The notes under the pieces were generated by a model. That model was not told where the DNA came from and did not search any database. It saw nothing but the letters and a program-made list of their open reading frames with translations. Shown here piece after piece: positions 1-64,000 of a DNA stretch of 64,000 nt. The position numbers and the translations under genes are program-made. Every line of letters begins with the position of its first letter. Position 1 is the stretch's first letter. This DNA comes from Dastarcus helophoroides (Eukaryota; Arthropoda; Insecta; Coleoptera; Bothrideridae), in NCBI GenBank assembly GCA_028583605.1, contig CM053332.1, positions 15,840,767 through 15,904,766 of the forward strand, written 5' to 3'.

Positions 1-424
1 ATCGTTCGTAGCGCGGTCCTTTTGTCTTACTTTCATTTCTAATTGCCTTTTTGCTAATTTTATGATCTCATTCTTGAAAGGAAGCTGCCGAAAATGCACA
101 CATAATGAATCTTAATATCCTTCAGAATCCACTATAATTTATAACCTCTGCTTTTGGGAGGGAACGCAGAAGTTGAAAACATTCAAGTAAATTATCAGGA
201 AGATGCTTTGAAGAATTACTTACATAACAATGGACCATATTACATACATGAAAATAGAAAATAATGGATGGGAAGCAGATTCCAGTCGAGTATTTGTCTT
301 CAAAAATCATAAATGTTAATTAATGTCTAACGATTATTGATAATGGACTCGTTGCTACGAATGTTGCCGATATTTTTATTCCTTGCTTGGTGGAATTGTT
401 CAGTATTGTTAACTCATTATAGAT
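1..424. other. AT-rich flank, no feature recognised
   Basis: Only short frames without recognisable content are present. I see no gene, repeat or RNA. The region ends where the long terminal inverted repeat of the next element begins (CAGGGTAGAAGCC at 425). Confidence 0.5.
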
Positions 425-1416
425 CAGGGTAGAAGCCTTCAAAAACGATAAAAAGTGAAAAAAAATTATAGTAGGATGAAACGTATTAGAAAAGGAAGAT
501 AATGCAACAAAAATGAAAGGAAAAATAAATTACGGGCGATCTGAGGTCGGGAAGGGGTAGGGGGTGAGTTTTTAAGGGTAAAAAACGGTTTATCTCGATT
601 TCTGGCAAAACTACAAATCCTATGGAAAAAAGTTAAATAGCAAAGTTGCAGGTAATAAGGTCTACAACTTTTATATACTTGTACTTTTGTTATACTTTTT
701 TAACATAAGCTCAAAATTCACGTGAAAAATTCAAAAAACCAGGTTTATAATTTTTTATTTTTATCTTTTAAAACAAAATTTTTTTTCACGAAATTTGGTG
801 AAAACTTACCTTTTTATATCCCAAAGACACTGTAATTTTTTTGATTTAAAATATTTATTTTTTCACCTTAGTTTGACTCAATATCGAAAAAGCACCCTAA
901 TTTTCAATCGAAAAATCTTACGTTAAAATTTTAGCTTTTTCAAAATACTTGGTAGGCTTTTTGTTCGTTGAAATGTCTACTTTCTGATGGTGTAAAAAAA
1001 TATACATTACTATGAGAAATCTTCTAAGAAAGTTCAAAAAAACGAAAAGTACTCCAATTCAATTTTTTTTTTATCTTTATGTACAATTTTGAGCTATTTG
1101 TTAAAATTTATACTTTAATTACTCGATATCAATTTACATTGATAAACAAAAAATTGTAAATCGAAATATACTACTATAATTAACAACCAAATAAGTTAAT
1201 AAAGTTAATATTTAATAAGACATTACAATATTTCGAGGAAGTTGAATTATATGCGTAAATGTGTATTTGTTGCTATTTTAAGATTATACTTATATACCTG
1301 AGTGATTTACGGAAAATTTAGAGACAATAAATGATGATTATGAATTTACGCGATTCACCGAAGGATTATTCACGATTAGACGTACTCACAAGTTTTGGTC
1401 GGGAGTTTGGACGGAT

Positions 1417-3441
1417 ATGACGATCGAGCAAGTTTTGATGAGATCTATGAAAACTCAGGGTGGACTTACACCTGGTCGTGGTTTGTCTGAAAGTGTTTTA
1501 ACAAAATTCGTATTAACAATGATCATACTTGTCGAAGTTTGCAATGAAATGGAAGATTTTTGTAATATTTCCTTTGCAACTACAGAACAACACATTGATT
1601 CCAGGGAATTTCGAATTAAAAGAGATGTAGCTGATTTACAAATATTATTAAACTTTTTTAACAGGTATGATCCTTTTCCAGAGACTGATAACATTATGTC
1701 AATATTTTCTGGAATTATTGGTAGTAATTCTATAAATTGCGACGAAGCGTACGAAGAAGGAAAAAAATCTTTGCAAGCTATTGTTGGAATGAATTTTGGC
1801 AGTGTCAAATTTAAGAGAAAAAACAAAGTGTTGTCTCTAAAAACGGTTCAATCTTCCGTAAAAGTTAACGAAGTTATTATAGCCATCGATTCATTATTGC
1901 TGTTTCAAAGGATATCGTTAACGATCGACAGTAAAAAATATATGGAAACTTATTTACAATATGAGCTTGCACCTTTTCCATTGTCACTTTTTACAGAAAA
2001 TGGACTCAGGAAAAATTTTAAATCCCAACTTTACGAATTATTTGTGAGTACGAATGAATCGACGCACTCTGACGGTATTGTGCATGTCGTCGACGCTGGA
2101 TTTTTACTCCACAAAGTAATTTGGCAGGAAAATGAAACGGTGGAAGAGATCATGAATAAATATTTGCACTATGTAGAAAAACATTACGCAGCAAGCAGCT
2201 ATATCGTTTTTGATGGGTATCGCGAAATTGAAAATTCAGTTGCTGTGTCAACAGTACCATCAGTTAATTCAACTAAAAGAGGAGAACGCAGTCGTTGAAA
2301 GACCTCAGACAATATTCCAGAGTTCAATTATCAAAACCATACAAAAATACCATTTTTGCAAGAAAAATTTGTATCTAACGAGAGAAACAAAGACAAAATA
2401 ATAAAATCGCTAATAAAAATATTACAGTCACAAGGATTTTCTTGTAAACAAGCAAAAGAGGATACTGATGCTGACATAATTAAGACATCGATAGAAATTG
2501 CCAGAGATACTAATAAAACTGTCATTGTTGTGGGTCAAGATATTGATCTTTTGGTCCTTTTGAATCAATTAAATTCTAATAATCATGACATTTATTTTCT
2601 GAAGCCAGGCTCTGGAAATATAAATGATCTTTTTTTCACGTCTAATGGTTTCAAATATGAATCCGTCAAAAACATCGTTGCATTTCTGCATCGTTTTTCT
2701 GATGGTTGCGATACAACATCTGGATTTGCCGGAAAAGGAAAGAAAAGTATCGTGAATTCATTAATAGGCGATAAAAATTTATCAAATTTGGCTATATTTT
2801 TTTTAAAAAGATGCAAACAAAGAAGATATAAAAAAAATGGATTACAATTAATTAAATCTATTTATAAATGTAAAAATGATAATATTACACTAAATCAATT
2901 AAGATTTCAAAAATATCAATTAGCAAAAATTAAATCGTCTTTTATATTGGCAAATCTCCCACCCACAGAAGGTGCAGCAGAACAACATTGTTACAGGGCA
3001 TATTATCAGCTTCAAACTTGGCTGGGTAACGAACTGACAGCAACAGATTGGGGCTGGAAGCAACATCTACGGGGCATTATGCCCAAATTTACAGAAAAAG
3101 AATTAATTCCAGACATATTGCTGAAAACTATTTGCTGCAGCTGTGAAACTGGATGCAATAGTTTAAAATGTGGCTGCCGAAAACATGGTTTAAAATGCAC
3201 AAATTTATGTTCAAATTGTCATGGTTCTGAAAAATGCGCCAATGTGGTAGAAGAAACCTACGAGGAAGTTAATGTTCTAGATGAAATTGTGGATGAAGAA
3301 CCAGTGCAAATTAGAAATGATGTTGGAGACGAAGACGATGATGGTCTTGAAGACTTCGAAGATCTAGTAGAATCGGAAAGGTGTGCTGAATCTAACGATG
3401 AAGAAATACCATCAAAGAGACAAAAACTGATGGATAAGTGA
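1417..3441 (+). pseudogene. Transposon protein: FEN/XPG-like nuclease domain plus tesmin/TSO1-like CXC domain, one in-frame TGA
   Basis: A single frame runs from ATG 1417 to TAA-less stop TGA 3439-3441, interrupted only by TGA at 2296-2298 (codon 294), where CGT TGA could have arisen from CGA by CpG decay. The frame is open upstream to about 1303, so the true N-terminus may be longer or spliced. Motifs in order match the FEN/XPG nuclease fold: VVDAGFLLH (D226), IVFDGY (D266), EDTDADIIK (349-354), GQDIDLLVLL (D375, D377) and GCDTTSGFAGKGKK (D432, resembling the helix-three-turn-helix start). The C-terminus has a cysteine pattern CCSCETGCNSLKCGCRKHG (about 572-590) continuing through CTNLCSNC, typical of DNA-binding CXC domains, then an acidic tail. 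The family is known to me only as multi-copy uncharacterised arthropod proteins; the nuclease assignment is inferred from motif order. This copy is probably dead unless the stop is read through. Confidence 0.7.
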
Positions 3442-4336
3442 TTAAAATTGAAGACAATGTTTTGATAAATAAAAGGATTAATTTTCTATGACATAAATGT
3501 AATGAGAATTTTAAAAATAAACTTTTTTTACTGAAATCAATGCTACAGTCATATTTTTTAGATTAAATCCCCTTAAAATCCAATCTTTAATATTTAAAAC
3601 AACTATGTTTTTTGCTATCTTTATGTTTTTTGGATTTGTAATTATTTTGTTTATCAATGTAAAATGAAATCTTACGTTTTTCGAGTAATTAAAGTTTAAA
3701 TTTTAACAAATAGCTCAAAATTGTACATACAGATAAAAAAAAATTCGAATTGGAGTACTTTTCCTTTTTTTGAATTTTCTTAGAAGATTTACCATGGTAA
3801 GGTATATTTTTTTACACCATCAAAAAGCAGACATTTCAACGAACAAAAAACCTACCGAGTTTTTTAAAAAAGCTAACATTTTAACGTAAGATTTTTCGAT
3901 TGAAAATTAGGGTGCTTTTTCGATATTGAGTCAAAATAAGGTGAAAAAATAAATATTTTAAATCAAAAAAATTACAGTGTCTTTGGAATATAAAAAGGTA
4001 AGTTTTCACCAAATGTCGTGAAAAAAATTTTTTTTGTAAAAGAAAAATAAGAAACCATAAACTTGGTTTTTTTAATTTTTCACGTGAATTTTGAGGTTAT
4101 GTTAAAAAAGTGTAAATATAAAAGTTGTAGATCTTCTTATTACCTACAACTTTCCTATTTATCTTTTTTCCATAGGATTTGTAGTTTTTTCAGAAATCGA
4201 GATAAACCGTTGTTTACTCTTAAAAACTGACCCCCTACCCCTTCCCGACCTCAGATCGCCCGTAATTTATTTTTTCTTTTATTTTTGTTGCATTATCTTT
4301 CTTTTCTAATAGGTTTCATCCTACTATAATTTTTTA
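3442..4336. repeat. Right terminal inverted repeat of the FEN/CXC transposon
   Basis: Begins about 210 bp after the coding stop and is the reverse complement of roughly 513-1160. Matching landmarks include CCTCAGATCGCCCGTAATTT, GGTTTCATCCTACTATAATT and the run ATTGAGTCAAAATAAGG against CCTTAGTTTGACTCAAT on the left. Similarity stops abruptly near 4336. Confidence 0.8.
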
Positions 4337-4442
4337 TTAACGATTAAAAAGCAACAATATTTAACAATTCAACGATACATACAACAAAAGATGAATTAAT
4401 TAGATTTTTCGAACCGGTTTCTCTTAACATTGGAGGATTATA

Positions 4443-6677
4443 CAGGGTGTTACAAAAGTCCGGGCCGCTACTTCAGGAGCATATTCTACACATTAAAATA
4501 TGAAAAATGTTGAAATACATTTTTTTCTTTAAATTGCCTCCTAACGGAGATATGACCATTTAAAGATGGCGCCCCTAAAGTGGTTTTTTTACTACAAAAA
4601 GTTAACGGTTATTAGCAAAATCATGAAATTGGGCAAGCAGTTAAAGAATTGGATTAGGCATATTCTCATGTAACATATGTTTTAAATAAGCAGTAGCGTG
4701 GTGTGTAGGGGGTTGCCCGCGATTATTTTTTGCCGTAACTTTTTTGTATTGCAATATTTCGACACAAAAGTGCCATAATCGTAAAAAGCAACATTTTTTA
4801 TACAAAAAAGGTACTCTTTCTCAAAGTCGCTAAAAGTAACCGTTTCCGAGAAAAAAGCGTTTAAACAAAATTGTTGCATTTATTAGAATTTGTTTTGCAA
4901 ATTTCTAATTTATCCACTACTAACTGCATTGATATAAAAATAGTACAAAATTAAGAAAAAAAAAAATCAAAGCAAGTGTTCGAAATGACTGCCCCCTGCA
5001 GCAATACATTGCTCGGCTCGTCTTCTAAGGGAACTCCTTACTCTTTCGCAAATGCCTGGTGTATTGTGAATCTGGTTGAACCCATTTTCAATTGGTACAC
5101 GAAGATCATTGATATTGTCAACTGGTGTGAAGTAGACGATCTGCTTTAGATGTCCCCATAAGTAGAAATCGAGTGGGTTGAGGTCAGGAGACCTAGCTGG
5201 CCATGGTATCGGACCTCCTCGACCTATCCATCGTTGATGATAGTTGTTATTCAAAAATTCCCTAGCAACTGCACTAAAATGGGCAGGTGCCCCATCGTGC
5301 ATTATCCACATTCGCTGTCTTGTTATGAGTGGAACATTTTCAAGTAACACGGGTAACTCTGTTTGCAAAAAATGTCTATATGATGCTCCTGTTAACCTAT
5401 GAGGCAAAAAAAACGGTCCAATTATAGAGTCCCCTATTATTCCTCCCCAAATGTTAAGTGAAAAATGTTGCTGATGTCTCGACTGAATAACTGCATTGGG
5501 ATTTTCAACTTGCCACTGATGCATGTTGTGAAAGTTAAGTATCCCGTTTCTGGTAAAACCCGCTTCGTCCGTAAATAATATGAGCGATGGAAAGTTCTCA
5601 TTTTCAGCGATCTTATGCAATAGCCAGTTGCAAAATTCTATTCTTGGAGGATAATCAGCAGCAAGTAACCCTTGCACTCTTTGAAAATGATAGGGGTAAA
5701 ATTGGTAAAATTTCAAAATTCGCCAGATAGTTACGTGATTTACTCCTTCGGCTAAAGCAAGTTGTCTAGTGCTGACACATGGATCTTCTTCAACTCGCTG
5801 AAGCACACGCTCCTCTAAATTAGCAACTTCTGCGTTTGGCCTTCCAACACGTTCGCCTTTGAAAACAAAATTTCCTGTTTCACATAAACGAGCATGAATT
5901 TTCTGGAACAATTTTTCTCCTGGTAGGTGTCTATTAGGAAAACGTTCAGCATAAAGCCGTCTTGCTTCAGCACGATTACAATTTGCAAGCCCGTACATTA
6001 AATGCATATCGGCCATTTCTTGATTTGGATAGTCCATTTTATCAAAATAATGAAAAGTTAAAAAACTACTACACTTACTATTGACAACAAAAACTGCTAA
6101 AGTTTACAGCTTACGACCAAATTTTATCAGTGACACAACGTCAATCTCTGGCAGATATTGTCAAGTACAATTGTTTTCTTTACGATCAGTTTGCATGACC
6201 AACTTATTTTTTCTTATACAAATTAGTTAGATTTTCGAAGACGGGATAGGATTATTTAAACGCCTTTTTCTCGGAAACGGTTACTTTTAGCGACTTTGAC
6301 AAAGAGTACCTTTTTTGTATAAAAAATGTTGCTTTTTACGACTATGCCACTTTTGTGTCGAAATATTGCAATACAAAAAAGTGACGGCAAAAAATAATCG
6401 CGGGCAACCCCCTACACATCACGCTAATGCTTATTTAAAAAATATGTTACATGAGAATATGCCTAATCCGATTCTTTAGCTGCTTGCCCAATTTCATGAC
6501 TTTGCTACTAACCGTTAACTTTTTGTAGTAAAAAAACCACTTTAGGGGCGCCATCTTTAAATGGTCATATCTCCGTTAGGAGGCAATTTAAAGAAAAAAA
6601 TGTATTTCAACATTTTTCATATTTTAATGTGTAGAATATGCTCCTGAAGTAGCGGCCCGGACTTTTGTAACACCCTG
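4443..6677 (-). mobile_element. Complete mariner-superfamily element, long TIRs, TA target duplication
   Basis: The ends are CAGGGTGTTACAAAAGTCC and its complement, flanked by TA on both sides (4441-4442 and 6678-6679). The inverted repeats are about 424 bp each (4443 to about 4866 and about 6254 to 6677), far longer than the 20-30 bp typical of mariners, with only scattered differences. The single gene between them is the transposase at 4967-6037 on the minus strand. Intact ends, a clean TA duplication and an open transposase indicate a recent insertion. Confidence 0.92.
4967..6037 (-). CDS. Mariner-superfamily transposase (DUF4817-type N-terminus, DD41D spacing)
   Basis: This 356-aa open frame starts at an ATG and has no internal stop. 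It would bind the element's inverted repeats and catalyse cut-and-paste transposition into TA. An N-terminal helix-turn-helix region covers about residues 8-60 (the type annotated as DUF4817), followed by GRP-like GRPN (65-68) and a second helix-turn-helix around STRQLALAEGVNHVTIWRI (89-107). The DDE/D domain has ILFTDEAGF (D157), IMHDGAPAHF (D248) and SPDLNPLDFYLWG (D290), giving 41 residues between the second and third aspartates. That spacing matches the DD41D group rather than classical DD34D mariner or DD34E Tc1. Length and motif completeness suggest it could be functional. Its 5' and 3' ends abut the long inverted repeats, so the promoter must lie in the right-hand repeat. Confidence 0.92.
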   Translation of the reverse strand: MDYPNQEMADMHLMYGLANCNRAEARRLYAERFPNRHLPGEKLFQKIHARLCETGNFVFKGERVGRPNAEVANLEERVLQRVEEDPCVSTRQLALAEGVNHVTIWRILKFYQFYPYHFQRVQGLLAADYPPRIEFCNWLLHKIAENENFPSLILFTDEAGFTRNGILNFHNMHQWQVENPNAVIQSRHQQHFSLNIWGGIIGDSIIGPFFLPHRLTGASYRHFLQTELPVLLENVPLITRQRMWIMHDGAPAHFSAVAREFLNNNYHQRWIGRGGPIPWPARSPDLNPLDFYLWGHLKQIVYFTPVDNINDLRVPIENGFNQIHNTPGICERVRSSLRRRAEQCIAAGGSHFEHLL

Positions 6678-7789
6678 TATATTAGTTATTCGTTTGACTG
6701 TTATGCCAATACATGATCACAGATTTATGTTAATGTGAGCCCCCATTCAAGGATTTTATTAAAGGTCTATCTAGAAGATCAATGAACAGTAAACTGAGAA
6801 ACTTTTAGAGAAGTTTCTTTTTTCTGAAACGTTTAGTATTTTGGTATTTTTCGAAATCTGAAGCTGGGATTTCAAATTTTGAATTTTTTCAATAAATTTA
6901 GACTTCAAATATTCAAATTTTAACTCAACTGTCGAATTTGTTCCTAGTATTAAATCGATAATTACAAATGAAGCGTAACTCCAAATGAAGACCCAAAAAA
7001 TATTCAATTAAACGATTACTCAAAGGTATTCAGATTCAAATAAAAATTAGTAATTCTCTTAAATGTATTAACTAAAAATGAGTAATCAAGTCGACGAACA
7101 TTCGAAAAGACGTGTGGGTAAACGTATTCGATTTATAACTCTATAAATATCCATCGACAATGGAAATGTCTATTCCATTACATGATTTATATTTGGTATC
7201 ACGAATAAAACGAAAAATAATCATTACTAAGATATTATGAATTAAACATGATGTCGTAGGATAAGACATCGAGACTTCTTGACCCTTCGATCAGACAATT
7301 GAATTAATACGTTCCGGGGAGGGTCAGATAACTTCGAAAGTACGTAGTTTTCCATAAAATAATAATAAATAAAATTCGTAAGCGGCCACCTATGTAAAAA
7401 GCACATTTTATTTGCCATAAAAGTTGACCATAACTACAGAATTTTCTCAAATTTCATCGACAACACTTAACTGTAGATTCAGGAGAAATGTGCGATTTGT
7501 TTCCTGTTTATTGTAAACGACTACGATTTGTCACATTTTTAAGTAAAAAATAACGATATCTTAATTTTCTAGCACTTGTGACTCAGGTGTACACGATTTT
7601 ATTCTGCTATAAATTGCAATGCAGTTAGGCCTCATCAATGTTGCTTAAACAACAGCAGTCACGCGTTATGAAGAACCAATATAAAATAAGCCGGTTAAAG
7701 CAAGCTTTGGCCACCAAATTGTTGCGTTCCCATTTCAATATTAGCACATGACCAGCATCAGAGTTTGAAGTGTGTGTTCTTCAAGGCTG
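6678..7789. other. AT-rich intergenic DNA, nothing recognised
   Basis: I see no homology to the neighbouring repeat families and no convincing frame. Short frames here have no recognisable domain. Confidence 0.4.
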
Positions 7790-10700
7790 TACTTTAAAAA
7801 ATATCTAGTGTTTAAAAATCACAACTTTATCAGTAATTTCAACATTTTTTTAAATTTTCATTTGTTTTTTCAATTCCAGACTTTTTCAAATTTCCAAATT
7901 CCTTTAAAAAACCTAATTTTTTGTAAATTTCATTTTTAACTAAACTTTAAATGTCGGCTTTTTTGAAAAATTTCGATTTTTTAAACTTTTTTTGAAACTT
8001 GCCATTTTTTTTGAAAACCTTTATTTTTTTTTAATTCAAAATTTATTGAAATTTCGAAATTTTTCCAAATTTTGACATTTGTTTTCAAACTTCCGCATTT
8101 ATTCCCAAAATTTTAACTTTTTTTTGAAAATGCATTTTAAAAATTTCGACCTTTTAAATTTATCCATTTTCCCAAATTTTGATTTTTTCGAAAATTTGAA
8201 ACTTTTTTCGAAATATTTTTTAATACATTTATCCAATTTTTCAATTTTTTTTAATTTTGACCTATTTTGGAAATCGATTTTTTTAATTTTTTGACCATTT
8301 GTCAATATTTTGATTTTTTAAATTTATTCCAATTTTTTTCAGAATTTCGACTGATTTTTTTTATAAAAATGTCAACATTTCTCAAAAATGTTCCTTACAA
8401 TTTCTAATTTTTTAAACATTTTTACCTTTTGGAACGATTTGGCTGTTTCGAAAATTGCGACATTTTTTGAAATACATCTATTTTTCAAATTGTTAAAAAC
8501 TTTTCCATATTTTTATTTATCAAAAATTTAGATTTTTCAAATTGTGTGGTGTTTTTAAAGACTCGATATTTAGACTTTTTTTACAATTAAATACGAAATT
8601 TTTTCAAAACTTCAATATTTTTAAAAATTGTGACTTTTTGAAAATTTTTACTGTTTATGAAAATCTCCATTCATAAAATTTTCGGATTTATTCAACATTT
8701 TACCATTTTTTGAACTTTCTGACTCTAAAATTTTGATTTTCAAAAATTTGGAATTTTTTGAGCATCTCTTTTTCGAATTAAAATTTTCCAAAAATTTCGA
8801 TATTTTTTAGAATTTGGACTTTTTTTGATTGTTGGTTTAGAATTGAATTTTCGACTTTTATTGAAAAAACTGAAATAAGCATCCATTTAAAGAAATTCAA
8901 AATCTTCCAAAAAAATCCAATTCTTAAAAATTAGATGAAATGTTGAATTTTTAACAAAGATCAAAAATTTCAAAAAAAGTCGAAATTCTAAGGAAAGTGA
9001 AATACTCAAAATTTCCAAAAAAAAGTTATAATTTTGAAAAATTTCGAAGCTTTGATAGTAAGTTAAAACTTCTAAAAAAAACCAACATCTTAAAAACTGG
9101 CCAAAATTTCAAAAGAAAGTTTAAATTTAAAAAAATACTCTGTAATTTAAAATATATTCGAAAGAGCCAAAAATTGCGGCATTTTTTGAAATACATCTAA
9201 TTTTCAAATTGTTAAAACATTTTCCATAATTTTATTTTTCAAAAATTTAGATTTTTTAAATTGTGTGGGGTTTTTCAAGACTCAATATTTAGATTTTTTT
9301 TGCAATTAAATAGAAAATTTTTTCAAAACTTCAAATTTTTGAAAATTGTAACTTTTTGAAAATTTTTACTGTTTATGAAAATCTTTATTTATAGAATTTT
9401 CGGATTTATTCAACATTTTACCACTTCTTGAATTTTCTGACTCTAAAATTTTGATTTTCAAAAATTTGGAATTTTTTGAGCATCTCTTCGAATTAAAATT
9501 TTCGACTCTGTCAAAATTTCGATATTTTTTAGAATTTGGACTTTTTTTGATTGTCAGTTTAAAATTGAATTTTCGACTTTTATTAAAAAAACTGAAATAA
9601 GCATCTATATAAAGAAATTCAAACTCTTCAAAAAAAGTCGAATTCTTAAAAATTAGTTGAAATATTGAATTTTTAACAAAGATCAAAAATTTCAAAAAAA
9701 GTCGACATTCTAAGAAAAATGAAAATTCTCCAAACAGTCAAAATTTCCAAAAAAAAGTTATAATTTTGAAAAATGTCAAAGCTTTGATAATAAATTAAAA
9801 TTTCCAAAAAAAAACCAACATCTTAAAAACTGGCCAAATTTTCAAAAAAAAAGTTAACATTTTAAAAAATACTCTGAAATTTAAAAAATATTCGAAATTC
9901 AGAAGGAATGTCGAGATTTAAAAAAAATGAAGAATTTTTACTAAGTCCTTAAAATCCAAATTTTCGAAAAACCAAAATTTCAAATAGTCAAAATTAGCAC
10001 ATTTTTTTGTTAGTTAAGACTCTGGAAAAAGATCAAAAAATTACAAATATTAAAGAGAAATTCAATTAAAAAAGAATAATTTCGATTTTTTTTTAAATTT
10101 TCAATTGTTTTTTCAATTCCGGACATTTTTCAAATTTCCAAATTCTTTTAGAAACCGTAATTTTTTGTAAATTCCATTTTTAACTAAATTTTAAATGTCG
10201 GCTTTTTTGAAAAATTTCGATTTTTTAAACTTTTTTTGAAACTTGCCATTTTTTTTGAAAACTTTTAATTTTTTAAAAATTGTAAATTTATTTATTGAAA
10301 TTTCGAAATTTTTCCAAATTTTGACATTTGTTTTCAAACTTCCGCATTTATTCCCAAAATTTTAACTTTTTTTAAAAAATGCATTTTAAAAATTTCGACC
10401 CTTTTTAAATTTATCCATTTTTCCAAATTTTGATTTTTTCGAGAATTTGAAACTTTTTTCGAAATATTTTTTAATACATTTATCCAATTTTTCAATTTTT
10501 TTTTAGTTTTGACCTACTTTGGAAGTCGTTTTTTTTTAGTTTTTTGACCATTTGTCAATATTTTTATTTTTTAAATTTATCCCAATGTTTTTCAGAATTT
10601 CGGCTTATTTTTTTTAAATTTAACTTTTTATAAAAAATGTCAACATTTTTCAAAAATGTTCCTTACAATTTCTACTTTTTTAAACATTTTTACTTTTTTG

Positions 10701-11465
10701 GAAAATTGGCTGTTTCAAAAATTGCGACATTTTTTGAAATACATCTATTATTCAAATTGTTAAAAAATCTTCCATATTTTTATTTTTCAAAAATTTAGAT
10801 TTTTTAAATTGTGTGGTGTTTTTAAAGACTCAACAATTAGACTTTTTTTACAATTAAATACGAAATTTTTTTAAACTTCAATATTTTTGAAAATTATGAA
10901 TTTTTGGAAATTTTTAGTGTTTATGAAAATCTCCATTTATAAAATTTTCGGATTTATTCAACATTTTACCACTTTTTGAACTTTCTGACTCTAAAATTTT
11001 GATTTTCAAAAATTTGGAATTTTTTGAGCATCTCTTTTTCGAATTAAAATTTTCGACTATTTGTCAAAATTTCGATATTTTTCAGAATTTGGACTTTTTT
11101 TGATTGTCAGTTTAGAATTGAATTTTCGACTTTTATTGAAAAAACTGAAATAAGCATATGGATGCTTTTTTTTAATTTCTTTAAATGGTTAAATATGGCT
11201 GCTTTTTTTGAATTTCTTTAAATGGTTAAAGAAATTAAAAATTTTCAAAAAAAGTCGAATTGTTAAAAATTAGTTGAAATGTTGAATTTTTAACAATCAT
11301 CACAAATTTCAAAAAAAGTCTAAATTCTAAGGAAAGTGAAAATTTTCCAAACAGTCAAAATTCCCAAAAAAAAAGTTATAATTTTGAAACATGTCGAAGC
11401 TTTGATAATAAGTTAAAATTTCCAAAAAAAAACCAACATCTTAAAAACTGGCCAAATTTTCAAAA
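7790..11465. repeat. AT-rich degenerate repeat block with internal segmental duplications
   Basis: The whole block is built from variants of a short motif resembling AAAATTTCGACTTTTT. On a larger scale, about 7850-8450 recurs at about 10080-10720, and a ~700-bp unit containing AATTGTGTGGTGTTTTTAAA recurs near 8540, 9260 (as GTGTGGGGT) and 10810. The order shows that a multi-kb piece was duplicated in direct orientation. Reading frames here are by-products of composition. Confidence 0.75.
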
Positions 11466-12190
11466 TTTTTCCTCTTTCCCTTCCTCTACTTCTTTCTCTT
11501 CCTTTTTCTCTTCCTCTTCCTTTTCCTCTTCCTTTTCCTCTTTCTCTTCCTTTTCCTCTTCCTCTTCCTCTTCCTCTTCCTCTTCCTCTTCCTCTTCCTC
11601 TTCCTCTTCCTCTTCCTCTTCTCTTCCTCTTCCTCTTCCTCTTCCTCTTCCTCTTCCTCTTCCTCTTCCTCTTCCTCTTCCTCTTCCTCTTCCTCTTCCT
11701 CTTCCTCTTCCTCTTCCTCTTCCTCTTCCTCTTCCTCTTCCTCTTCCTCTTCCTCTTCCTCTTCCTCTTCCTCTTCCTCTTCCTCTTCCTCTTCCTCTTC
11801 CTCTTCCTCTTCCTCTTCCTCTTCCTCTTCCTCTTCCTCTTCCTCTTCCTCTTCCTCTTCCTCTTCCTCTTCCTCTTCCTCTTCCTCTTCCTCTTCCTCT
11901 TCCTCTTCCTCTTCCTCTTCCTCTTCCTCTTCCTCTTCCTCTTCCTCTTCCTCTTCCTCTTCCTCTTCCTCTTCCTCTTCCTCTTCCTTTTCCTCTTACT
12001 CTTCCTCTTCCTTTACCTCTGTCTCTTCCTTTTTCTCTTTCTTTTCCTCTTTCTCTTCCTTTTCTTCTTCCCCCTTCTCTTTCTTCTCCTCTGTCTCTTT
12101 CTCTTCCTTTTTCTTTTCCTCTTCCTCTTCCTTTTCCTCTTCCTTTTCCTCTTTCTCTTTCTCTTCCTCTTATTCTTCTTCTTCTTCTGC
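11466..12190. repeat. (TTCCTC)n hexanucleotide array
   Basis: About 700 bp of near-perfect TTCCTC repeats, degenerate at both ends. The right end passes through TTCTTCTTCTTCTGCTGC, a terminus shared with the array at 16125-17190. The complementary strand reads as Lys-Arg repeats; this is not a gene. Confidence 0.95.
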
Positions 12191-12206
12191 TGCCGCTTCT
12201 TTTTCT

Positions 12207-12255
12207 TCTTCATCCACAACAAAAGTTGTTCTAAGGCATTTCAATAGCCAAGCTA
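12207..12255 (-). repeat. Fragment of the hammerhead-like palindromic repeat family
   Basis: Degenerate match to the left arm of the 45.6-kb element: ACAACAAAAGTTGTTCTAAG followed by TAGCCAAGCTATCGATGATC, against ACAACAAAGGTTGCTCTAAC and TAGCCAAGCTATCATCTTC. The CGCGTT core is mutated here. Confidence 0.6.
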
Positions 12256-14999
12256 TCGATGATCATTTGCAAAAACTTGAATAAATTTGTTTGATATTGA
12301 TCAACAATGTCAGTTTTGAACGCGTTAGGCAACTTTAAATACAGTGACGTGTATTATTCATTGCATACATTTTAGGTTGTTTTTAATGCATATTTTTACG
12401 TCCTTAGAGGCTGAATTTTGAAATCTAGTCTCTTAGAGCTCACCTACGTATTAGGGAGAACGCCTGTGTTAAATTTTATGCGCTTACACCCACCGGCATA
12501 GACTGTGCGTTGTCTATCAGTCAGTGCTTGAAGATTTATTAAGTTGATGATCAGACAATCAGATACATTATATCAAATACATCCAAATCCACCAGAATGC
12601 AGCCTATCAATCTTTCAAAAAAATAGTAATAAGGATTTGAACTGTTATTGATTAATAAACGTACCGAAATAGCAGCAATGCGCTGCAATTTAAACAGATG
12701 GAACTGGAAGCGTTTTATTAATAAATATTTCTGTTGATCAACACTTATTTGTTATACCTACTCTTACTTCTACCAAAAAAAATACTTTAATTAAGCCATT
12801 TTTTTTAAGCTAAATTCTGTTAAAAATCAAAAATCAGTTTGTCGTAGATACCGTGAAACTTCTCATCTTAGCAATCGGCAAAACTTGACACTATTTTTGA
12901 AAGAAGCGTCAGGTATTACATGACAGAGTGATACACTCTGAGGACATGAATCCTTTATTTTAACGACGCGGTGAGTCGTTCTAAAACTTTTGAATGATAT
13001 GACAATTACTTTAAACTTAAATTTCGCTAAGTCTTTTTTTAAATGATTTGTTCTCTTTTAATATAATTTTTTTTTCAAATTTCGAATTTAAACTGACTAT
13101 TTTCTCTTTTTTTCTAATGATTTCTTCTAAGGTTTACTAACGTTCCTTCTACTTTTACCTCAAGTTTTTGACTAGTTCAATGAAATCTTGATAAAATACT
13201 GGACCTGAAATATCGTGATTGTTTTTAAAGAAAAAATCTTGAAATTGTAACAATCGCTTCTTTTAGAGAGCGGTCCTGATGTAATATTCTGGAGGTGTTC
13301 AAAGGGCATTGAATATTAAACATTAATTTTTTTTCTTTCAAGGTTCAAAAGCACAGACATGTCTGCCTCTAGGGGAATATACTTCTTACTTACAACTGCT
13401 ATGAACAGTTGAGATATCCATTGAAACTTTCTGTTAGTCTTTTAAAATCTATATTTATTAAAGGAATGCCAATTTACTTAACTTCTTTAATAACTACAAT
13501 AGCAGTTCATTCATAATGAAATTGTGCCATTCATAATAAGGCAAAATTATTATGCACAAGTTGAGAACACATGCAGCCATTTATAAATTAGAAAAACGTG
13601 GAAAACCATTTTGTTTCAAGCAGTAAATAATGTATCGGTCATGCATAGCTTACATAAATAAATATGGTAAATTACAGTGGTACAAGTGAATGACAAAACA
13701 ATGACAAAACGGCAATCGCATGACGATTTATTAATATAATATAGACATGCACATCTAGGTAACATGATTTATCTGTATAATTTCAGTTCCGATTCTCATA
13801 AATGTTTTACGGCTAATTATTAGTAATTAGGCCAATTTAACCATCTAACCGGTGGTTATTCCGACCGCGAACGGTTACGGTAGCGTAATTTTTACTCTAA
13901 CGTGATGTTCGAGAAAAATTGATGATTTCAATTCTTCGGAAGACTTCTCCTTTGGTTCATCAATAATTCAGCCAAATTGATGAACGCCGCCATGCAAATT
14001 ATTCAATATTACATATTTAGGAAGGTACACCTATATAGCTACCATGCAGGGAATTTATTGTAAAAGTAACAAAAATGAAAGTTGTTTTGACATTTCAAAT
14101 TTAAATTAAAAAAGTCAATTTCAATTTTTTGAAAAATTAAAAGTATTTTTTTGTGATCTTTTTCTTAGATTTTCAGGTTCAAGATTTTGTTCTTAAATTT
14201 TTGAATATCGCTAATTTGTGATTTAGAGCTTAATATAAAAAATTTTAGATCAAAGTCAAATTTACGAGAATTTTAAAATTTCGAGAATAAATTCGACATC
14301 CAGACATCATTAGAGAGCAATTACAATTTTGATGTTTAAAAATTTAAACGTTTTTGAAACTCTAAACCTTCGATTTAAAGTCGAAGTTGACAATTTAGAA
14401 ACTGAACTTCTAAATTGGTATTTTTGTGGAATTTTTGACTTTTATATATTGGAACTAACTAGCCCGACGAACTTTTTATTAACTTATTATGAATTAAATT
14501 TTACATCAAAATATTTTATGAGCTCGCTCATAGTTGTGCGTCTCGCGAATCCTACACGAAACACTGCTAAAAACGAGCCATAATCAAAAGAGATACAGCG
14601 CCATCTACTGGAAACTGGCTACAAAACATTTACGGTTAGTGTAGATTGCGATAGGTTTCTGTCATGTTCCTGTTATGAATCAGAGGTGGCGCTCTGCATG
14701 AATTCTTTATAAAAAAATTTTCATGAGTTTTTTCGATATTTTGATAGTTATTCTGCTATTCCAGGCAGAGACAAATCCAACAAAGCAAAGATCACAAAAA
14801 TCCGACTAGCCTGGAATTATAAATGATGTAACTAGTACGACTTTATTTTAAATAAATAGATTTATAATCAGGACAATGCAATTTAAATATGATATTTAAA
14901 ATATGCAACATATTTTAAACTAGCTGATATGTCACCCGATCCCATTCACTATTTCACGACCACTACTTTATTTTAAGTAAATCGATTTTGTAAGCATCG
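12256..14999. other. AT-rich intergenic DNA, little structure
   Basis: I see no gene. Around 14100-14300 the degenerate AAAATTTCGA-type composition reappears. A small imperfect inverted repeat lies at about 14600-14695 (AGCGCCATCTACTGG against CAGAGGTGGCGCT), which could be a short MITE-like relic. A 255-bp frame at 14329-14583 has no recognisable content. Confidence 0.4.
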
Positions 15000-16120
15000 C
15001 TTTTTTTTTAATTTCTGCCTTTTTAAATTTAGTCTTTTTCTAACATTTCGACTTTTTCCAAACTTTTGACTTTTAAAATTTCAACTATTTTCAAAGTTTC
15101 GACTTAAGATCCAAACTTTTTAAAAAAATTTGCCTATTTTGAAAACATCCACTTTACTGAAACTTTCGATTTTTTAAAATCTTATTCGACTTATCGAAAG
15201 TTCACTTTTTTGAAGAATTTGACTTTTTAAATATTTCAACTTTTTTCATTTAAGATTTCAACTTTTCTAAAAAATCAAAGTTTTTTTATGAATTTTTCTA
15301 TAATACCCATTTCGTTTCCAATTAAGATTTTTTTATTAAAATTTCGACATTTGCAAAACTTTCACTTTAAGATTTTTTCACACAGTTTGCAACGGACCAA
15401 AATTTCGACATTTTTTAAAATGTCACTTTTTGAAAATTTCGACTTTTTGAAAATTTTGACTTTATGATGATTTTTATTTTTTAAAATCCATTTCTTTCGA
15501 AAAGTCTAGATTTTTCAGAAAGCTTGACAGCATAAATTTAGATTTTTTTTCAGAAAATTTCGACTTATCAAAATTTGGATTTTTTAGGAATTTTGACTCA
15601 TAATTTGGAAAATTAAAATATAGAAGAGAGAAACTGTTTCCCTCTGAAGATGACAGCTTGGCTGTCGAAACGCGTTAGAGCAACCTTGTTGTGTTTTTTA
15701 ATCTTTCTTGGTTTCACGGGACAAGTTCTGTATTTTAATTTTTGAAGATAACCAAGGACCAGTCGGTTCCATCAAAAAAAAATAATCAAAATTTGGATTT
15801 TTTCAAATTTCTGTCTTTTAACGAAAATTTCTTTTTTTTATAATTTTTGCTTTTAAAAATTTAGATCCTATTTTCCAAATTTCCAAAATTAGTTTTCAAA
15901 ACGTGTGAAACCTTTTGGAAACCTTGACTTTTTGAAAATTTCGACGTTTTTCCATAGTTAAACTTCGAAAATTCTTGCTTTTTTGAAATTTAAGTTATTT
16001 TAAATTTCGACTTTTCCAAAAATTTCTACGTTTTTTGAAAACACTGGAATTTTTTTGATTTATTAAAAATTTTGACTATTCGAAAATATCGGGTTGTTTA
16101 AATCGCGACATTTTCTTAAA
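15000..16120. repeat. AT-rich degenerate repeat block
   Basis: T-rich variants of AAATTTCGACTTTTTGAAAA. It is interrupted at about 15630-15775 by a member of the palindromic repeat family and runs directly into a hexanucleotide array. Confidence 0.7.
15630..15775 (+). repeat. Member of the hammerhead-like repeat family, single arm
   Basis: It reads CTCTGAAGATGACAGC, TTG, GCTGTCGAAACGCGTTAG, then GTTGTGTTTTTTAATCTTTC, a GGGACAAG block and the 3' end ACCAAGGACCAGTCGGTTCC. It shares these blocks with copies at 19700, 45580 and 50442. CTGAAGA, a stable hairpin and GAAA in this order resemble a hammerhead ribozyme core, with an unpaired U after CTGAAGA. Confidence 0.65.
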
Positions 16121-16124
16121 ATGT

Positions 16125-17190
16125 CTACTTTCTCTTCCTCTTCCTCTTCTCTTTCTCTTTCTCTTTCTCTTCTCTTCTCTTTCTCTTCTCTTTCTCTTCT
16201 CTTTCTCTTTTCTCTTTCTCTTTCTCTTTCTCTTTCTCTTTCTCTTTTTCTTCCTCTTCATGTTACTCTTCCTCTTTCTCTTCCTCTTCCTCTTCCTCTT
16301 CCTCTTCCTCTTCCTCTTCCTCTTTCTCTTTCTCTTTCTCTTTCTCTTTCTCTTTCTCTTTCTCTTTCTCTTTCTCTTTCTCTTTCTCTTTCTCTTTCTC
16401 TTTCTCTTTCTCTTTCTCTTTCTCTTTCTCTTTCTCTTTCTCTTTCTCTTTCTCTTTCTCTTTCTCTTTCTCTTTCTCTTTCTCTTTCTCTTTCTCTTTC
16501 TCTTTCTCTTTCTCTTCCTCTTCCTCTTCCTCTTCCTCTTCCTCTTTCTCTTTCTCTTTCTCTTTCTCTTTCTCTTTCTCTTTCTCTTTCTCTTTCTCTT
16601 TCTCTTTCTCTTTCTCTTTCTCTTTCTCTTCCTCTTCCTCTTCCTCTTCCTCTTCCTCTTCCTCTTTCTCTTCCTTTTCCTTTTTCCCTTCCTTTTCCTC
16701 TTCTCTTCCTCTTCCTTTTTCTCTTCTTCTTCCCCTTCCTCTTTCTCTTCCTCTCCCTCTTCCTCTTCCCCTTCCTCTTCCTCTTCCTCTTCCTCTTCCT
16801 CTCCCTCTTCCTCTTTCACTTCCTCTTCCTCTTCCTCCTCCTCTTTCTCTTTCTCTTCCTCTTCCTCTTTCTCTTACCCTTTCTCTTCCTCTTCCTCTTC
16901 CTCTTTCTCCTACCCTTCCTCTTCCTCTTTTTCTTCCTCTTTCTCTTTCTCTTTTTCTTCCTGTTTCTCTTCCCCTTCCTTTTCCTGTTTCTCTTCCTTT
17001 TCCTTTTCCTCTTCCTGTTCCTCTTCTTCTTCCTCTTCCTCTTCTTCTTCCTCTTCCTCTTTCTCTTTCTCTTTCTCTTCTCCTTCCTTTTTCCCTTCAT
17101 CTTCCTCTTCCTTTTCCTCTTCCTTTTCCCTTTCCTTTTCGTCTTCCTTTTTCTCTTTCTCTTCTTCTTCTTCTTCTGCTGTTGCTTCTT
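16125..17190. repeat. (TTTCTC)n/(TTCCTC)n hexanucleotide array
   Basis: About 1.07 kb of pyrimidine hexanucleotides with alternating blocks of TTTCTC and TTCCTC. The right part is degenerate and ends in TTCTTCTTCTTCTGCTGTTG, matching the terminus of the 11.5-12.2 kb array. Long frames on both strands (Leu-Phe/Leu-Ser or Lys-Arg repeats) are artefacts. Confidence 0.95.
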
Positions 17191-17310
17191 CTTCTTTTTC
17201 ATTCTCTTCTACATCTTTAGATATTCAGTTAAATTTTATAATAACGAAATAATGACACTCTGAAATAGATTGCCGATCATCTATTTACAAGTCATTTACT
17301 ACTTCGAAAA

Positions 17311-17550
17311 ATGCTTCTTCTATTTTTCCATCGATCTGCGTTGATCAAAATTTGCCTAAATCCTTTAATTAACGGAGATTGTAGAAAAGTCGTTAAAAGC
17401 TGGACGACCCATCTGCGTCAACTCCTGGATACCGAAGTAACGTGTTCACTGACACCCTCAACGCTGCGAAATTTTACCTCTTTTTTTCAAATCGACACAC
17501 CCAATGTCACATACGTCAACGTATCTTTTGTGGGAAAATTGCAGGGTTAA
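17311..17550 (+). CDS. Unidentified 79-codon frame in a GC-richer patch
   Basis: Starts at ATG and encodes a hydrophobic N-terminus (MLLLFFHRSALIKICLNP) followed by a polar segment. I do not recognise it. Base composition is richer in G+C than the flanking repeats, and a second coding-like frame follows at 17642-17893, so both may be fragments of one degraded gene or transposon. It could equally be chance. Confidence 0.2.
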   Translation: MLLLFFHRSALIKICLNPLINGDCRKVVKSWTTHLRQLLDTEVTCSLTPSTLRNFTSFFQIDTPNVTYVNVSFVGKLQG

Positions 17551-17641
17551 GACCTGTAATTCACGTCGCCGTATGAACCAGCATCCGGACCGTGCAAGGG
17601 TTCCCATTGTATCTGCCGGAAGTGTTAGCAAATTGAATTAA

Positions 17642-17893
17642 TACGTAGCAATTACACGGTCCATTCTATCGTCTCAAGAAGCATTTAGGTCCCTGCAGGA
17701 GTCCATTCGGACTGGCGCGTGTACTATTACGCTCCAGGATCTCGCGTGGCCGACGGTTACGGAGGCACATCTGTTCCACTTTATAACTCATTTGTTGTTT
17801 GATGTATGGCCACGTATTGAAGAAGTCTATGAGAATTCTGGCTCTGCTGGATACTCACTCCTTCAGTGGAAGCTTACAATGCATGTCGTTTAG
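17642..17893 (+). CDS. Unidentified 83-codon open frame, possible exon or gene relic
   Basis: The frame is open from 17642 to TAG 17891-17893, without an ATG near its beginning. The translation includes SSQEAFRSLQESIRTG, DLAWPTVTEAHLFHFITH and WPRIEEVYENSGSAGY, which has protein-like composition (balanced Trp, Pro, charged and hydrophobic residues) unlike the surrounding AT-rich repeats. The same frame continues upstream of one TAA (17639-17641). I do not recognise a family. It may be a remnant of a host gene exon or of a retroelement protein. Confidence 0.3.
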   Translation, partial: YVAITRSILSSQEAFRSLQESIRTGACTITLQDLAWPTVTEAHLFHFITHLLFDVWPRIEEVYENSGSAGYSLLQWKLTMHVV

Positions 17894-17989
17894 AGTTTAA
17901 GACGTACAATAACACCAAGAAAAAAGAAACGTTTAGTTGGATGTTAGATTGCTCATAAATTAGTTAATAACTATAAAATATCTTGGTAC

Positions 17990-18185
17990 CAATTTGATTT
18001 TTTTAAAGTTTAATCCACTCGCAAATGGTAACCCCAAAGAATAGGTTGTAATTTTTGGTGAAAATTCCTTTCGGTAACGAGTTTCATAGCTTGGAAGTTC
18101 TATAGAAAAAAGAGTCTTCGTAGGCAGTCCTCAATGTGTCAAGCTGGACCGCACCAAAATTTGCTTTACAGGTTAAAAAAAATAA
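17990..18185 (-). pseudogene. 3' terminal fragment of a jockey/CR1-like non-LTR retroposon
   Basis: The minus strand reads SFFYRTSKL, stop, NSLPKGIF, which is the C-terminal end of reverse-transcriptase proteins that normally read ...RTSKLWNSLP. The W is TGA here. It is homologous to 28558-28663 plus 29015-29140. Only the last ~190 bp is present, consistent with 5' truncation. Confidence 0.65.
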
Positions 18186-18210
18186 TAAATAAAAAAATAA
18201 ATAATAATAA

Positions 18211-18558
18211 TGTAATGAAATGTAATTATAAAGTTTAGTTAAGGAAATTTTCTAGAAAAATCTGATGAGGGAAAGCGAGCGCGATAATGAAGCAAACTGC
18301 AGATAAGCGTTCCAGAAATTTCGGCAAACGATACGCCTTATCTACTGGATTCTTTTGGAACCCGGAAACGGGAACTATATAAATGCGATCGCCTTTCCCT
18401 CAAGGAGTTAGTGAGTTAGTTAGTTGATTGTTAGAAGTCAACGAATAAGTTAGTTAAACAAAATTAGTGAATTACAATTGTTGTGTTCCGGAATCAGTTG
18501 GAAATAAAGTGGGTACAATTCACGGCGTATTAATAATTCGAACCGATAACGCGCAACA
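18211..18558 (+). repeat. Solo LTR, Gypsy-type, copy 1
   Basis: A 348-bp unit beginning TGTAATGAAATG and ending GCGCAACA, flanked by the 4-bp direct repeat ATAA (18207-18210 and 18559-18562). It contains a TATA-like ACTATATAAATGCG near 18375 and AATAAAG near 18503, in LTR order. It is homologous to the copies at 28664-29014 and 30027-30375. Confidence 0.88.
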
Positions 18559-18562
18559 ATAA

Positions 18563-20808
18563 ACATCACGTTTCCGACCAGTAGGAGTCCACCATGAAGA
18601 ATAAGCATATAATCTGGTCTCTAGTGACAAGCGTTTGTTGACCTATGAAGTCGTAAACCATTTGTTGCGATCAGTAGCGTCATTTTGGGGAGTCTTTATG
18701 CGTTGGCTTGTTTTTTTAAAGACTTATTAGGGCTTTCGAATACATGATTAAAATTTTTAATGAAACTGTAACTGAAACACCTCTAAAATTCAGTCTGGTT
18801 TTCTAACGCGTGTTTTCGGGATATTCCTACCAAATTAAACCATTTTAACAACATTATCCTTTATGATAAATATCATTCAGTTCGCGGGTGCGCTTCACCT
18901 TTTCCCAAGGCGCCTTAATGATGCCGGACTAATTTGGATAATTCAAATATAATTACCTAACGTCGACAATGAACTCAAATTATGATGTTTACAAGAAAAA
19001 TGTCTGTCGGTGAATAATGAAAAATTGAGCAGGAATGTTCCATCAAATTTTATTACATTTTTTTTAAGTTACTAAACCCCAAATATGGTGGTGTAGACAA
19101 TAATCTAATTGAAATATCAAAACGTGGAAAGTTTTGAAAATTTTTTATTGATTTGAGGGAGGGGGTGTGTTAATGCGCTTGATAACTAAGAAGGGGGCGT
19201 CTATTGTAGATCACAGTATTTATATCATTATTTTTTTTGATTCTTTTAAATTATCAAATTTCAGCTCAAAATTTTCTAGAAAAAAAAAATGTTGAGTCGA
19301 AGTCGAGATTTTAAGAAAAAAGTAAAAATTGCAAGCTTAAAGTCGGAGTTCTGAAAAGGATACCGAATTAGGAAATTTCTCATAATTCATAATTTACTCC
19401 TGAAAGTTAGATTTATTCCCCAGCTTTCGATTTTTTCATAAAAATTTTGAAATATTTGAGTTAAAAGTCAAAATAAGAAAAAGTGTACTATTCAAGTTTA
19501 AAGTCAAAATTTCGGAAACAAAATCAATATTTCGACATTAAATTCAATATTGAGGTTAATTCAATATTGTCACTTTTCAAACTCTTAGTTGAAACATAAT
19601 TCTATTTTTTTTTTCTAAAATGTCGTCTTTAAACTCAAATTTGGATTTGTCCACGTTTTTCACAAAACTTTGAAATTGTTAACAAATTAAATAATTGAAA
19701 TACGAGACTTGTGACAAGTTTTGTATTTCAATTTTTGAAGGTAACCAAGGACCAGTTCGTTCCACCAAAATTAAATTATGTTAAAGAAACAAAAAGCTAA
19801 AATTTTTTGGAAATGCCAAAGACGTTAAGGGTAGATTTGAATTATAAACCGTTCTCGTGTTCGCTTCAACATTATAACGTAGTACTCGAATAAAATTGTA
19901 CCACCATAAGTGAGTAATATCGTGAGTCCTTCCTCGTTAAGGCGTAGGCTGGTTCAGTCACAGTTGACTATCAAAATGTCATTTGCGCTTGTTAAAGCGG
20001 ACATAACCCCTGATTAAGCCTTCCAGCGATAATGGAACAATCATCGACGGTTGAATCGACAAATATGTTTACTTTTAATTTGGAATGTAATAATTTAATT
20101 CTTTAATTATGTCTTTTTAACTAGAAATATTGGTCGTTGACTTCCACTGTTTCGTTGATAATTTAGATTGGAAAGATTTGAGAATTCGCCAGATAAACTT
20201 CCAACTTAATCCATCAACTTAGGCACTTGAGAGCTCAAAAATGAGACCACACAAAGCGAATTGTAAAGTGCCACATGTGTAAGCAATAAAATTCTTCGAT
20301 TCTGTGAGAGTTAAAGCACATTTTATCAGCAGACCTAAAACAAAAATAAAGTGTCAAAACCAATGTTAATTAGCCTAGTGCAACCCAATAACTAGTCATT
20401 GAACAATTTATAGAAGCAATAGAAGTAAATCTGCTTTTAGAAATTGGGTATTTATTCAAAGAAAGCAAGGTAGTCAACCCCTTCGCTTATAATTGCGGGG
20501 AAATGTCGGCGCCATTGCAAATTAAAATTTAACATTTACAGGACTAAATCTGATGCAAAATATCGCGTGCTGTTGGACTAATGGCAAATAATTACTAATT
20601 CTAAAAACGTTTTCCCTACCTTTCAGCGTTCTAACTTTCCCATTTGCATATTTATTTAAAATCTGCAGAAATTCACAAGTAACTCCCCCTGGTACAAAAT
20701 GCGTCAGTGAATATTTTATTGGCATATTGTGGCGCGCAGCAACCTGATCCCGCATTAATTGTAAATTTATTAAATAAGAAACTCACTTTTTTGCAATTCT
20801 AGTTAATA
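18563..20808. other. AT-rich DNA with degenerate repeats, no gene
   Basis: About 19100-19700 has the AAAATTTCGA-type composition. About 19700-19770 is a fragment of the palindromic repeat family (see separate entry). No frame has recognisable content; a 77-codon minus-strand frame at 20522-20755 is unsupported. Confidence 0.4.
19700..19772 (+). repeat. 3' fragment of the hammerhead-like repeat family
   Basis: Contains GACAAGTTTTGTATTTCAAT, then TTTTTGAAGGTAACCAAGGA and CCAGTTCGTTCCACCA, the conserved 3' end of the family. The hairpin and hammerhead-like core are absent. Confidence 0.6.
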
Positions 20809-21107
20809 TACAGTGCTAGTCTGTAACTTGGAATAAATTCAATAAATCGAAGACACTTTTTTTCGAAAATATACTCGGACACTTCGATTAATATTTTACT
20901 TCTATGTAGAAAAATTTTATAGAGAATGTCTCAAATTTAAGATATGACATCATAGACAATTTTTTTAAATGGTAACCATATTTTTTTCTTGACTATTCTT
21001 AAAGTATATATCAAGTTACACATGCGTACTAAATTGCAATTTTTTATTTCCTGCCATTTAAAAGATATTTAAAAAATATTAATTTGAAAAATCAAGAAAT
21101 CTGATTC

Positions 21108-21979
21108 AAATCAATAATCTTTCTTTAATAAATATTCAAAATGTTGTCCATTTACTATCTGACAATACCCTAAACGAAACTGAAACTCGTTTTGAACATT
21201 TCTGATTACTTCGGGAGAAATTAGTCTCCACTCCTGTCTTATTCGTCCTTTCAACTCCTCAATATTTGCAGGTTGGGTCTTAAAAACTATGCTCTTCAAA
21301 TATCCCCATAAGTAATAGTCCATAGGTGCTAAGTCCGGAGACCTGGATGGCCATTCAAAAGGTCCTCTACTACCAATCCATCTGCCTGGAAATACATCGT
21401 CCAGATACTCACAGGTCTTGCAAAATGAGGAGGAGCATCGTCTTGTTGAAACCAGATGTTTCTATTCGGGACATCAGCTTCGACAGGATCAGGAAAAAAA
21501 ATAGCTAAATCAGGAATTAGCTCTTCCTGCAAGAATTCTAAATATCCTACCCCATTGAGATTTCCTTGGAAGAACATTGGTCCTATAACTTGATCACCAA
21601 CAATCCCTGCCCAAACATTGACTTTCTCTGGATGTTGAGTGTGGCCTTTCCTCATCAAGTGTGGGTTGTTGTCTGCCCAGTAACGAAAATTTTGACGATT
21701 TAGCTCACCATTTAACATAAACGTTGATTCATCTAAAAACAGGATATTTTTTATGCTTGGAACATTTCTGTCCACTACATCCATCATTTGTTTGCAAAAC
21801 TGGAGCCTTCTATCCGGATCATCTTCTAAGAAGTCATGGAGGATTGTCATTTTAAAAGGATGAAATTTTTGCACTTTCAGAATTCTTATAACTGAAGAGT
21901 GGCTAATTTCGAGTTCCCTACCTATCTGACTAGTGGAAACATGAGAATTTTCTTGGACAAAGAGAAGTACATACTTCAT
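21108..21979 (-). pseudogene. Mariner-superfamily transposase, C-terminal part, frameshifted
   Basis: The minus strand from 21979 encodes a helix-turn-helix (VSTSQIGRELEISHSSVIRI) and the catalytic domain with ILFLDESTF (first Asp), WFQQDDAPPHF (second Asp) and, after a frameshift near 21408, FEWPSRSPDLAPMDYYLWGY (third Asp) through to HFEYLLKKDY. Restoring the frame gives the same 41-residue spacing as the element at 4443-6677, but the sequences differ substantially, so it is another lineage. The N-terminal part continues on the far side of the inserted hAT-like element. It is non-functional as it stands. Confidence 0.88.
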
Positions 21980-22449
21980 TTAGCGCAGGCCCGTAACCAG
22001 GATATTTTTTCGGCTGGACGGCTGCGATCCTTCTGCTAAAACTACGTAGTCTTTGTTTGCGTTTAGGTTAGAGCTAAGAAGCCGCGGTCCAATACTACTT
22101 TACTATTAATATTACTATTGTATACAAGTATACTAAAATATAAAAAAATACACTAAAAACATTTCTACAGTCTAACTCTTCTAATATTCTGACAAAGGAG
22201 CTGCAGAAAAAATTTTTTTAAATTTTTTTCAAATTTCGATTTCGTTCATAATTTTTTAAAGTTTTTTTTAAGTTCAACTCTTTTTCTAACTGGCAACAAC
22301 TTTAATTCCTACGTTTTTATTTTTGGCAATTTTGAGAATTATTGTTGTTATCTAAATTTTGTAATGTCGAAATGCGTTTGATTCTTCCGAATTTCGAAAA
22401 TAATTTTTGCTATAAAGTTAAATATCGTTTTTTTTTTTTGAAAATTTTC

Positions 22450-25270
22450 GGAAAACGAATGTAGAACCATCAGATTTAAATTGGAAATTTGGACGAAAAA
22501 AGACCAAATTTCACGAAAATCCCGAAATCTACGGAAAAAGTCCAAATTTTAGGAAAAACGTTGAAACTGAGGTTTGAACTAAAAATCTTGAGAAAAAAAT
22601 AGCAAATTTAGAGAAAAATTCGATATTTTATTTTAAGCGCCCAAAGTTTCTTATATACATAAAAGAATGTTAACAAAAATAGAAAACAAACGTGTTCAAC
22701 TCATGCACATTCATTTTAGAACACATGGATGCTCCTGAAAGATCCCCAATGTTGTTCCTAAATTTATGGACAAACTTCAATATTGGCAACCCCGCAAATA
22801 GCGAAGTTCCATGATAAAGATAAAACTGTCGAGATTGGAGTGGAAATTTTAGAAAAAAATGATACATTGTGATTTTAAATTTGAAACTTCTCGAAAACGA
22901 ATGTAGAATTGTCAGATTCAAATTGGAAATTTGGAAGAAAAATAACCAAATTTCACGAAAATCCTGAAATTTACGGAAAAAGTCCAAATTTTAGGAAATA
23001 GGTTGAAACTGTAGTTTGAACCTAAAAATCTTAAGAAAAAATATCAAATTTAGAGAAAAATTTGATATTTTATTTTAAGCGCCCAAGGTTTCTTAGATAC
23101 ATAAAAGAATGTTAAGAAAACTAGAAAACAAACGTGTTCAACTCATGCACATTGATTTTAGAACACGTGGATGCTCCTGAAAGATCCCCAATGTTGTCCC
23201 TAAATTTGGGGACAAACTTCAAAATTGGCAACCCCGCAAATAGCGAAGTTCCATGATAAAGATAAAACTGTCGAGATTGGAGTAGAAATTTTAGAAAAAA
23301 ATGAGACATTTCGATTTTAAATTCTAAACTTTCGGAAAACGAATGTAGAACCGTCAGATTCAAATTGGAAATTTGGAAGAAAAAGGACCAAATTTCACGA
23401 AAATCTTGAAATTTACGGAAAAAGTCCAAATTCTAGGAAACAGGTTGAAAGTGTAGTTTGAACCTAAAAATCTTGAGAAAAAATATCAAATTTAGAGAAA
23501 AATTCGATATTTTATTTTAAGCGCCCGAGGTTTCTTAGATACATAAAAGAATGTTAAGAAAACTAGAAAACAAACGTGTTCAACTCATGCATATTCATTT
23601 TAGAACACGTGGATGCTCCCGAAAGATCCCCAATATTGTCCCTAAATTTGGGGACAAACTTCAAAATTGGCAACCCCGCAAATAGCGAAGTTCCATGATA
23701 AAGATAAAACTGTCGAGATTGGAGTAGAAATTTTAGAAAAAAAATGAGACATTTCGATTTTAAATTTGAAACTTTCGGAAAACGAATGTAGAACCGTCAG
23801 ATTCAAATTGGAAATTTGGAAGAAAAAGGACCAAATTTCACGAAAATCCTGAAATTTACGGAAAAACTTCCAAATTTTAGGAAACAGGTTGAAACTGTAG
23901 TTTGAACCTAAAAATCTTGAGAAAAAATATCAAATTTAGAGAAAACTTCGATATTTTATTTTAAGCGCCCAAGGTTTCTTAGATACATAAAAGAATGTTA
24001 AGAAAACTAGAAAACAAACGTGTTCAACTCATGCATATTCATTTTAGAACACGTGGATGCTCCTGAAAGATCCCCAATGTTGTCCCTAAATTTGGGGACA
24101 AACTTCAAAATTGGCAACCCCGCAAATAGCGAAGTTCCATGATAAAGATAAAACTGTCGAGATTGGAGTAGAAATTTTAGAAAAAAATGAGACATTTCGA
24201 TTTTAAATTTGAAACTTTCGGAAAACGAATGTAGAACTGTCAGATTCAAATTGGAAATTTGGAAGAAAAAAGACCAAATTTCACGAAAATCCTGAAATTT
24301 ACGGAAAAAGTCCAAATTTTAGGAAACAGGTTGAAACTGTAGTTTGAACCTAAAAATCTTGAGAAAAAATATCAGATTTAGAGAAAAACTCGATATTTTA
24401 TTTAAACCACCAAAGGTTTTCTAGATACATAAAAAAATATCAAAAAAACTCAAAAAGAAACCTTTTCAACTCATGCACATTCATTTTACAACACGTGGAT
24501 GCCCCTAAAGGATCCCTAATTTTGTCCCTAAATTTAGGGAGAAAACTTCATAATTGGCAAACCCCGCAAATAGCGAAATTACGTGACAAAGAGTGAAAAC
24601 TGTCGAGATTGGAGTAGAAATTTTAGAAAAAAATGAGGCATTGCGATTTTAAATTTGAAACTTCCGGAAAACGAATGTAGAATTGTCAGATTCAAATTGG
24701 AAATTTGGAAGAAAAAGTACCAAATTTCACGAAAATCCTGAAATTTACGGAAAAAGTCCAAATTTTAGGAAACAGGTTGAAACTGTAGTTTGAACCTAAA
24801 AATCTTGAGAAAAAATATCAGATTTAGAGAAAAACTCGATATTTTATTTAAACCACCAAAGGTTTTCTAGATACATAAAAAAATATCAAAAAAACTCAAA
24901 AAGAAACCTTTTCAACTCATGCACATTCATTTTACAACACGTGGATGCCCCTAAAAGATCCCTAATTTTGTCCCTAAATTTAGGGAGAAAACTTCATAAT
25001 TGGCAAACCCGCAAATAGCGAAATTACGTGACAAAAGTGAAAATTTCGAGACTAAAGTACACATTTCAGGAGAAGATAGACATTTCAGGAGAAGATAGAC
25101 ATTTATTAAAATCGACGTTTTCGGAAAACGAATGTAGAACCGTCAGATTTAAATTAGGAATTTGGAAGAAAAAAGACTACATTTCACGAAAAATCCCCAA
25201 ATTTACGGAAAAAGTCCACATTTTAGGAAAAACATTATAACTATAGTTTAAACTAAAAATCTTGAAAAAT
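22450..25270. repeat. Tandem array of ~443-bp units
   Basis: At least six units, recognised by repeated blocks such as GCAAATAGCGAAGTTCCATG, GGAAAACGAATGTAGAAC and TTTTATTTTAAGCGCCCAAG. Spacing is 442-443 bp in the central units and slightly longer (446-449) in the last two, which are also more divergent. On the minus strand several units keep a ~102-codon frame, but it starts with TTG, not ATG, so I do not treat it as coding. Confidence 0.9.
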
Positions 25271-27480
25271 AGACTGATTTTAGATGGTTTTTTTTGTCAT
25301 TTTGACTTTTTTTAAAGAATTCAACTCTTTTTTTAAGGATTGAATTTTATGACGAGATGATGAGATTTTGTTTTGAAAATTTCGAGCCTTTCTGAAAATT
25401 TCGACTCTTTGTAAGTTTTTTAATAGATTTCACAATTTTTTAATAGTTTGACCATTTTGAAGATTTGGACTTAACGAATTTTGTCGAAAATTTTATTTAT
25501 TTAGAAATTTCTACCATTTTTCAATTTGAATTAGATTTTTTGTTAAATGCGAACTATGTTAATACCTTTTATTTTTTTTTCTTAAAATTCAAAGTTCAAA
25601 ATCTTGGTATTTTCTTCAAATCTACAAATATTTTTTTTAACTTTGATTCTTTCTAGAAACCTGGAAATGTTTCTAAAATTTTTGTGAAAAATGTCAGATA
25701 TCGAAAATCTGAAATCTTGAGTTTTTTGAATTTGGAATTTTAATTCGAAATGTCTAGAAAAGTCTACATTTAGGGTAAATAAACAATAATTATAACTGTA
25801 TTTATACTTTAAAATAATCAGAATGCATTAATTAATATTTTTTTTAAATATTTGCTTTTTTAGAAATTTTAAATTTCCAAACAAATAGTAGGATATGTTA
25901 ATTCTTAACAAATTTACAGTGTTCGAACTCGAAATTTTTAGTTTTTTAAATCCTAAATTTTAGAAATAAGTTGTTATTTACAATTACTCTCCGAATCGGA
26001 AGAAAAAAGAAGCTATACTTTCTGAAAAAAAAGGTTTGAAGTTAAAATTCTTAAAAAAAAATCTCTAATTTCCAAAAGATAAAATCTATTAACAAAAACT
26101 AATCACACTCAACATTTTGTTTTGAAACAAAATTCAAAAAATAAGCTTTGATATTTCCTGAAACTTTTAATGTTTTCTTAAAATAACCACGGGATCTTTT
26201 AAATTAAATGTCTAGAACGAAATATTTTAAAGAACTCTGAATTTTGAATCAGTGCTAATGTAAAAATTGAAAAACTAAATTCATTGACATTTTTAAACTC
26301 TTAGTAAAAGGTAGCAAACATTTTATAAATTTTCTGAAAATATGAGTTTAGTTGAAATGTCGTGAGTAAAAGTAAAAAAATTCTTAGTTAAAGTTGAGAT
26401 TTGATAACTAAGATAAAAATTTTAATGGTTTTTTAAAAGTTTTCACTTGAAAGTCGAATTTTGGAGGATAAAGTCGAATTTTTGAAATCTTAATCGAAAT
26501 ATAAACAAATTAACTTTATAACAAAAAAATTCGAAATTTTTTATTAAGTAAAAAAATTAGAAAATTCGAATTAAAGTGATGGATAAAAGTTATTAAATAA
26601 ATCCTAAGTTCAATCGCCATGCTAGAAAAATTATAGAAGAAATTCATGAAAATAACTTATTAAAAAATGTCTTCTCAAAATAATGGCTTATAAGATATTT
26701 TGATTTTTTAGTAAAGGGTCTAATAATCAAAATTTTATTCAAATACCGAATTTAAAATATAAATTTTTAAATTCCAAAACTGTAAAACTTTTATCACAAG
26801 ATCCAAGTTTTTCTCAAAATTTGGTATGAAATCTCGAAAAATTGCTTGTATAAATGTTCAGTTTTTCTCAAAATTTGAATTTTTTTCTCAAAATGGGGAG
26901 TTTAAGCTTAAAAAACTTGCAAAATTTAACATTATTTTAATAGAATTTAAAAGATAAGATTGAAATTTCAAGTAATAAAAAAAAGAAATTTCAAGAAGAG
27001 ATTAAAATTTTTTAGAAAAAGTCAAAATTTTGAAAAAAATATGAATGAGTTCAAAACAAAAATTTTAAAATTTAGGGAGAAAATTCAACAATGAACTCGA
27101 AATTTCAAGAACCTCTTTATTTGAAACTGTCATACCCCTTCTGAATCTTCTGAGTATAACCTAATTTTTTTTTAATTTCGACTGAAATTTTAAAATGTTT
27201 TTTTTTTGTTGTTAATTGTGAGTTTTGGCCTGTTAGTGCCATTTTTTGAGTATTTTGCTTTTTTGGTGCCTTCTTTCGATTTTCGCCGTTGCCTAATTTA
27301 TTACTTGGTTCACCTTTTTACATTTCTTGATTGTGCTTAAAATCCGGTCTCTAATAATAAGAAATGGCGTCAAACTTGAACAAAAAAAAACATCCTTGCA
27401 TTTCAACACGAAAACAAAATGATCCATTAAAAATGGTTTTTAATAAGGTTCGCACATCTGGAAAGTTTAGTTCTATCTAG
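25271..27480. repeat. AT-rich degenerate repeats inside hAT-like element 1
   Basis: Variants of AAAATTTCGA-type sequence without clear long-period repeats. No gene seen. Confidence 0.6.
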
Positions 27481-27542
27481 TGTGAAGCCAAAAAATTTCG
27501 GAGGGGGCTGCAGCCCCCCCTGGTTACGGGCCTGATTGAGCG

Positions 27543-27740
27543 CATTCTGACGGGGATTACTTGTTTTTCTTAAATGCCCATTTTCCTGAAAGTGTTTTTC
27601 AATTTTGCTTACGGTACTTTGCGATATGGGTGGTAAATCAGGATACTTCTGTCTGAATAAACGAATAACTTCATTTTGTATTCTTGTTCTATCTCCGTCA
27701 TCATTGTTAAAATTTCAATCTTTTGTATGTAAATCATGCC
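27543..27740 (-). pseudogene. Mariner-superfamily transposase, N-terminal part separated by the insertion
   Basis: The minus strand reads, across shifting frames, GDRTRIQNEVIRLFRQKYPD, then LPPISQSTVSKIEKHFQENG, then RKTSNPRQNALN. This is the N-terminal helix-turn-helix region of the same transposase family whose C-terminal part is at 21108-21979. The break falls exactly at the 8-bp target duplication of the hAT-like element. Confidence 0.8.
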
Positions 27741-27800
27741 AAAAGCGAAGTTCTTCCGAATTGAAGGCGACACACGAAAAGACACAAGAAAAGGTGGCAA

Positions 27801-28008
27801 AGGAAGACACTCAATACAAAAATCGTTGTCAACCACACCAGAGCTTTTGCAAAAATATTGACACCAGGATTCTAGACAAAGACCATCGTTATTTGATATC
27901 AAAGAGGAAGACACTCAATACAAAATCCGTTGTCAACCACACCAGAGCTTTTGCAAAAATATTGACACCAGGATTCTAGACAAAGACCATCGTTATTTGA
28001 TATCAAAG
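27801..28008. repeat. Two tandem copies of a 104-bp unit
   Basis: Units 27801-27904 and 27905-28008 are nearly identical, beginning AGGAAGACACTCAATACAAA and ending GTTATTTGATATCAAA. Confidence 0.92.
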
Positions 28009-28099
28009 GCAAAATTATTCCGATCGTTTTGTTATTGTGTTCTTAAAGTGATCAATTATATATTTGTGTTTCAAAAAAATCATTCAAAAACTGTAAACA

Positions 28100-28557
28100 C
28101 AATTATTCCTCTAATTCCTCAGATGAAGTAGTGGATAATAACTAGTCTTTATATAAATCTGTCAAATGAAGAATAGGAAGCCAAACAGCTTTGAAGAAGC
28201 TATAAGGGATTTCTGACTCTTTCTACTTATCGAGGCGTTTTCAACATATCTTCTTAATAATCTGGATTCTGTAGAGTTCTAAATACACTCGCAATACTCA
28301 TCCTCGACTGAAATTGACAGTTGACATCCTGAACTGATCCTATTTTCAGGATCTATTATTACCACAGTTTCTTAAACTCATTCAAGTTTTTGGAGACATC
28401 GTCATAGGTAATCAAAAAGGGTCAAAAGACCGAAAAAGAGACCAGCTCGTTGACAGTAAACCAAAAGGAAATAGACACCAAAAATACGAAAGCGTTATAA
28501 ATCTTCTTTCTCTAGTCTCTAATCCTAGTTAAGTAGTTCATACAATTTTACGTTTAA
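28100..28557 (+). repeat. Dispersed repeat, copy 1 of 2
   Basis: Matches about 29960-30770 in the same order: a GGATAATAACTAGT/GGGAATAACTAGT block, a TGAAGAAGCTATAAGG block, a TTGACAGTTGACAT block and the 3' segment CACCAAAAATACGAAAGCGT. The other copy is interrupted by a solo LTR. The function is unknown. Confidence 0.65.
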
Positions 28558-29905
28558 GTTTAAGTTTAATCCACTCGCAAAGGGCAACCCCATTATGCAT
28601 TCAAGGCACTGCGAGTAGGATGCGGGAACAAGGATAAATGGTCGCCTTTGTATAGAAGGATATTGTTGCGGGCTATCGGTTCGAATTGATTACACTTGTG
28701 AATAGTACCCACTTTATTTTCAAATTAAACTTGGAACACTACAACTGAATAATTAACTCATTATTTATTGAATTCTAATTACTAACTCACTAACTTCACT
28801 GACTCTAACTAACTTACTCGAGGGAAAGGCGTCCGCCTTATATAGTTTTCGCTTCCGGCTTCTAGAAGTTTTGAGCAGATAAGGCTTATCATTGGCCAAA
28901 ATATCTGGAACGCTTATGTGCCATTTGCTTCATTATCGCAGGCCGCTTTCCCTTGTTAGATCTTTCCAGAAACTTTTCTTACGTACTAAATTCTACAATT
29001 TACATTTCGTTACAATATATGGTAATTCTTAGGGACAATTCTTTTCGGTAACGAGTTTCAGAGCTTGGAAGTTCTGTAGAAAAAAAAGTCGCTGTAAACA
29101 AATTTCCTCACTATATCAAGCTGGACCGCACAGAAATTTGCCTGGAATTTCCGACGGTCTTGCATGCCTCAAAAATCTTGCCCTTGGGGGGATCAATCCT
29201 ATTAGTTCCTGCAAGCATATCCCATGATAGTACTTGTGGAAAAAAGATAAGTCACCAACCATTCGCTTGTCCTCTAGTGTTTCGAGAGAATCTGTCAAAC
29301 TCTCGTCTTCAATTAGGCGAATCGCTCTTCTTTGAATTGAATCCAAAAGTGCTTAAGGTGTGCTTTGGGGATAAACTCCAAACATGAGAATAGTATTCTA
29401 GTTTTGGCCTAACTTGAGCTTTGTATAGTGTGAGTAGCTGATGAGATGTGAAGTAACTTTTTAGCTCTAAAAAGAAAGCTTAGCTTCTGAGAGGCGGGCT
29501 TGTCAATGGCTTGCGCATGATCGTCCCAAGAAAGTTAGTGCTCCCATTTACTCCCAGGATAGACAGATTAGATCCCATCGGGAGAATTTTACCGTCCATT
29601 AGTGTATTTGTTGCGTTATCCCTTGATGTTTTCTTAGAGAAAACCGCGTCCTGAACTTTTTAGAGAATTGAAGTCGACCAAATTCTTTCTTAACCCATTC
29701 CAGAATGATTTCGAGATTAATCTGCTGTATCTGCTGTTCCCCTAATCGATCTGATAATGGTTTGTCAGAAAAAAAATATGATACCAGGCTACTATGATCT
29801 GCGTAGATGTGTAACGGATTGGAGGTTGAAGCTAAGAGATCGTTTGTGCAACAGAAACATAGTAGGAGACAGGACATACCCCTGAGGCTCCCCTGCATTG
29901 ATCCG
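28558..29905 (-). pseudogene. Decayed jockey/CR1-like non-LTR retroposon (reverse-transcriptase 3' part), interrupted by a solo LTR
   Basis: On the minus strand, 29898 downward encodes FCCTNDLLASTSNPLHIYAD, where YADH replaces the catalytic YADD of reverse transcriptases, then EIILEWVKKEFGRLQFSKK. The frame-broken continuation reads like LSFLFRAKKLLH and LEYYSHVW, and 29346-29116 gives MDSIQRRAIRLIEDESLTDS with MVGDLSFFHKYYHG. The C-terminal end reads FFYRTSKL, stop, NSLPKRIVP at 29090-29030. A solo LTR is inserted at 28664-29014 just before the element's 3' end. Many frameshifts and stops show it is dead. Confidence 0.82.
28664..29014 (-). repeat. Solo LTR, Gypsy-type, copy 2 (inverted)
   Basis: Runs from TGTTGCGGGCTATCGG to CATTTCGTTACA, the reverse complement of the 30027 copy. 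It is flanked by ATAT on both sides (28660-28663 and 29015-29018). The TATA-like and AATAAA-like signals are present on the minus strand. It interrupts the non-LTR relic. Confidence 0.9.
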
Positions 29906-30026
29906 CCAATTTAGGAAATTTGAATACTTTCTTTAATTTTGGGTAGTTTTTTTCCCATTAAGTTATAAGGACAATTATTCGTCTAATTTTGCAGACGAAG
30001 TCGCAGGGAATAACTAGTATTGATAT

Positions 30027-30375
30027 TGTAACGAAATGTAAATTGTAGAATTTAATACGTAAGAAAAGTTTCTAGAAAGATCTGATAAGGGGAAAGCGGC
30101 CGCGATAATAAAGCAAACGGCAGATAAGCGTTCCAGAAATTTCGGCAAACGATAAGCCTTATCTGCGAGATTTTTCTAGAACCTGAAAGCCAAAACTATA
30201 TAAGGCGGTCAGCTTTCCCTCGAGTCAAGTCAGTTAGAGTCAGTGTAGTTAGTGAGTTAGTAGTTAGAAGTACATAAGTGAGTTATTGTTCAGTTGTAGT
30301 GATCCGAGTTAGGTTGCTAATAAAGTGGCTATTATTTAATGTGTTAATCGAATTCGAGCCGATAAGCCAGTAACA
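30027..30375 (+). repeat. Solo LTR, Gypsy-type, copy 3
   Basis: TGTAACGAAATG ... CCAGTAACA, 349 bp, flanked by ATAT (30023-30026 and 30376-30379). It includes ACTATATAAGGCGG (TATA-like, about 30205) and AATAAAGTGG (about 30320). It is inserted in the dispersed repeat that matches 28100-28557. Confidence 0.9.
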
Positions 30376-30775
30376 ATATAAATCTAGTCAAGGTAAGAAC
30401 AGAAAAACCAAAGATCTTAAAGAAGCTGTAAGGGCCATTGACCATTTTTCTTAGTTAGAGACAATTCTGTGCAGTGTCAAATACATCTACGCTCTACCAC
30501 TCTACAGTAATCCTTAACTGACATTGACATTTGACATGAACTGAGACGGTTTTCAGACACACTTATCACACACTGATCCAGTGATTCTCCGACTTTGGTT
30601 TTTGAATTTATGGATCATAGGTAATCTAAAAGGGCAAAAACACAGAAAAAATAAGCAGCTCCTTGATAGTAAACAAAAAAGAAACATGTAGACACCAAAA
30701 TTACGAAAGCATTCATCTACTCCTTCAGTCTTTAATCCTAGTCACCTAATCCATACAATTTCGACACTCGTTAAG
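30376..30775 (+). repeat. Dispersed repeat, copy 2 of 2 (3' portion)
   Basis: Continues, after the solo LTR, the sequence that starts near 29960. It matches 28150-28557 through the blocks AAAGAAGCTGTAAGG, GACATTGACATTTGACATG and CACCAAAATTACGAAAGC. Confidence 0.6.
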
Positions 30776-30799
30776 TTTATGATCGATATTTCTTAAATA

Positions 30800-31080
30800 A
30801 ATATGTGCCACGGTGGCATTATTTGGATGCGGGCCCTCCGGGCAGATCCCGCCTCTGCCGTGACAGTTTTCTGTGACAATGTGTCAACGTCTGCAGCTGT
30901 GTGGGGCGGTTCGGAAGCCGCCGTGGAGGACGTCGAGTGTACACCTCCCATAACACATGGTCGTTTCACAATTCGGTCGTGTTACTTATTTCATATCTAT
31001 AAATGCATTATCGCGGAAGTCCGTCCCACTCATTTCATCGGCACAAGGGCAGGGCACGCGCCCTTGTTTTGCTGAAAACA
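30800..31080. other. GC-rich island of unknown nature
   Basis: About 280 bp with much higher G+C than its surroundings, including GCGGGCCCTCCGGGCAGATC and GAAGCCGCCGTGGAGGAC. A 90-codon frame (30803-31075) spans it, but the translation is not recognisable. It may be a fragment of a transposon or a transferred piece; nothing decides between these. Confidence 0.3.
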
Positions 31081-31244
31081 GCCCCCCGAAGCTACATCCC
31101 TTGTTAACAATAATGTTCTCGCTTGAAAGAATAACTTTTTTCTATGTATTTTGACTAAGAGTTTACACTTTAATCACTTCGGAAGGCGAAGTTTCAAGAG
31201 GAAAAAATTGACCGATTTATTGGGAACTTCTGTGTCCAGTTTAA

Positions 31245-32440
31245 CGAGGGTAAATCAAATATGAACCGGAATTTGTTATTAAAAATTTATTGGTAGAAGA
31301 TAATGGAAGTTATTAAGTATTTTTCTACATAATCTCCTAATTTTGTTATGCATTTTTCCTAACGGATTGGAAGTTTTTTAATACAATCATCATAAAAAGA
31401 AGGGAGGTGTGTTTGCGGTCAATTGCACACAAACATCTCAACAGCAGCATCATCATGGAATAGCTCACCTCCCAGAGCTTCTTTCAGTGGCCCATACATA
31501 TGATAATCGCATGGTGATAAGTAGGGACTATAAGGAGGGTGTTCTAATGTTGTCCAATGCATTTCCTCTCATTTTTGATGTGTCAAATTGGCTGAGTGGG
31601 GGCGGACATTGTCGTGAAACAAAATCACATTTCTCAAAAATTGGCGCCTCTTCCGCCAATATGTACGTTTTGCTTCATCCAATAGCTGGCAGCAGTAACC
31701 GTACGACCGTTCATGCAAAAAATCGACGTGCACAACTCTGTTAAAATCCCAAAACACTATCGCAAGAACCTTTCCAGCTGAGAGGCGAGTTATTGCCTTG
31801 ACGGGTGCACCTTCCCCCTTCCTTCTTCACTTCACGCTTGCTTCTTTAGATTCGGGGGCGTAATGATGCAATCCAAGTCTCATCACACGTAACGATACGT
31901 TGCAAAGGACCATCACCTTAAAACGTGTCCAAGATGAATGACAAATCTCCAGACGTTATTGTTTCTGTTCTTCAGCCAAAAGACGAAGTAGCCACCTGGC
32001 AGAAATATTTCAATACTCCAGCTCATCGGTAATGATGGATTGAGCATTCCCAAGGCTTATCCCCATCTGTGCTGCAATTTCACCAACAGTTAAACGGCGA
32101 TCACCTTCCAAAAGGCGTTGAAAAAGTTAATCCTGTCTGGAGTCACACTGGTCCGAGGATGACAGGCATGGGGTTCATTTTCAACTTGAGTTCGTCCTTC
32201 CAAAAATGTTTTGCACCATTCATACACTTAGGTTTTCTTCAAACAAGTATCCCCAACTGTGCTTCTAGTCTACGAAGAATCTCGGCAGACTTTGCATCTT
32301 TAACGGCCAAGAAACTTAATAATAATGCCCTGCGCAACATGCGGATGAACCTCTTGCTCCCTCATTGTATTTACAGCTGACGAATGGCGAGAACGGAATT
32401 CGCTTAAGCGCAGGAAGTCACGTGATATCCCCGTAGAACA
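31245..32440 (-). pseudogene. Mariner transposase relic (DD34D-like), copy 1, 5' end lost
   Basis: The left inverted repeat is CGAGGGTAAATCAAATATGA. On the minus strand the decayed transposase reads, in pieces, HDNVRPHSANLTHQ (second catalytic motif), HPPYSP/LSPCDYHMYG (third motif), then a GDYVEKYL-type C-terminus at 31335-31320. The N-terminal piece near 32370 reads like HPHVAQGIIIKFLG. Several frameshifts and stops are present. Similarity to the copy at 38381 ends near 32440, so the right inverted repeat is missing. Confidence 0.8.
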
Positions 32441-33310
32441 TCGTTAATCTTGTCCATCTTTCCGATTGTGTTGGCAATTTTGTTCTATGGCAACGTTTTC
32501 TATTGGGCATTTTGGGTTTCCCCAAGATAAAAGAAATTATGATGTGGAGTACCATCAAAATATAGTTTGTTCTTTGGTATTCCAGTATGCAAAACTTAAG
32601 CGGCAGCTTTCAGTTCCCTCGTAGCAAAACGAAACAGATATTCCAAACATTTTAACAATCGGTTTTCAATGACTGTGTTTAGTCGCAGACGGGGTTGCAA
32701 GGAGCAATCTGGCGAATTAGCTGAAAGCTGTAATTCCGAAGAAATTTCGCAATCGATGAGATTTTAGTACATTGTTTTGTTTCACGGCATAATCAGATAA
32801 AATGATTGAATAAAGGGGGCTTGGACGCCTATCCCGAGCTAGGAGCGAGTACACGCCCAATTTAAATATTTCCAATGAGAGGGTTCGCAATGTTTTAATG
32901 CTTTTTATGGATTCGTGCAAAGCGTTTATCTGTATTATAGTGCTTTATAATTTCCATATGAGTTGATGACGGTGGACGCGGCCGCCATGTTGGCAATCTG
33001 CAAAGCTGCTGGCTGCCCTGATTATAGTGATAAAACAGCAGACTTTCTTGATTTGCTACCTGGGGCTATACGCGTTGCTTTGACAATGTATATCGCTATT
33101 AAGTTAGATTCAGATAGCTCATCATTTTGTTTTACGATAAATTATTGTTGATTGTTCTTAGCTCGGGGGATAAGTCGACGGGGGTACTTGCTAATGTCGT
33201 GAACTTCGTGATCTTACAGGGGGCGCGACACTCGGTTCCGCCATTTTTTTCCTTCCTGATGCGTGTACAAGGCTTGATCATCTCAAAAACCAGAGACTAT
33301 ATAGTTAGCT
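32441..33310. other. Unassigned intergenic DNA
   Basis: Moderate G+C compared with the flanks. Two short frames (32963-33151 and 33127-33426) have no recognised content. I see no repeat relationship to other parts of the window. Confidence 0.35.
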
Positions 33311-33770
33311 TCTCTATATCAAAAACGTTGCAATTTGGATCATCAACATCGAAATGTCATATTTGTCTCTCGAAAAATTGGCTGCTATTAGATGTAGGGG
33401 TGCAAATAGGGATGCAACAACGTTAAAAAATGCATTGATGTTTAAACATCGATATTTTTTTTAATGAAACATCGACGCCTCAAACATCGTTTTTGGTAAC
33501 GATGCATCGATGCTTTTACGATGTTTTTTTAAATATTTATTCTCTATATCAAAAACGTTGCAATTTGGATCATCAACATCGAAATGTCATATTTGTCTCT
33601 CAAAAAATTGACTACTATTAGATGTAGGGGTGCAAATAGGGATGCAACATCGTTAAAAAATGCATCGATCTTTAAACATCGATATTTTTTTTAATGAAAC
33701 ATCGACGTCTGAAACATCGGTCTTTGGTAACGATGCATCGATGCTTTTACGATGTTTTTTAAATATTTAA
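33311..33770. repeat. 230-bp direct duplication spanning the left end of hAT-like element 2
   Basis: Units start at 33311 and 33541 (TCTCTATATCAAAAACGTTG). Each contains the target sequence ATTAGATG followed by TAGGGGTGCAAATAGGGATG and about 145 bp of element sequence. Flank and element were therefore duplicated together after insertion. Confidence 0.9.
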
Positions 33771-34548
33771 TTACGGGTTTAATAAGTCAAAATTACGAAG
33801 TGTATAGAAAGGACATCAATTTAAAAAGAATTTTATTTACAAATTTAGAGTTTAACGTTAAAATTTCGACTTTTTTCTCAAAATTCCGAGAGAACAATTA
33901 AACTTTTGACTTTAATCCCAAAATTTCGACCTTTTTCTTGAAAATTTAACTTCTTTCTCGAAAATTCGCCTTTAGTTTCGAGATTCGACTTTTTTCTAGA
34001 AATTCCAAGATGAAAGTCAAAATTTCGACTTTAATATCGAAATTTAGAGTACAGGTAAACCTGAAAATTTGACTTTTGTCTTCAAGTTTCGAGAAAAAAA
34101 TTGAAGTTTCTACGGTTAAACTTAGAATGTCGAGAAAAAAAGTCACTATTTTGCGATAATAATCAAAATTTCACGAAAGAACTCTAAATCTTGCCTCTAA
34201 ACTCGAACTCTCTAAAACATTTTTTTTTAATTAATGGCCATTCTACGCTCAATTTCCTTAATGATTTGTTATGATGCGACAATTATTTTTCTTCGGAATT
34301 TAAATTTAGATTTTTTTTAATTTATTTTTTCCTGAAAATTTTGACTTAAAAACTCAAAATCTATATTTTTGAACCGAAGATTATGTTTGAAGATTAAAAT
34401 TTTTAAAATAAAAGTAGATATTTCGAGATTATAGCCAAACATTGGAGAAAAAATTCAAAATTGAAAAGTTAAATTCAAAATTTTAAAAATTTTCATTTTA
34501 ACCTCAAATATTTATAAAACGCTCGAATTTTCGATAAAAATTCAAGGT

Positions 34549-34760
34549 TAACTTTTTTCCATAGGATTTGTAGTTTTGTCATAAATCGAGATAAACCCTT
34601 TTTTACCGATAAAAACTCACCCCCTACCCATACCCGACCTCAGATCGCCCGTAATTTATTTTTCCTTTCATTTTTGTTGCATTATCTTTCTTTTCTAATA
34701 GGTTTCATCCTACCATAATTTTTTTTTCACTTTTTATCGTTTTTGAAGGCTTCTACCCTG
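34549..34760 (+). repeat. Solo terminal inverted repeat of the FEN/CXC transposon family
   Basis: Same orientation as the right arm at 4140-4336, from TTTTTCCATAGGATTTGTAG through CAGATCGCCCGTAATTTATT to the complete terminus GGCTTCTACCCTG. It shows that the family had other copies and defines its outer end. Confidence 0.88.
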
Positions 34761-35949
34761 GTCTATATTTTGTAATTCTCGACATTATTTCAAAATTTTT
34801 GTCCCTTTGAAATATTAACTTTTTTTCAAAATTTTCACCTTTTTTAAAAATCTTTACTTTGGTCAAAATTACGATTTATCTTTAAATGACTTCAAAAATT
34901 TTGCGTTTTTTTGAAAACTGGATATTTTCAAATTTCTTGCAAAGTTTTGCTTTGAATTTTTTTACTATTCTTTTACACTTTCCACACTTTTGGAAATCTT
35001 TTTATTGGAATTTTTGACTTTTTATGAAAATGTCGATATTTTTCTGAATTTTGGCTACTAAAATTTCGATTTAAAATTGGTCTGTTAAAATTTAGACCTT
35101 TTTCAAAAAGAAATTCTTTGAAAATATTGTTTTTTAAAACATTTTGAATTTTTTTTTAAATTAGTGCTGATTCAAAAATTTTTAAAATTCGATTCGCTTT
35201 TTTTGAATTCCGACTTTTATAAAGTTTAGCATTTTTACAAAATTTTGTCTAACTTTTTTAAACAGGGTTAATTGAACCTTTTTTTTTTTGAAAAACCAGA
35301 TGTTTCTTGAAAATTTTGTTTTTTTAAGAAAATATTCAACTTTTTCTGAAATTCAAAGTTTTTTAAAAGTTTCTCAAGATTCTAAGTTGTTTTTCAAGAT
35401 TCCTAAATTTTATATTAACCCAAATTTTATTTTTGTAAATTTTAGTTTTCCCGAAATTTGAGATTTTTCTTCAAATCCGGAGTTTTACCTAGAATTTTTA
35501 TCTAATAGTCGAGCCTTTTTTATAAATATTTGAGATTTAAGTGGGAATTATTAAAATTTTGAGTTTAATTTGTAAATGGGCGATTCCGCTGTAGACGATT
35601 CTGAGGTAAACTTCTAAATCGCAGTATTTGTTACTTTTTTGATGTCAATACAAGAAACCAAAATCTGGATTTAATAATAAAACTATTTTTTGTAGCCTTA
35701 ACTTCGCATTTAAATACTTGAGGTGGTTATACATAGTATCATTTAAATATATGCTGCAAAAAACCAACTGAAAAATGGTACCAGGGACACTATCGGTCAC
35801 TGAGATCTTGTCTTTGGGTTCTAAGCTATTGTTTGGTGACAAAGAGGTCTACTAATTTGTAATATACATTGCTTGATTTCTGATTTTGTTAATTATTTGC
35901 GTGTAATGAAATTAATGTTCTCAGAATTTAAGATGCTTTGCAACCCTAA

Positions 35950-36340
35950 TAATTTGAAGTTGCACCCGCGATTGCTTTAAAACTGAATAATTCATTGTTT
36001 ATCTTCTAGTTCTATATTTTTTTTGGTTTATCTTAATAAATTAATTTATACTCTTTTCAAAATATAAAGACATAATTTAATAAATGTTTCACAATTAATA
36101 AGTGTTTGTGTTTTTTTTACTGTAATCTGGTAGTAGAGCCGATTTGATTGCACCCGCGATAGCACTTTAAACTTCCATTGTGACTTATTTATATTATATC
36201 ATTAAAATTCTTATAACAAATCAGATGAGAACAGGTTGAAATCTAGCCCTTCAGAGAATAATTTCATAAAAAATATTTTTATTTTAATAGTTTCTAGCTG
36301 TAAGAGTTGCCTAAGTGTTGCATCCGCGATAATGGAATCG
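35950..36340 (+). repeat. Degenerate ~180-bp repeat with a GC-rich motif
   Basis: The motif TTGCACCCGCGAT (TTGCATCCGCGAT in the third) occurs near 35957, 36149 and 36318, each in an AT-rich context with weaker flanking similarity (CTTTAAA follows the first two). It is embedded in hAT-like element 2. Confidence 0.5.
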
Positions 36341-37821
36341 CCCAAATGTTGTCTCCAACGTAGGGCTGTAATCTCAAAATGTCTGCTTTTTTTAAAAATT
36401 TTAATCTTCAAACGTAATTTTCGATTCAAAAAACGTAGATTTTGTGTTTTAAATCAAATTTGGAGGAAAAAAATAAATAAAAAAATATATAAATTGAAAT
36501 TCGGAAGAAAAATAATTGTCATTTTATAACAAGTAATTAAATAAATTGGGCGCAAAAAGGCTATCAATTTGAAAAAAAAATTGTTTTATAAACTTTGGGT
36601 TTAAAGGCGAATTTTTCAGTTTCTTTCTCGAAATTTCGACTTAAATCTTGAAATTGTAGCAGACAGCAGAAATATCAAGTTATTCTCGAGATTCCAAGAT
36701 AAAAGTCAAAATTTCAACTTAAATCTAAAAATTTCGAGAAAAACGTCGAAATTTTGCGAATTGAACTGAACTACTGCCAACCGTCAATATTGTATGCCTA
36801 ACCTAAGTTAGATGTTTACTTATAGTTGAAAATTCGAGATTAAAGTCAAAATTTTAACTTTAATCTTGAGATTTCTAGAAAAAGGCGAAATTTCTAAATT
36901 ACGTTAAGGCGGAATTTTCGAGAAAAAAGTCGAAACAAGATTAAAGTCGAAATTTTAACTTTAATCTCGGAATTTCTAAAACAAATTATTTTTAAATTAC
37001 AAACCTTTCTATACCTTCTTGATTTTGACATCATCGTTAAAATTTTTCGATTAAAGGCGAAAAAAAGTTGAAAAGGGATTAAAGTCAACTGTGGAAAAAA
37101 TGGAAATATTTAGGAAAAGTGGGGATTTTTGAAGTAAAACTGAAATTTTACGAATGAAATTAAAAATTGCAAATTTTAGGTGGAAATTTTGATAAATCAC
37201 TTTTTATATTTGATATCAATCTCAAATTTTTGACCATAAATCCAAATTTATACCAAAAAATTTGTAGGTACCAAATAAAAAAATAAAATAAATCTGGAAA
37301 TATGTATGTACTATTATATTCGAGTATTCCACTATTCTGAAAATTGTTATGCATTTCATTCTGTTTTAAAACCTGAATTAAAAAAAATAAAACAAGGAAT
37401 TTAAATCTCATCACGAAATTTCTGGTACCATTGAAAAACATATTTTTTTTAATAAAGTATTCTGTATTTTATTGAAAAATTTGTGAATTATTGTTAATGG
37501 ATTTTGTTCTGTATTTGAACTGAAATTTAAAATTGTAATTGTCAGTATTTAATATTTCACTCGAAACTTTCATATTTAAAACAGATCAACATTTTTATGT
37601 GAAAGTCCAAAAATAAAAATTAATTTTTAATAGCTTTGTCCTACATTTGAAATTTAAACCTTTTTTATGAATCTTAATCATCGATGATTTTTAATCATCG
37701 GAAAAACATCGATGTATCGTTACCAAATACCGATGTTTGGGACATCGATGTTTCATTGAAAAAAATATCGATGTTCAAATATCGATGTTTTTTTGAACGA
37801 TGTTGCATCCCTAATTAGATG

Positions 37822-38378
37822 GCCTTGAGAAGATTCCTCCATTAAAATATAAATAGATACAATTTTACCTATGGGTCAGTTTGTAAAGACGAATAGTGTA
37901 AATGGAGACATCAAGACATCGATAACAGCACACAATGGTATTGAGCAAACCGCAATTGTAACAAACCGAATTAACAAAGAGGAAACGCAACAAAAGATGT
38001 GCCACATCCGGACGTCGGAACTTTAGAAGTGCGCCTTTGAAGGAAACGAAAGACCAGTTAACTATTACGTCGCTATTGGGAAGAACTAAACTTACCGACA
38101 GGAAATTGTAAATAAATTCCATTACCGAACATGTCACTTTCAAAAAAGACCAAAGACATAATAGAAATGTAACTGCGAAATTTCGGGAACATGTGACGAC
38201 TGCTGACAAAATCGAGATTAAACACATCTTTATTTAAAAAGATCGCAGACGAAACAGAGAGAGCAGGTCGAAATGTTGAATCAAAATTTAATATTGAAAA
38301 CATATTATTTAGAAAAAGTACAATATTTTCGACTATATATTCGAAATTTTAAATTTAAATGTCTAATTTGTTCCTTCT
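37822..38378. other. Unassigned stretch between two elements
   Basis: Overlapping frames of 120 (37865-38227) and 76 codons (38073-38303) on the minus strand have no recognisable domain and no support. There is no other feature. Confidence 0.35.
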
Positions 38379-38528
38379 TACGAGAGTAAATCAAATATGA
38401 ACCGGAATTTCTATCATATAGCCATGAGGACGTTGCGAGTGTGCGCATACTCTTAGAAATGTTAGGTGGGGATATCACGTGACTTCCTACGCTTAAGCGA
38501 ATTCTGTTCTCGTCGTTCGTCAGTTGCA

Positions 38529-38831
38529 ATGAGTGAGCAAGAAGCTCATCCGCACGTTGCGCAGCGCATTATTATTAAATTTCTTGACCGTCAAAGGTGT
38601 AAAGGGGACACTCAGTCAATCTAATATATCAAAAATTACAGGAAAATGCATTGGGCAACATTAGGACACCCTCCTTATAGTGCGGACTTATCACCATGCG
38701 ATTATCATATGTTTGGGCCACTGGAAGAAGCTCTAGCAGGTGAGCGATTCCATGATGATGCTGATGTTGAGACATTTGTGTGCAATTGGCTGCAAACACG
38801 CCTCCCTTCTTTTCATGATGATGGTATTTAA
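38529..38831 (+). pseudogene. Deleted DD34D-type mariner transposase
   Basis: Starts with ATG at 38529, giving MSEQEAHPHVAQRIIIKFLD, and after a junction near 38625 continues as MHWATLGHPPYSADLSPCDY with HMFGPLEEALAGERFHDDAD. SPCDY carries the third catalytic Asp; the region with the first two is missing. It is therefore inactive. It is the better-preserved sister of the minus-strand relic at 31245-32440. Confidence 0.8.
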
Positions 38832-38900
38832 AAGCTCCCAATCCGTTGGGAAAAATGCATAACGAAATCAGGAGATTCTATAGAAAAATAGTTACAGTTG

Positions 38901-39120
38901 ACTTCCGCTAAAGGTTGCGCCCGTTAAAGTTGTCCGCTCGTAGAAGTTGTCAAGATACGATCGCTAAAGTTGCGCGGGTATTCCCTCACTCTAATTTTAG
39001 AACAACGAATTGAACTTCAGAGTTTTAGCGACGCTTTTGAATAACGCACTCAACCGCGCAAGGCGCAATAAAACGTATATATTTTTCGACAATGGTAGGG
39101 ATAACGGGGAGTAGCAGCTG
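38901..39120 (+). repeat. Left end of a pogo/Tigger-like element
   Basis: CAGTTGACTTCCGCTAAAGG preceded by TA, with internal repetition of CGCTAAAGTTGCGC, resembles the terminal repeats of pogo/Tigger-type DNA transposons. No matching right end was found, since the sequence runs into the pentanucleotide array. The assignment is tentative. Confidence 0.4.
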
Positions 39121-39124
39121 AATG

Positions 39125-40620
39125 GGATGGGATGGGATGAGATGAGATGAGATGAGATGAGATGAGATGAGAAGAGAAGAGAAGAGAAGAGAAGAGAAGA
39201 GAAGAGAAGAAAAGAAAAGAGAAGAGAAGAGAAGAGAAGAGAAGAGAAGAGAAGAGAAGAGAAGAGAAGAGAAGAGAAGAGAAGAGAAGAGAAGAGAAGA
39301 GAAGAGAGAAGAGAAGAGAAGAGAAGAGAAGAGAAGAGAAGAGAAGAGAAGAGAAGAGAAGAGAAGAGAAGAGAAGAGATGAGAAGAGATGAGAAGAGAT
39401 GAGAAGAGATGAGAAGAGATGAGAAGAGATGAGAAGAGATGAGAAGAGATGAGAAGAGATGAGAAGAGATGAGAAGAGATGAGAAGAGATGAGAAGAGAA
39501 GAGAAGAGATGAGAAGAGATGAGAAGAGATGAGAAGAGATGAGAAGAGATGAGAAGAGATGAGAAGTGATGAGAAGAGATGAGAAGAGATGAGAAGAGAT
39601 GAGAAGAGATGGGAATGGGATTGGATGGAATGGGATGGGATGGAATGGAATCGGATCGGATCGGATCGGATCGGATCGGTTCGGATCGGATCGGATCGGA
39701 ACGGAACGGAACGGATCGGATCGGATCGGATCGGATCGGATGAGATGAGATGAGATGAGATGAGATGAGATGAGATGAGATGAGATGAGATGAGATGAGA
39801 TGAGATGAGAAGAGAAGAGAAGAGAAGAGAAGAGAAGAGAAGAGAAGAGAAGAGAAGAGAAGAGAAGAGAAGAGAAGAGAAGAGAAGAGAAGAGAAGAGA
39901 AGAGAAGAGAAGAGAAGAGAAGAGAAGAGAAGAGAAGAGAAGAGAAGAGAAGAGAAGAGATGAGAAGAGATGAGAAGAGATGAGAAGAGATGAGAAGAGA
40001 TGAGAAGAGATGAGAAGAGATGAGAAGGGAAGAGAAGAGAAGAGATGAGAAGAGATGAGAAGAGATGAGAAGAGATGAGAAGAGATGAAAAGAGATGAAA
40101 AGAGATGAGAAGAGATGAGAAGAGATGAGAAGAGATGAGAAGAGATGGGAATGGGATTGGATGGAATGGGATGGGATGGAATGGAATCGGATCGGATCGG
40201 ATCGGATCGGATCGGTTCGGATCGGATCGGATCGGAACGGAACGGATCGGATCGGATCGGATCGGATCGGATGAGATGAGATGAGATGAGATGAGATGAG
40301 ATGAGATGAGATGAGATGAGATGAGATGAGATGAGATGAGAAGAGAAGAGAAGAGAAGAGAAGAGAAGAGAAGAGAAGAGAAGAGAAGAGAAGAGAAGAG
40401 AAGAGAAGAGAAGAGAAGAGAAGAGAAGAGAAGAGAAGAGAAGAGAAGAGAAGAGAAGAGAAGAGAAGAGATGAGATGAGAAGAGATGAGAAGAGATGAG
40501 AAGAGATGAGAAGAGATGAGAAGAGATGAGAAGAGATGAGAAGAGATGAGAAGAGATGAGAAGGGAAGAGAAGAGAAGAGATGGGAAGAGATAAGAAGAG
40601 ATGAGAAGAGATGAGAAGAA
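39125..40620. repeat. Pentanucleotide satellite with ~536-bp higher-order repeat
   Basis: Blocks of GATGA, GAAGA, the decamer GAAGAGATGA, GGATG/GGAATG variants and GGATC follow one another in a fixed order. The transition GGGAATGGGATTGGATGGAA occurs at 39611 and again at 40147, giving a period of 536 bp over a little more than two cycles. The 526-codon minus-strand frame is an artefact of a period divisible into sense codons. Confidence 0.93.
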
Positions 40621-40695
40621 TAGCTTTCATATATGTATCTTGTAATAATAAATTTTTAAAAACAAATTTCGGTTCATATTTGATTTACCCTCGTA

Positions 40696-40851
40696 AATGC
40701 GAAAGTGTGTTTGTCTGTTCGTATGTGTGTCTGCTTTTCAGACTCAGCTGCTGAATCGATTTTGACGAAAATTGATGTAGTAGTTCCTTAAGACCCGATG
40801 TATAAAATAGGCTCCTTTATATCAGTGGACACTGCGGACACTGTTCTAGAT
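40696..40851 (+). repeat. Dispersed repeat, copy A
   Basis: Shares with 51965-52110 the order GCGAAAGTGTGTTTGTCTGT, CGATTTTGACGAAAATTG[AG]TGTAG and ATAAAATAGGCTCCTTT. Similar blocks are common in insect genomes as part of dispersed repeats; the family is not identified here. Confidence 0.6.
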
Positions 40852-43800
40852 CAAGGGTTGGCAAACCCCGGCTCGCGAGCCGCATGCGGCTCTCTTAAAA
40901 GAAAATTGCGGTTCTTTAAATTCCCCTAAAAAAATAAATAAATAAATAAAAACTAGAGCGGACAGACACCCAGACACCCATTAAACAAGTGACCTACAAA
41001 AGTCGAAATTTCCAAAACTACTTTTCTAGGAATGTTTACGTTTTACTTAAATTTTAACAAAAAGTTCCGATTTCAAAAACTATTTTTCCGAAATTTGTGA
41101 TTGATTTGTATTAACATTTTGAAAAAACACGTGAATTTGAAATTTCTAGAAAAATACCAACTTGGGGAAGTCGAAATTTCTAAAAATTATTTTTCAGGTG
41201 AATTCTACTTTTTTATTTGTAAATTTTCTAAAATCTTGAGATTTCTTGAAAAAAAGATGAATTACTTTTTGTGAGAAAAAAAAATCTAAATTTACAGAAA
41301 CAACAAATATCAAAATTCGAAATAAAAGCTGAAATTTCTAGAATAATCCGAATTTTGAGAAAAAGAGATTTCGAGAAAATCGGGAAAAAGAAAGAGACTT
41401 CGAAAAAATTGAGAAAAAGGAACAGATTTCGAAAAAATTGAGAAAAAGGAATTTATCCAAAGTTCTCAATAAAAGGTAAAATTGTAGAAAAGAAACATAG
41501 AATTTCGACAATAGATTGAAACCCAGGACTAATTAAAAACCTGAAATTTTTAAACAATTTTTGGATTTTTTGAAATATAGTAAAATTTCAAAAAGAGAAA
41601 TTGTAACTGGAAGCTTAGAAAAAATTGTCGATCTCTAAAAAAAAGTCGTAAGTTTTTCAGTGAAGAAGAAAAAAGTTTAATTTTAGGATGAATTTTATGG
41701 AAAAAGTTTAGAACAACTCGAAATTTCGATAAAAAATTGTAATCTTCCAGAGAAAACTAAATTTTGAAAATAAATTTGCAATTTTGAGAACAAGACGAAT
41801 TTAAAAAAATTCCAAATTTTCAGATAAGTTCGAATTTTCAGAAAATTGGTAATAATTTCGAAAGAAAATTCCAAGAAAATTTTGAGAAGTGTTAAACTTT
41901 AAAAAAAAGGTCAAAATTTTCCAGAAAAGCCAAATTTTGGGAAAAAGGAAAAGATTTTGAAAAAAATTGGGAAAAATGAAGAGATTAAAAAAATGAATTT
42001 GTCTAATTCGGAAAAGGGGAGAAATTTCGAAAAGATTGAATTTATTGAAAGGTTTCGAAAAAAGGCAAAATTTTTAAAATAAATCGTCAAATTTCGACAA
42101 TAGATTGAAACCCAAAAGAAATTTAAAAACCTGAAATTTTTAGACAATTTTGCATTTTTTGAAAAATTGCAAGATTTCGAAAAAGGAAATTGTAAGAATA
42201 AACTGAAAGCTAAGAAAAAATTGTTGAAATTTAAAAAAGTTAAAGTTTTTCAGAGAAGAAAAAAAGTCAAATTTTAGGAAAAATTTCCAGGAAAAAATCA
42301 AAATTTGAAGAAAAGTTCGGAATTTCGACAACAAATTTACAATTTTCCAGAGAAAGTTAAAATTTGAGAATAAATTTGAAATTTCGAGGACAAGACTATT
42401 TAAAAAAAATCTAAATTTTCAGATAAATTCGAATTTTTAGGACATTTGCAAAATAATTTTGAAAGAAAATTCCAAGAAATTTTCAAGAAAAGTTTAAAAA
42501 AGGCCAAAATTTCCCAAAATAAGCCGAATTTTGAGAAAAAGGAAGAGATTTCAAAAAAATTGGGAAAAATGATTTAAAGAAAAATTAATTTGTCCCAAGT
42601 TCTCAAATAAGGGTAAAATTTTAGGAAAAAAAACGTCGAATTTCGACAATAGATTGAAACCCAAAACAAATTTAAAAAACTTGAAATTTTTAGGTAAAAG
42701 AGAAATTGTAAAAATAAATTGGAAGCTTAAAAAAGTGTCGGATTTGAAAAAAGTCGAAGTTTTTTAGAGAAATACAAAAAAGTCAAATTTTAGGAAAAAT
42801 GTTAAGGTAAAAGTCAACATTCTAAGAAAAGTTCGAAATTTTAATAAAATTTTAAGTAATTTTCCAGAGAAAATTAAATTTTGAGAATAAGTTTGAAATT
42901 TCGAAAACTAGACGAATTAAAAAAAACTCCAAATTGTCATATAAATCAATTTTTGACAAAATTGTTAAAATAATTTTGAATGGAAAGGCAAGCTTGATAA
43001 AACTTTCAATTTGAGAAAAGTTAAGCTTTAAAAAAGGTCAAAATTTCCCAGAGAAAGTCAAGTTTAAAAAAATCAAATTTTGAGATTTGAAAATAGATGA
43101 ATTTAATTTAAAATAAAAGTTGATATTTTCGGAAATATCTGAATTTAAAAAAAAGAGATTTCGAAAAATATGAATTTGTCAAAAATTCTCAAGAAAGCAA
43201 AATAGATTGAATCCCAGAATAAATTTAAAAACCTAAAATTTTTATTCAAATTTGAATTTTTTAAAAAATTGTAAAATCTCAAAAAGGGAAATTTTAAAAA
43301 CTAAAAGCTTAGAAAAAATTGTCGAACTTTAAAAAGTCGAAGTTTTCCAGAAAAGAAGAAAATAAATAATTTGCAATTTTCCAGAGAAAGTTAAATTTTG
43401 AGAATAAATTTGAAATTTCGAGAACTAGACAAATGAAAAAAAAATCAAATTTTCAGAAAAATTCGAATTTTGAGAAAATGGTAAAATAATTTCTAAATAA
43501 AAAGGAATGCGGATAAAACTTCCAGTTTTGAGAAAATGTTGAACTTTAGAAAAAAGGTTAATATTTCCCAGAGAAAGTCAAATTATAAAAACAAAATCAA
43601 ATTTTTAGATAAAGTTAAATATTCTGAAAATAAGTGAATTTCGTCGATAAAATCGCAGCTTTCAGAAACATAATAAAATGTCGAATTTTCAGTTAAAAGT
43701 TAGAATTTCTAGAAACATCTAATTTTGCGAAACAAGTCGAAATTTCCAGAAAATAAATAAAAGTTTAAATGTTCAGTTAAAGTCAATATTTGGGGAAATG

Positions 43801-44426
43801 GTGAAATTTGGAAAAGGAAAGTAATTTAAAAAAGAAATTTCGAGGAAATAGGTGCTATTTAGAACAAAGTAAGAAAATATAATTTTGAAAAAATGTCAAA
43901 TTTAGGAATAGATCTAAATTTCGAAAAAAGGAAATTCGAGAAAAAGGTCGAAATCTTCAAAAACTATTTTATTTAACATCTCCAAATTTTTACTTTTTTT
44001 ATTACGAAATCGACAAAAGATGAATTTTTGAGAAATAAGTTGAATCTTCCGAATTAAAAAACAGTAAACATTTTCACAGATTGTCGAGTTTTGAAAAGAG
44101 AGGAAGATTTAAGGAAAAAAGTCTAAATACATAGTTTAAAAAAGACGAATACAGAGTAGAGTTAAAAAAGTCGAATTTGGGTGAAAAGGACAAATTTTGA
44201 AATAAAGGTCTAAATTTTAAGAAATAAAAGGTCTTTTGGGCTGAATATGTTTTCGTTTGACTACATGAGTCAGAGGGATCTCTCCCTGTCCCATATTTTG
44301 TCTGATTTATCTGATTTGATTTTGAAATAAAATGTAAAATCAGAAATAAAAGTTTGTGGCTCTTTGAAATTCACGAAATCAATTTTTTCATTGCGGTTGG
44401 CTCCTTCGGCTTAAAGCCGACCCTTG
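40852..44426. mobile_element. hAT-like element 3 (~3.6 kb), non-autonomous, filled with AT-rich repeats
   Basis: The left end CAAGGGTTGGCAAACCCC continues into GGCTCGCGAGCCGCATGCGG, the kind of sequence found at the ends of hAT elements. The right end is the complement of CAAGGGTCGGCTTTAAGCC. The flanking 8-mers TTCTAGAT and TTCAAGCA match at only 5 of 8 positions, so the target duplication is weak. The interior has no transposase frame. It consists of AT-rich degenerate repeats with a ~565-bp period marked by GACAATAGATTGAAACCCA near 41507, 42090 and 42646. Confidence 0.7.
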
Positions 44427-45165
44427 TTCAAGCAAATATATTTTATCATTAAAAAAATCATTAGCATCACATCGCATCATTTAATTTCGTCATTGACACT
44501 TAATATGTATGGTATAATTTAGTAGACGAACTCCTGGATAACGGGTAACAGCCAATACTGTATAAAACCAAAAATAAAAAGTCCCTAGCGTCCTAAATGA
44601 TAATTTTGAGTTGAAGCTCCTCCATATGCGATTACTACGAGCATCGGTGTGGTTTTCTCCTCTTGATTATTCATGGTAAATTTCGAGCTGCTCTTTGATT
44701 ATATTTCCGTTTCGGCTCTTTTACAATTATTATTCGAACGTAACAATTATAGACTATTTAAATCTTCCCGAGAATAAAATTTTAATGATACGAAATCACG
44801 ATATTATGTGGCTACCGTTCTGTTATGCTGCTTATTAATTATATACCATTAAATACTCTTCCTTGGGTTGATAGTTTCGTTGGATTATACTAAGTAATAT
44901 GGAAAATTGGAAGTGAATATTTAAATTATTGATACCGTTAGGGATTTGAATATATGAATAAGAGATAACCTACGAAATTTTATATTGGAATGTCATCTGA
45001 GAACAGTTTTCCTGTTAAGGCTTAGACTACTGAAAATTTGGAAAAAAATTAATTTAATTGGGTGCAGAAATTATTTTCATTAATTTAATACGAGACTTCC
45101 CATCTTCCCTACCAGTGGAAGCACCACCCTAGAGGACCGAGGACCAAAAGGGGGGCCCAAAGTGT
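44427..45165. other. AT-rich intergenic DNA, nothing recognised
   Basis: No frame with recognisable content and no link to the repeat families described elsewhere. Confidence 0.4.
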
Positions 45166-45167
45166 TC

Positions 45168-45420
45168 CGACATATCGTCGTTGCCGTGGAAAAATCTTCT
45201 ACGTGCTGAAATGTAAATTTTAAAGAGAGCAAAAAGCATATCGTCGCTGCAGAGGAAAATTTTTTTATGTGCACCTTTCTATAAAAATAGGTTCTTTTCG
45301 TAATCAGATGGGGATTAAATGTTTCTTCCCGTTCAATAAATAGGTTTTTCAGCTCTCCTGTAAAATTTACATTTCAGCACATAGAAGATTTTTCCACGGC
45401 AACGGCGATATGCATTACCA
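45168..45420. repeat. Inverted repeat, ~62-bp arms
   Basis: The arm at about 45168-45235 (CATATCGTCGTTGCCGTGGA ... AAAGAGAGC) and its complement at about 45352-45417 (GCTCTCCTGTAAAATTTACA ... GCGATATGCAT) are separated by ~117 bp. A partial third copy starts at 45237 (CATATCGTCGCTGCAGAGGA). It could be a small MITE. Confidence 0.75.
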
Positions 45421-45574
45421 CTTTTTCTGAAAATATAAAGGTTTTGAAGAGTTACATTTTTTTCAAATTTTAATGATTTGAAATTTTTTACTTTTAAAAA
45501 TTTTGATCTCAAAAAATTTCGAATTTATTCAAAATTTTATTCGAAATTTAGTTTTTTTGTAATTTCGCTTCGAA

Positions 45575-45842
45575 ATTTTGGTGGAACGGGGTGGAATGGG
45601 TCCTTGGTTATCATCAAAATCTAAAATACAAATCTTGTCCCCTGAACCAGGAAAGATTTAAAAACACAACAAAGGTTGCTCTAACGCGTTTCGATAGCCA
45701 AGCTATCATCTTCATAGAAATCTTTAGAGATAGAGCTATCTGAAAATGATAGCTTGGCTGTCGAAACGCGTTAGAGCAACCTTTGTTGTGTTTTTTAATC
45801 ATTCTTGGTTTCAAGGGGACAAGATTTGTATTTCAATTTTCA
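45575..45842. repeat. Palindromic element of the hammerhead-like repeat family
   Basis: Two inverted arms meet near 45715. The left arm carries ACAAATCTTGTCCCCTGAAC, ACAACAAAGGTTGCTCTAAC and GCGTTTCGATAGCCAAGC; the right arm carries the complements GGCTGTCGAAACGCGTTAGA and GACAAGATTTGTATTTCAAT. The outer left end GTGGAACGGGGTGGAATGGG corresponds to the family's 3' end. The core on the right arm reads CTGAAAATGATAGC ... GAAACGCG, with CTGAAAA in place of CTGAAGA. Confidence 0.85.
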
Positions 45843-47970
45843 CTTCGAAAATTGCAATTTTTGTTTACAAAAATTCAGCTTTCTAAACTTTCAATTTTTT
45901 TTGAAAATGTCGAGTTTATTGAAAAGTTGTAGTTTTCTGAAAATTTTGATTTTGTTTCAAAATTGGGATTATTCTTTTCGAAATTTGAACTTTCTTAAAA
46001 TTATAAACTTTTTCTGAAAATTTCGATGTTTTACAAATTTCTTCCTTTTTAAAATTCCAATATTTCTTAGTCGCGATCTTTTCAAAAATTCGACCATTCT
46101 TGAAAATGTTGACATTTGAGATATCCTGGTATTTTTGAAAAGTTAGATTTCTTTTTAAACATCCATTTAAGAAAATGTAAATTTTGGAATGTCGACATTT
46201 TTCAAAAATCCTTATTTTCAAAAGGTGAAAATTTTCAAAAGTCTAAATTTTCGCAAAAAGATAACTTTTAAGAAAATGTAAATTTTGGAATGTCGAGATC
46301 TTTCAAAAATCCTTGTTTTCAAAAAGTAAAAATTTTCAAAAGTCGAAATTTTAATGATAATGGGAATTTGGAAAAAAGTAAATTTTGAAAATTCGAAATC
46401 TGCAGAAAAATTTGAAAAAAAGTCGAAATTTTCGCTGAAGGATAACTTTTAAGAAAATGTAAATTTTGAAATGTCGAGATTTTTTAAAAATTCTTATTTT
46501 CAAAAGGGGAATATTTTCGAAGATCGAAATTTTGATAATAATGGGAATTTGGAAAAAAGTAAATTTTGTTCGAAATCAACAAAAAATTTCGAGAAAAAGT
46601 CGCAATTTTCGCAGAAAAAAAACTTTAAAGAAAATGTAAATTTTGGAATGTCGAGATTTTTTCAAACATCCTCATTTTCAAAAGGTGAAAATTTTCAAAA
46701 GTCGAAATTTTCGCCGAAAGATAACTTTTAAGAAAATGGTAATTTTCGGAATGTCGAGATTTTTCAAAAATCCTTATTTTTAAAAGGTGAAAATGTTTAA
46801 AAGTCGAAATTTTGATGATAATGGGAATTTGGAAAATAGTAAATTTTGAAAATTCGAAAACTGCAAAAAAATTCGAGAAAAAGTCGCAATTTTCGCAGAA
46901 AGAAAACTTTAAAGAAAATATAAATTTTGGAATGTCGAGATTTTTCAAAAATCCTCATTTTCAAAAAGTGCAAATTTTCACAAGTCGAAATTTTCGCAGA
47001 AAGATAACTTTTAAGAAAATGTAAATTTTGGAATGTCGAGATTTTTCAAAAATCCTTGTTTTCAAAAGGCGAAAATTTTCAAAAATCGAAATTTTGATGA
47101 TAATAGGAATTTGGAAAACAGTTAATTTCGAAAATTCGAAATCTACAGAAAAATTCGAGAAAAAGTCGAAATTTTCGCAGAAAGATAACTTTTAAAAAAA
47201 TGTAAATTTTGGAATGTCGAGATTTTTCAAAAATCCTCATTTTCAAAAGGTGCAAATTTTCAAAAGTCGAAATTTTCGCAGAAAGATAACTTTTAAGAAA
47301 ATGTAAATTTTGGAATGTCGAGATTTTTCAAAAATCCTTGTTTTCAAAAGGTGAAAATTTTCAAAAATCGAAATTTTGATGATAATGGGAATTTGGAAAA
47401 CAGTTAATTTTGAAAATTCGAAATCTACAGAAAAATTCGAGAAAAAGTCGAAATTTTCGCTGAAGGATAACTTTTAAGAAAATTTAAATTTTGGAATGTC
47501 GAGATTTTTCAAAAATCTTTGTTTTCAAAGTAGTTTCAAAAAGTCGAATTTGGTGAAAGATAACTTTTAAAAAAATGTAAATTTTGGAATGTCGAGATTT
47601 TTCAAAAATCCTTGTTTTCAAAAGGTGAAAATTTTCAAAAATTGAAATTTTGATGATAATGGGAATCTGGAAAAAAGTTTATTTTGAAAATTCGAAATCT
47701 ACAGAAAAATTCGAGAAAAAGTCGAAATTTTCGCTGAAGGATAACTTTTAAGAACATGTAAATTTTGGAATGTCGAGATTTTTCAAAAATCCTTGTTTTC
47801 AAAAGGTGAAAATTTTCAAAAGTCGAAATTTTGATGATAATGGGAATTTGGAAAAAAGTAAATTTTGAAAATTCGAAATCTACAGAAAAATTCGAGAAAA
47901 AGTCGAAATTTTCGCTGAAGGATAGCTTTTAAGAAAATGTAAATTTTGGAATGTCGAGATTTTTAAAAAA
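45843..47970. repeat. AT-rich repeats with a dimeric ~281-bp tandem array
   Basis: The block GGAATGTCGAGATTTTTCAA recurs at about 46751, 46932, 47032, 47213, 47313, 47497, 47588, 47769 and 47949. The spacing alternates between ~181 and ~100 bp (91 in the degenerate unit at 47497-47588), so the basic repeat is a two-part unit of ~281 bp; the last intervals are 181 and 180. The array starts more degenerately near 46120. No gene. Confidence 0.85.
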
Positions 47971-50167
47971 TTCTTTTGCAGCTTAAACTTTTTTTTATTG
48001 TTCCACTTTTTTCTGAAATTCAAGATTTTAGAAACCCGCCTTTAAATGTGTCCCTGTTTTTCCTAAAATTTCAACAATAAAGTTGAAATTTCAACAATGA
48101 AGTTGAAAATTCCTGTTTTATACATGTTCGGGTTTTTTCCATAAATTTCCCCCAGTTTTTGAATATTTTAAACTTGTAAATTTTCTCCAGTTTTGACGTT
48201 GCAATTTAAATTTTTTTCCCCTCTACAATTTGACCTTAATGAATAAAAAATCGAATGTAAAAGTTAACGTTTATAGTTTATAGTTAAAATTCGAGACTGA
48301 AAGCCAGTGCGTTTGAGATTTTTTTTAAATAAATCTCCAGTTATAGTGTTTTCTTTGAAGTTACGAGTTTTTCTCTTTTGTTCAATGACTTTTTCATTTG
48401 AACATCCCATATGTAATTATACGTTTGACATCATCAAGAGCAAATCTGGTCAAAAGACAACGAAAAAACGCCTATAGTCATAGAGCTTGATCTAAGGATT
48501 TTAAATTTCCATTTTCCTACAATTAATACCGCCGCTTTGTCCGTTGATTTATTTATGTTGCTAGCATTCTTAAAATAACTGTTGCTTTTACATACTTTCC
48601 AATTCATTAAATTATTTAAATCTGGATCAAACTCTAATGGTAAAATAGTTATCTGTAATTTTTTTGACAGTGACATTTGTTCCCTCTTCCCTTCCGAAAA
48701 GAGAAGTGTCAAGTGTAGTGTTGTGTTACCGGTTAATAATTTGGGAAATTTCACTATAGCATTAAACTAAGCCGAATTTATCGCAGTAAGTATCACAACC
48801 GATATATTATTCTTTATAAAATCCCCCCAAACGGGCAATTTCTCGGTGAAATTCGTAGCAGTTGCAAGAGAATGACACAGATTGTCTTTTGAGGTTATTA
48901 ACATTAACCAGTATATTTTACTCCTTTAACCACATGATTAATTAATCATGATTAGACAATGCGGATTTCGAGAGTAGAATTTGCTTTTTTCAACGTACTA
49001 GCTTAATTAACTAACATCGAAGTCGCTTCATCTGTTAACATTTGGGTCGATACTTTGAGGTTATATGTACAACAGCAAATAATATTAGTTTGAGTTTAGA
49101 CGTGTCTTATAAGCTTTTAGATTACTAATTAATTAATAGTGGTTGGCGGCTTCGAGGAAGTTTGAATAATTAAAATCGTGTGCCGTGTAAATACGTTCGA
49201 AGCGCCCGCTGTAGAAAGTCTCCAGCCCGCTGGTACATGTTGCGACATCTATTAGTGGATTGCCGAACTTCCGCCTCCCGACTATATTTAAATTTCGCCC
49301 GCCTTTTATTGTTTTATTGTAGAAAGCATAATTCTATAATTTATCGATTATATCTGGGTGGAATTATTGTTTGGGTGTACAGGCCGGAGGCGGTAGTGCG
49401 CTAAATTACATTAATATTTAAACCCGGGATTGGTGGTAAATTCTAAATTGCAGAGTTGCGCAAGGGAACTTGTTATTAGGCTGCGTTCTGAGCAAAAATC
49501 TCCACCGTACAATTTCGATATCAGATTGAAAAATTAGTATTTTGTGGAAACTAAGTTGCAGTTGGTAATATGGGTTATTATGCTTTGGATAAAACAGTGA
49601 TTTGCATACACGCTGAATATACATTTTTGCAAATGCCTTGTGGGAGGGTTGATCTCGTAAATTTGCTTACATTTTGGCGGTTGTCGAGGAAAATTAGTCG
49701 CTGCGTTTTTATATTAAAATGAATTTTGAGCGTTGTATTGTTTACGTAATTCTTCTAACTTGTTTAAATTGCTGTATTAGTTTTCATTCTAGCGGAAATA
49801 CGCGACATTTTAGCTCAACATAATTTTTAAACTTTTACAACAATATTACAATTGTTACATTGATTTTGCCAGATCTATTTCATGCAAGAGAATACTTAAG
49901 GCAAATGACGTTTTTTTGTTGTAATGATATAATCAAAATAATCTGATTTCAAGTGATATTAAATAACAAATAAACTAGTCATTAGTGTAAATAATTTATT
50001 TTTTAAATTTATTTAACAGTAAAGGAATATCTTACTACCGTTTTGAGAAGTTTTTTGTTAATTCTTTCTAAATATAGTAAATTTGGTAATAATCTGACAG
50101 TTCATTACTAACTTTATCGTTAAATGTACTCTAGGGCGATCATTTTAGCGATCTAATCAAATTTCAG
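47971..50167. other. Upstream region of OLA1; 5' UTR exon and promoter not pinpointed
   Basis: The OLA1 ATG is immediately preceded by TTTCAG (50162-50167), a good splice acceptor, so an untranslated first exon should lie in this stretch. The GC-richer patch around 49180-49300 and the segment near 49660-49700 are candidates, but nothing decides between them. Frames at 48434-48754 (minus) and 49180-49404 (plus) are unsupported. Confidence 0.45.
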
Positions 50168-50348
50168 ATGCCACCCAAAAAAGTTGCAGAGCCTGAGAGA
50201 AAGCCCTTGATTGGTCGAGTCGGAACAAATCTTCGGGTTGGAATTGTGGGTGTCCCCAACGTTGGCAAATCGACCTTCTTCAACATATTGACTAAGAGTT
50301 CTGCTCCAGCTGAAAACTTTCCTTTCTGCACCATCGATCCCAATGAAA
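50168..50348 (+). CDS. OLA1 coding exon 1 (P-loop)
   Basis: Encodes 60 codons plus one base. It carries the Walker A motif GVPNVGKST and the strongly conserved [10 protein letters not shown]. It ends ...AATGAAA before ATAAGT; the leftover A joins GT of exon 2 to make AGT (Ser), the residue expected after NE. Confidence 0.93.
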
Positions 50349-53300
50349 ATAAGTATAATTTTGTATTTATTCCATCTTGTATGCTGAGAAGAGACCCCTC
50401 TCTTCTTAGAGGAAATTTTGAACGTTATTGAAGGCTTAAAGTACAAATCTTGTCCCCTGAAACCAAGAAATATTAAAAAAACACAACAGAGGTTGCAACC
50501 TCTGTTGTGTGTGTTTTTGAATCTTTCTTGGTTTCAGGGGACAAGATTTGTATTTCAATTTTTGAAGATAACCAAGGATCAGTCCGTTCCACCATAAAAA
50601 AATTATTGAAGGCCTGAAATATTTTTATTCGTTATTTATTTGTTCGTTCGTCCTTCCTTCCTTCCTTCCTTCCTTCCTTCCTTCCTTCCTTCCTTCCTTC
50701 CTTCCTTCCTTCCTTCCTTCCTTCCTTCCTTCCTTCCTTCCTTCCTTCCTTCCTTCTTCCTTCCTTCCTTCCTTCCTTCCTTCCTTCCTTCCTTCCTTCC
50801 TTCCTTCCTTCCTTCCTTCCTTCCTTCCTTCCTTCCTTCCTTCCTTCCTTCCTTCCTTCCTGTCCTTCCTTCCTTCTTCCTTCCTTCCTTCCTTCCTTCC
50901 TTCCTTCCTTCCTTCCTTCCTTCCTTCCTTCCTTCCTTCCTTCCTTCCTTCCTTCCTTCCTTCCTTCCTTCCTTCCTTCCTTCCTTCCTTTCCTTCCTTC
51001 CTTCCTTCCTTCCTTCCTTCCTTCCTTCCTTCCTTCCTTCCTTCCTTCCTTCCTTCCTTCCTTCCTTCCTTCTTCCTTCCTTCCTTCCTTCCTTCCTTCC
51101 TTCCTTCCTTCCTTCCTTCCTTCCTTCCTTCCTTCCTTCCTTCCTTCCTTCCTTCCTTCCTTCCTTCCTTCCTTCCTTCCTTCCTTCCTTCCTTCCTTCC
51201 TTCCTTCCTTCCTTCCTTCCTTCCTTCCTTCCTTCCTTCCTTTCCTTCCTTCCTTCCTTCCTTCCTTCCTTCCTTCCTTCCTTCCTTCCTTCCTTCCTTC
51301 CTTCCTTCCTTCCTTCCTTCTTCCTTCCTTCCTTCCTTCCTTCCTTCCTTCCTTCCTTCCTTCCTTCCTTCCTTCCTTCCTTCCTTCCTTCCTTCCTTCC
51401 TTCCTTCCTTCCTTCCTTCCTTCCTTCCTTCCTTCCTTCCTTCCTTCCTTCCTTCCTTCCTTCCTTCCTTCCTTCCTTCCTTCCTTCCTTCCTTCCTTCC
51501 TTCCTTCCTTCCTTCCTTCCTTCCTTCCTTCCTTCCTTCCTTCCTTCCTTCCTTCCTTCCTTCCTTCCTTCCTTCCTTCCTTCCTTCCTTCCTTCCTTCC
51601 TTCCTTCCTTCCTTCCTTCCTTCCTTCCTTCCTTCCTTCCTTCCTTCCTTCCTTCCTTCCTTCCTTCCTTCCTTCCTTCCTTCCTTCCTTCCTTCCTTCC
51701 TTCCTTCCTTCCTTCCTTCCTTCCTTCCTCCTTCCTTCCTTCCTTCCTTCCTTCCTTCCTTCCTTCCTTCCTTCCTTCCTTCCTTCCTTCCTTCCTTCCT
51801 TCCTTCCTTCCTTCCTTCCTTCCTTCCTTCCTTCCTTCCTTCCTTCCTTCCTTCCTTCCTTCCTTCCTTCCTTCCTTCCTTCCTTCCTTCCTTCCTCTTC
51901 CTTCCTTCCTTCCTTCCTTCCTTCCTTCCTTCCTTCCTTCCTTCCTTCCTTCCTTCCTTGTTATGTTAACTGATATATACGCGAAACCGCGAAGGTGTCT
52001 GTCTGTTTGTCGGCCTTTGGTGGTTCAACTACCACACCGATTTCGACGAAAATTGGTGTAGAAAATCTTTGAAACTCGAGATACAAAATAAGCTCCTTTT
52101 TATCACCAGGATAAACTTTTGAGAAAAACCAGAAATATTTGAAAAACGTATTTAAAAAAGTCAAAATAAAAAAAATGGAAAAGTTAAAATGTTAAACTGT
52201 GCGGAAAAAAGGGGAAATAATTTTTAGAAATATCAATAGCTCTACAGGAGCCTAACTCTTTAAAGAGAATTTTCTAAAATTTATAAAAAGGTCCAAATTT
52301 CGAAAAAATAGTCGGCATGTTGAAAAATTTTCAAAAAAGACCAAATTTTCGAAAAATAGTACAATGGAAATTAAAAAAAGCGTGGAAGAATTTCTCAAAA
52401 TAAGTTGAAATTTACAAAAATTCAAAATATCGAGAGAAACGCCAAAATCTTGAATTCGAAATTTTCAAAAAAAAAAACCATAATCTAGAAGTAGGAATTT
52501 GAAAGATAAAATAACTTACAAAAATACGAAGGATTTTGAGAAAAAGTCGAAATTTTGATAAAAATGGGAATTTGAAAAATGATGTTAAAAATTTTGAAAC
52601 GTGGAAATTTTTAAAAAATCCAAAATTTGAAAAAGAAAACAAAAGACAAAACGTCGTCTTTTGAAGGCGGAATTTTCGCAATAAAGTAAAACTTTGGAAA
52701 AAGTGGACATTTTGAAATGTCAAAATTTTTCAAAAAGTAAAAAGTTTCAAAAGCGGTAATTTTGAAAACGTGTTTTAAACCACGCCAAAATCAGAATTTA
52801 AAAATAACGGAAATTTGTAAAATAAATAAAAATTTGAAATTTTGAAGTCCAAATTTTTACAAAAATGTTAAAAATTCGAAAAAGTAGAAATTTTGAAATG
52901 TCGATAGGAAATTTTCAAAAAATCATAATCTTCAAAAAATCCGAATTCGTAAGAAAAAGTCAAAATAATTTTTAGAAAAGTCAATGTTTCGAGTAAATGT
53001 TCAAATCTTCAAAATAGAATCCGAGTCGTAAAAAAAAGTCGAAATTTTCATAAAAAGTCAGAATTTCTCAAGATTTACAAAAAGAATCCAAACTTCGACA
53101 AAAAATCAACCTGTTTAAAAAAAATAAGTTGAAATTTTGAAAGACTCGAAATTTTAAAAATGTCGTATTTAAAAAAAAACTGTTCGTTATTTTGAAAAAA
53201 TAAAAATTATCAAAATGAAGTCAAAAGTTGGTGAAAATTACAAATTTTGAAAAAAGCAGAAATTTTTGAAACAAATCAAAATTTTTTAAAAAGGTAGAAA

Positions 53301-56300
53301 TTTTGAAAGAAAAATTTGAATAAATTGGAAGTTTCGAAAGTGTCGAATTTTCAAAAAAGGTCGAAATTTTCATGAAGTCGAACTTTTGAAAGGTTCGAAA
53401 TAAAAAAAACTAATTCTCCAAAAAAGCCAATATTTAAAAAAAATTGAAATTAAACTAAAAGTGGAAGAATGTTTTCAAGTAGCGCAAAATTTACAAAAAG
53501 TCAAAATTTCAACAAAAAAATCGAAATGTAGTTGAAATTTTGAAGAAAAGCGGAATCTAAGAAAAATATTTATTTTAAAAGGGCCCACTAAGTTCCTAGT
53601 GAATCTTTTTTTAAACAATGATTTATGAGAAAAAGTGTGGAAAATTCGAGTCTGTTACAAAAATAAAAACGAATCGAATTATTCAAAATAACCAAACTGG
53701 GTCAACGTGACTTAAAAGTCAGATGAAGATGACAAATTCAATTAATATCAAGACCAATTTCTTCGAATTGGATCCCGATAACTCCGAATACAAAATCGAT
53801 CAGTCTATAATATGCACAAAGAAAATCCTCGGCGAAATTCCATTTTTAAATTACGAACCGGAAACCTACGAATCCCCGGAGAATATCCAATGGTACCCAT
53901 TCGTCAACACATACTACAATTACACCGAAGACGTGGATGCTCTCTCCCGAGTCAACCACCTCTTATCCTGGAAACCCTCCCAGACGAACCTACTAGAAGA
54001 CCGCGATCCCAAAAGCGACGATCCCCACTTCTACACCGAGAAGGACGTCCAAACCCATTATTTATCAACTCCCCCATTGTGTTTCATCATTTTAGGCAAA
54101 CCGAACATCGGTGAGCAGGAGCTGGGGAAATTGATCGCCGACTACTGGAATTGCGTCTATATCGATCCGGAAACTCTCATCATCGAGGAAATCGAATCCG
54201 GCAGCCGAGTTGGCCAATGTATCGAATTCAATCTAAGGTGCGGGCGCGCCATCGGTATCGATATCATTCTGAGGCTAGTGCAAAAACGAGTGAATACGCA
54301 GTCGGTGTTGCACCGTGGGTTCGTGCTTTGCGGGTTGCCGGTTATTCCTAATGATTTGTACTGAGGAGGATCCAGTGTCGACCGAGACTGCGTTTTTTCA
54401 CCGTCCACGATATATTCGAAGAAATTCTGGAATCAGTTATGGATTTAGGGCAGGAAGCAGACATGGAAGCTTCTAAAGGTCGCTGGTGATTACGAACAAC
54501 CGGGCGAAGGAGCGGCGCCATTCGGCCAAGGCGATGAGGGAACACTTGGCGAAGCCAAGACTAAGAGGCCTAAGTCTACAGTACCTGTGATACCGCCGGA
54601 TATTGGTACCACTGAAGACAATCTTTGTGAACCTCCTGACATTGGAACTGATTACGAGGGTCAACTAAATTGTATTTTTGATCTTTTCGTAGAACCATTT
54701 ATCATACTTTATATCGCTTGCAGTAACGAGGATGTTTTAAGCAAACGCGAAGAGTACAGATATGATATTTATTCACAGAAAACCATCGATTTGCAAAAGG
54801 AGAAATCCGATAAATTAATCTTCTCCTATTTCAGCAGAGACCCAACTTACAACGCAAATCAGCTGTCTGAGGAATTCTTCGATGCGGCTCGCACTTACGG
54901 AGCTGACAGCTCAAGACTGCAACATCTCGTGAGACTTCCGCGGAACCTGAAGGTTAACATAATCTCACAATTGGGCCGTTACCACGAAAAAGCCCTAGAT
55001 CACATCGAGAAACTCATCCTGAAGCACAATCATGAGTTCTTCCTCAAGTTAGATGGGAGGACCGGGTGCAGCGCGTATGATGAATACAATTAAGTGGAAG
55101 TTGAGAACCCTCAACGTTCAGAAGGTGGTAATTCCAGAAAAACTGAATGCGGTCGATGGCCTCATCGGCGAGGGTGAAGGCCCGGGAGACAGCACGAATT
55201 TCGACGGTGTTCCCCTGGATGACTGCTTTAAGCAGTTATGCCGAAAGCAAATACCCAGTCGTTCCTTCCGGTGGACGCTTTCCGATTGGGGTTTTAGATG
55301 CCCCGTCGCCATGAAAGAAGGTGAACTGATCGAGGGCGACCCAAACTACGCCGTCCACTTCATGAATAAAATGTTCTTCCTTAGCAACCAGGAAGCCTTC
55401 GTGAAATTCTATCGAAATCCTCGTCCGTACCTCCTACATCCCTACCCCAAACCTCACGGAAGAATCTACGTCTTTGGGCCAATCTGCTCAGGGAAGACCG
55501 CAGTAGCGCGGTGCTTGGGATATCTGTTTAACCTTAAGCCGCTTTGTCCGGCTGATATGCATCATAAGTTTCTGAAGGATAAGCAGCACGAGTTGGTGGA
55601 AAGAGTGAAACAAGCGACAATTGCTGAAGCCATAGTGCAGTTGGATGTAGCTAGAAAAGAGCAGTTGGAAGATCGCAAGCACGCAACTAAATCGGAAATA
55701 AACGAATGGGTGGAAAAATTCCGAAAAGCTTTGATGCACGAATATCGCGTGCTTAAGCGCCAGGCTCATAGCAGCATCGACACTTTGAGACAAGTTTCGT
55801 CGTTTCCCAAAAGGTTGCGCAAAGATACCGATTCTGATATACTCAGCGTTTTAACCGAAGACAGTTACATGGATCTACCCATTTTAGATTCAGAGGAAGA
55901 ATGCTTGCAACTACACGACAACGTCGATATGATATTGGAATATGCTCCGCCGCATATCCAGGAGAAAATGAAGATTTTGACCCAAGATCCCGTTCCAGCG
56001 ACAGCCTTCGATGATTATGTGCAAGATGCGGCCAAGAAAGCTGTCAAAAATGTTAACCTCGACGCCGTCAAACTCACCGAGGACGATTTACTACACATAT
56101 TTGTCACAGAATTCCAAGAAGGTCGAAGACAGGTACATGAAAAAATTTGGAACAAGAGGCGGTTGGATCATGGACGGTATGCCACTCGACCTCGGAACTG
56201 TTACAACAGCTGTGGCCGGACTACAAAGCCGACCACGTCATCATCTTAAAGAGCAACCAAATCCATTTCCTCATCGAAAGATTCGCCAGCAGAGGACAAA

Positions 56301-59300
56301 ATATTTTCCTCGACTATAAAAATTTGTTTTTGGAATTGGGTAAAACAGAGGCCGCTTTAAGAGTTCCTAGTTCGATATCCACAGATTCGTTCAAAACGAA
56401 AATGGCGAGAGATTTCCTAGACGATCTTCTGAGTGCCGATCCTTTTTTACGATTGAATCGGGAACCGCCAGGCCTCGACACTAGAAGATCCCTGGAGGCG
56501 TACCAGCATCACTTACAGGATTTCCCCAAAGAGTGTATTCAGGTGATGAACTTTTTGGAAGAGAATAGGGTGTACCCTATTGAAATTGACGTTAGTAATA
56601 AGTCATTTCCTAATTTGCTGAAGGAAGTCATGAAGATTTTTGAAGATGAATTTCAGCAGGTCGCTACCCCATTCAGTGAAGAGGACCGGGCTGATGAAGT
56701 GCAAGATTTTGGTGAAAATGCTTTTCAGGAAGAAGAAGCCGGTGAAGGTGGTGGTGAAGATACTCTCATGCAGAATCGAAGATGGGGTGATTCGTTTTGG
56801 TACTGTCCTGTTACCCTTGAGGAAAAGTGGGTGCTCTGGAAGGGGAAAAATGATTTTGCCGCTAAATATCTTAGCAAAGTCTATCTTTTTTCCTCTGATA
56901 AAGACATGCGTGCTTTCCTCTTTAATCCTTCTAAGTACGTAAATAATATCTTCCCGTCTAAGGACCCCCCTCCGCCGAGAATCTGCATCGTTGGGCCGGG
57001 ACGTTCCGGTAAAACCATCATCGCCAAAGCTTTGGCTAGAAATTTCGGATTATGTTATATTAATTACGCGGATTACATTGTTGGTTTGGAAGAATCCTAT
57101 AATTACACGCAGGAAGATGGCACTGTTATTAACCCAATTAAGGAGTATCTTACTTTAGATCAGCCGTTGCCCGAGGAGGTACTCAAGATTCTACTCTTCA
57201 AGTTGTGGTTCGAGGAACCTTACCAAAAAATCGGGTTTCGTTTTGGATGACTTTCCGAAGAGGCCATCAGATGTCGCTTTTATGGTCAAGCACAAGACAA
57301 TTCCTGATTTGGTTATATCGCTGTTTATACACGAAGGTACCCTAAGGACGCGATTCCTCGAGGAGAAGATGTTGGAGTGGCAAATTAAAATTGAGGAAAT
57401 TCAGAAAAACCAAACCAAGAGAAATCAAGAGATATTGCAAGAGTGGGAGCTGCAGCGGCAGAAGCGATTTGAACAACTCATGGAGGTGCGAAGGCAACAC
57501 AGGTATTCCAGTAAGTTGCAAAAACGAGATGAAAGCGGCCAAACCGAAGAGAAGTCGGCGGAGAAATCTGACAAACCGGAACGATTGGAAGATATCAAAG
57601 AAACCGACGAGGAAACCGAGGGGTCTACCGTTAGAACCAAATCTCAGGTGAGCTACAACTCGGTGGACGAGCAGGAGGACTTCAATGAAGTCACTAGGAT
57701 GCTAATGGCGGAGATGCCGGAGCCGGTATTCGAAATACAATTTGAATCTGCCGAAGAAGCTACTGAGAGATTCGAGAACGAATTCGACGGCTTTTACATG
57801 AAAGATGTGGATTATATCCAGGCGATTAAAGATGCGTGTCTGGTGGAGATTATTCCGTGGAAGGAAGTCAATTCTAATTTAAGTCAAGAGAATGTCATCT
57901 ATCAGTCGTACGTGGTTTTGGATCCGATTAAATTTCGGAATAAGTCGCATTTTGAGCGATGCTACGACATATCAGTTGAGGTTGCTGAAAGGTTGTTGTC
58001 CAGTGGGTACTATTTCTTGAGCAAGTTCGGGCGCACTTGTCCTTTCCAGTACTATGAAAACAGTATGCCTCTTCAGATGTTTCTGCCGATGGAACAGAAA
58101 TTTAACGTATATCCTACGATCCATAGATATTACATTTACTTTATCGTGGGCAAAAACAAAAGAGAATTGTTTAAAATGAATCCCCTCAAGTACATATCGC
58201 CTAATAAAGTATATTTTCCTCTGATACCGCTACGAATGGCTATTATTGGGCCACCAAAGTGTGGAAAAACTGCTTTAGCTGAACGATTTAGAAATGAATT
58301 CGGATTAAAAATCATCACCAGAGGGCAAGCTGCTAGACACTGCTTGTCCTATTTGTCCTTTTCGGATGTATCTACCAAAATGGAAGAGATACTTCGTAAA
58401 GGGTTGCCCTTAACCGATGAGCTATCCATGACGGCAGTGGAAGCTTTATGTTTTGACCCACGCGTCGTAACTCAAGGGTGCGTATTTGACGGATTCCCCA
58501 CTAACATACATGAAATGCAACAACTGGCTAATAAAGGCTTAGTACCCCAAGTTATGATAGACCTACACACGGAAGACGTGACGAAATACGACATGATATC
58601 TGATGATGCGGCTAAATTATTCGAACCCCCCTACAGTAAAAGATTCTTGCAACACCGTTACAAAGTATGGAAGGAATCTGCAACTTTTTTCAGAAATTGG
58701 ACCAATACTGAATACCAAAATTTCTGCAAAGTCAACATCAACCCATCCATGTGGAAAATCTGGGTCAAATCCTGCCAAATCGTCAAGGCGACACTATTTG
58801 AAATACAACACTATTACATGCACGCTTACGAAGATTGGCCTCTAAGGGTATCCAATATGCTGGTGACACCTTTGGAATTTTTAGAGCGACAAAGCAGCTA
58901 CAAAAATTACTGCCCAGTTTGCCTCCACTACACCGGTAAGTTAAACGGCGGCGGGGAACCCCCGGACCGAACGGGGATGGTGCAGTATAGACAATACCTC
59001 TACTGGGTGTGCCAAGCTCACATAGAAGAATTTCAGGATACGCCAGCGCTTCTACTTACCGCCGCTTAACAATCATAAGATGCCGGATAACCTCCCACAA
59101 GTTCCACCAAACCCAAACGCTCCCGTACACGAGGACGGTTTTTGCGTGGTCTGCTACAAAAACGAGCGACAGACAGTCAAAGGTTCCCCCAACTTCGCCA
59201 TAACCTACAAGGGTACCACTCATTACTTCGACAACCTCACTTGTCGAAGTACCTTCATATCGGACGCCAACGCCTACTGCTGATATAAGTTTTACCTATA

Positions 59301-62300
59301 AAGGGCCGCTCGAACTACCCCTCTTTGGTCTACCAAGACCTACCCGTCCTCGGCATGCTCGAACAATACGTCTCCAAAATCTTAGTAAAAGCCATCAATT
59401 CCATAGTTGGTTACCGCCCGATTATTCCAGGGCTTACCGAAGCGGCGTCTGCTTTGGTCGGCATCGGTCTCTATCTGAAAACGACCAATGAAAACACCAG
59501 TCCGCAATACGCGCCATACTACAGAGAAGCATTCGATCTCTTCCAAAAGAAGAAGAAAGTGCTGATTAATTACTTGGCTTTCATGAAGAGGTATAGGAAT
59601 CCGTATTTGCACTACGAAGAGCCCTTGCCCCAACTCAAAATCGAGGAATACCAACGGTCGGAGTGCGTTTGCTCCGAAAAAAGCTCGTCACCGTTGCATT
59701 TGTCCAGACTAGACTTTTTATCACCCAAGTAGTTTAGTTTTCATTTTTTATTTTTATTAAATACTGTATACGGTAGTTCACACGATTTTTTCGTGATATC
59801 TGGTATACAACGAACGATTATATTGGTTGAGCTTTAGTGAACACGTTTCTGAAGAACAATTTTCTTCAGCTGGAAAAAATCGTAAAACTACACGAGGATT
59901 ATTTTATTGGAAAAATAAATGACTTCTAATGATTTGCTAAATCTTCTTCCATTTACGTTCTTGTTGAAGCGCTGAGAAATCTCTCATTTTCTTCCTGAAT
60001 TAGAATAGTTGACTCAAAATTCCTTGTAGAATTGCATGGATCAATACTAGGAACTAGTATTTCTCTATTCGATTCAATTATGTTACAATCAAATTGACAC
60101 CATTAACTATAAATTTCGATGTAAGCATTACAAACAGTTAAATTCTAATTATTATGTATTTGGTTGGTTTTTTGGGTACCTTTTTACTTTAATCATAACC
60201 ACTAATCGCGTTTAGTATTTGTTTTGACTATTTTTAATTTTTCTTATTCTACTCAAAACGTCTTCTGATCATTTGGATTTGGTCTTATAAAGGCGCGTCC
60301 GAATTTTATCCGAAGATAAAATTCAGACGCTCTTCTCGTTGACCAATAAAATACTTAGAAGTATAAGAACAATTAATTACTGCAGGAATGTAAAATACTA
60401 AAATTTTATTGGTCCATATAGATATTGCAATTTGCTAACAAAAAAAAAAAGGTAATTATAAAGAGAATTCGTTGTGATTTCCAACACTCTTACAGTTTTT
60501 GTTCTAATTTGGTTGCTATTTTCCTTATTAAAAATATTGTGGAATCTAATGTTTCAGTCCATTTGTTAAAGTGATGACACTAAAACATCAATTAGATTGT
60601 TCTTACGAGAATTTTCTGTATATTTTCACGATATTTTGTTTCAGTACGTCGAGTACCAGTACCTGACTCGAGATTCGATTACTTATGCGAGTACTTTAAG
60701 CCTTTAAGGTAAGTAGAATGGTGCTAAAATGCTCGTCGACTGATTCTAGCGTGTATTCGAAAAAAAATTGGAGGTGACTGATTTTAAAAGATTTACGTAC
60801 GTTCGAATTTCGATCTTTCGTGATTTCGTGAACCCCCAAGTTTTTACCCGCCGCTCCTTTAGTACTTTCCAAACTGGTCATTTAAAAGTTATTAGATCAC
60901 TGGAACACGACATTAACCGATAATCGACGTTTAACAGCTAAAATATGTGCGGCACATTTTTGAAATGTTTGAAGAAATGCCCAAGTTCGTAAGTTCCCAC
61001 CGACCGTGCGGCGCCTCAAAATTGACGGTGACCAAATTGGTCATAACCACCAATTGGTAAGCAAATTATTTCGGTCGTTATTATATTTCGTCTGTGTACA
61101 CACAGCTCGTGAATAATGACCACAAATTTGATCTGTTTAATGTCATGTTTCGAGAAAATGCAGGTGCGTGTAGTTAATAAATTGTATTCGACGACAAAAA
61201 CCCTCGAAAGAAAAACGATGGTAATGGTCGGAGCTAAATCTAATATCGCCCTCGATTTTATCCTGATTCGTCAAAATCAAGTAATTTTCTTATTTTCTCG
61301 ACTGACTTATTGCTTCGTTAGAGGTAATTATATTAAAACGACTGAACTTTTTATGCATCCTAAATAAAGTCTGAGGCTAATTTTTGAAATTAAAAGCTAA
61401 TTTGGGATGTCTCCAGAGTTTTCGCATTCGCCTGATATTTTTCCCTAATCGGATTTTAATTGCGTGAATAAAATATGGGGGTAATAAGGGATTAATACAA
61501 AGGCGTGGTGGACAGTAAATAAGTTATGACATTATTCAAGGTAATGGCATCGGAGTATAGCGTATAATGAGAAGACATTAAATTAATGTGAAAAGATCAC
61601 CACAACTGTTAAAATCATTGTGTAAATGTTTTCAGTTTTTATTAAGTAGGACTAATTTTAAATCTAGTTCTATTTCGGTTAATTCGACTTTAAAAAAAAT
61701 TGATAATGTTTATAAATTTGGAGTCTTTTTTTTTTCGAAATTTCGTAAAATCTCAATTTTCGACATATTTATTGGGATTTAAAGTTTATGCCTGATTATT
61801 ATTTTAAACTTCTACTCCTTAATACGACGACCTCTTTCATAACATTTCGAAAGTTTGGTTATGAAAATTGCTGAATTTTCTCTTTTAAATGTCACGTCTC
61901 GCTAAAAGAGAGTGGCCTTCTTTTAAAAAAATTCTTTCTTTTTCAGTAAGGTGCCCGCCTTCCTTAACGTCGTAGACATAGCAGGTTTAGTCAAAGGTGC
62001 TTCAGAAGGACAAGGTCTCGGAAATGCCTTTTTGTCCCACATCAGCGCTTGTGATTCCATCTTTCATCTATGTCGTAAGTAATTCTTGAACGCTGCAGTA
62101 TCCAATAATTTGTTCATGTGTTAATGTAAACCTGACAAAATAATTAAATACTTGGTAAGAGCAAATGGTTTATAGTCAAACTTTGGATCATTTAATTTTG
62201 ATCGTTATTGCTCTATAACCAAAAATACCCATGAACCAACGATGAAATTTGTGTTTATTTTAATGGTTTTAATTAGGGGCATTTGAGGATGATGATGTTA

Positions 62301-62452
62301 CACACGTTGAAGGGGACGTCAATCCAGTTAGAGATTTGGAAATCATCGGAGAAGAGTTACGATTAAAGGATGAGGAGACTCTGATGAAGAATATTGAAAA
62401 ATTAGAAAGGGTTGTTTGCAGAGGGAACGATAAGAAACTCAAACCAGAATAT
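50168..62452 (+). CDS. Obg-like ATPase 1 (OLA1/YchF family), four coding exons, 3' part beyond the window
   Basis: Cytosolic P-loop ATPase of the OBG/YchF family, which binds ATP rather than GTP and is linked to translation and stress responses. Coding exons are 50168-50348, 60649-60709, 61947-62074 and 62277-62452; together they give 546 nt, 182 codons, of the ~396 expected. The start [13 protein letters not shown] has the family's MPPKK. G1 is GVPNVGKST, followed by [10 protein letters not shown], then [36 protein letters not shown] (G3) and [19 protein letters not shown]. The last exon ends at KKLKPEY with phase 0 before GTAAGT. Introns 2 and 3 are GT-AG. Intron 1 (10.3 kb) requires AT-AC ends to keep the frame and contains an AK9-like sequence and a 1.3-kb (TTCC)n array. 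The acceptor directly before ATG implies an untranslated 5' exon. Confidence 0.95.
50442..50605. repeat. Palindromic element of the hammerhead-like repeat family (core deleted)
   Basis: Left arm GTACAAATCTTGTCCCCTGA ... CACAACAGAGGTTGC joins directly to right arm AACCTCTGTTGTGTG ... GGGGACAAGATTTGTATTTC and the 3' end GATCAGTCCGTTCCACC. The hairpin with the hammerhead-like core is missing between the arms. It lies ~95 bp inside OLA1 intron 1. Confidence 0.85.
50648..51959. repeat. (TTCC)n tetranucleotide array, ~1.3 kb
   Basis: Almost pure TTCC/CCTT repeats with about ten single-base slips. It starts 300 bp after the inferred OLA1 splice donor. The 473-codon Phe-Leu-Pro-Ser frame through it is an artefact. 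Confidence 0.97.
51965..52110 (+). repeat. Dispersed repeat, copy B
   Basis: Same family as 40696-40851: GCGAAGGTGTCTGTCTGTTT, CCGATTTCGACGAAAATTGG and ATACAAAATAAGCTCCTTTT. Here too it adjoins a long simple repeat. Confidence 0.6.
52111..53620. repeat. AT-rich degenerate repeats in OLA1 intron 1
   Basis: Variants of GTCGAAATTTTGAAAAA without a clear long period. No coding content. Confidence 0.65.
53723..54364 (+). CDS. AK9-like, segment 1: N-terminus and first kinase module
   Basis: Opens with ATG ([20 protein letters not shown]) and contains a degenerate P-loop, [20 protein letters not shown] (54080-54140): the Lys of GxxxxGK(S/T) is replaced by Glu, so this module probably does not bind ATP normally. 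The segment goes on through [18 protein letters not shown] and stops at a TGA that coincides with a frameshift; the following sequence reads [13 protein letters not shown] in the next frame. Confidence 0.75.
   Translation: MKMTNSINIKTNFFELDPDNSEYKIDQSIICTKKILGEIPFLNYEPETYESPENIQWYPFVNTYYNYTEDVDALSRVNHLLSWKPSQTNLLEDRDPKSDDPHFYTEKDVQTHYLSTPPLCFIILGKPNIGEQELGKLIADYWNCVYIDPETLIIEEIESGSRVGQCIEFNLRCGRAIGIDIILRLVQKRVNTQSVLHRGFVLCGLPVIPNDLY
54587..55093 (+). CDS. AK9-like, segment 2
   Basis: Same frame as segment 1 after two compensating shifts in the gap. It includes [20 protein letters not shown] and [20 protein letters not shown], corresponding to the end of the first kinase module, and a helical region ending [12 protein letters not shown]. 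The last residues before the stop are out of frame; the protein continues as [13 protein letters not shown] in the next segment. Confidence 0.7.
   Translation: MIPPDIGTTEDNLCEPPDIGTDYEGQLNCIFDLFVEPFIILYIACSNEDVLSKREEYRYDIYSQKTIDLQKEKSDKLIFSYFSRDPTYNANQLSEEFFDAARTYGADSSRLQHLVRLPRNLKVNIISQLGRYHEKALDHIEKLILKHNHEFFLKLDGRTGCSAYDEYN
55060..56146 (+). CDS. AK9-like, segment 3: second kinase module
   Basis: Contains [20 protein letters not shown], the cysteine-proline spacer typical of AK9, then [20 protein letters not shown] and the canonical P-loop [20 protein letters not shown] (about 55462-55520). A long charged helix follows ([20 protein letters not shown]). The frame breaks at an A6-T3 run near 56143; [15 protein letters not shown] follows in another frame. 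Confidence 0.8.
56194..57229 (+). CDS. AK9-like, segment 4: end of module 2 and third kinase module
   Basis: Starts with [20 protein letters not shown], then a linker and the spacer [17 protein letters not shown]. The third P-loop is [20 protein letters not shown] (about 56980-57040), canonical. It ends ...[13 protein letters not shown]; an A6 run at about 57224-57229 shifts the frame and the next segment continues [18 protein letters not shown], the kinase signature. Confidence 0.82.
57230..59045 (+). CDS. AK9-like, segment 5: charged linker and fourth kinase module
   Basis: The longest uninterrupted piece, ~600 codons. It opens with [12 protein letters not shown], then a Lys/Glu-rich coiled-coil-like linker (about 57350-57700). 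The spacer [20 protein letters not shown] precedes the fourth P-loop [20 protein letters not shown] (58232-58290) and the signature [20 protein letters not shown]. The end has [16 protein letters not shown], another spacer. The frame breaks near 59045, after EEFQDTPA. Confidence 0.85.
59046..59732 (+). CDS. AK9-like, segment 6: C-terminal modules in two frames
   Basis: The first part reads [20 protein letters not shown] and [20 protein letters not shown], a last cysteine spacer, up to FISDANAY. After a shift near 59283 the AK9 C-terminal module follows: [40 protein letters not shown] and [20 protein letters not shown], ending in TAG at 59730-59732. ATTAAA lies ~24 bp downstream as a possible polyadenylation signal. 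Confidence 0.8.
59733..60648 (+). other. End of OLA1 intron 1
   Basis: AT-rich, with no gene. A near-perfect hairpin lies at about 60295-60335 (GCGTCCGAATTTTATC with GATAAAATTCAGACGC). The last 40 bases form the pyrimidine-rich acceptor region of the inferred AT-AC intron. Confidence 0.6.
60649..60709 (+). CDS. OLA1 coding exon 2 (61 nt)
   Basis: Encodes (S)[19 protein letters not shown](S), closely matching the family's ESRVPVPD and the CxYxKP that follows. The donor GTAAGT at 60710-60715 is canonical. The exon leaves AG, completed by T of exon 3 to Ser. Confidence 0.93.
60710..61946 (+). other. OLA1 intron 2
   Basis: GTAAGT ... TTTTTCAG. AT-rich, no recognised internal feature; an 83-codon frame at 61116-61367 has no support. 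Confidence 0.85.
61947..62074 (+). CDS. OLA1 coding exon 3 (Walker B/G3)
   Basis: Encodes [38 protein letters not shown] and FHLC. DIAGLV is the G3/Walker B motif and GQGLGNAFL is a family signature. It is preceded by TTTTTCAG and followed by GTAAGT. Confidence 0.96.
62277..62452 (+). CDS. OLA1 coding exon 4
   Basis: Starts after TTTTAATTAG and completes Arg across the junction. It encodes [20 protein letters not shown] and [20 protein letters not shown], then [18 protein letters not shown], the helical domain. It ends in phase 0 before GTAAGT; the next exon (DIM...-like in relatives) is beyond the window. Confidence 0.95.
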
Positions 62453-64000
62453 GTAAGTAGTTCTCACTAAAGCATTGTAGGGTTACTTCACTATTAGCAA
62501 CCTTGGTTACATCGTACATCCTGGTTGATTGCGCGTGGCTGTTAAATACTGCGACTAAACATTTAATGTCATCAATTAACGGCTGAATGATATAACTACC
62601 TGAAGTGGATCTTCACAAAAATTTTGAAATATATCAGAGAAACCATCTCAATTGTGAAATATCTTAACTCAACTGTTGCTCGATTAACAGAAGAAAGTAT
62701 TTCAAACTGATAATATATTTCTTCTTTAATGATATTCCTTTTCCACTTCTGGTTTCCTAGCCGTTTTATCTATCTGGTGGTTTCCTAACCGTTTCCACCT
62801 AAGACACATTTTCAATAAGCCACCTAATTAATATTCGCATGGTTGTTCAGATCTTCGAAGCAAAGTTGATCATCATAAAGCGTCAGGAGCAAAGAATAAA
62901 GAATAGTCATTTTGTAGATGTAGTAACACTTTTACACAATACGAAACCATTCGTGTAGAAGATAATAAGTACACGTTGGAGCAAAGTTGCCAACAACTCG
63001 AAAAAAGGATCATATTATGAGAACGGTGTAAATGTTCTGATAACATCTTCTTTTGACAATCGAATCGTAATGAAATCTCACACGGAGCACTGTCTATTAT
63101 TTAGATAATATGCATCAAATTCGTGTATTTTCTAACCTCGTGTTGAGTCATCTCGCTATAATTGTATGCTTTTTGTATGTCGCTTTTTTTTCTTTTTTAT
63201 TTAATAAAACACAATTATTGAGTCTCACTAGTCACGTCATAACTTGACTACTTTTTGTAACCATCAGGTTCCTGGTGCTCCAACTTTCTGGATGGTAGAT
63301 GCAATATCTTTCTAATTTTGGTGGAAATTCAAATTACAACAAGAATTTGGAATTAACTTCGCCGATGACGCCCCAAGAATGTCGTGATTTTAGTCAGTTT
63401 CTGTTGATTGTTTATTTGCTTAGAAAGAAAATGTTCTCTTTGTCTGCTCTTTTTTTCTCTTCGGTACTGTTCTCTTCTCTCCTCTTTTCTTATCTTTTCT
63501 CCTCTCTTCTTTCCCTTCTCTTCCTACCTTTCCTTTCCTTCTCTTCTCTTCTCGTCTTCCCTTTTCCCCTCTTTTATCTTCTCTTCTTTCCTCTTTTTTT
63601 ATTTTTTCTCGTTTTCTTTTCCTTCCATTCTTTTATCTTTATTCCTCTCCTCTTCTCTCCTTTTCTCTTGTCCGCATTTCTCGTCTTCTATTCTCTCATA
63701 TTTTCTCCCCTTCTCTTCTCTTCTTTCCCTTCTCTTCCTTCTTTTCTCTTCCCTTTATTCTCTTCTCTTCTTTCCCTTCTCTTCTTTCTTTTCTCTTCCT
63801 TTTTTTTTCTCTTTTCTTCTCTTCTCTTCATCTTTTCTCGTTTTCTTTTCCTTTTATTCTCTTCTCTTCATTCCTCTTCTCTTCCTTCCTTTCTTTTCCT
63901 TCCTTTCTTTTTCTTATCTTCCTTCCTTCCTCTTCCTTCTCTTCTCTTCTCTTCTCTTCTCTTCTCTTCTCTTCTCTTCTCTTCTCTTCTCTTCTCTCTC
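62453..64000 (+). other. OLA1 intron 4, partial, ending in a pyrimidine-rich array
   Basis: From 62453 to about 63430 is ordinary AT-rich intron. From 63430 on, the plus strand is CT-rich, built of TTCTC/TTTTC-like pentamers that become a pure (TTCTC)n array in the last ~70 bases and continue past the edge. Confidence 0.8.

What the first reader, a model, noticed from the sequence alone, without database searches (positions are those of the whole stretch)
50349..60648. OLA1 intron 1 appears to be a U2-type AT-AC intron
Only AT-AC ends restore NESRVPVPD, which is conserved among OLA1 proteins. The donor ATAAGT and acceptor TTTCAGTAC fit the rare class of AT-AC introns spliced by the major spliceosome. 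Neighbouring GT and AG, offset by 4 and 3 bases, would give a frameshift. Such introns are very few per genome, and here the intron is also 10.3 kb.
Basis: partly seen in the sequence, partly recalled or inferred. Interest (0 to 1): 0.75.

Follow-up and report, generated by a model that had tools for sequence, protein, structure and literature searches.

The report
AT-AC intron in beetle OLA1 gene
The first coding intron of a beetle's OLA1 gene starts with AT and ends with AC instead of the usual GT and AG but looks built for the ordinary splicing machine, and relatives suggest the same odd intron is old, widespread in arthropods and often misread by gene-annotation software.

Summary
Of all junctions within about 40 nt, only this one restores NESRVPVPD, and its ends are AT-AC. 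The donor ATAAGTAT differs from the gene's three other readable donors (GTAAGT) only at +1. It scores far above both in-frame GT donors nearby and does not look like a U12 donor or branch site. OLA1 gave one match per exon in this genome.

New: relatives carry a fingerprint of the same intron. Among 165 listed OLA1 proteins, 26 read NENK instead of NESR. All 26 come from genome annotations and none of 69 from transcript-like contigs. Four same-species pairs differ only at these two residues. NENK is what a GT-AG reading gives when both ends slide +4, and it implies the donor A(T/C)AAGT. One synonymous change in this window would create that reading. NENK occurs in seven insect orders, a scorpion, two decapods and one cnidarian.

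I conclude: a major-spliceosome (type II) AT-AC intron, probably conserved across arthropods and commonly mis-annotated. No RNA read from this species was available, and no relative's genomic DNA was seen.

The parts
50168..50348 (+). OLA1 first coding exon (MPPKK...TIDPNE + first base of the Ser codon)
   Evidence: Translation; one match in own genome, 97% identity over query 1-62; 307-bit match of the exons 1-4 peptide to human OLA1 2ohf.
50349..60647 (+). AT-AC intron, phase 1, 10,299 nt
   Evidence: Only junction restoring NESRVPVPD; ends read.
50349..50356 (+). 5' splice site ATAAGTAT, U2-like
   Evidence: PWM without +1/+2: 5.44 against -3.31 (GT at +4) and -0.93 (GT at +30) (frequencies recalled).
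50353..50354 (+). Competing GT, 4 nt inside; frameshifts with the CAG at 60642-60644; this is the register that relatives' annotations appear to use (NENK)
60625..60629 (+). Candidate branch site TTCAC (A60628, 19 nt before the intron end)
   Evidence: yUnAy scan, (a second candidate, CTTAC with A60605, is 42 nt away); best match to the recalled U12 branch consensus in the last 60 nt is 5 of 9.
60636..60647 (+). 3' splice site TTGTTTCAGTAC: CAG followed 3 nt later by the AC that is inferred to be used
   Evidence: same AG/AC spacing as the Arabidopsis reporter of PMC5473141.
60648..60708 (+). OLA1 exon 2 (GT CGA GTA CCA ... TTA AG)
   Evidence: followed by AAG|GTAAGT; one match in own genome.
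60650..60652 (+). Arg62 codon CGA; an AGA here would create an in-frame GT-AG reading, NENKVPVPD
   Evidence: 2 of 456 single edits give a canonical solution, both NENK.
61947..62074 (+). OLA1 exon 3; preceded by TTTCAG, followed by GTAAGT
62277..62452 (+). OLA1 exon 4; preceded by TTAG, followed by GTAAGT; two more exon matches (to about residue 242 of 398) follow beyond the window

Best explanation
The first coding intron of this beetle's OLA1 is a type II (U2-type) AT-AC intron. U1 pairs with UAAGUAU across +2 to +8 and sets the 5' cut after GAAA despite A at +1. U2AF and the poly-U tract define the 3' region, with a likely branch A about 19 nt from the end. After branching, the A at +1 disfavours the CAG that comes first and favours the AC three bases later, which pairs with +1 A in the second step. 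The product restores Ser61-Arg62 of the conserved NESRVPVPD. The same intron is probably present across arthropods. In relatives whose Arg62 codon is AGR, software that insists on GT-AG slides both ends by +4 and reports NENK. Shown: sequence, reading frames, one genomic match per exon, protein conservation, NESR/NENK split by source. Inferred: use of the junction in RNA, spliceosome type, branch point, second-step logic, cause of NENK. The confidence given is for this window's intron; for presence across arthropods I would say about 0.75.
For: Only junction giving NESRVPVPD. Donors of the three other readable OLA1 introns are GTAAGT; this one is ATAAGT. Donor PWM 5.44 against -3.31 and -0.93. 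One match per exon in 538.9 Mb (5 candidates scored), and the gene continues downstream. None of 456 single edits near the two ends gives a canonical (GT-AG or GC-AG) NESR junction, and 1 of 51,200 paired edits does, so a simple assembly error is unlikely. Two of the transcript-like relatives with highest identity (93%, P0015 and P0052, the latter over 93% of the query) read NESRVPVPD. NENK: 26 of 83 annotation entries, 0 of 69 transcript-like, 0 of 6 UniRef-only, 0 of 7 held by both (Fisher p 2e-8 for 26/83 against 0/69). Isoform pairs of Cylas, Bactrocera neohumeralis and Condylostylus, and two Musca domestica entries, differ only at residues 61-62. PMC4176328 documents misalignment to a nearby GT-AG for ITPR1. 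PMC5473141 describes a GT-AG intron nested in a U2-type AT-AC intron with the two 3' sites 3 nt apart, AC outside.
Against: No RNA from this species. The base at -1 is A, not G, and U1 pairing is only moderate: -4.4 kcal/mol against -11.7 for a window around the intron 2 donor. For NENK, two annotated isoforms are sometimes listed side by side, so some real use of the +4 register is not excluded. Two Musca vetustissima entries differ at four further sites besides 61-62, so not every NESR/NENK pair is clean. Relatives' genomic DNA was not seen, so their donor is inferred from protein. Transcript-like and annotated entries do not sample the same species, relatedness is not corrected for, only the best 120 rows of each search were seen, and I set the classes by hand from the source columns.
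Confidence: 0.88

Rival explanations
1. A canonical GT-AG intron is used with extra coding sequence: donor 50379 GT with acceptor CAG at 60644 (12 residues in place of Ser61), or donor 50353 GT with AG at 60609 (15 residues in its place).
For: Both are in frame without a stop; the CAG lies after a good pyrimidine tract.
Against: Donors score -0.93 and -3.31 against 5.44. They insert 11 or more residues into a motif with no such insert in 269 homologues; the nearest thing is one firefly entry, P0045, with one extra residue.
Confidence: 0.04
2. The ends are AT-AG: donor 50349 with CAG 60644, giving NEIRRVPVPD, possibly after A-to-I editing of the donor A.
For: In frame; CAG is the usual 3' end; edited AT-AG sites exist in human (PMC4176328).
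Against: None of 269 homologues reads NEIRR; it needs an unproven edit or a disfavoured A/G end pair.
Confidence: 0.03
3. The intron is a diverged U12-type AT-AC intron.
For: AT-AC termini and a non-zero phase are common in U12 introns; the presence of the minor spliceosome in this genome could not be checked.
Against: Donor ATAAGTAT matches the recalled U12 donor ATATCCTT at 4 of 8 (by eye); best branch match 5 of 9; a pyrimidine tract adjoins the 3' site. No gene in the 19-row table of Drosophila U12 introns in PMC2831892 is OLA1 (section read; fly OLA1 = CG1354 is recalled).
Confidence: 0.05
4. In relatives NENK is genomic and real, and NESR arises by two A-to-I edits (AAU to AGU, AAR to AGR) rather than by AT-AC splicing. 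This rival concerns the relatives and is not exclusive of AT-AC splicing in the window.
For: N to S and K to R are exactly what such edits would do, and the split is genome against transcript.
Against: In this window GT CGA is written in the genome next to the intron, so no edit is needed there. Two near-complete edits in every species is unlikely. A paper search listing showed nothing on OLA1 editing (10 of 2,761 listed).
Confidence: 0.06
5. Sequencing or assembly error hides a GT-AG intron (overlaps with the first rival).
For: The AK9-like stretch in the same intron shows several frame changes, some at homopolymers, so the assembly may carry indels. Two single edits (one base at Arg62) would give a GT-AG NENK junction.
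Against: No single edit of 456 gives a canonical NESR junction; the NENK that two of them give is shown by none of the 69 transcript-like homologues. The donor agrees with the A(Y)AAGT implied in relatives.
Confidence: 0.04

Closest known systems
AT-AC type II introns of vertebrate sodium channel genes (SCN4A intron 21, SCN5A intron 25)
   Same: AT-AC ends with the type II label, found in two paralogues (passage in PMC4712308); [quoted passage not shown]
   Different: Different gene and lineage; their splicing was studied by Wu and Krainer (cited there, not read), this one not; no overlapping in-frame GT-AG register is known to me there (recall).
Alternatively spliced GFP reporter of Arabidopsis (PMC5473141)
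   Same: GT-AG intron nested in a U2-type AT-AC intron; AG and AC 3 nt apart with AC outside; only the AT-AC product is translatable (passages).
   Different: A transgene in a plant, with much GT-AG use; here an animal gene with a conserved protein.
Insect twintrons, prospero and ZRSR2/URP (PMC3564746, PMC2831892)
   Same: Two overlapping sets of splice sites at one intron position, AT-AC and GT-AG in prospero.
   Different: Those use both spliceosomes; here both registers look U2-type, 4 nt apart, and the second may be only an annotation artefact.
ITPR1 GA-AG junction in human (PMC4176328)
   Same: Reads at a non-canonical junction are aligned with mismatches to a nearby GT-AG and enter annotation (passages).
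   Different: Different dinucleotides; one species; here the error seems to recur across many genomes.

Membership tests
Type II (U2-type) AT-AC intron | Intron begins AT and ends AC | tested here: met
   Unique junction for NESRVPVPD is AT-AC.
Type II (U2-type) AT-AC intron | 5' splice site otherwise follows the U1/U2-type consensus | tested here: met
   ATAAGTAT; PWM 5.44 without +1/+2 (frequencies recalled).
Type II (U2-type) AT-AC intron | Pyrimidine tract and degenerate branch site, not the U12 branch consensus | tested here: met
   TTTTGTTTC tract; TTCAC 19 nt from the end; best U12 match 5 of 9.
Type II (U2-type) AT-AC intron | Junction seen in mature RNA | tested here: inconclusive
   Only by proxy: close relatives' transcript-like proteins read NESR; none is known to be from this species.
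Type II (U2-type) AT-AC intron | Splicing needs U1/U2/U4/U6, not U11/U12/U4atac/U6atac | not testable with these tools
   Needs biochemistry or knockdown.
U12-type AT-AC intron | Donor ATATCCTT and branch site TTCCTTAAC about 10-20 nt from the end (consensus recalled) | tested here: not met
   Donor 4 of 8 (by eye); branch best 5 of 9.
Twintron (two competing splice-site sets) | Both sets give in-frame, used products | tested here: not met
   In this window the +4/+4 reading would end in CG, not AG. In relatives it is untested at RNA level.

The most novel reading that the evidence does not exclude
OLA1 carries an ancient type II AT-AC intron that predates the arthropods, perhaps shared with cnidarians. 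It has resisted conversion to GT-AG for half a billion years and sits in a double register in which a +4/+4 slide swaps Ser-Arg for Asn-Lys. Many genome annotations report that slide as an isoform, and it may sometimes be a real, regulated two-residue switch or be scored as A-to-I recoding.
Probability: 0.45. Interest if true: 0.75.

Novelty: new member of a known kind. Interest (0 to 1): 0.58.

Why it matters
Type II AT-AC introns are about 0.01% of U2-type introns in honeybee annotation (PMC7367187 Table 2, passage; annotation may undercount them), and few natural ones are studied (recall). One conserved across arthropods in a housekeeping ATPase would be a natural series for asking how A at +1 and C at the last base keep working together and why the intron does not revert. 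It would also show that automatic annotation carries the same wrong two residues into many OLA1 records, which could be mistaken for alternative isoforms or A-to-I recoding.

Tried and rejected
Duplicate (mutually exclusive) exon 2: considered when the NENK isoforms appeared; no second exon 2 on the + strand from 49 kb to the end of the window, and the isoform pairs differ at only two residues, so rejected. Retrocopy or second OLA1 gene as the source of exon 1: own-genome search shows one match per exon (5 candidates scored). DNA search for a processed copy did not complete. Conserved junction in other collections: degenerate pattern FCTIDPNE+ATAAGT gave 0 hits in viral contigs and genome contigs, as expected for collections without animal genomes. 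U12-type: rejected on donor and branch site, but snRNA presence not checked. RNAduplex with U1 gave -4.4 for the AT window and -5.0 for the GT+4 window. I do not count this against AT, because the paired bases of the second window are the same UAAGUAU in the AT register. Rfam (gathering threshold) and tRNA scans of the window: nothing. Paper searches for CG1354 with intron, Obg-like ATPase with splicing, OLA1 with AT-AC, ATAAGT with AT-AC, and Obg-like ATPase 1 with editing showed no earlier report in their listings, nor did the general AT-AC searches; they cover only the held open-licence library. I opened nine papers, all as passages except one section of PMC2831892. The AK9-like gene in the intron was first taken for a spliced nested gene; no convincing introns were found and it shows frame changes.
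Full report
What is there. The window lies in a 538.9 Mb, 50-contig genome of what I take to be a beetle, because the highest OLA1 identities (90-93%) are mostly to beetles among the named entries. On the + strand it holds exons 1-4 of OLA1, and two further exon matches, to about residue 242 of 398, follow beyond the window; the rest was not looked for. Exon 1 (50168-50348) ends ...CCC AAT GAA A; exon 2 (60648-60708) begins GT CGA GTA CCA GTA CCT GAC. The intron between them is 50349-60647, 10,299 nt, starts ATAAGTATAA and ends TTTTGTTTCAGTAC. The finding's last base is one too far.

Is AT-AC forced? I tried every junction with the donor from 36 nt before to 40 nt after and the acceptor from 40 nt before to 36 nt after. 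One junction gives NESRVPVPD and it is AT-AC. Of 21 in-frame pairs with GT-AG, GC-AG, AT-AC or AT-AG ends, two are GT-AG (50352|60610 and 50378|60645), both with long inserts, and AT-AG 50348|60645 gives NEIRRVPVPD. Their products appear in none of 269 homologues; the nearest oddity is one firefly entry, P0045, NENNR. Sequencing error is an unlikely way out. Of 456 single edits (donor side 50340-50364, acceptor side 60628-60659), none gives a canonical NESR junction and 2 give a GT-AG NENK junction. Of 51,200 paired edits, 198 give some accepted motif (188 NENK, 7 NENR, 2 NESK) and 1 of these a canonical NESR (A50349G with C60647G).

Which spliceosome? Introns 2, 3 and 4 all have GTAAGT donors, and introns 2 and 3 end in AG; intron 4's end lies beyond the window. 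Intron 1's ATAAGT differs at +1 only. With recalled, approximate frequencies and +1/+2 left out, the AT donor scores 5.44, the GT four bases inside -3.31, the GT thirty bases inside -0.93, and the intron 2 donor 8.59. U1 pairing is weaker than at intron 2 (-4.4 against -11.7 kcal/mol). The recalled U12 branch consensus matches at most 5 of 9; TTCAC at 60625-60629 is a possible U2 branch site. PMC2831892 lists 19 Drosophila U12 introns and none is in OLA1 (section read; fly OLA1 = CG1354 recalled). I could not check for U12 snRNAs.

What relatives show. Searches (120 listed of 7,995; only the 7,996 candidates sharing most words were scored; 120 listed of 3,320) give 165 distinct OLA1 proteins. 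At residues 61-62: NESR 121, NENK 26, NENR 11, NEAR 3, NMSR 2, NENNR 1, NEGR 1. Sorted by hand by the source column: annotation entries 52 NESR, 26 NENK, 4 NENR, 1 NENNR (83, one of them, P0014, a UniRef-only genome prediction reading NESR); lgn/jgi/ena contigs, mostly the size of an mRNA, 57 NESR, 0 NENK, 6 NENR, 3 NEAR, 2 NMSR, 1 NEGR (69); other UniRef-only 5 NESR, 1 NENR (6); in both annotation and lgn 7 NESR (7). Fisher p for 26/83 against 0/69 is 2e-8, not corrected for relatedness. NENK species include beetles, flies, bugs and scale insects, a louse, butterflies, a caddisfly, a wasp, the scorpion Centruroides and the shrimp Penaeus (names; orders from general knowledge). A third search with a human-like NENK query (120 listed of 557) brought the set to 269: NESR 218, NENK 28, NENR 13 and ten others. 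The two new NENK entries are annotated isoforms of a prawn (Palaemon) and a hydrozoan (Hydractinia); a mite, Sarcoptes, reads NENKF. None of the listed vertebrate entries reads NENK. Sources of these last 104 were not tabulated beyond the NENK ones.

How the two readings relate. Cylas X1/X2, Bactrocera neohumeralis X1/X2 and Condylostylus X1/X2 differ at exactly S61N and R62K, as do a UniRef-only Musca domestica entry (which I take from recall to be transcript-derived) and the annotated one. Two Musca vetustissima entries differ there and at four further sites. Sliding an AT-AC intron A|AT AA|GT...AC|GT AG|A by +4 at both ends turns AT-AC into GT-AG and NESR into NENK. The window shows the same donor side, and changing C60650 to A (Arg CGA to AGA) makes the GT-AG NENK reading appear. 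So each NENK entry, if made by a GT-AG-only program, implies A(T/C)AAGT at its donor. PMC4176328 (passages) documents the same kind of error for a GA-AG junction. I infer, without having seen the genomes, that the intron is shared at least by many arthropods.

Mechanism. Shown in print for a plant reporter (PMC5473141, passages): a GT-AG intron nested in a U2-type AT-AC intron, 3' sites 3 nt apart with AC outside, can be spliced in either register. The window has this 3' layout (CAG TAC). The likely logic, recalled from work on first/last-base pairing and not tested here, is that A at +1 makes G a poor and C a good partner in step two, so CAG is passed over for AC.

Against. No RNA from this species; the NK register may have real minor use; editing could in principle explain relatives, though not this window, where GT CGA is genomic. 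Paper searches showed no report of an OLA1 AT-AC intron (listings of the open-licence library only).

Verdict. A new member of the known class of type II AT-AC introns, confidence 0.88 for this window, with a good case (about 0.75) for presence across arthropods and recurrent mis-annotation. The rivals overlap, so their odds are not meant to add to one.

Noticed in passing
53711-59732 (+): An AK9-like sequence with adenylate kinase domains (ADK match E 7.8e-11 in the frame 57159-59069; the name AK9 is recalled) lies inside OLA1 intron 1 on the same strand, G+C 45% (53711-59069) against 36% for the rest of the intron; no convincing introns and, by eye, at least five frame changes, some at homopolymers; its largest open frame gave one match in the genome. 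Decayed intronless gene or assembly indels.
   Followed up: partly
50651-51959: 1.3 kb TCCT tetranucleotide array inside the intron, 98% matches; other long simple arrays at 11469-12188, 16128-17176 and 39122-40616.
   Followed up: no
50440-50553: Inverted-repeat element just inside the intron (centre around AACACAACAGAGGTTGCAACCTCTGTTGTG), MITE-like, seen by eye.
   Followed up: no
4967-6103 (-) and 21111-21979 (-): Transposase-like frames; the first matches DUF4817 and DDE_3, the second is judged by eye.
   Followed up: no
P0045 (Pyrocoelia pectoralis): Annotated OLA1 reads NENNR, one residue longer there than the others seen; either another forced GT-AG or a real change.
   Followed up: no
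sand fly, Anopheles and other entries (e.g. P0065, P0078, P0084): NENR occurs also in transcript-like contigs (6 of 69), so Ser61 to Asn is a real change in some lineages, apart from the NENK pattern.
   Followed up: no
50162-50167: TTTCAG directly before the start codon: possible 3' splice site of a 5' UTR intron.
   Followed up: no
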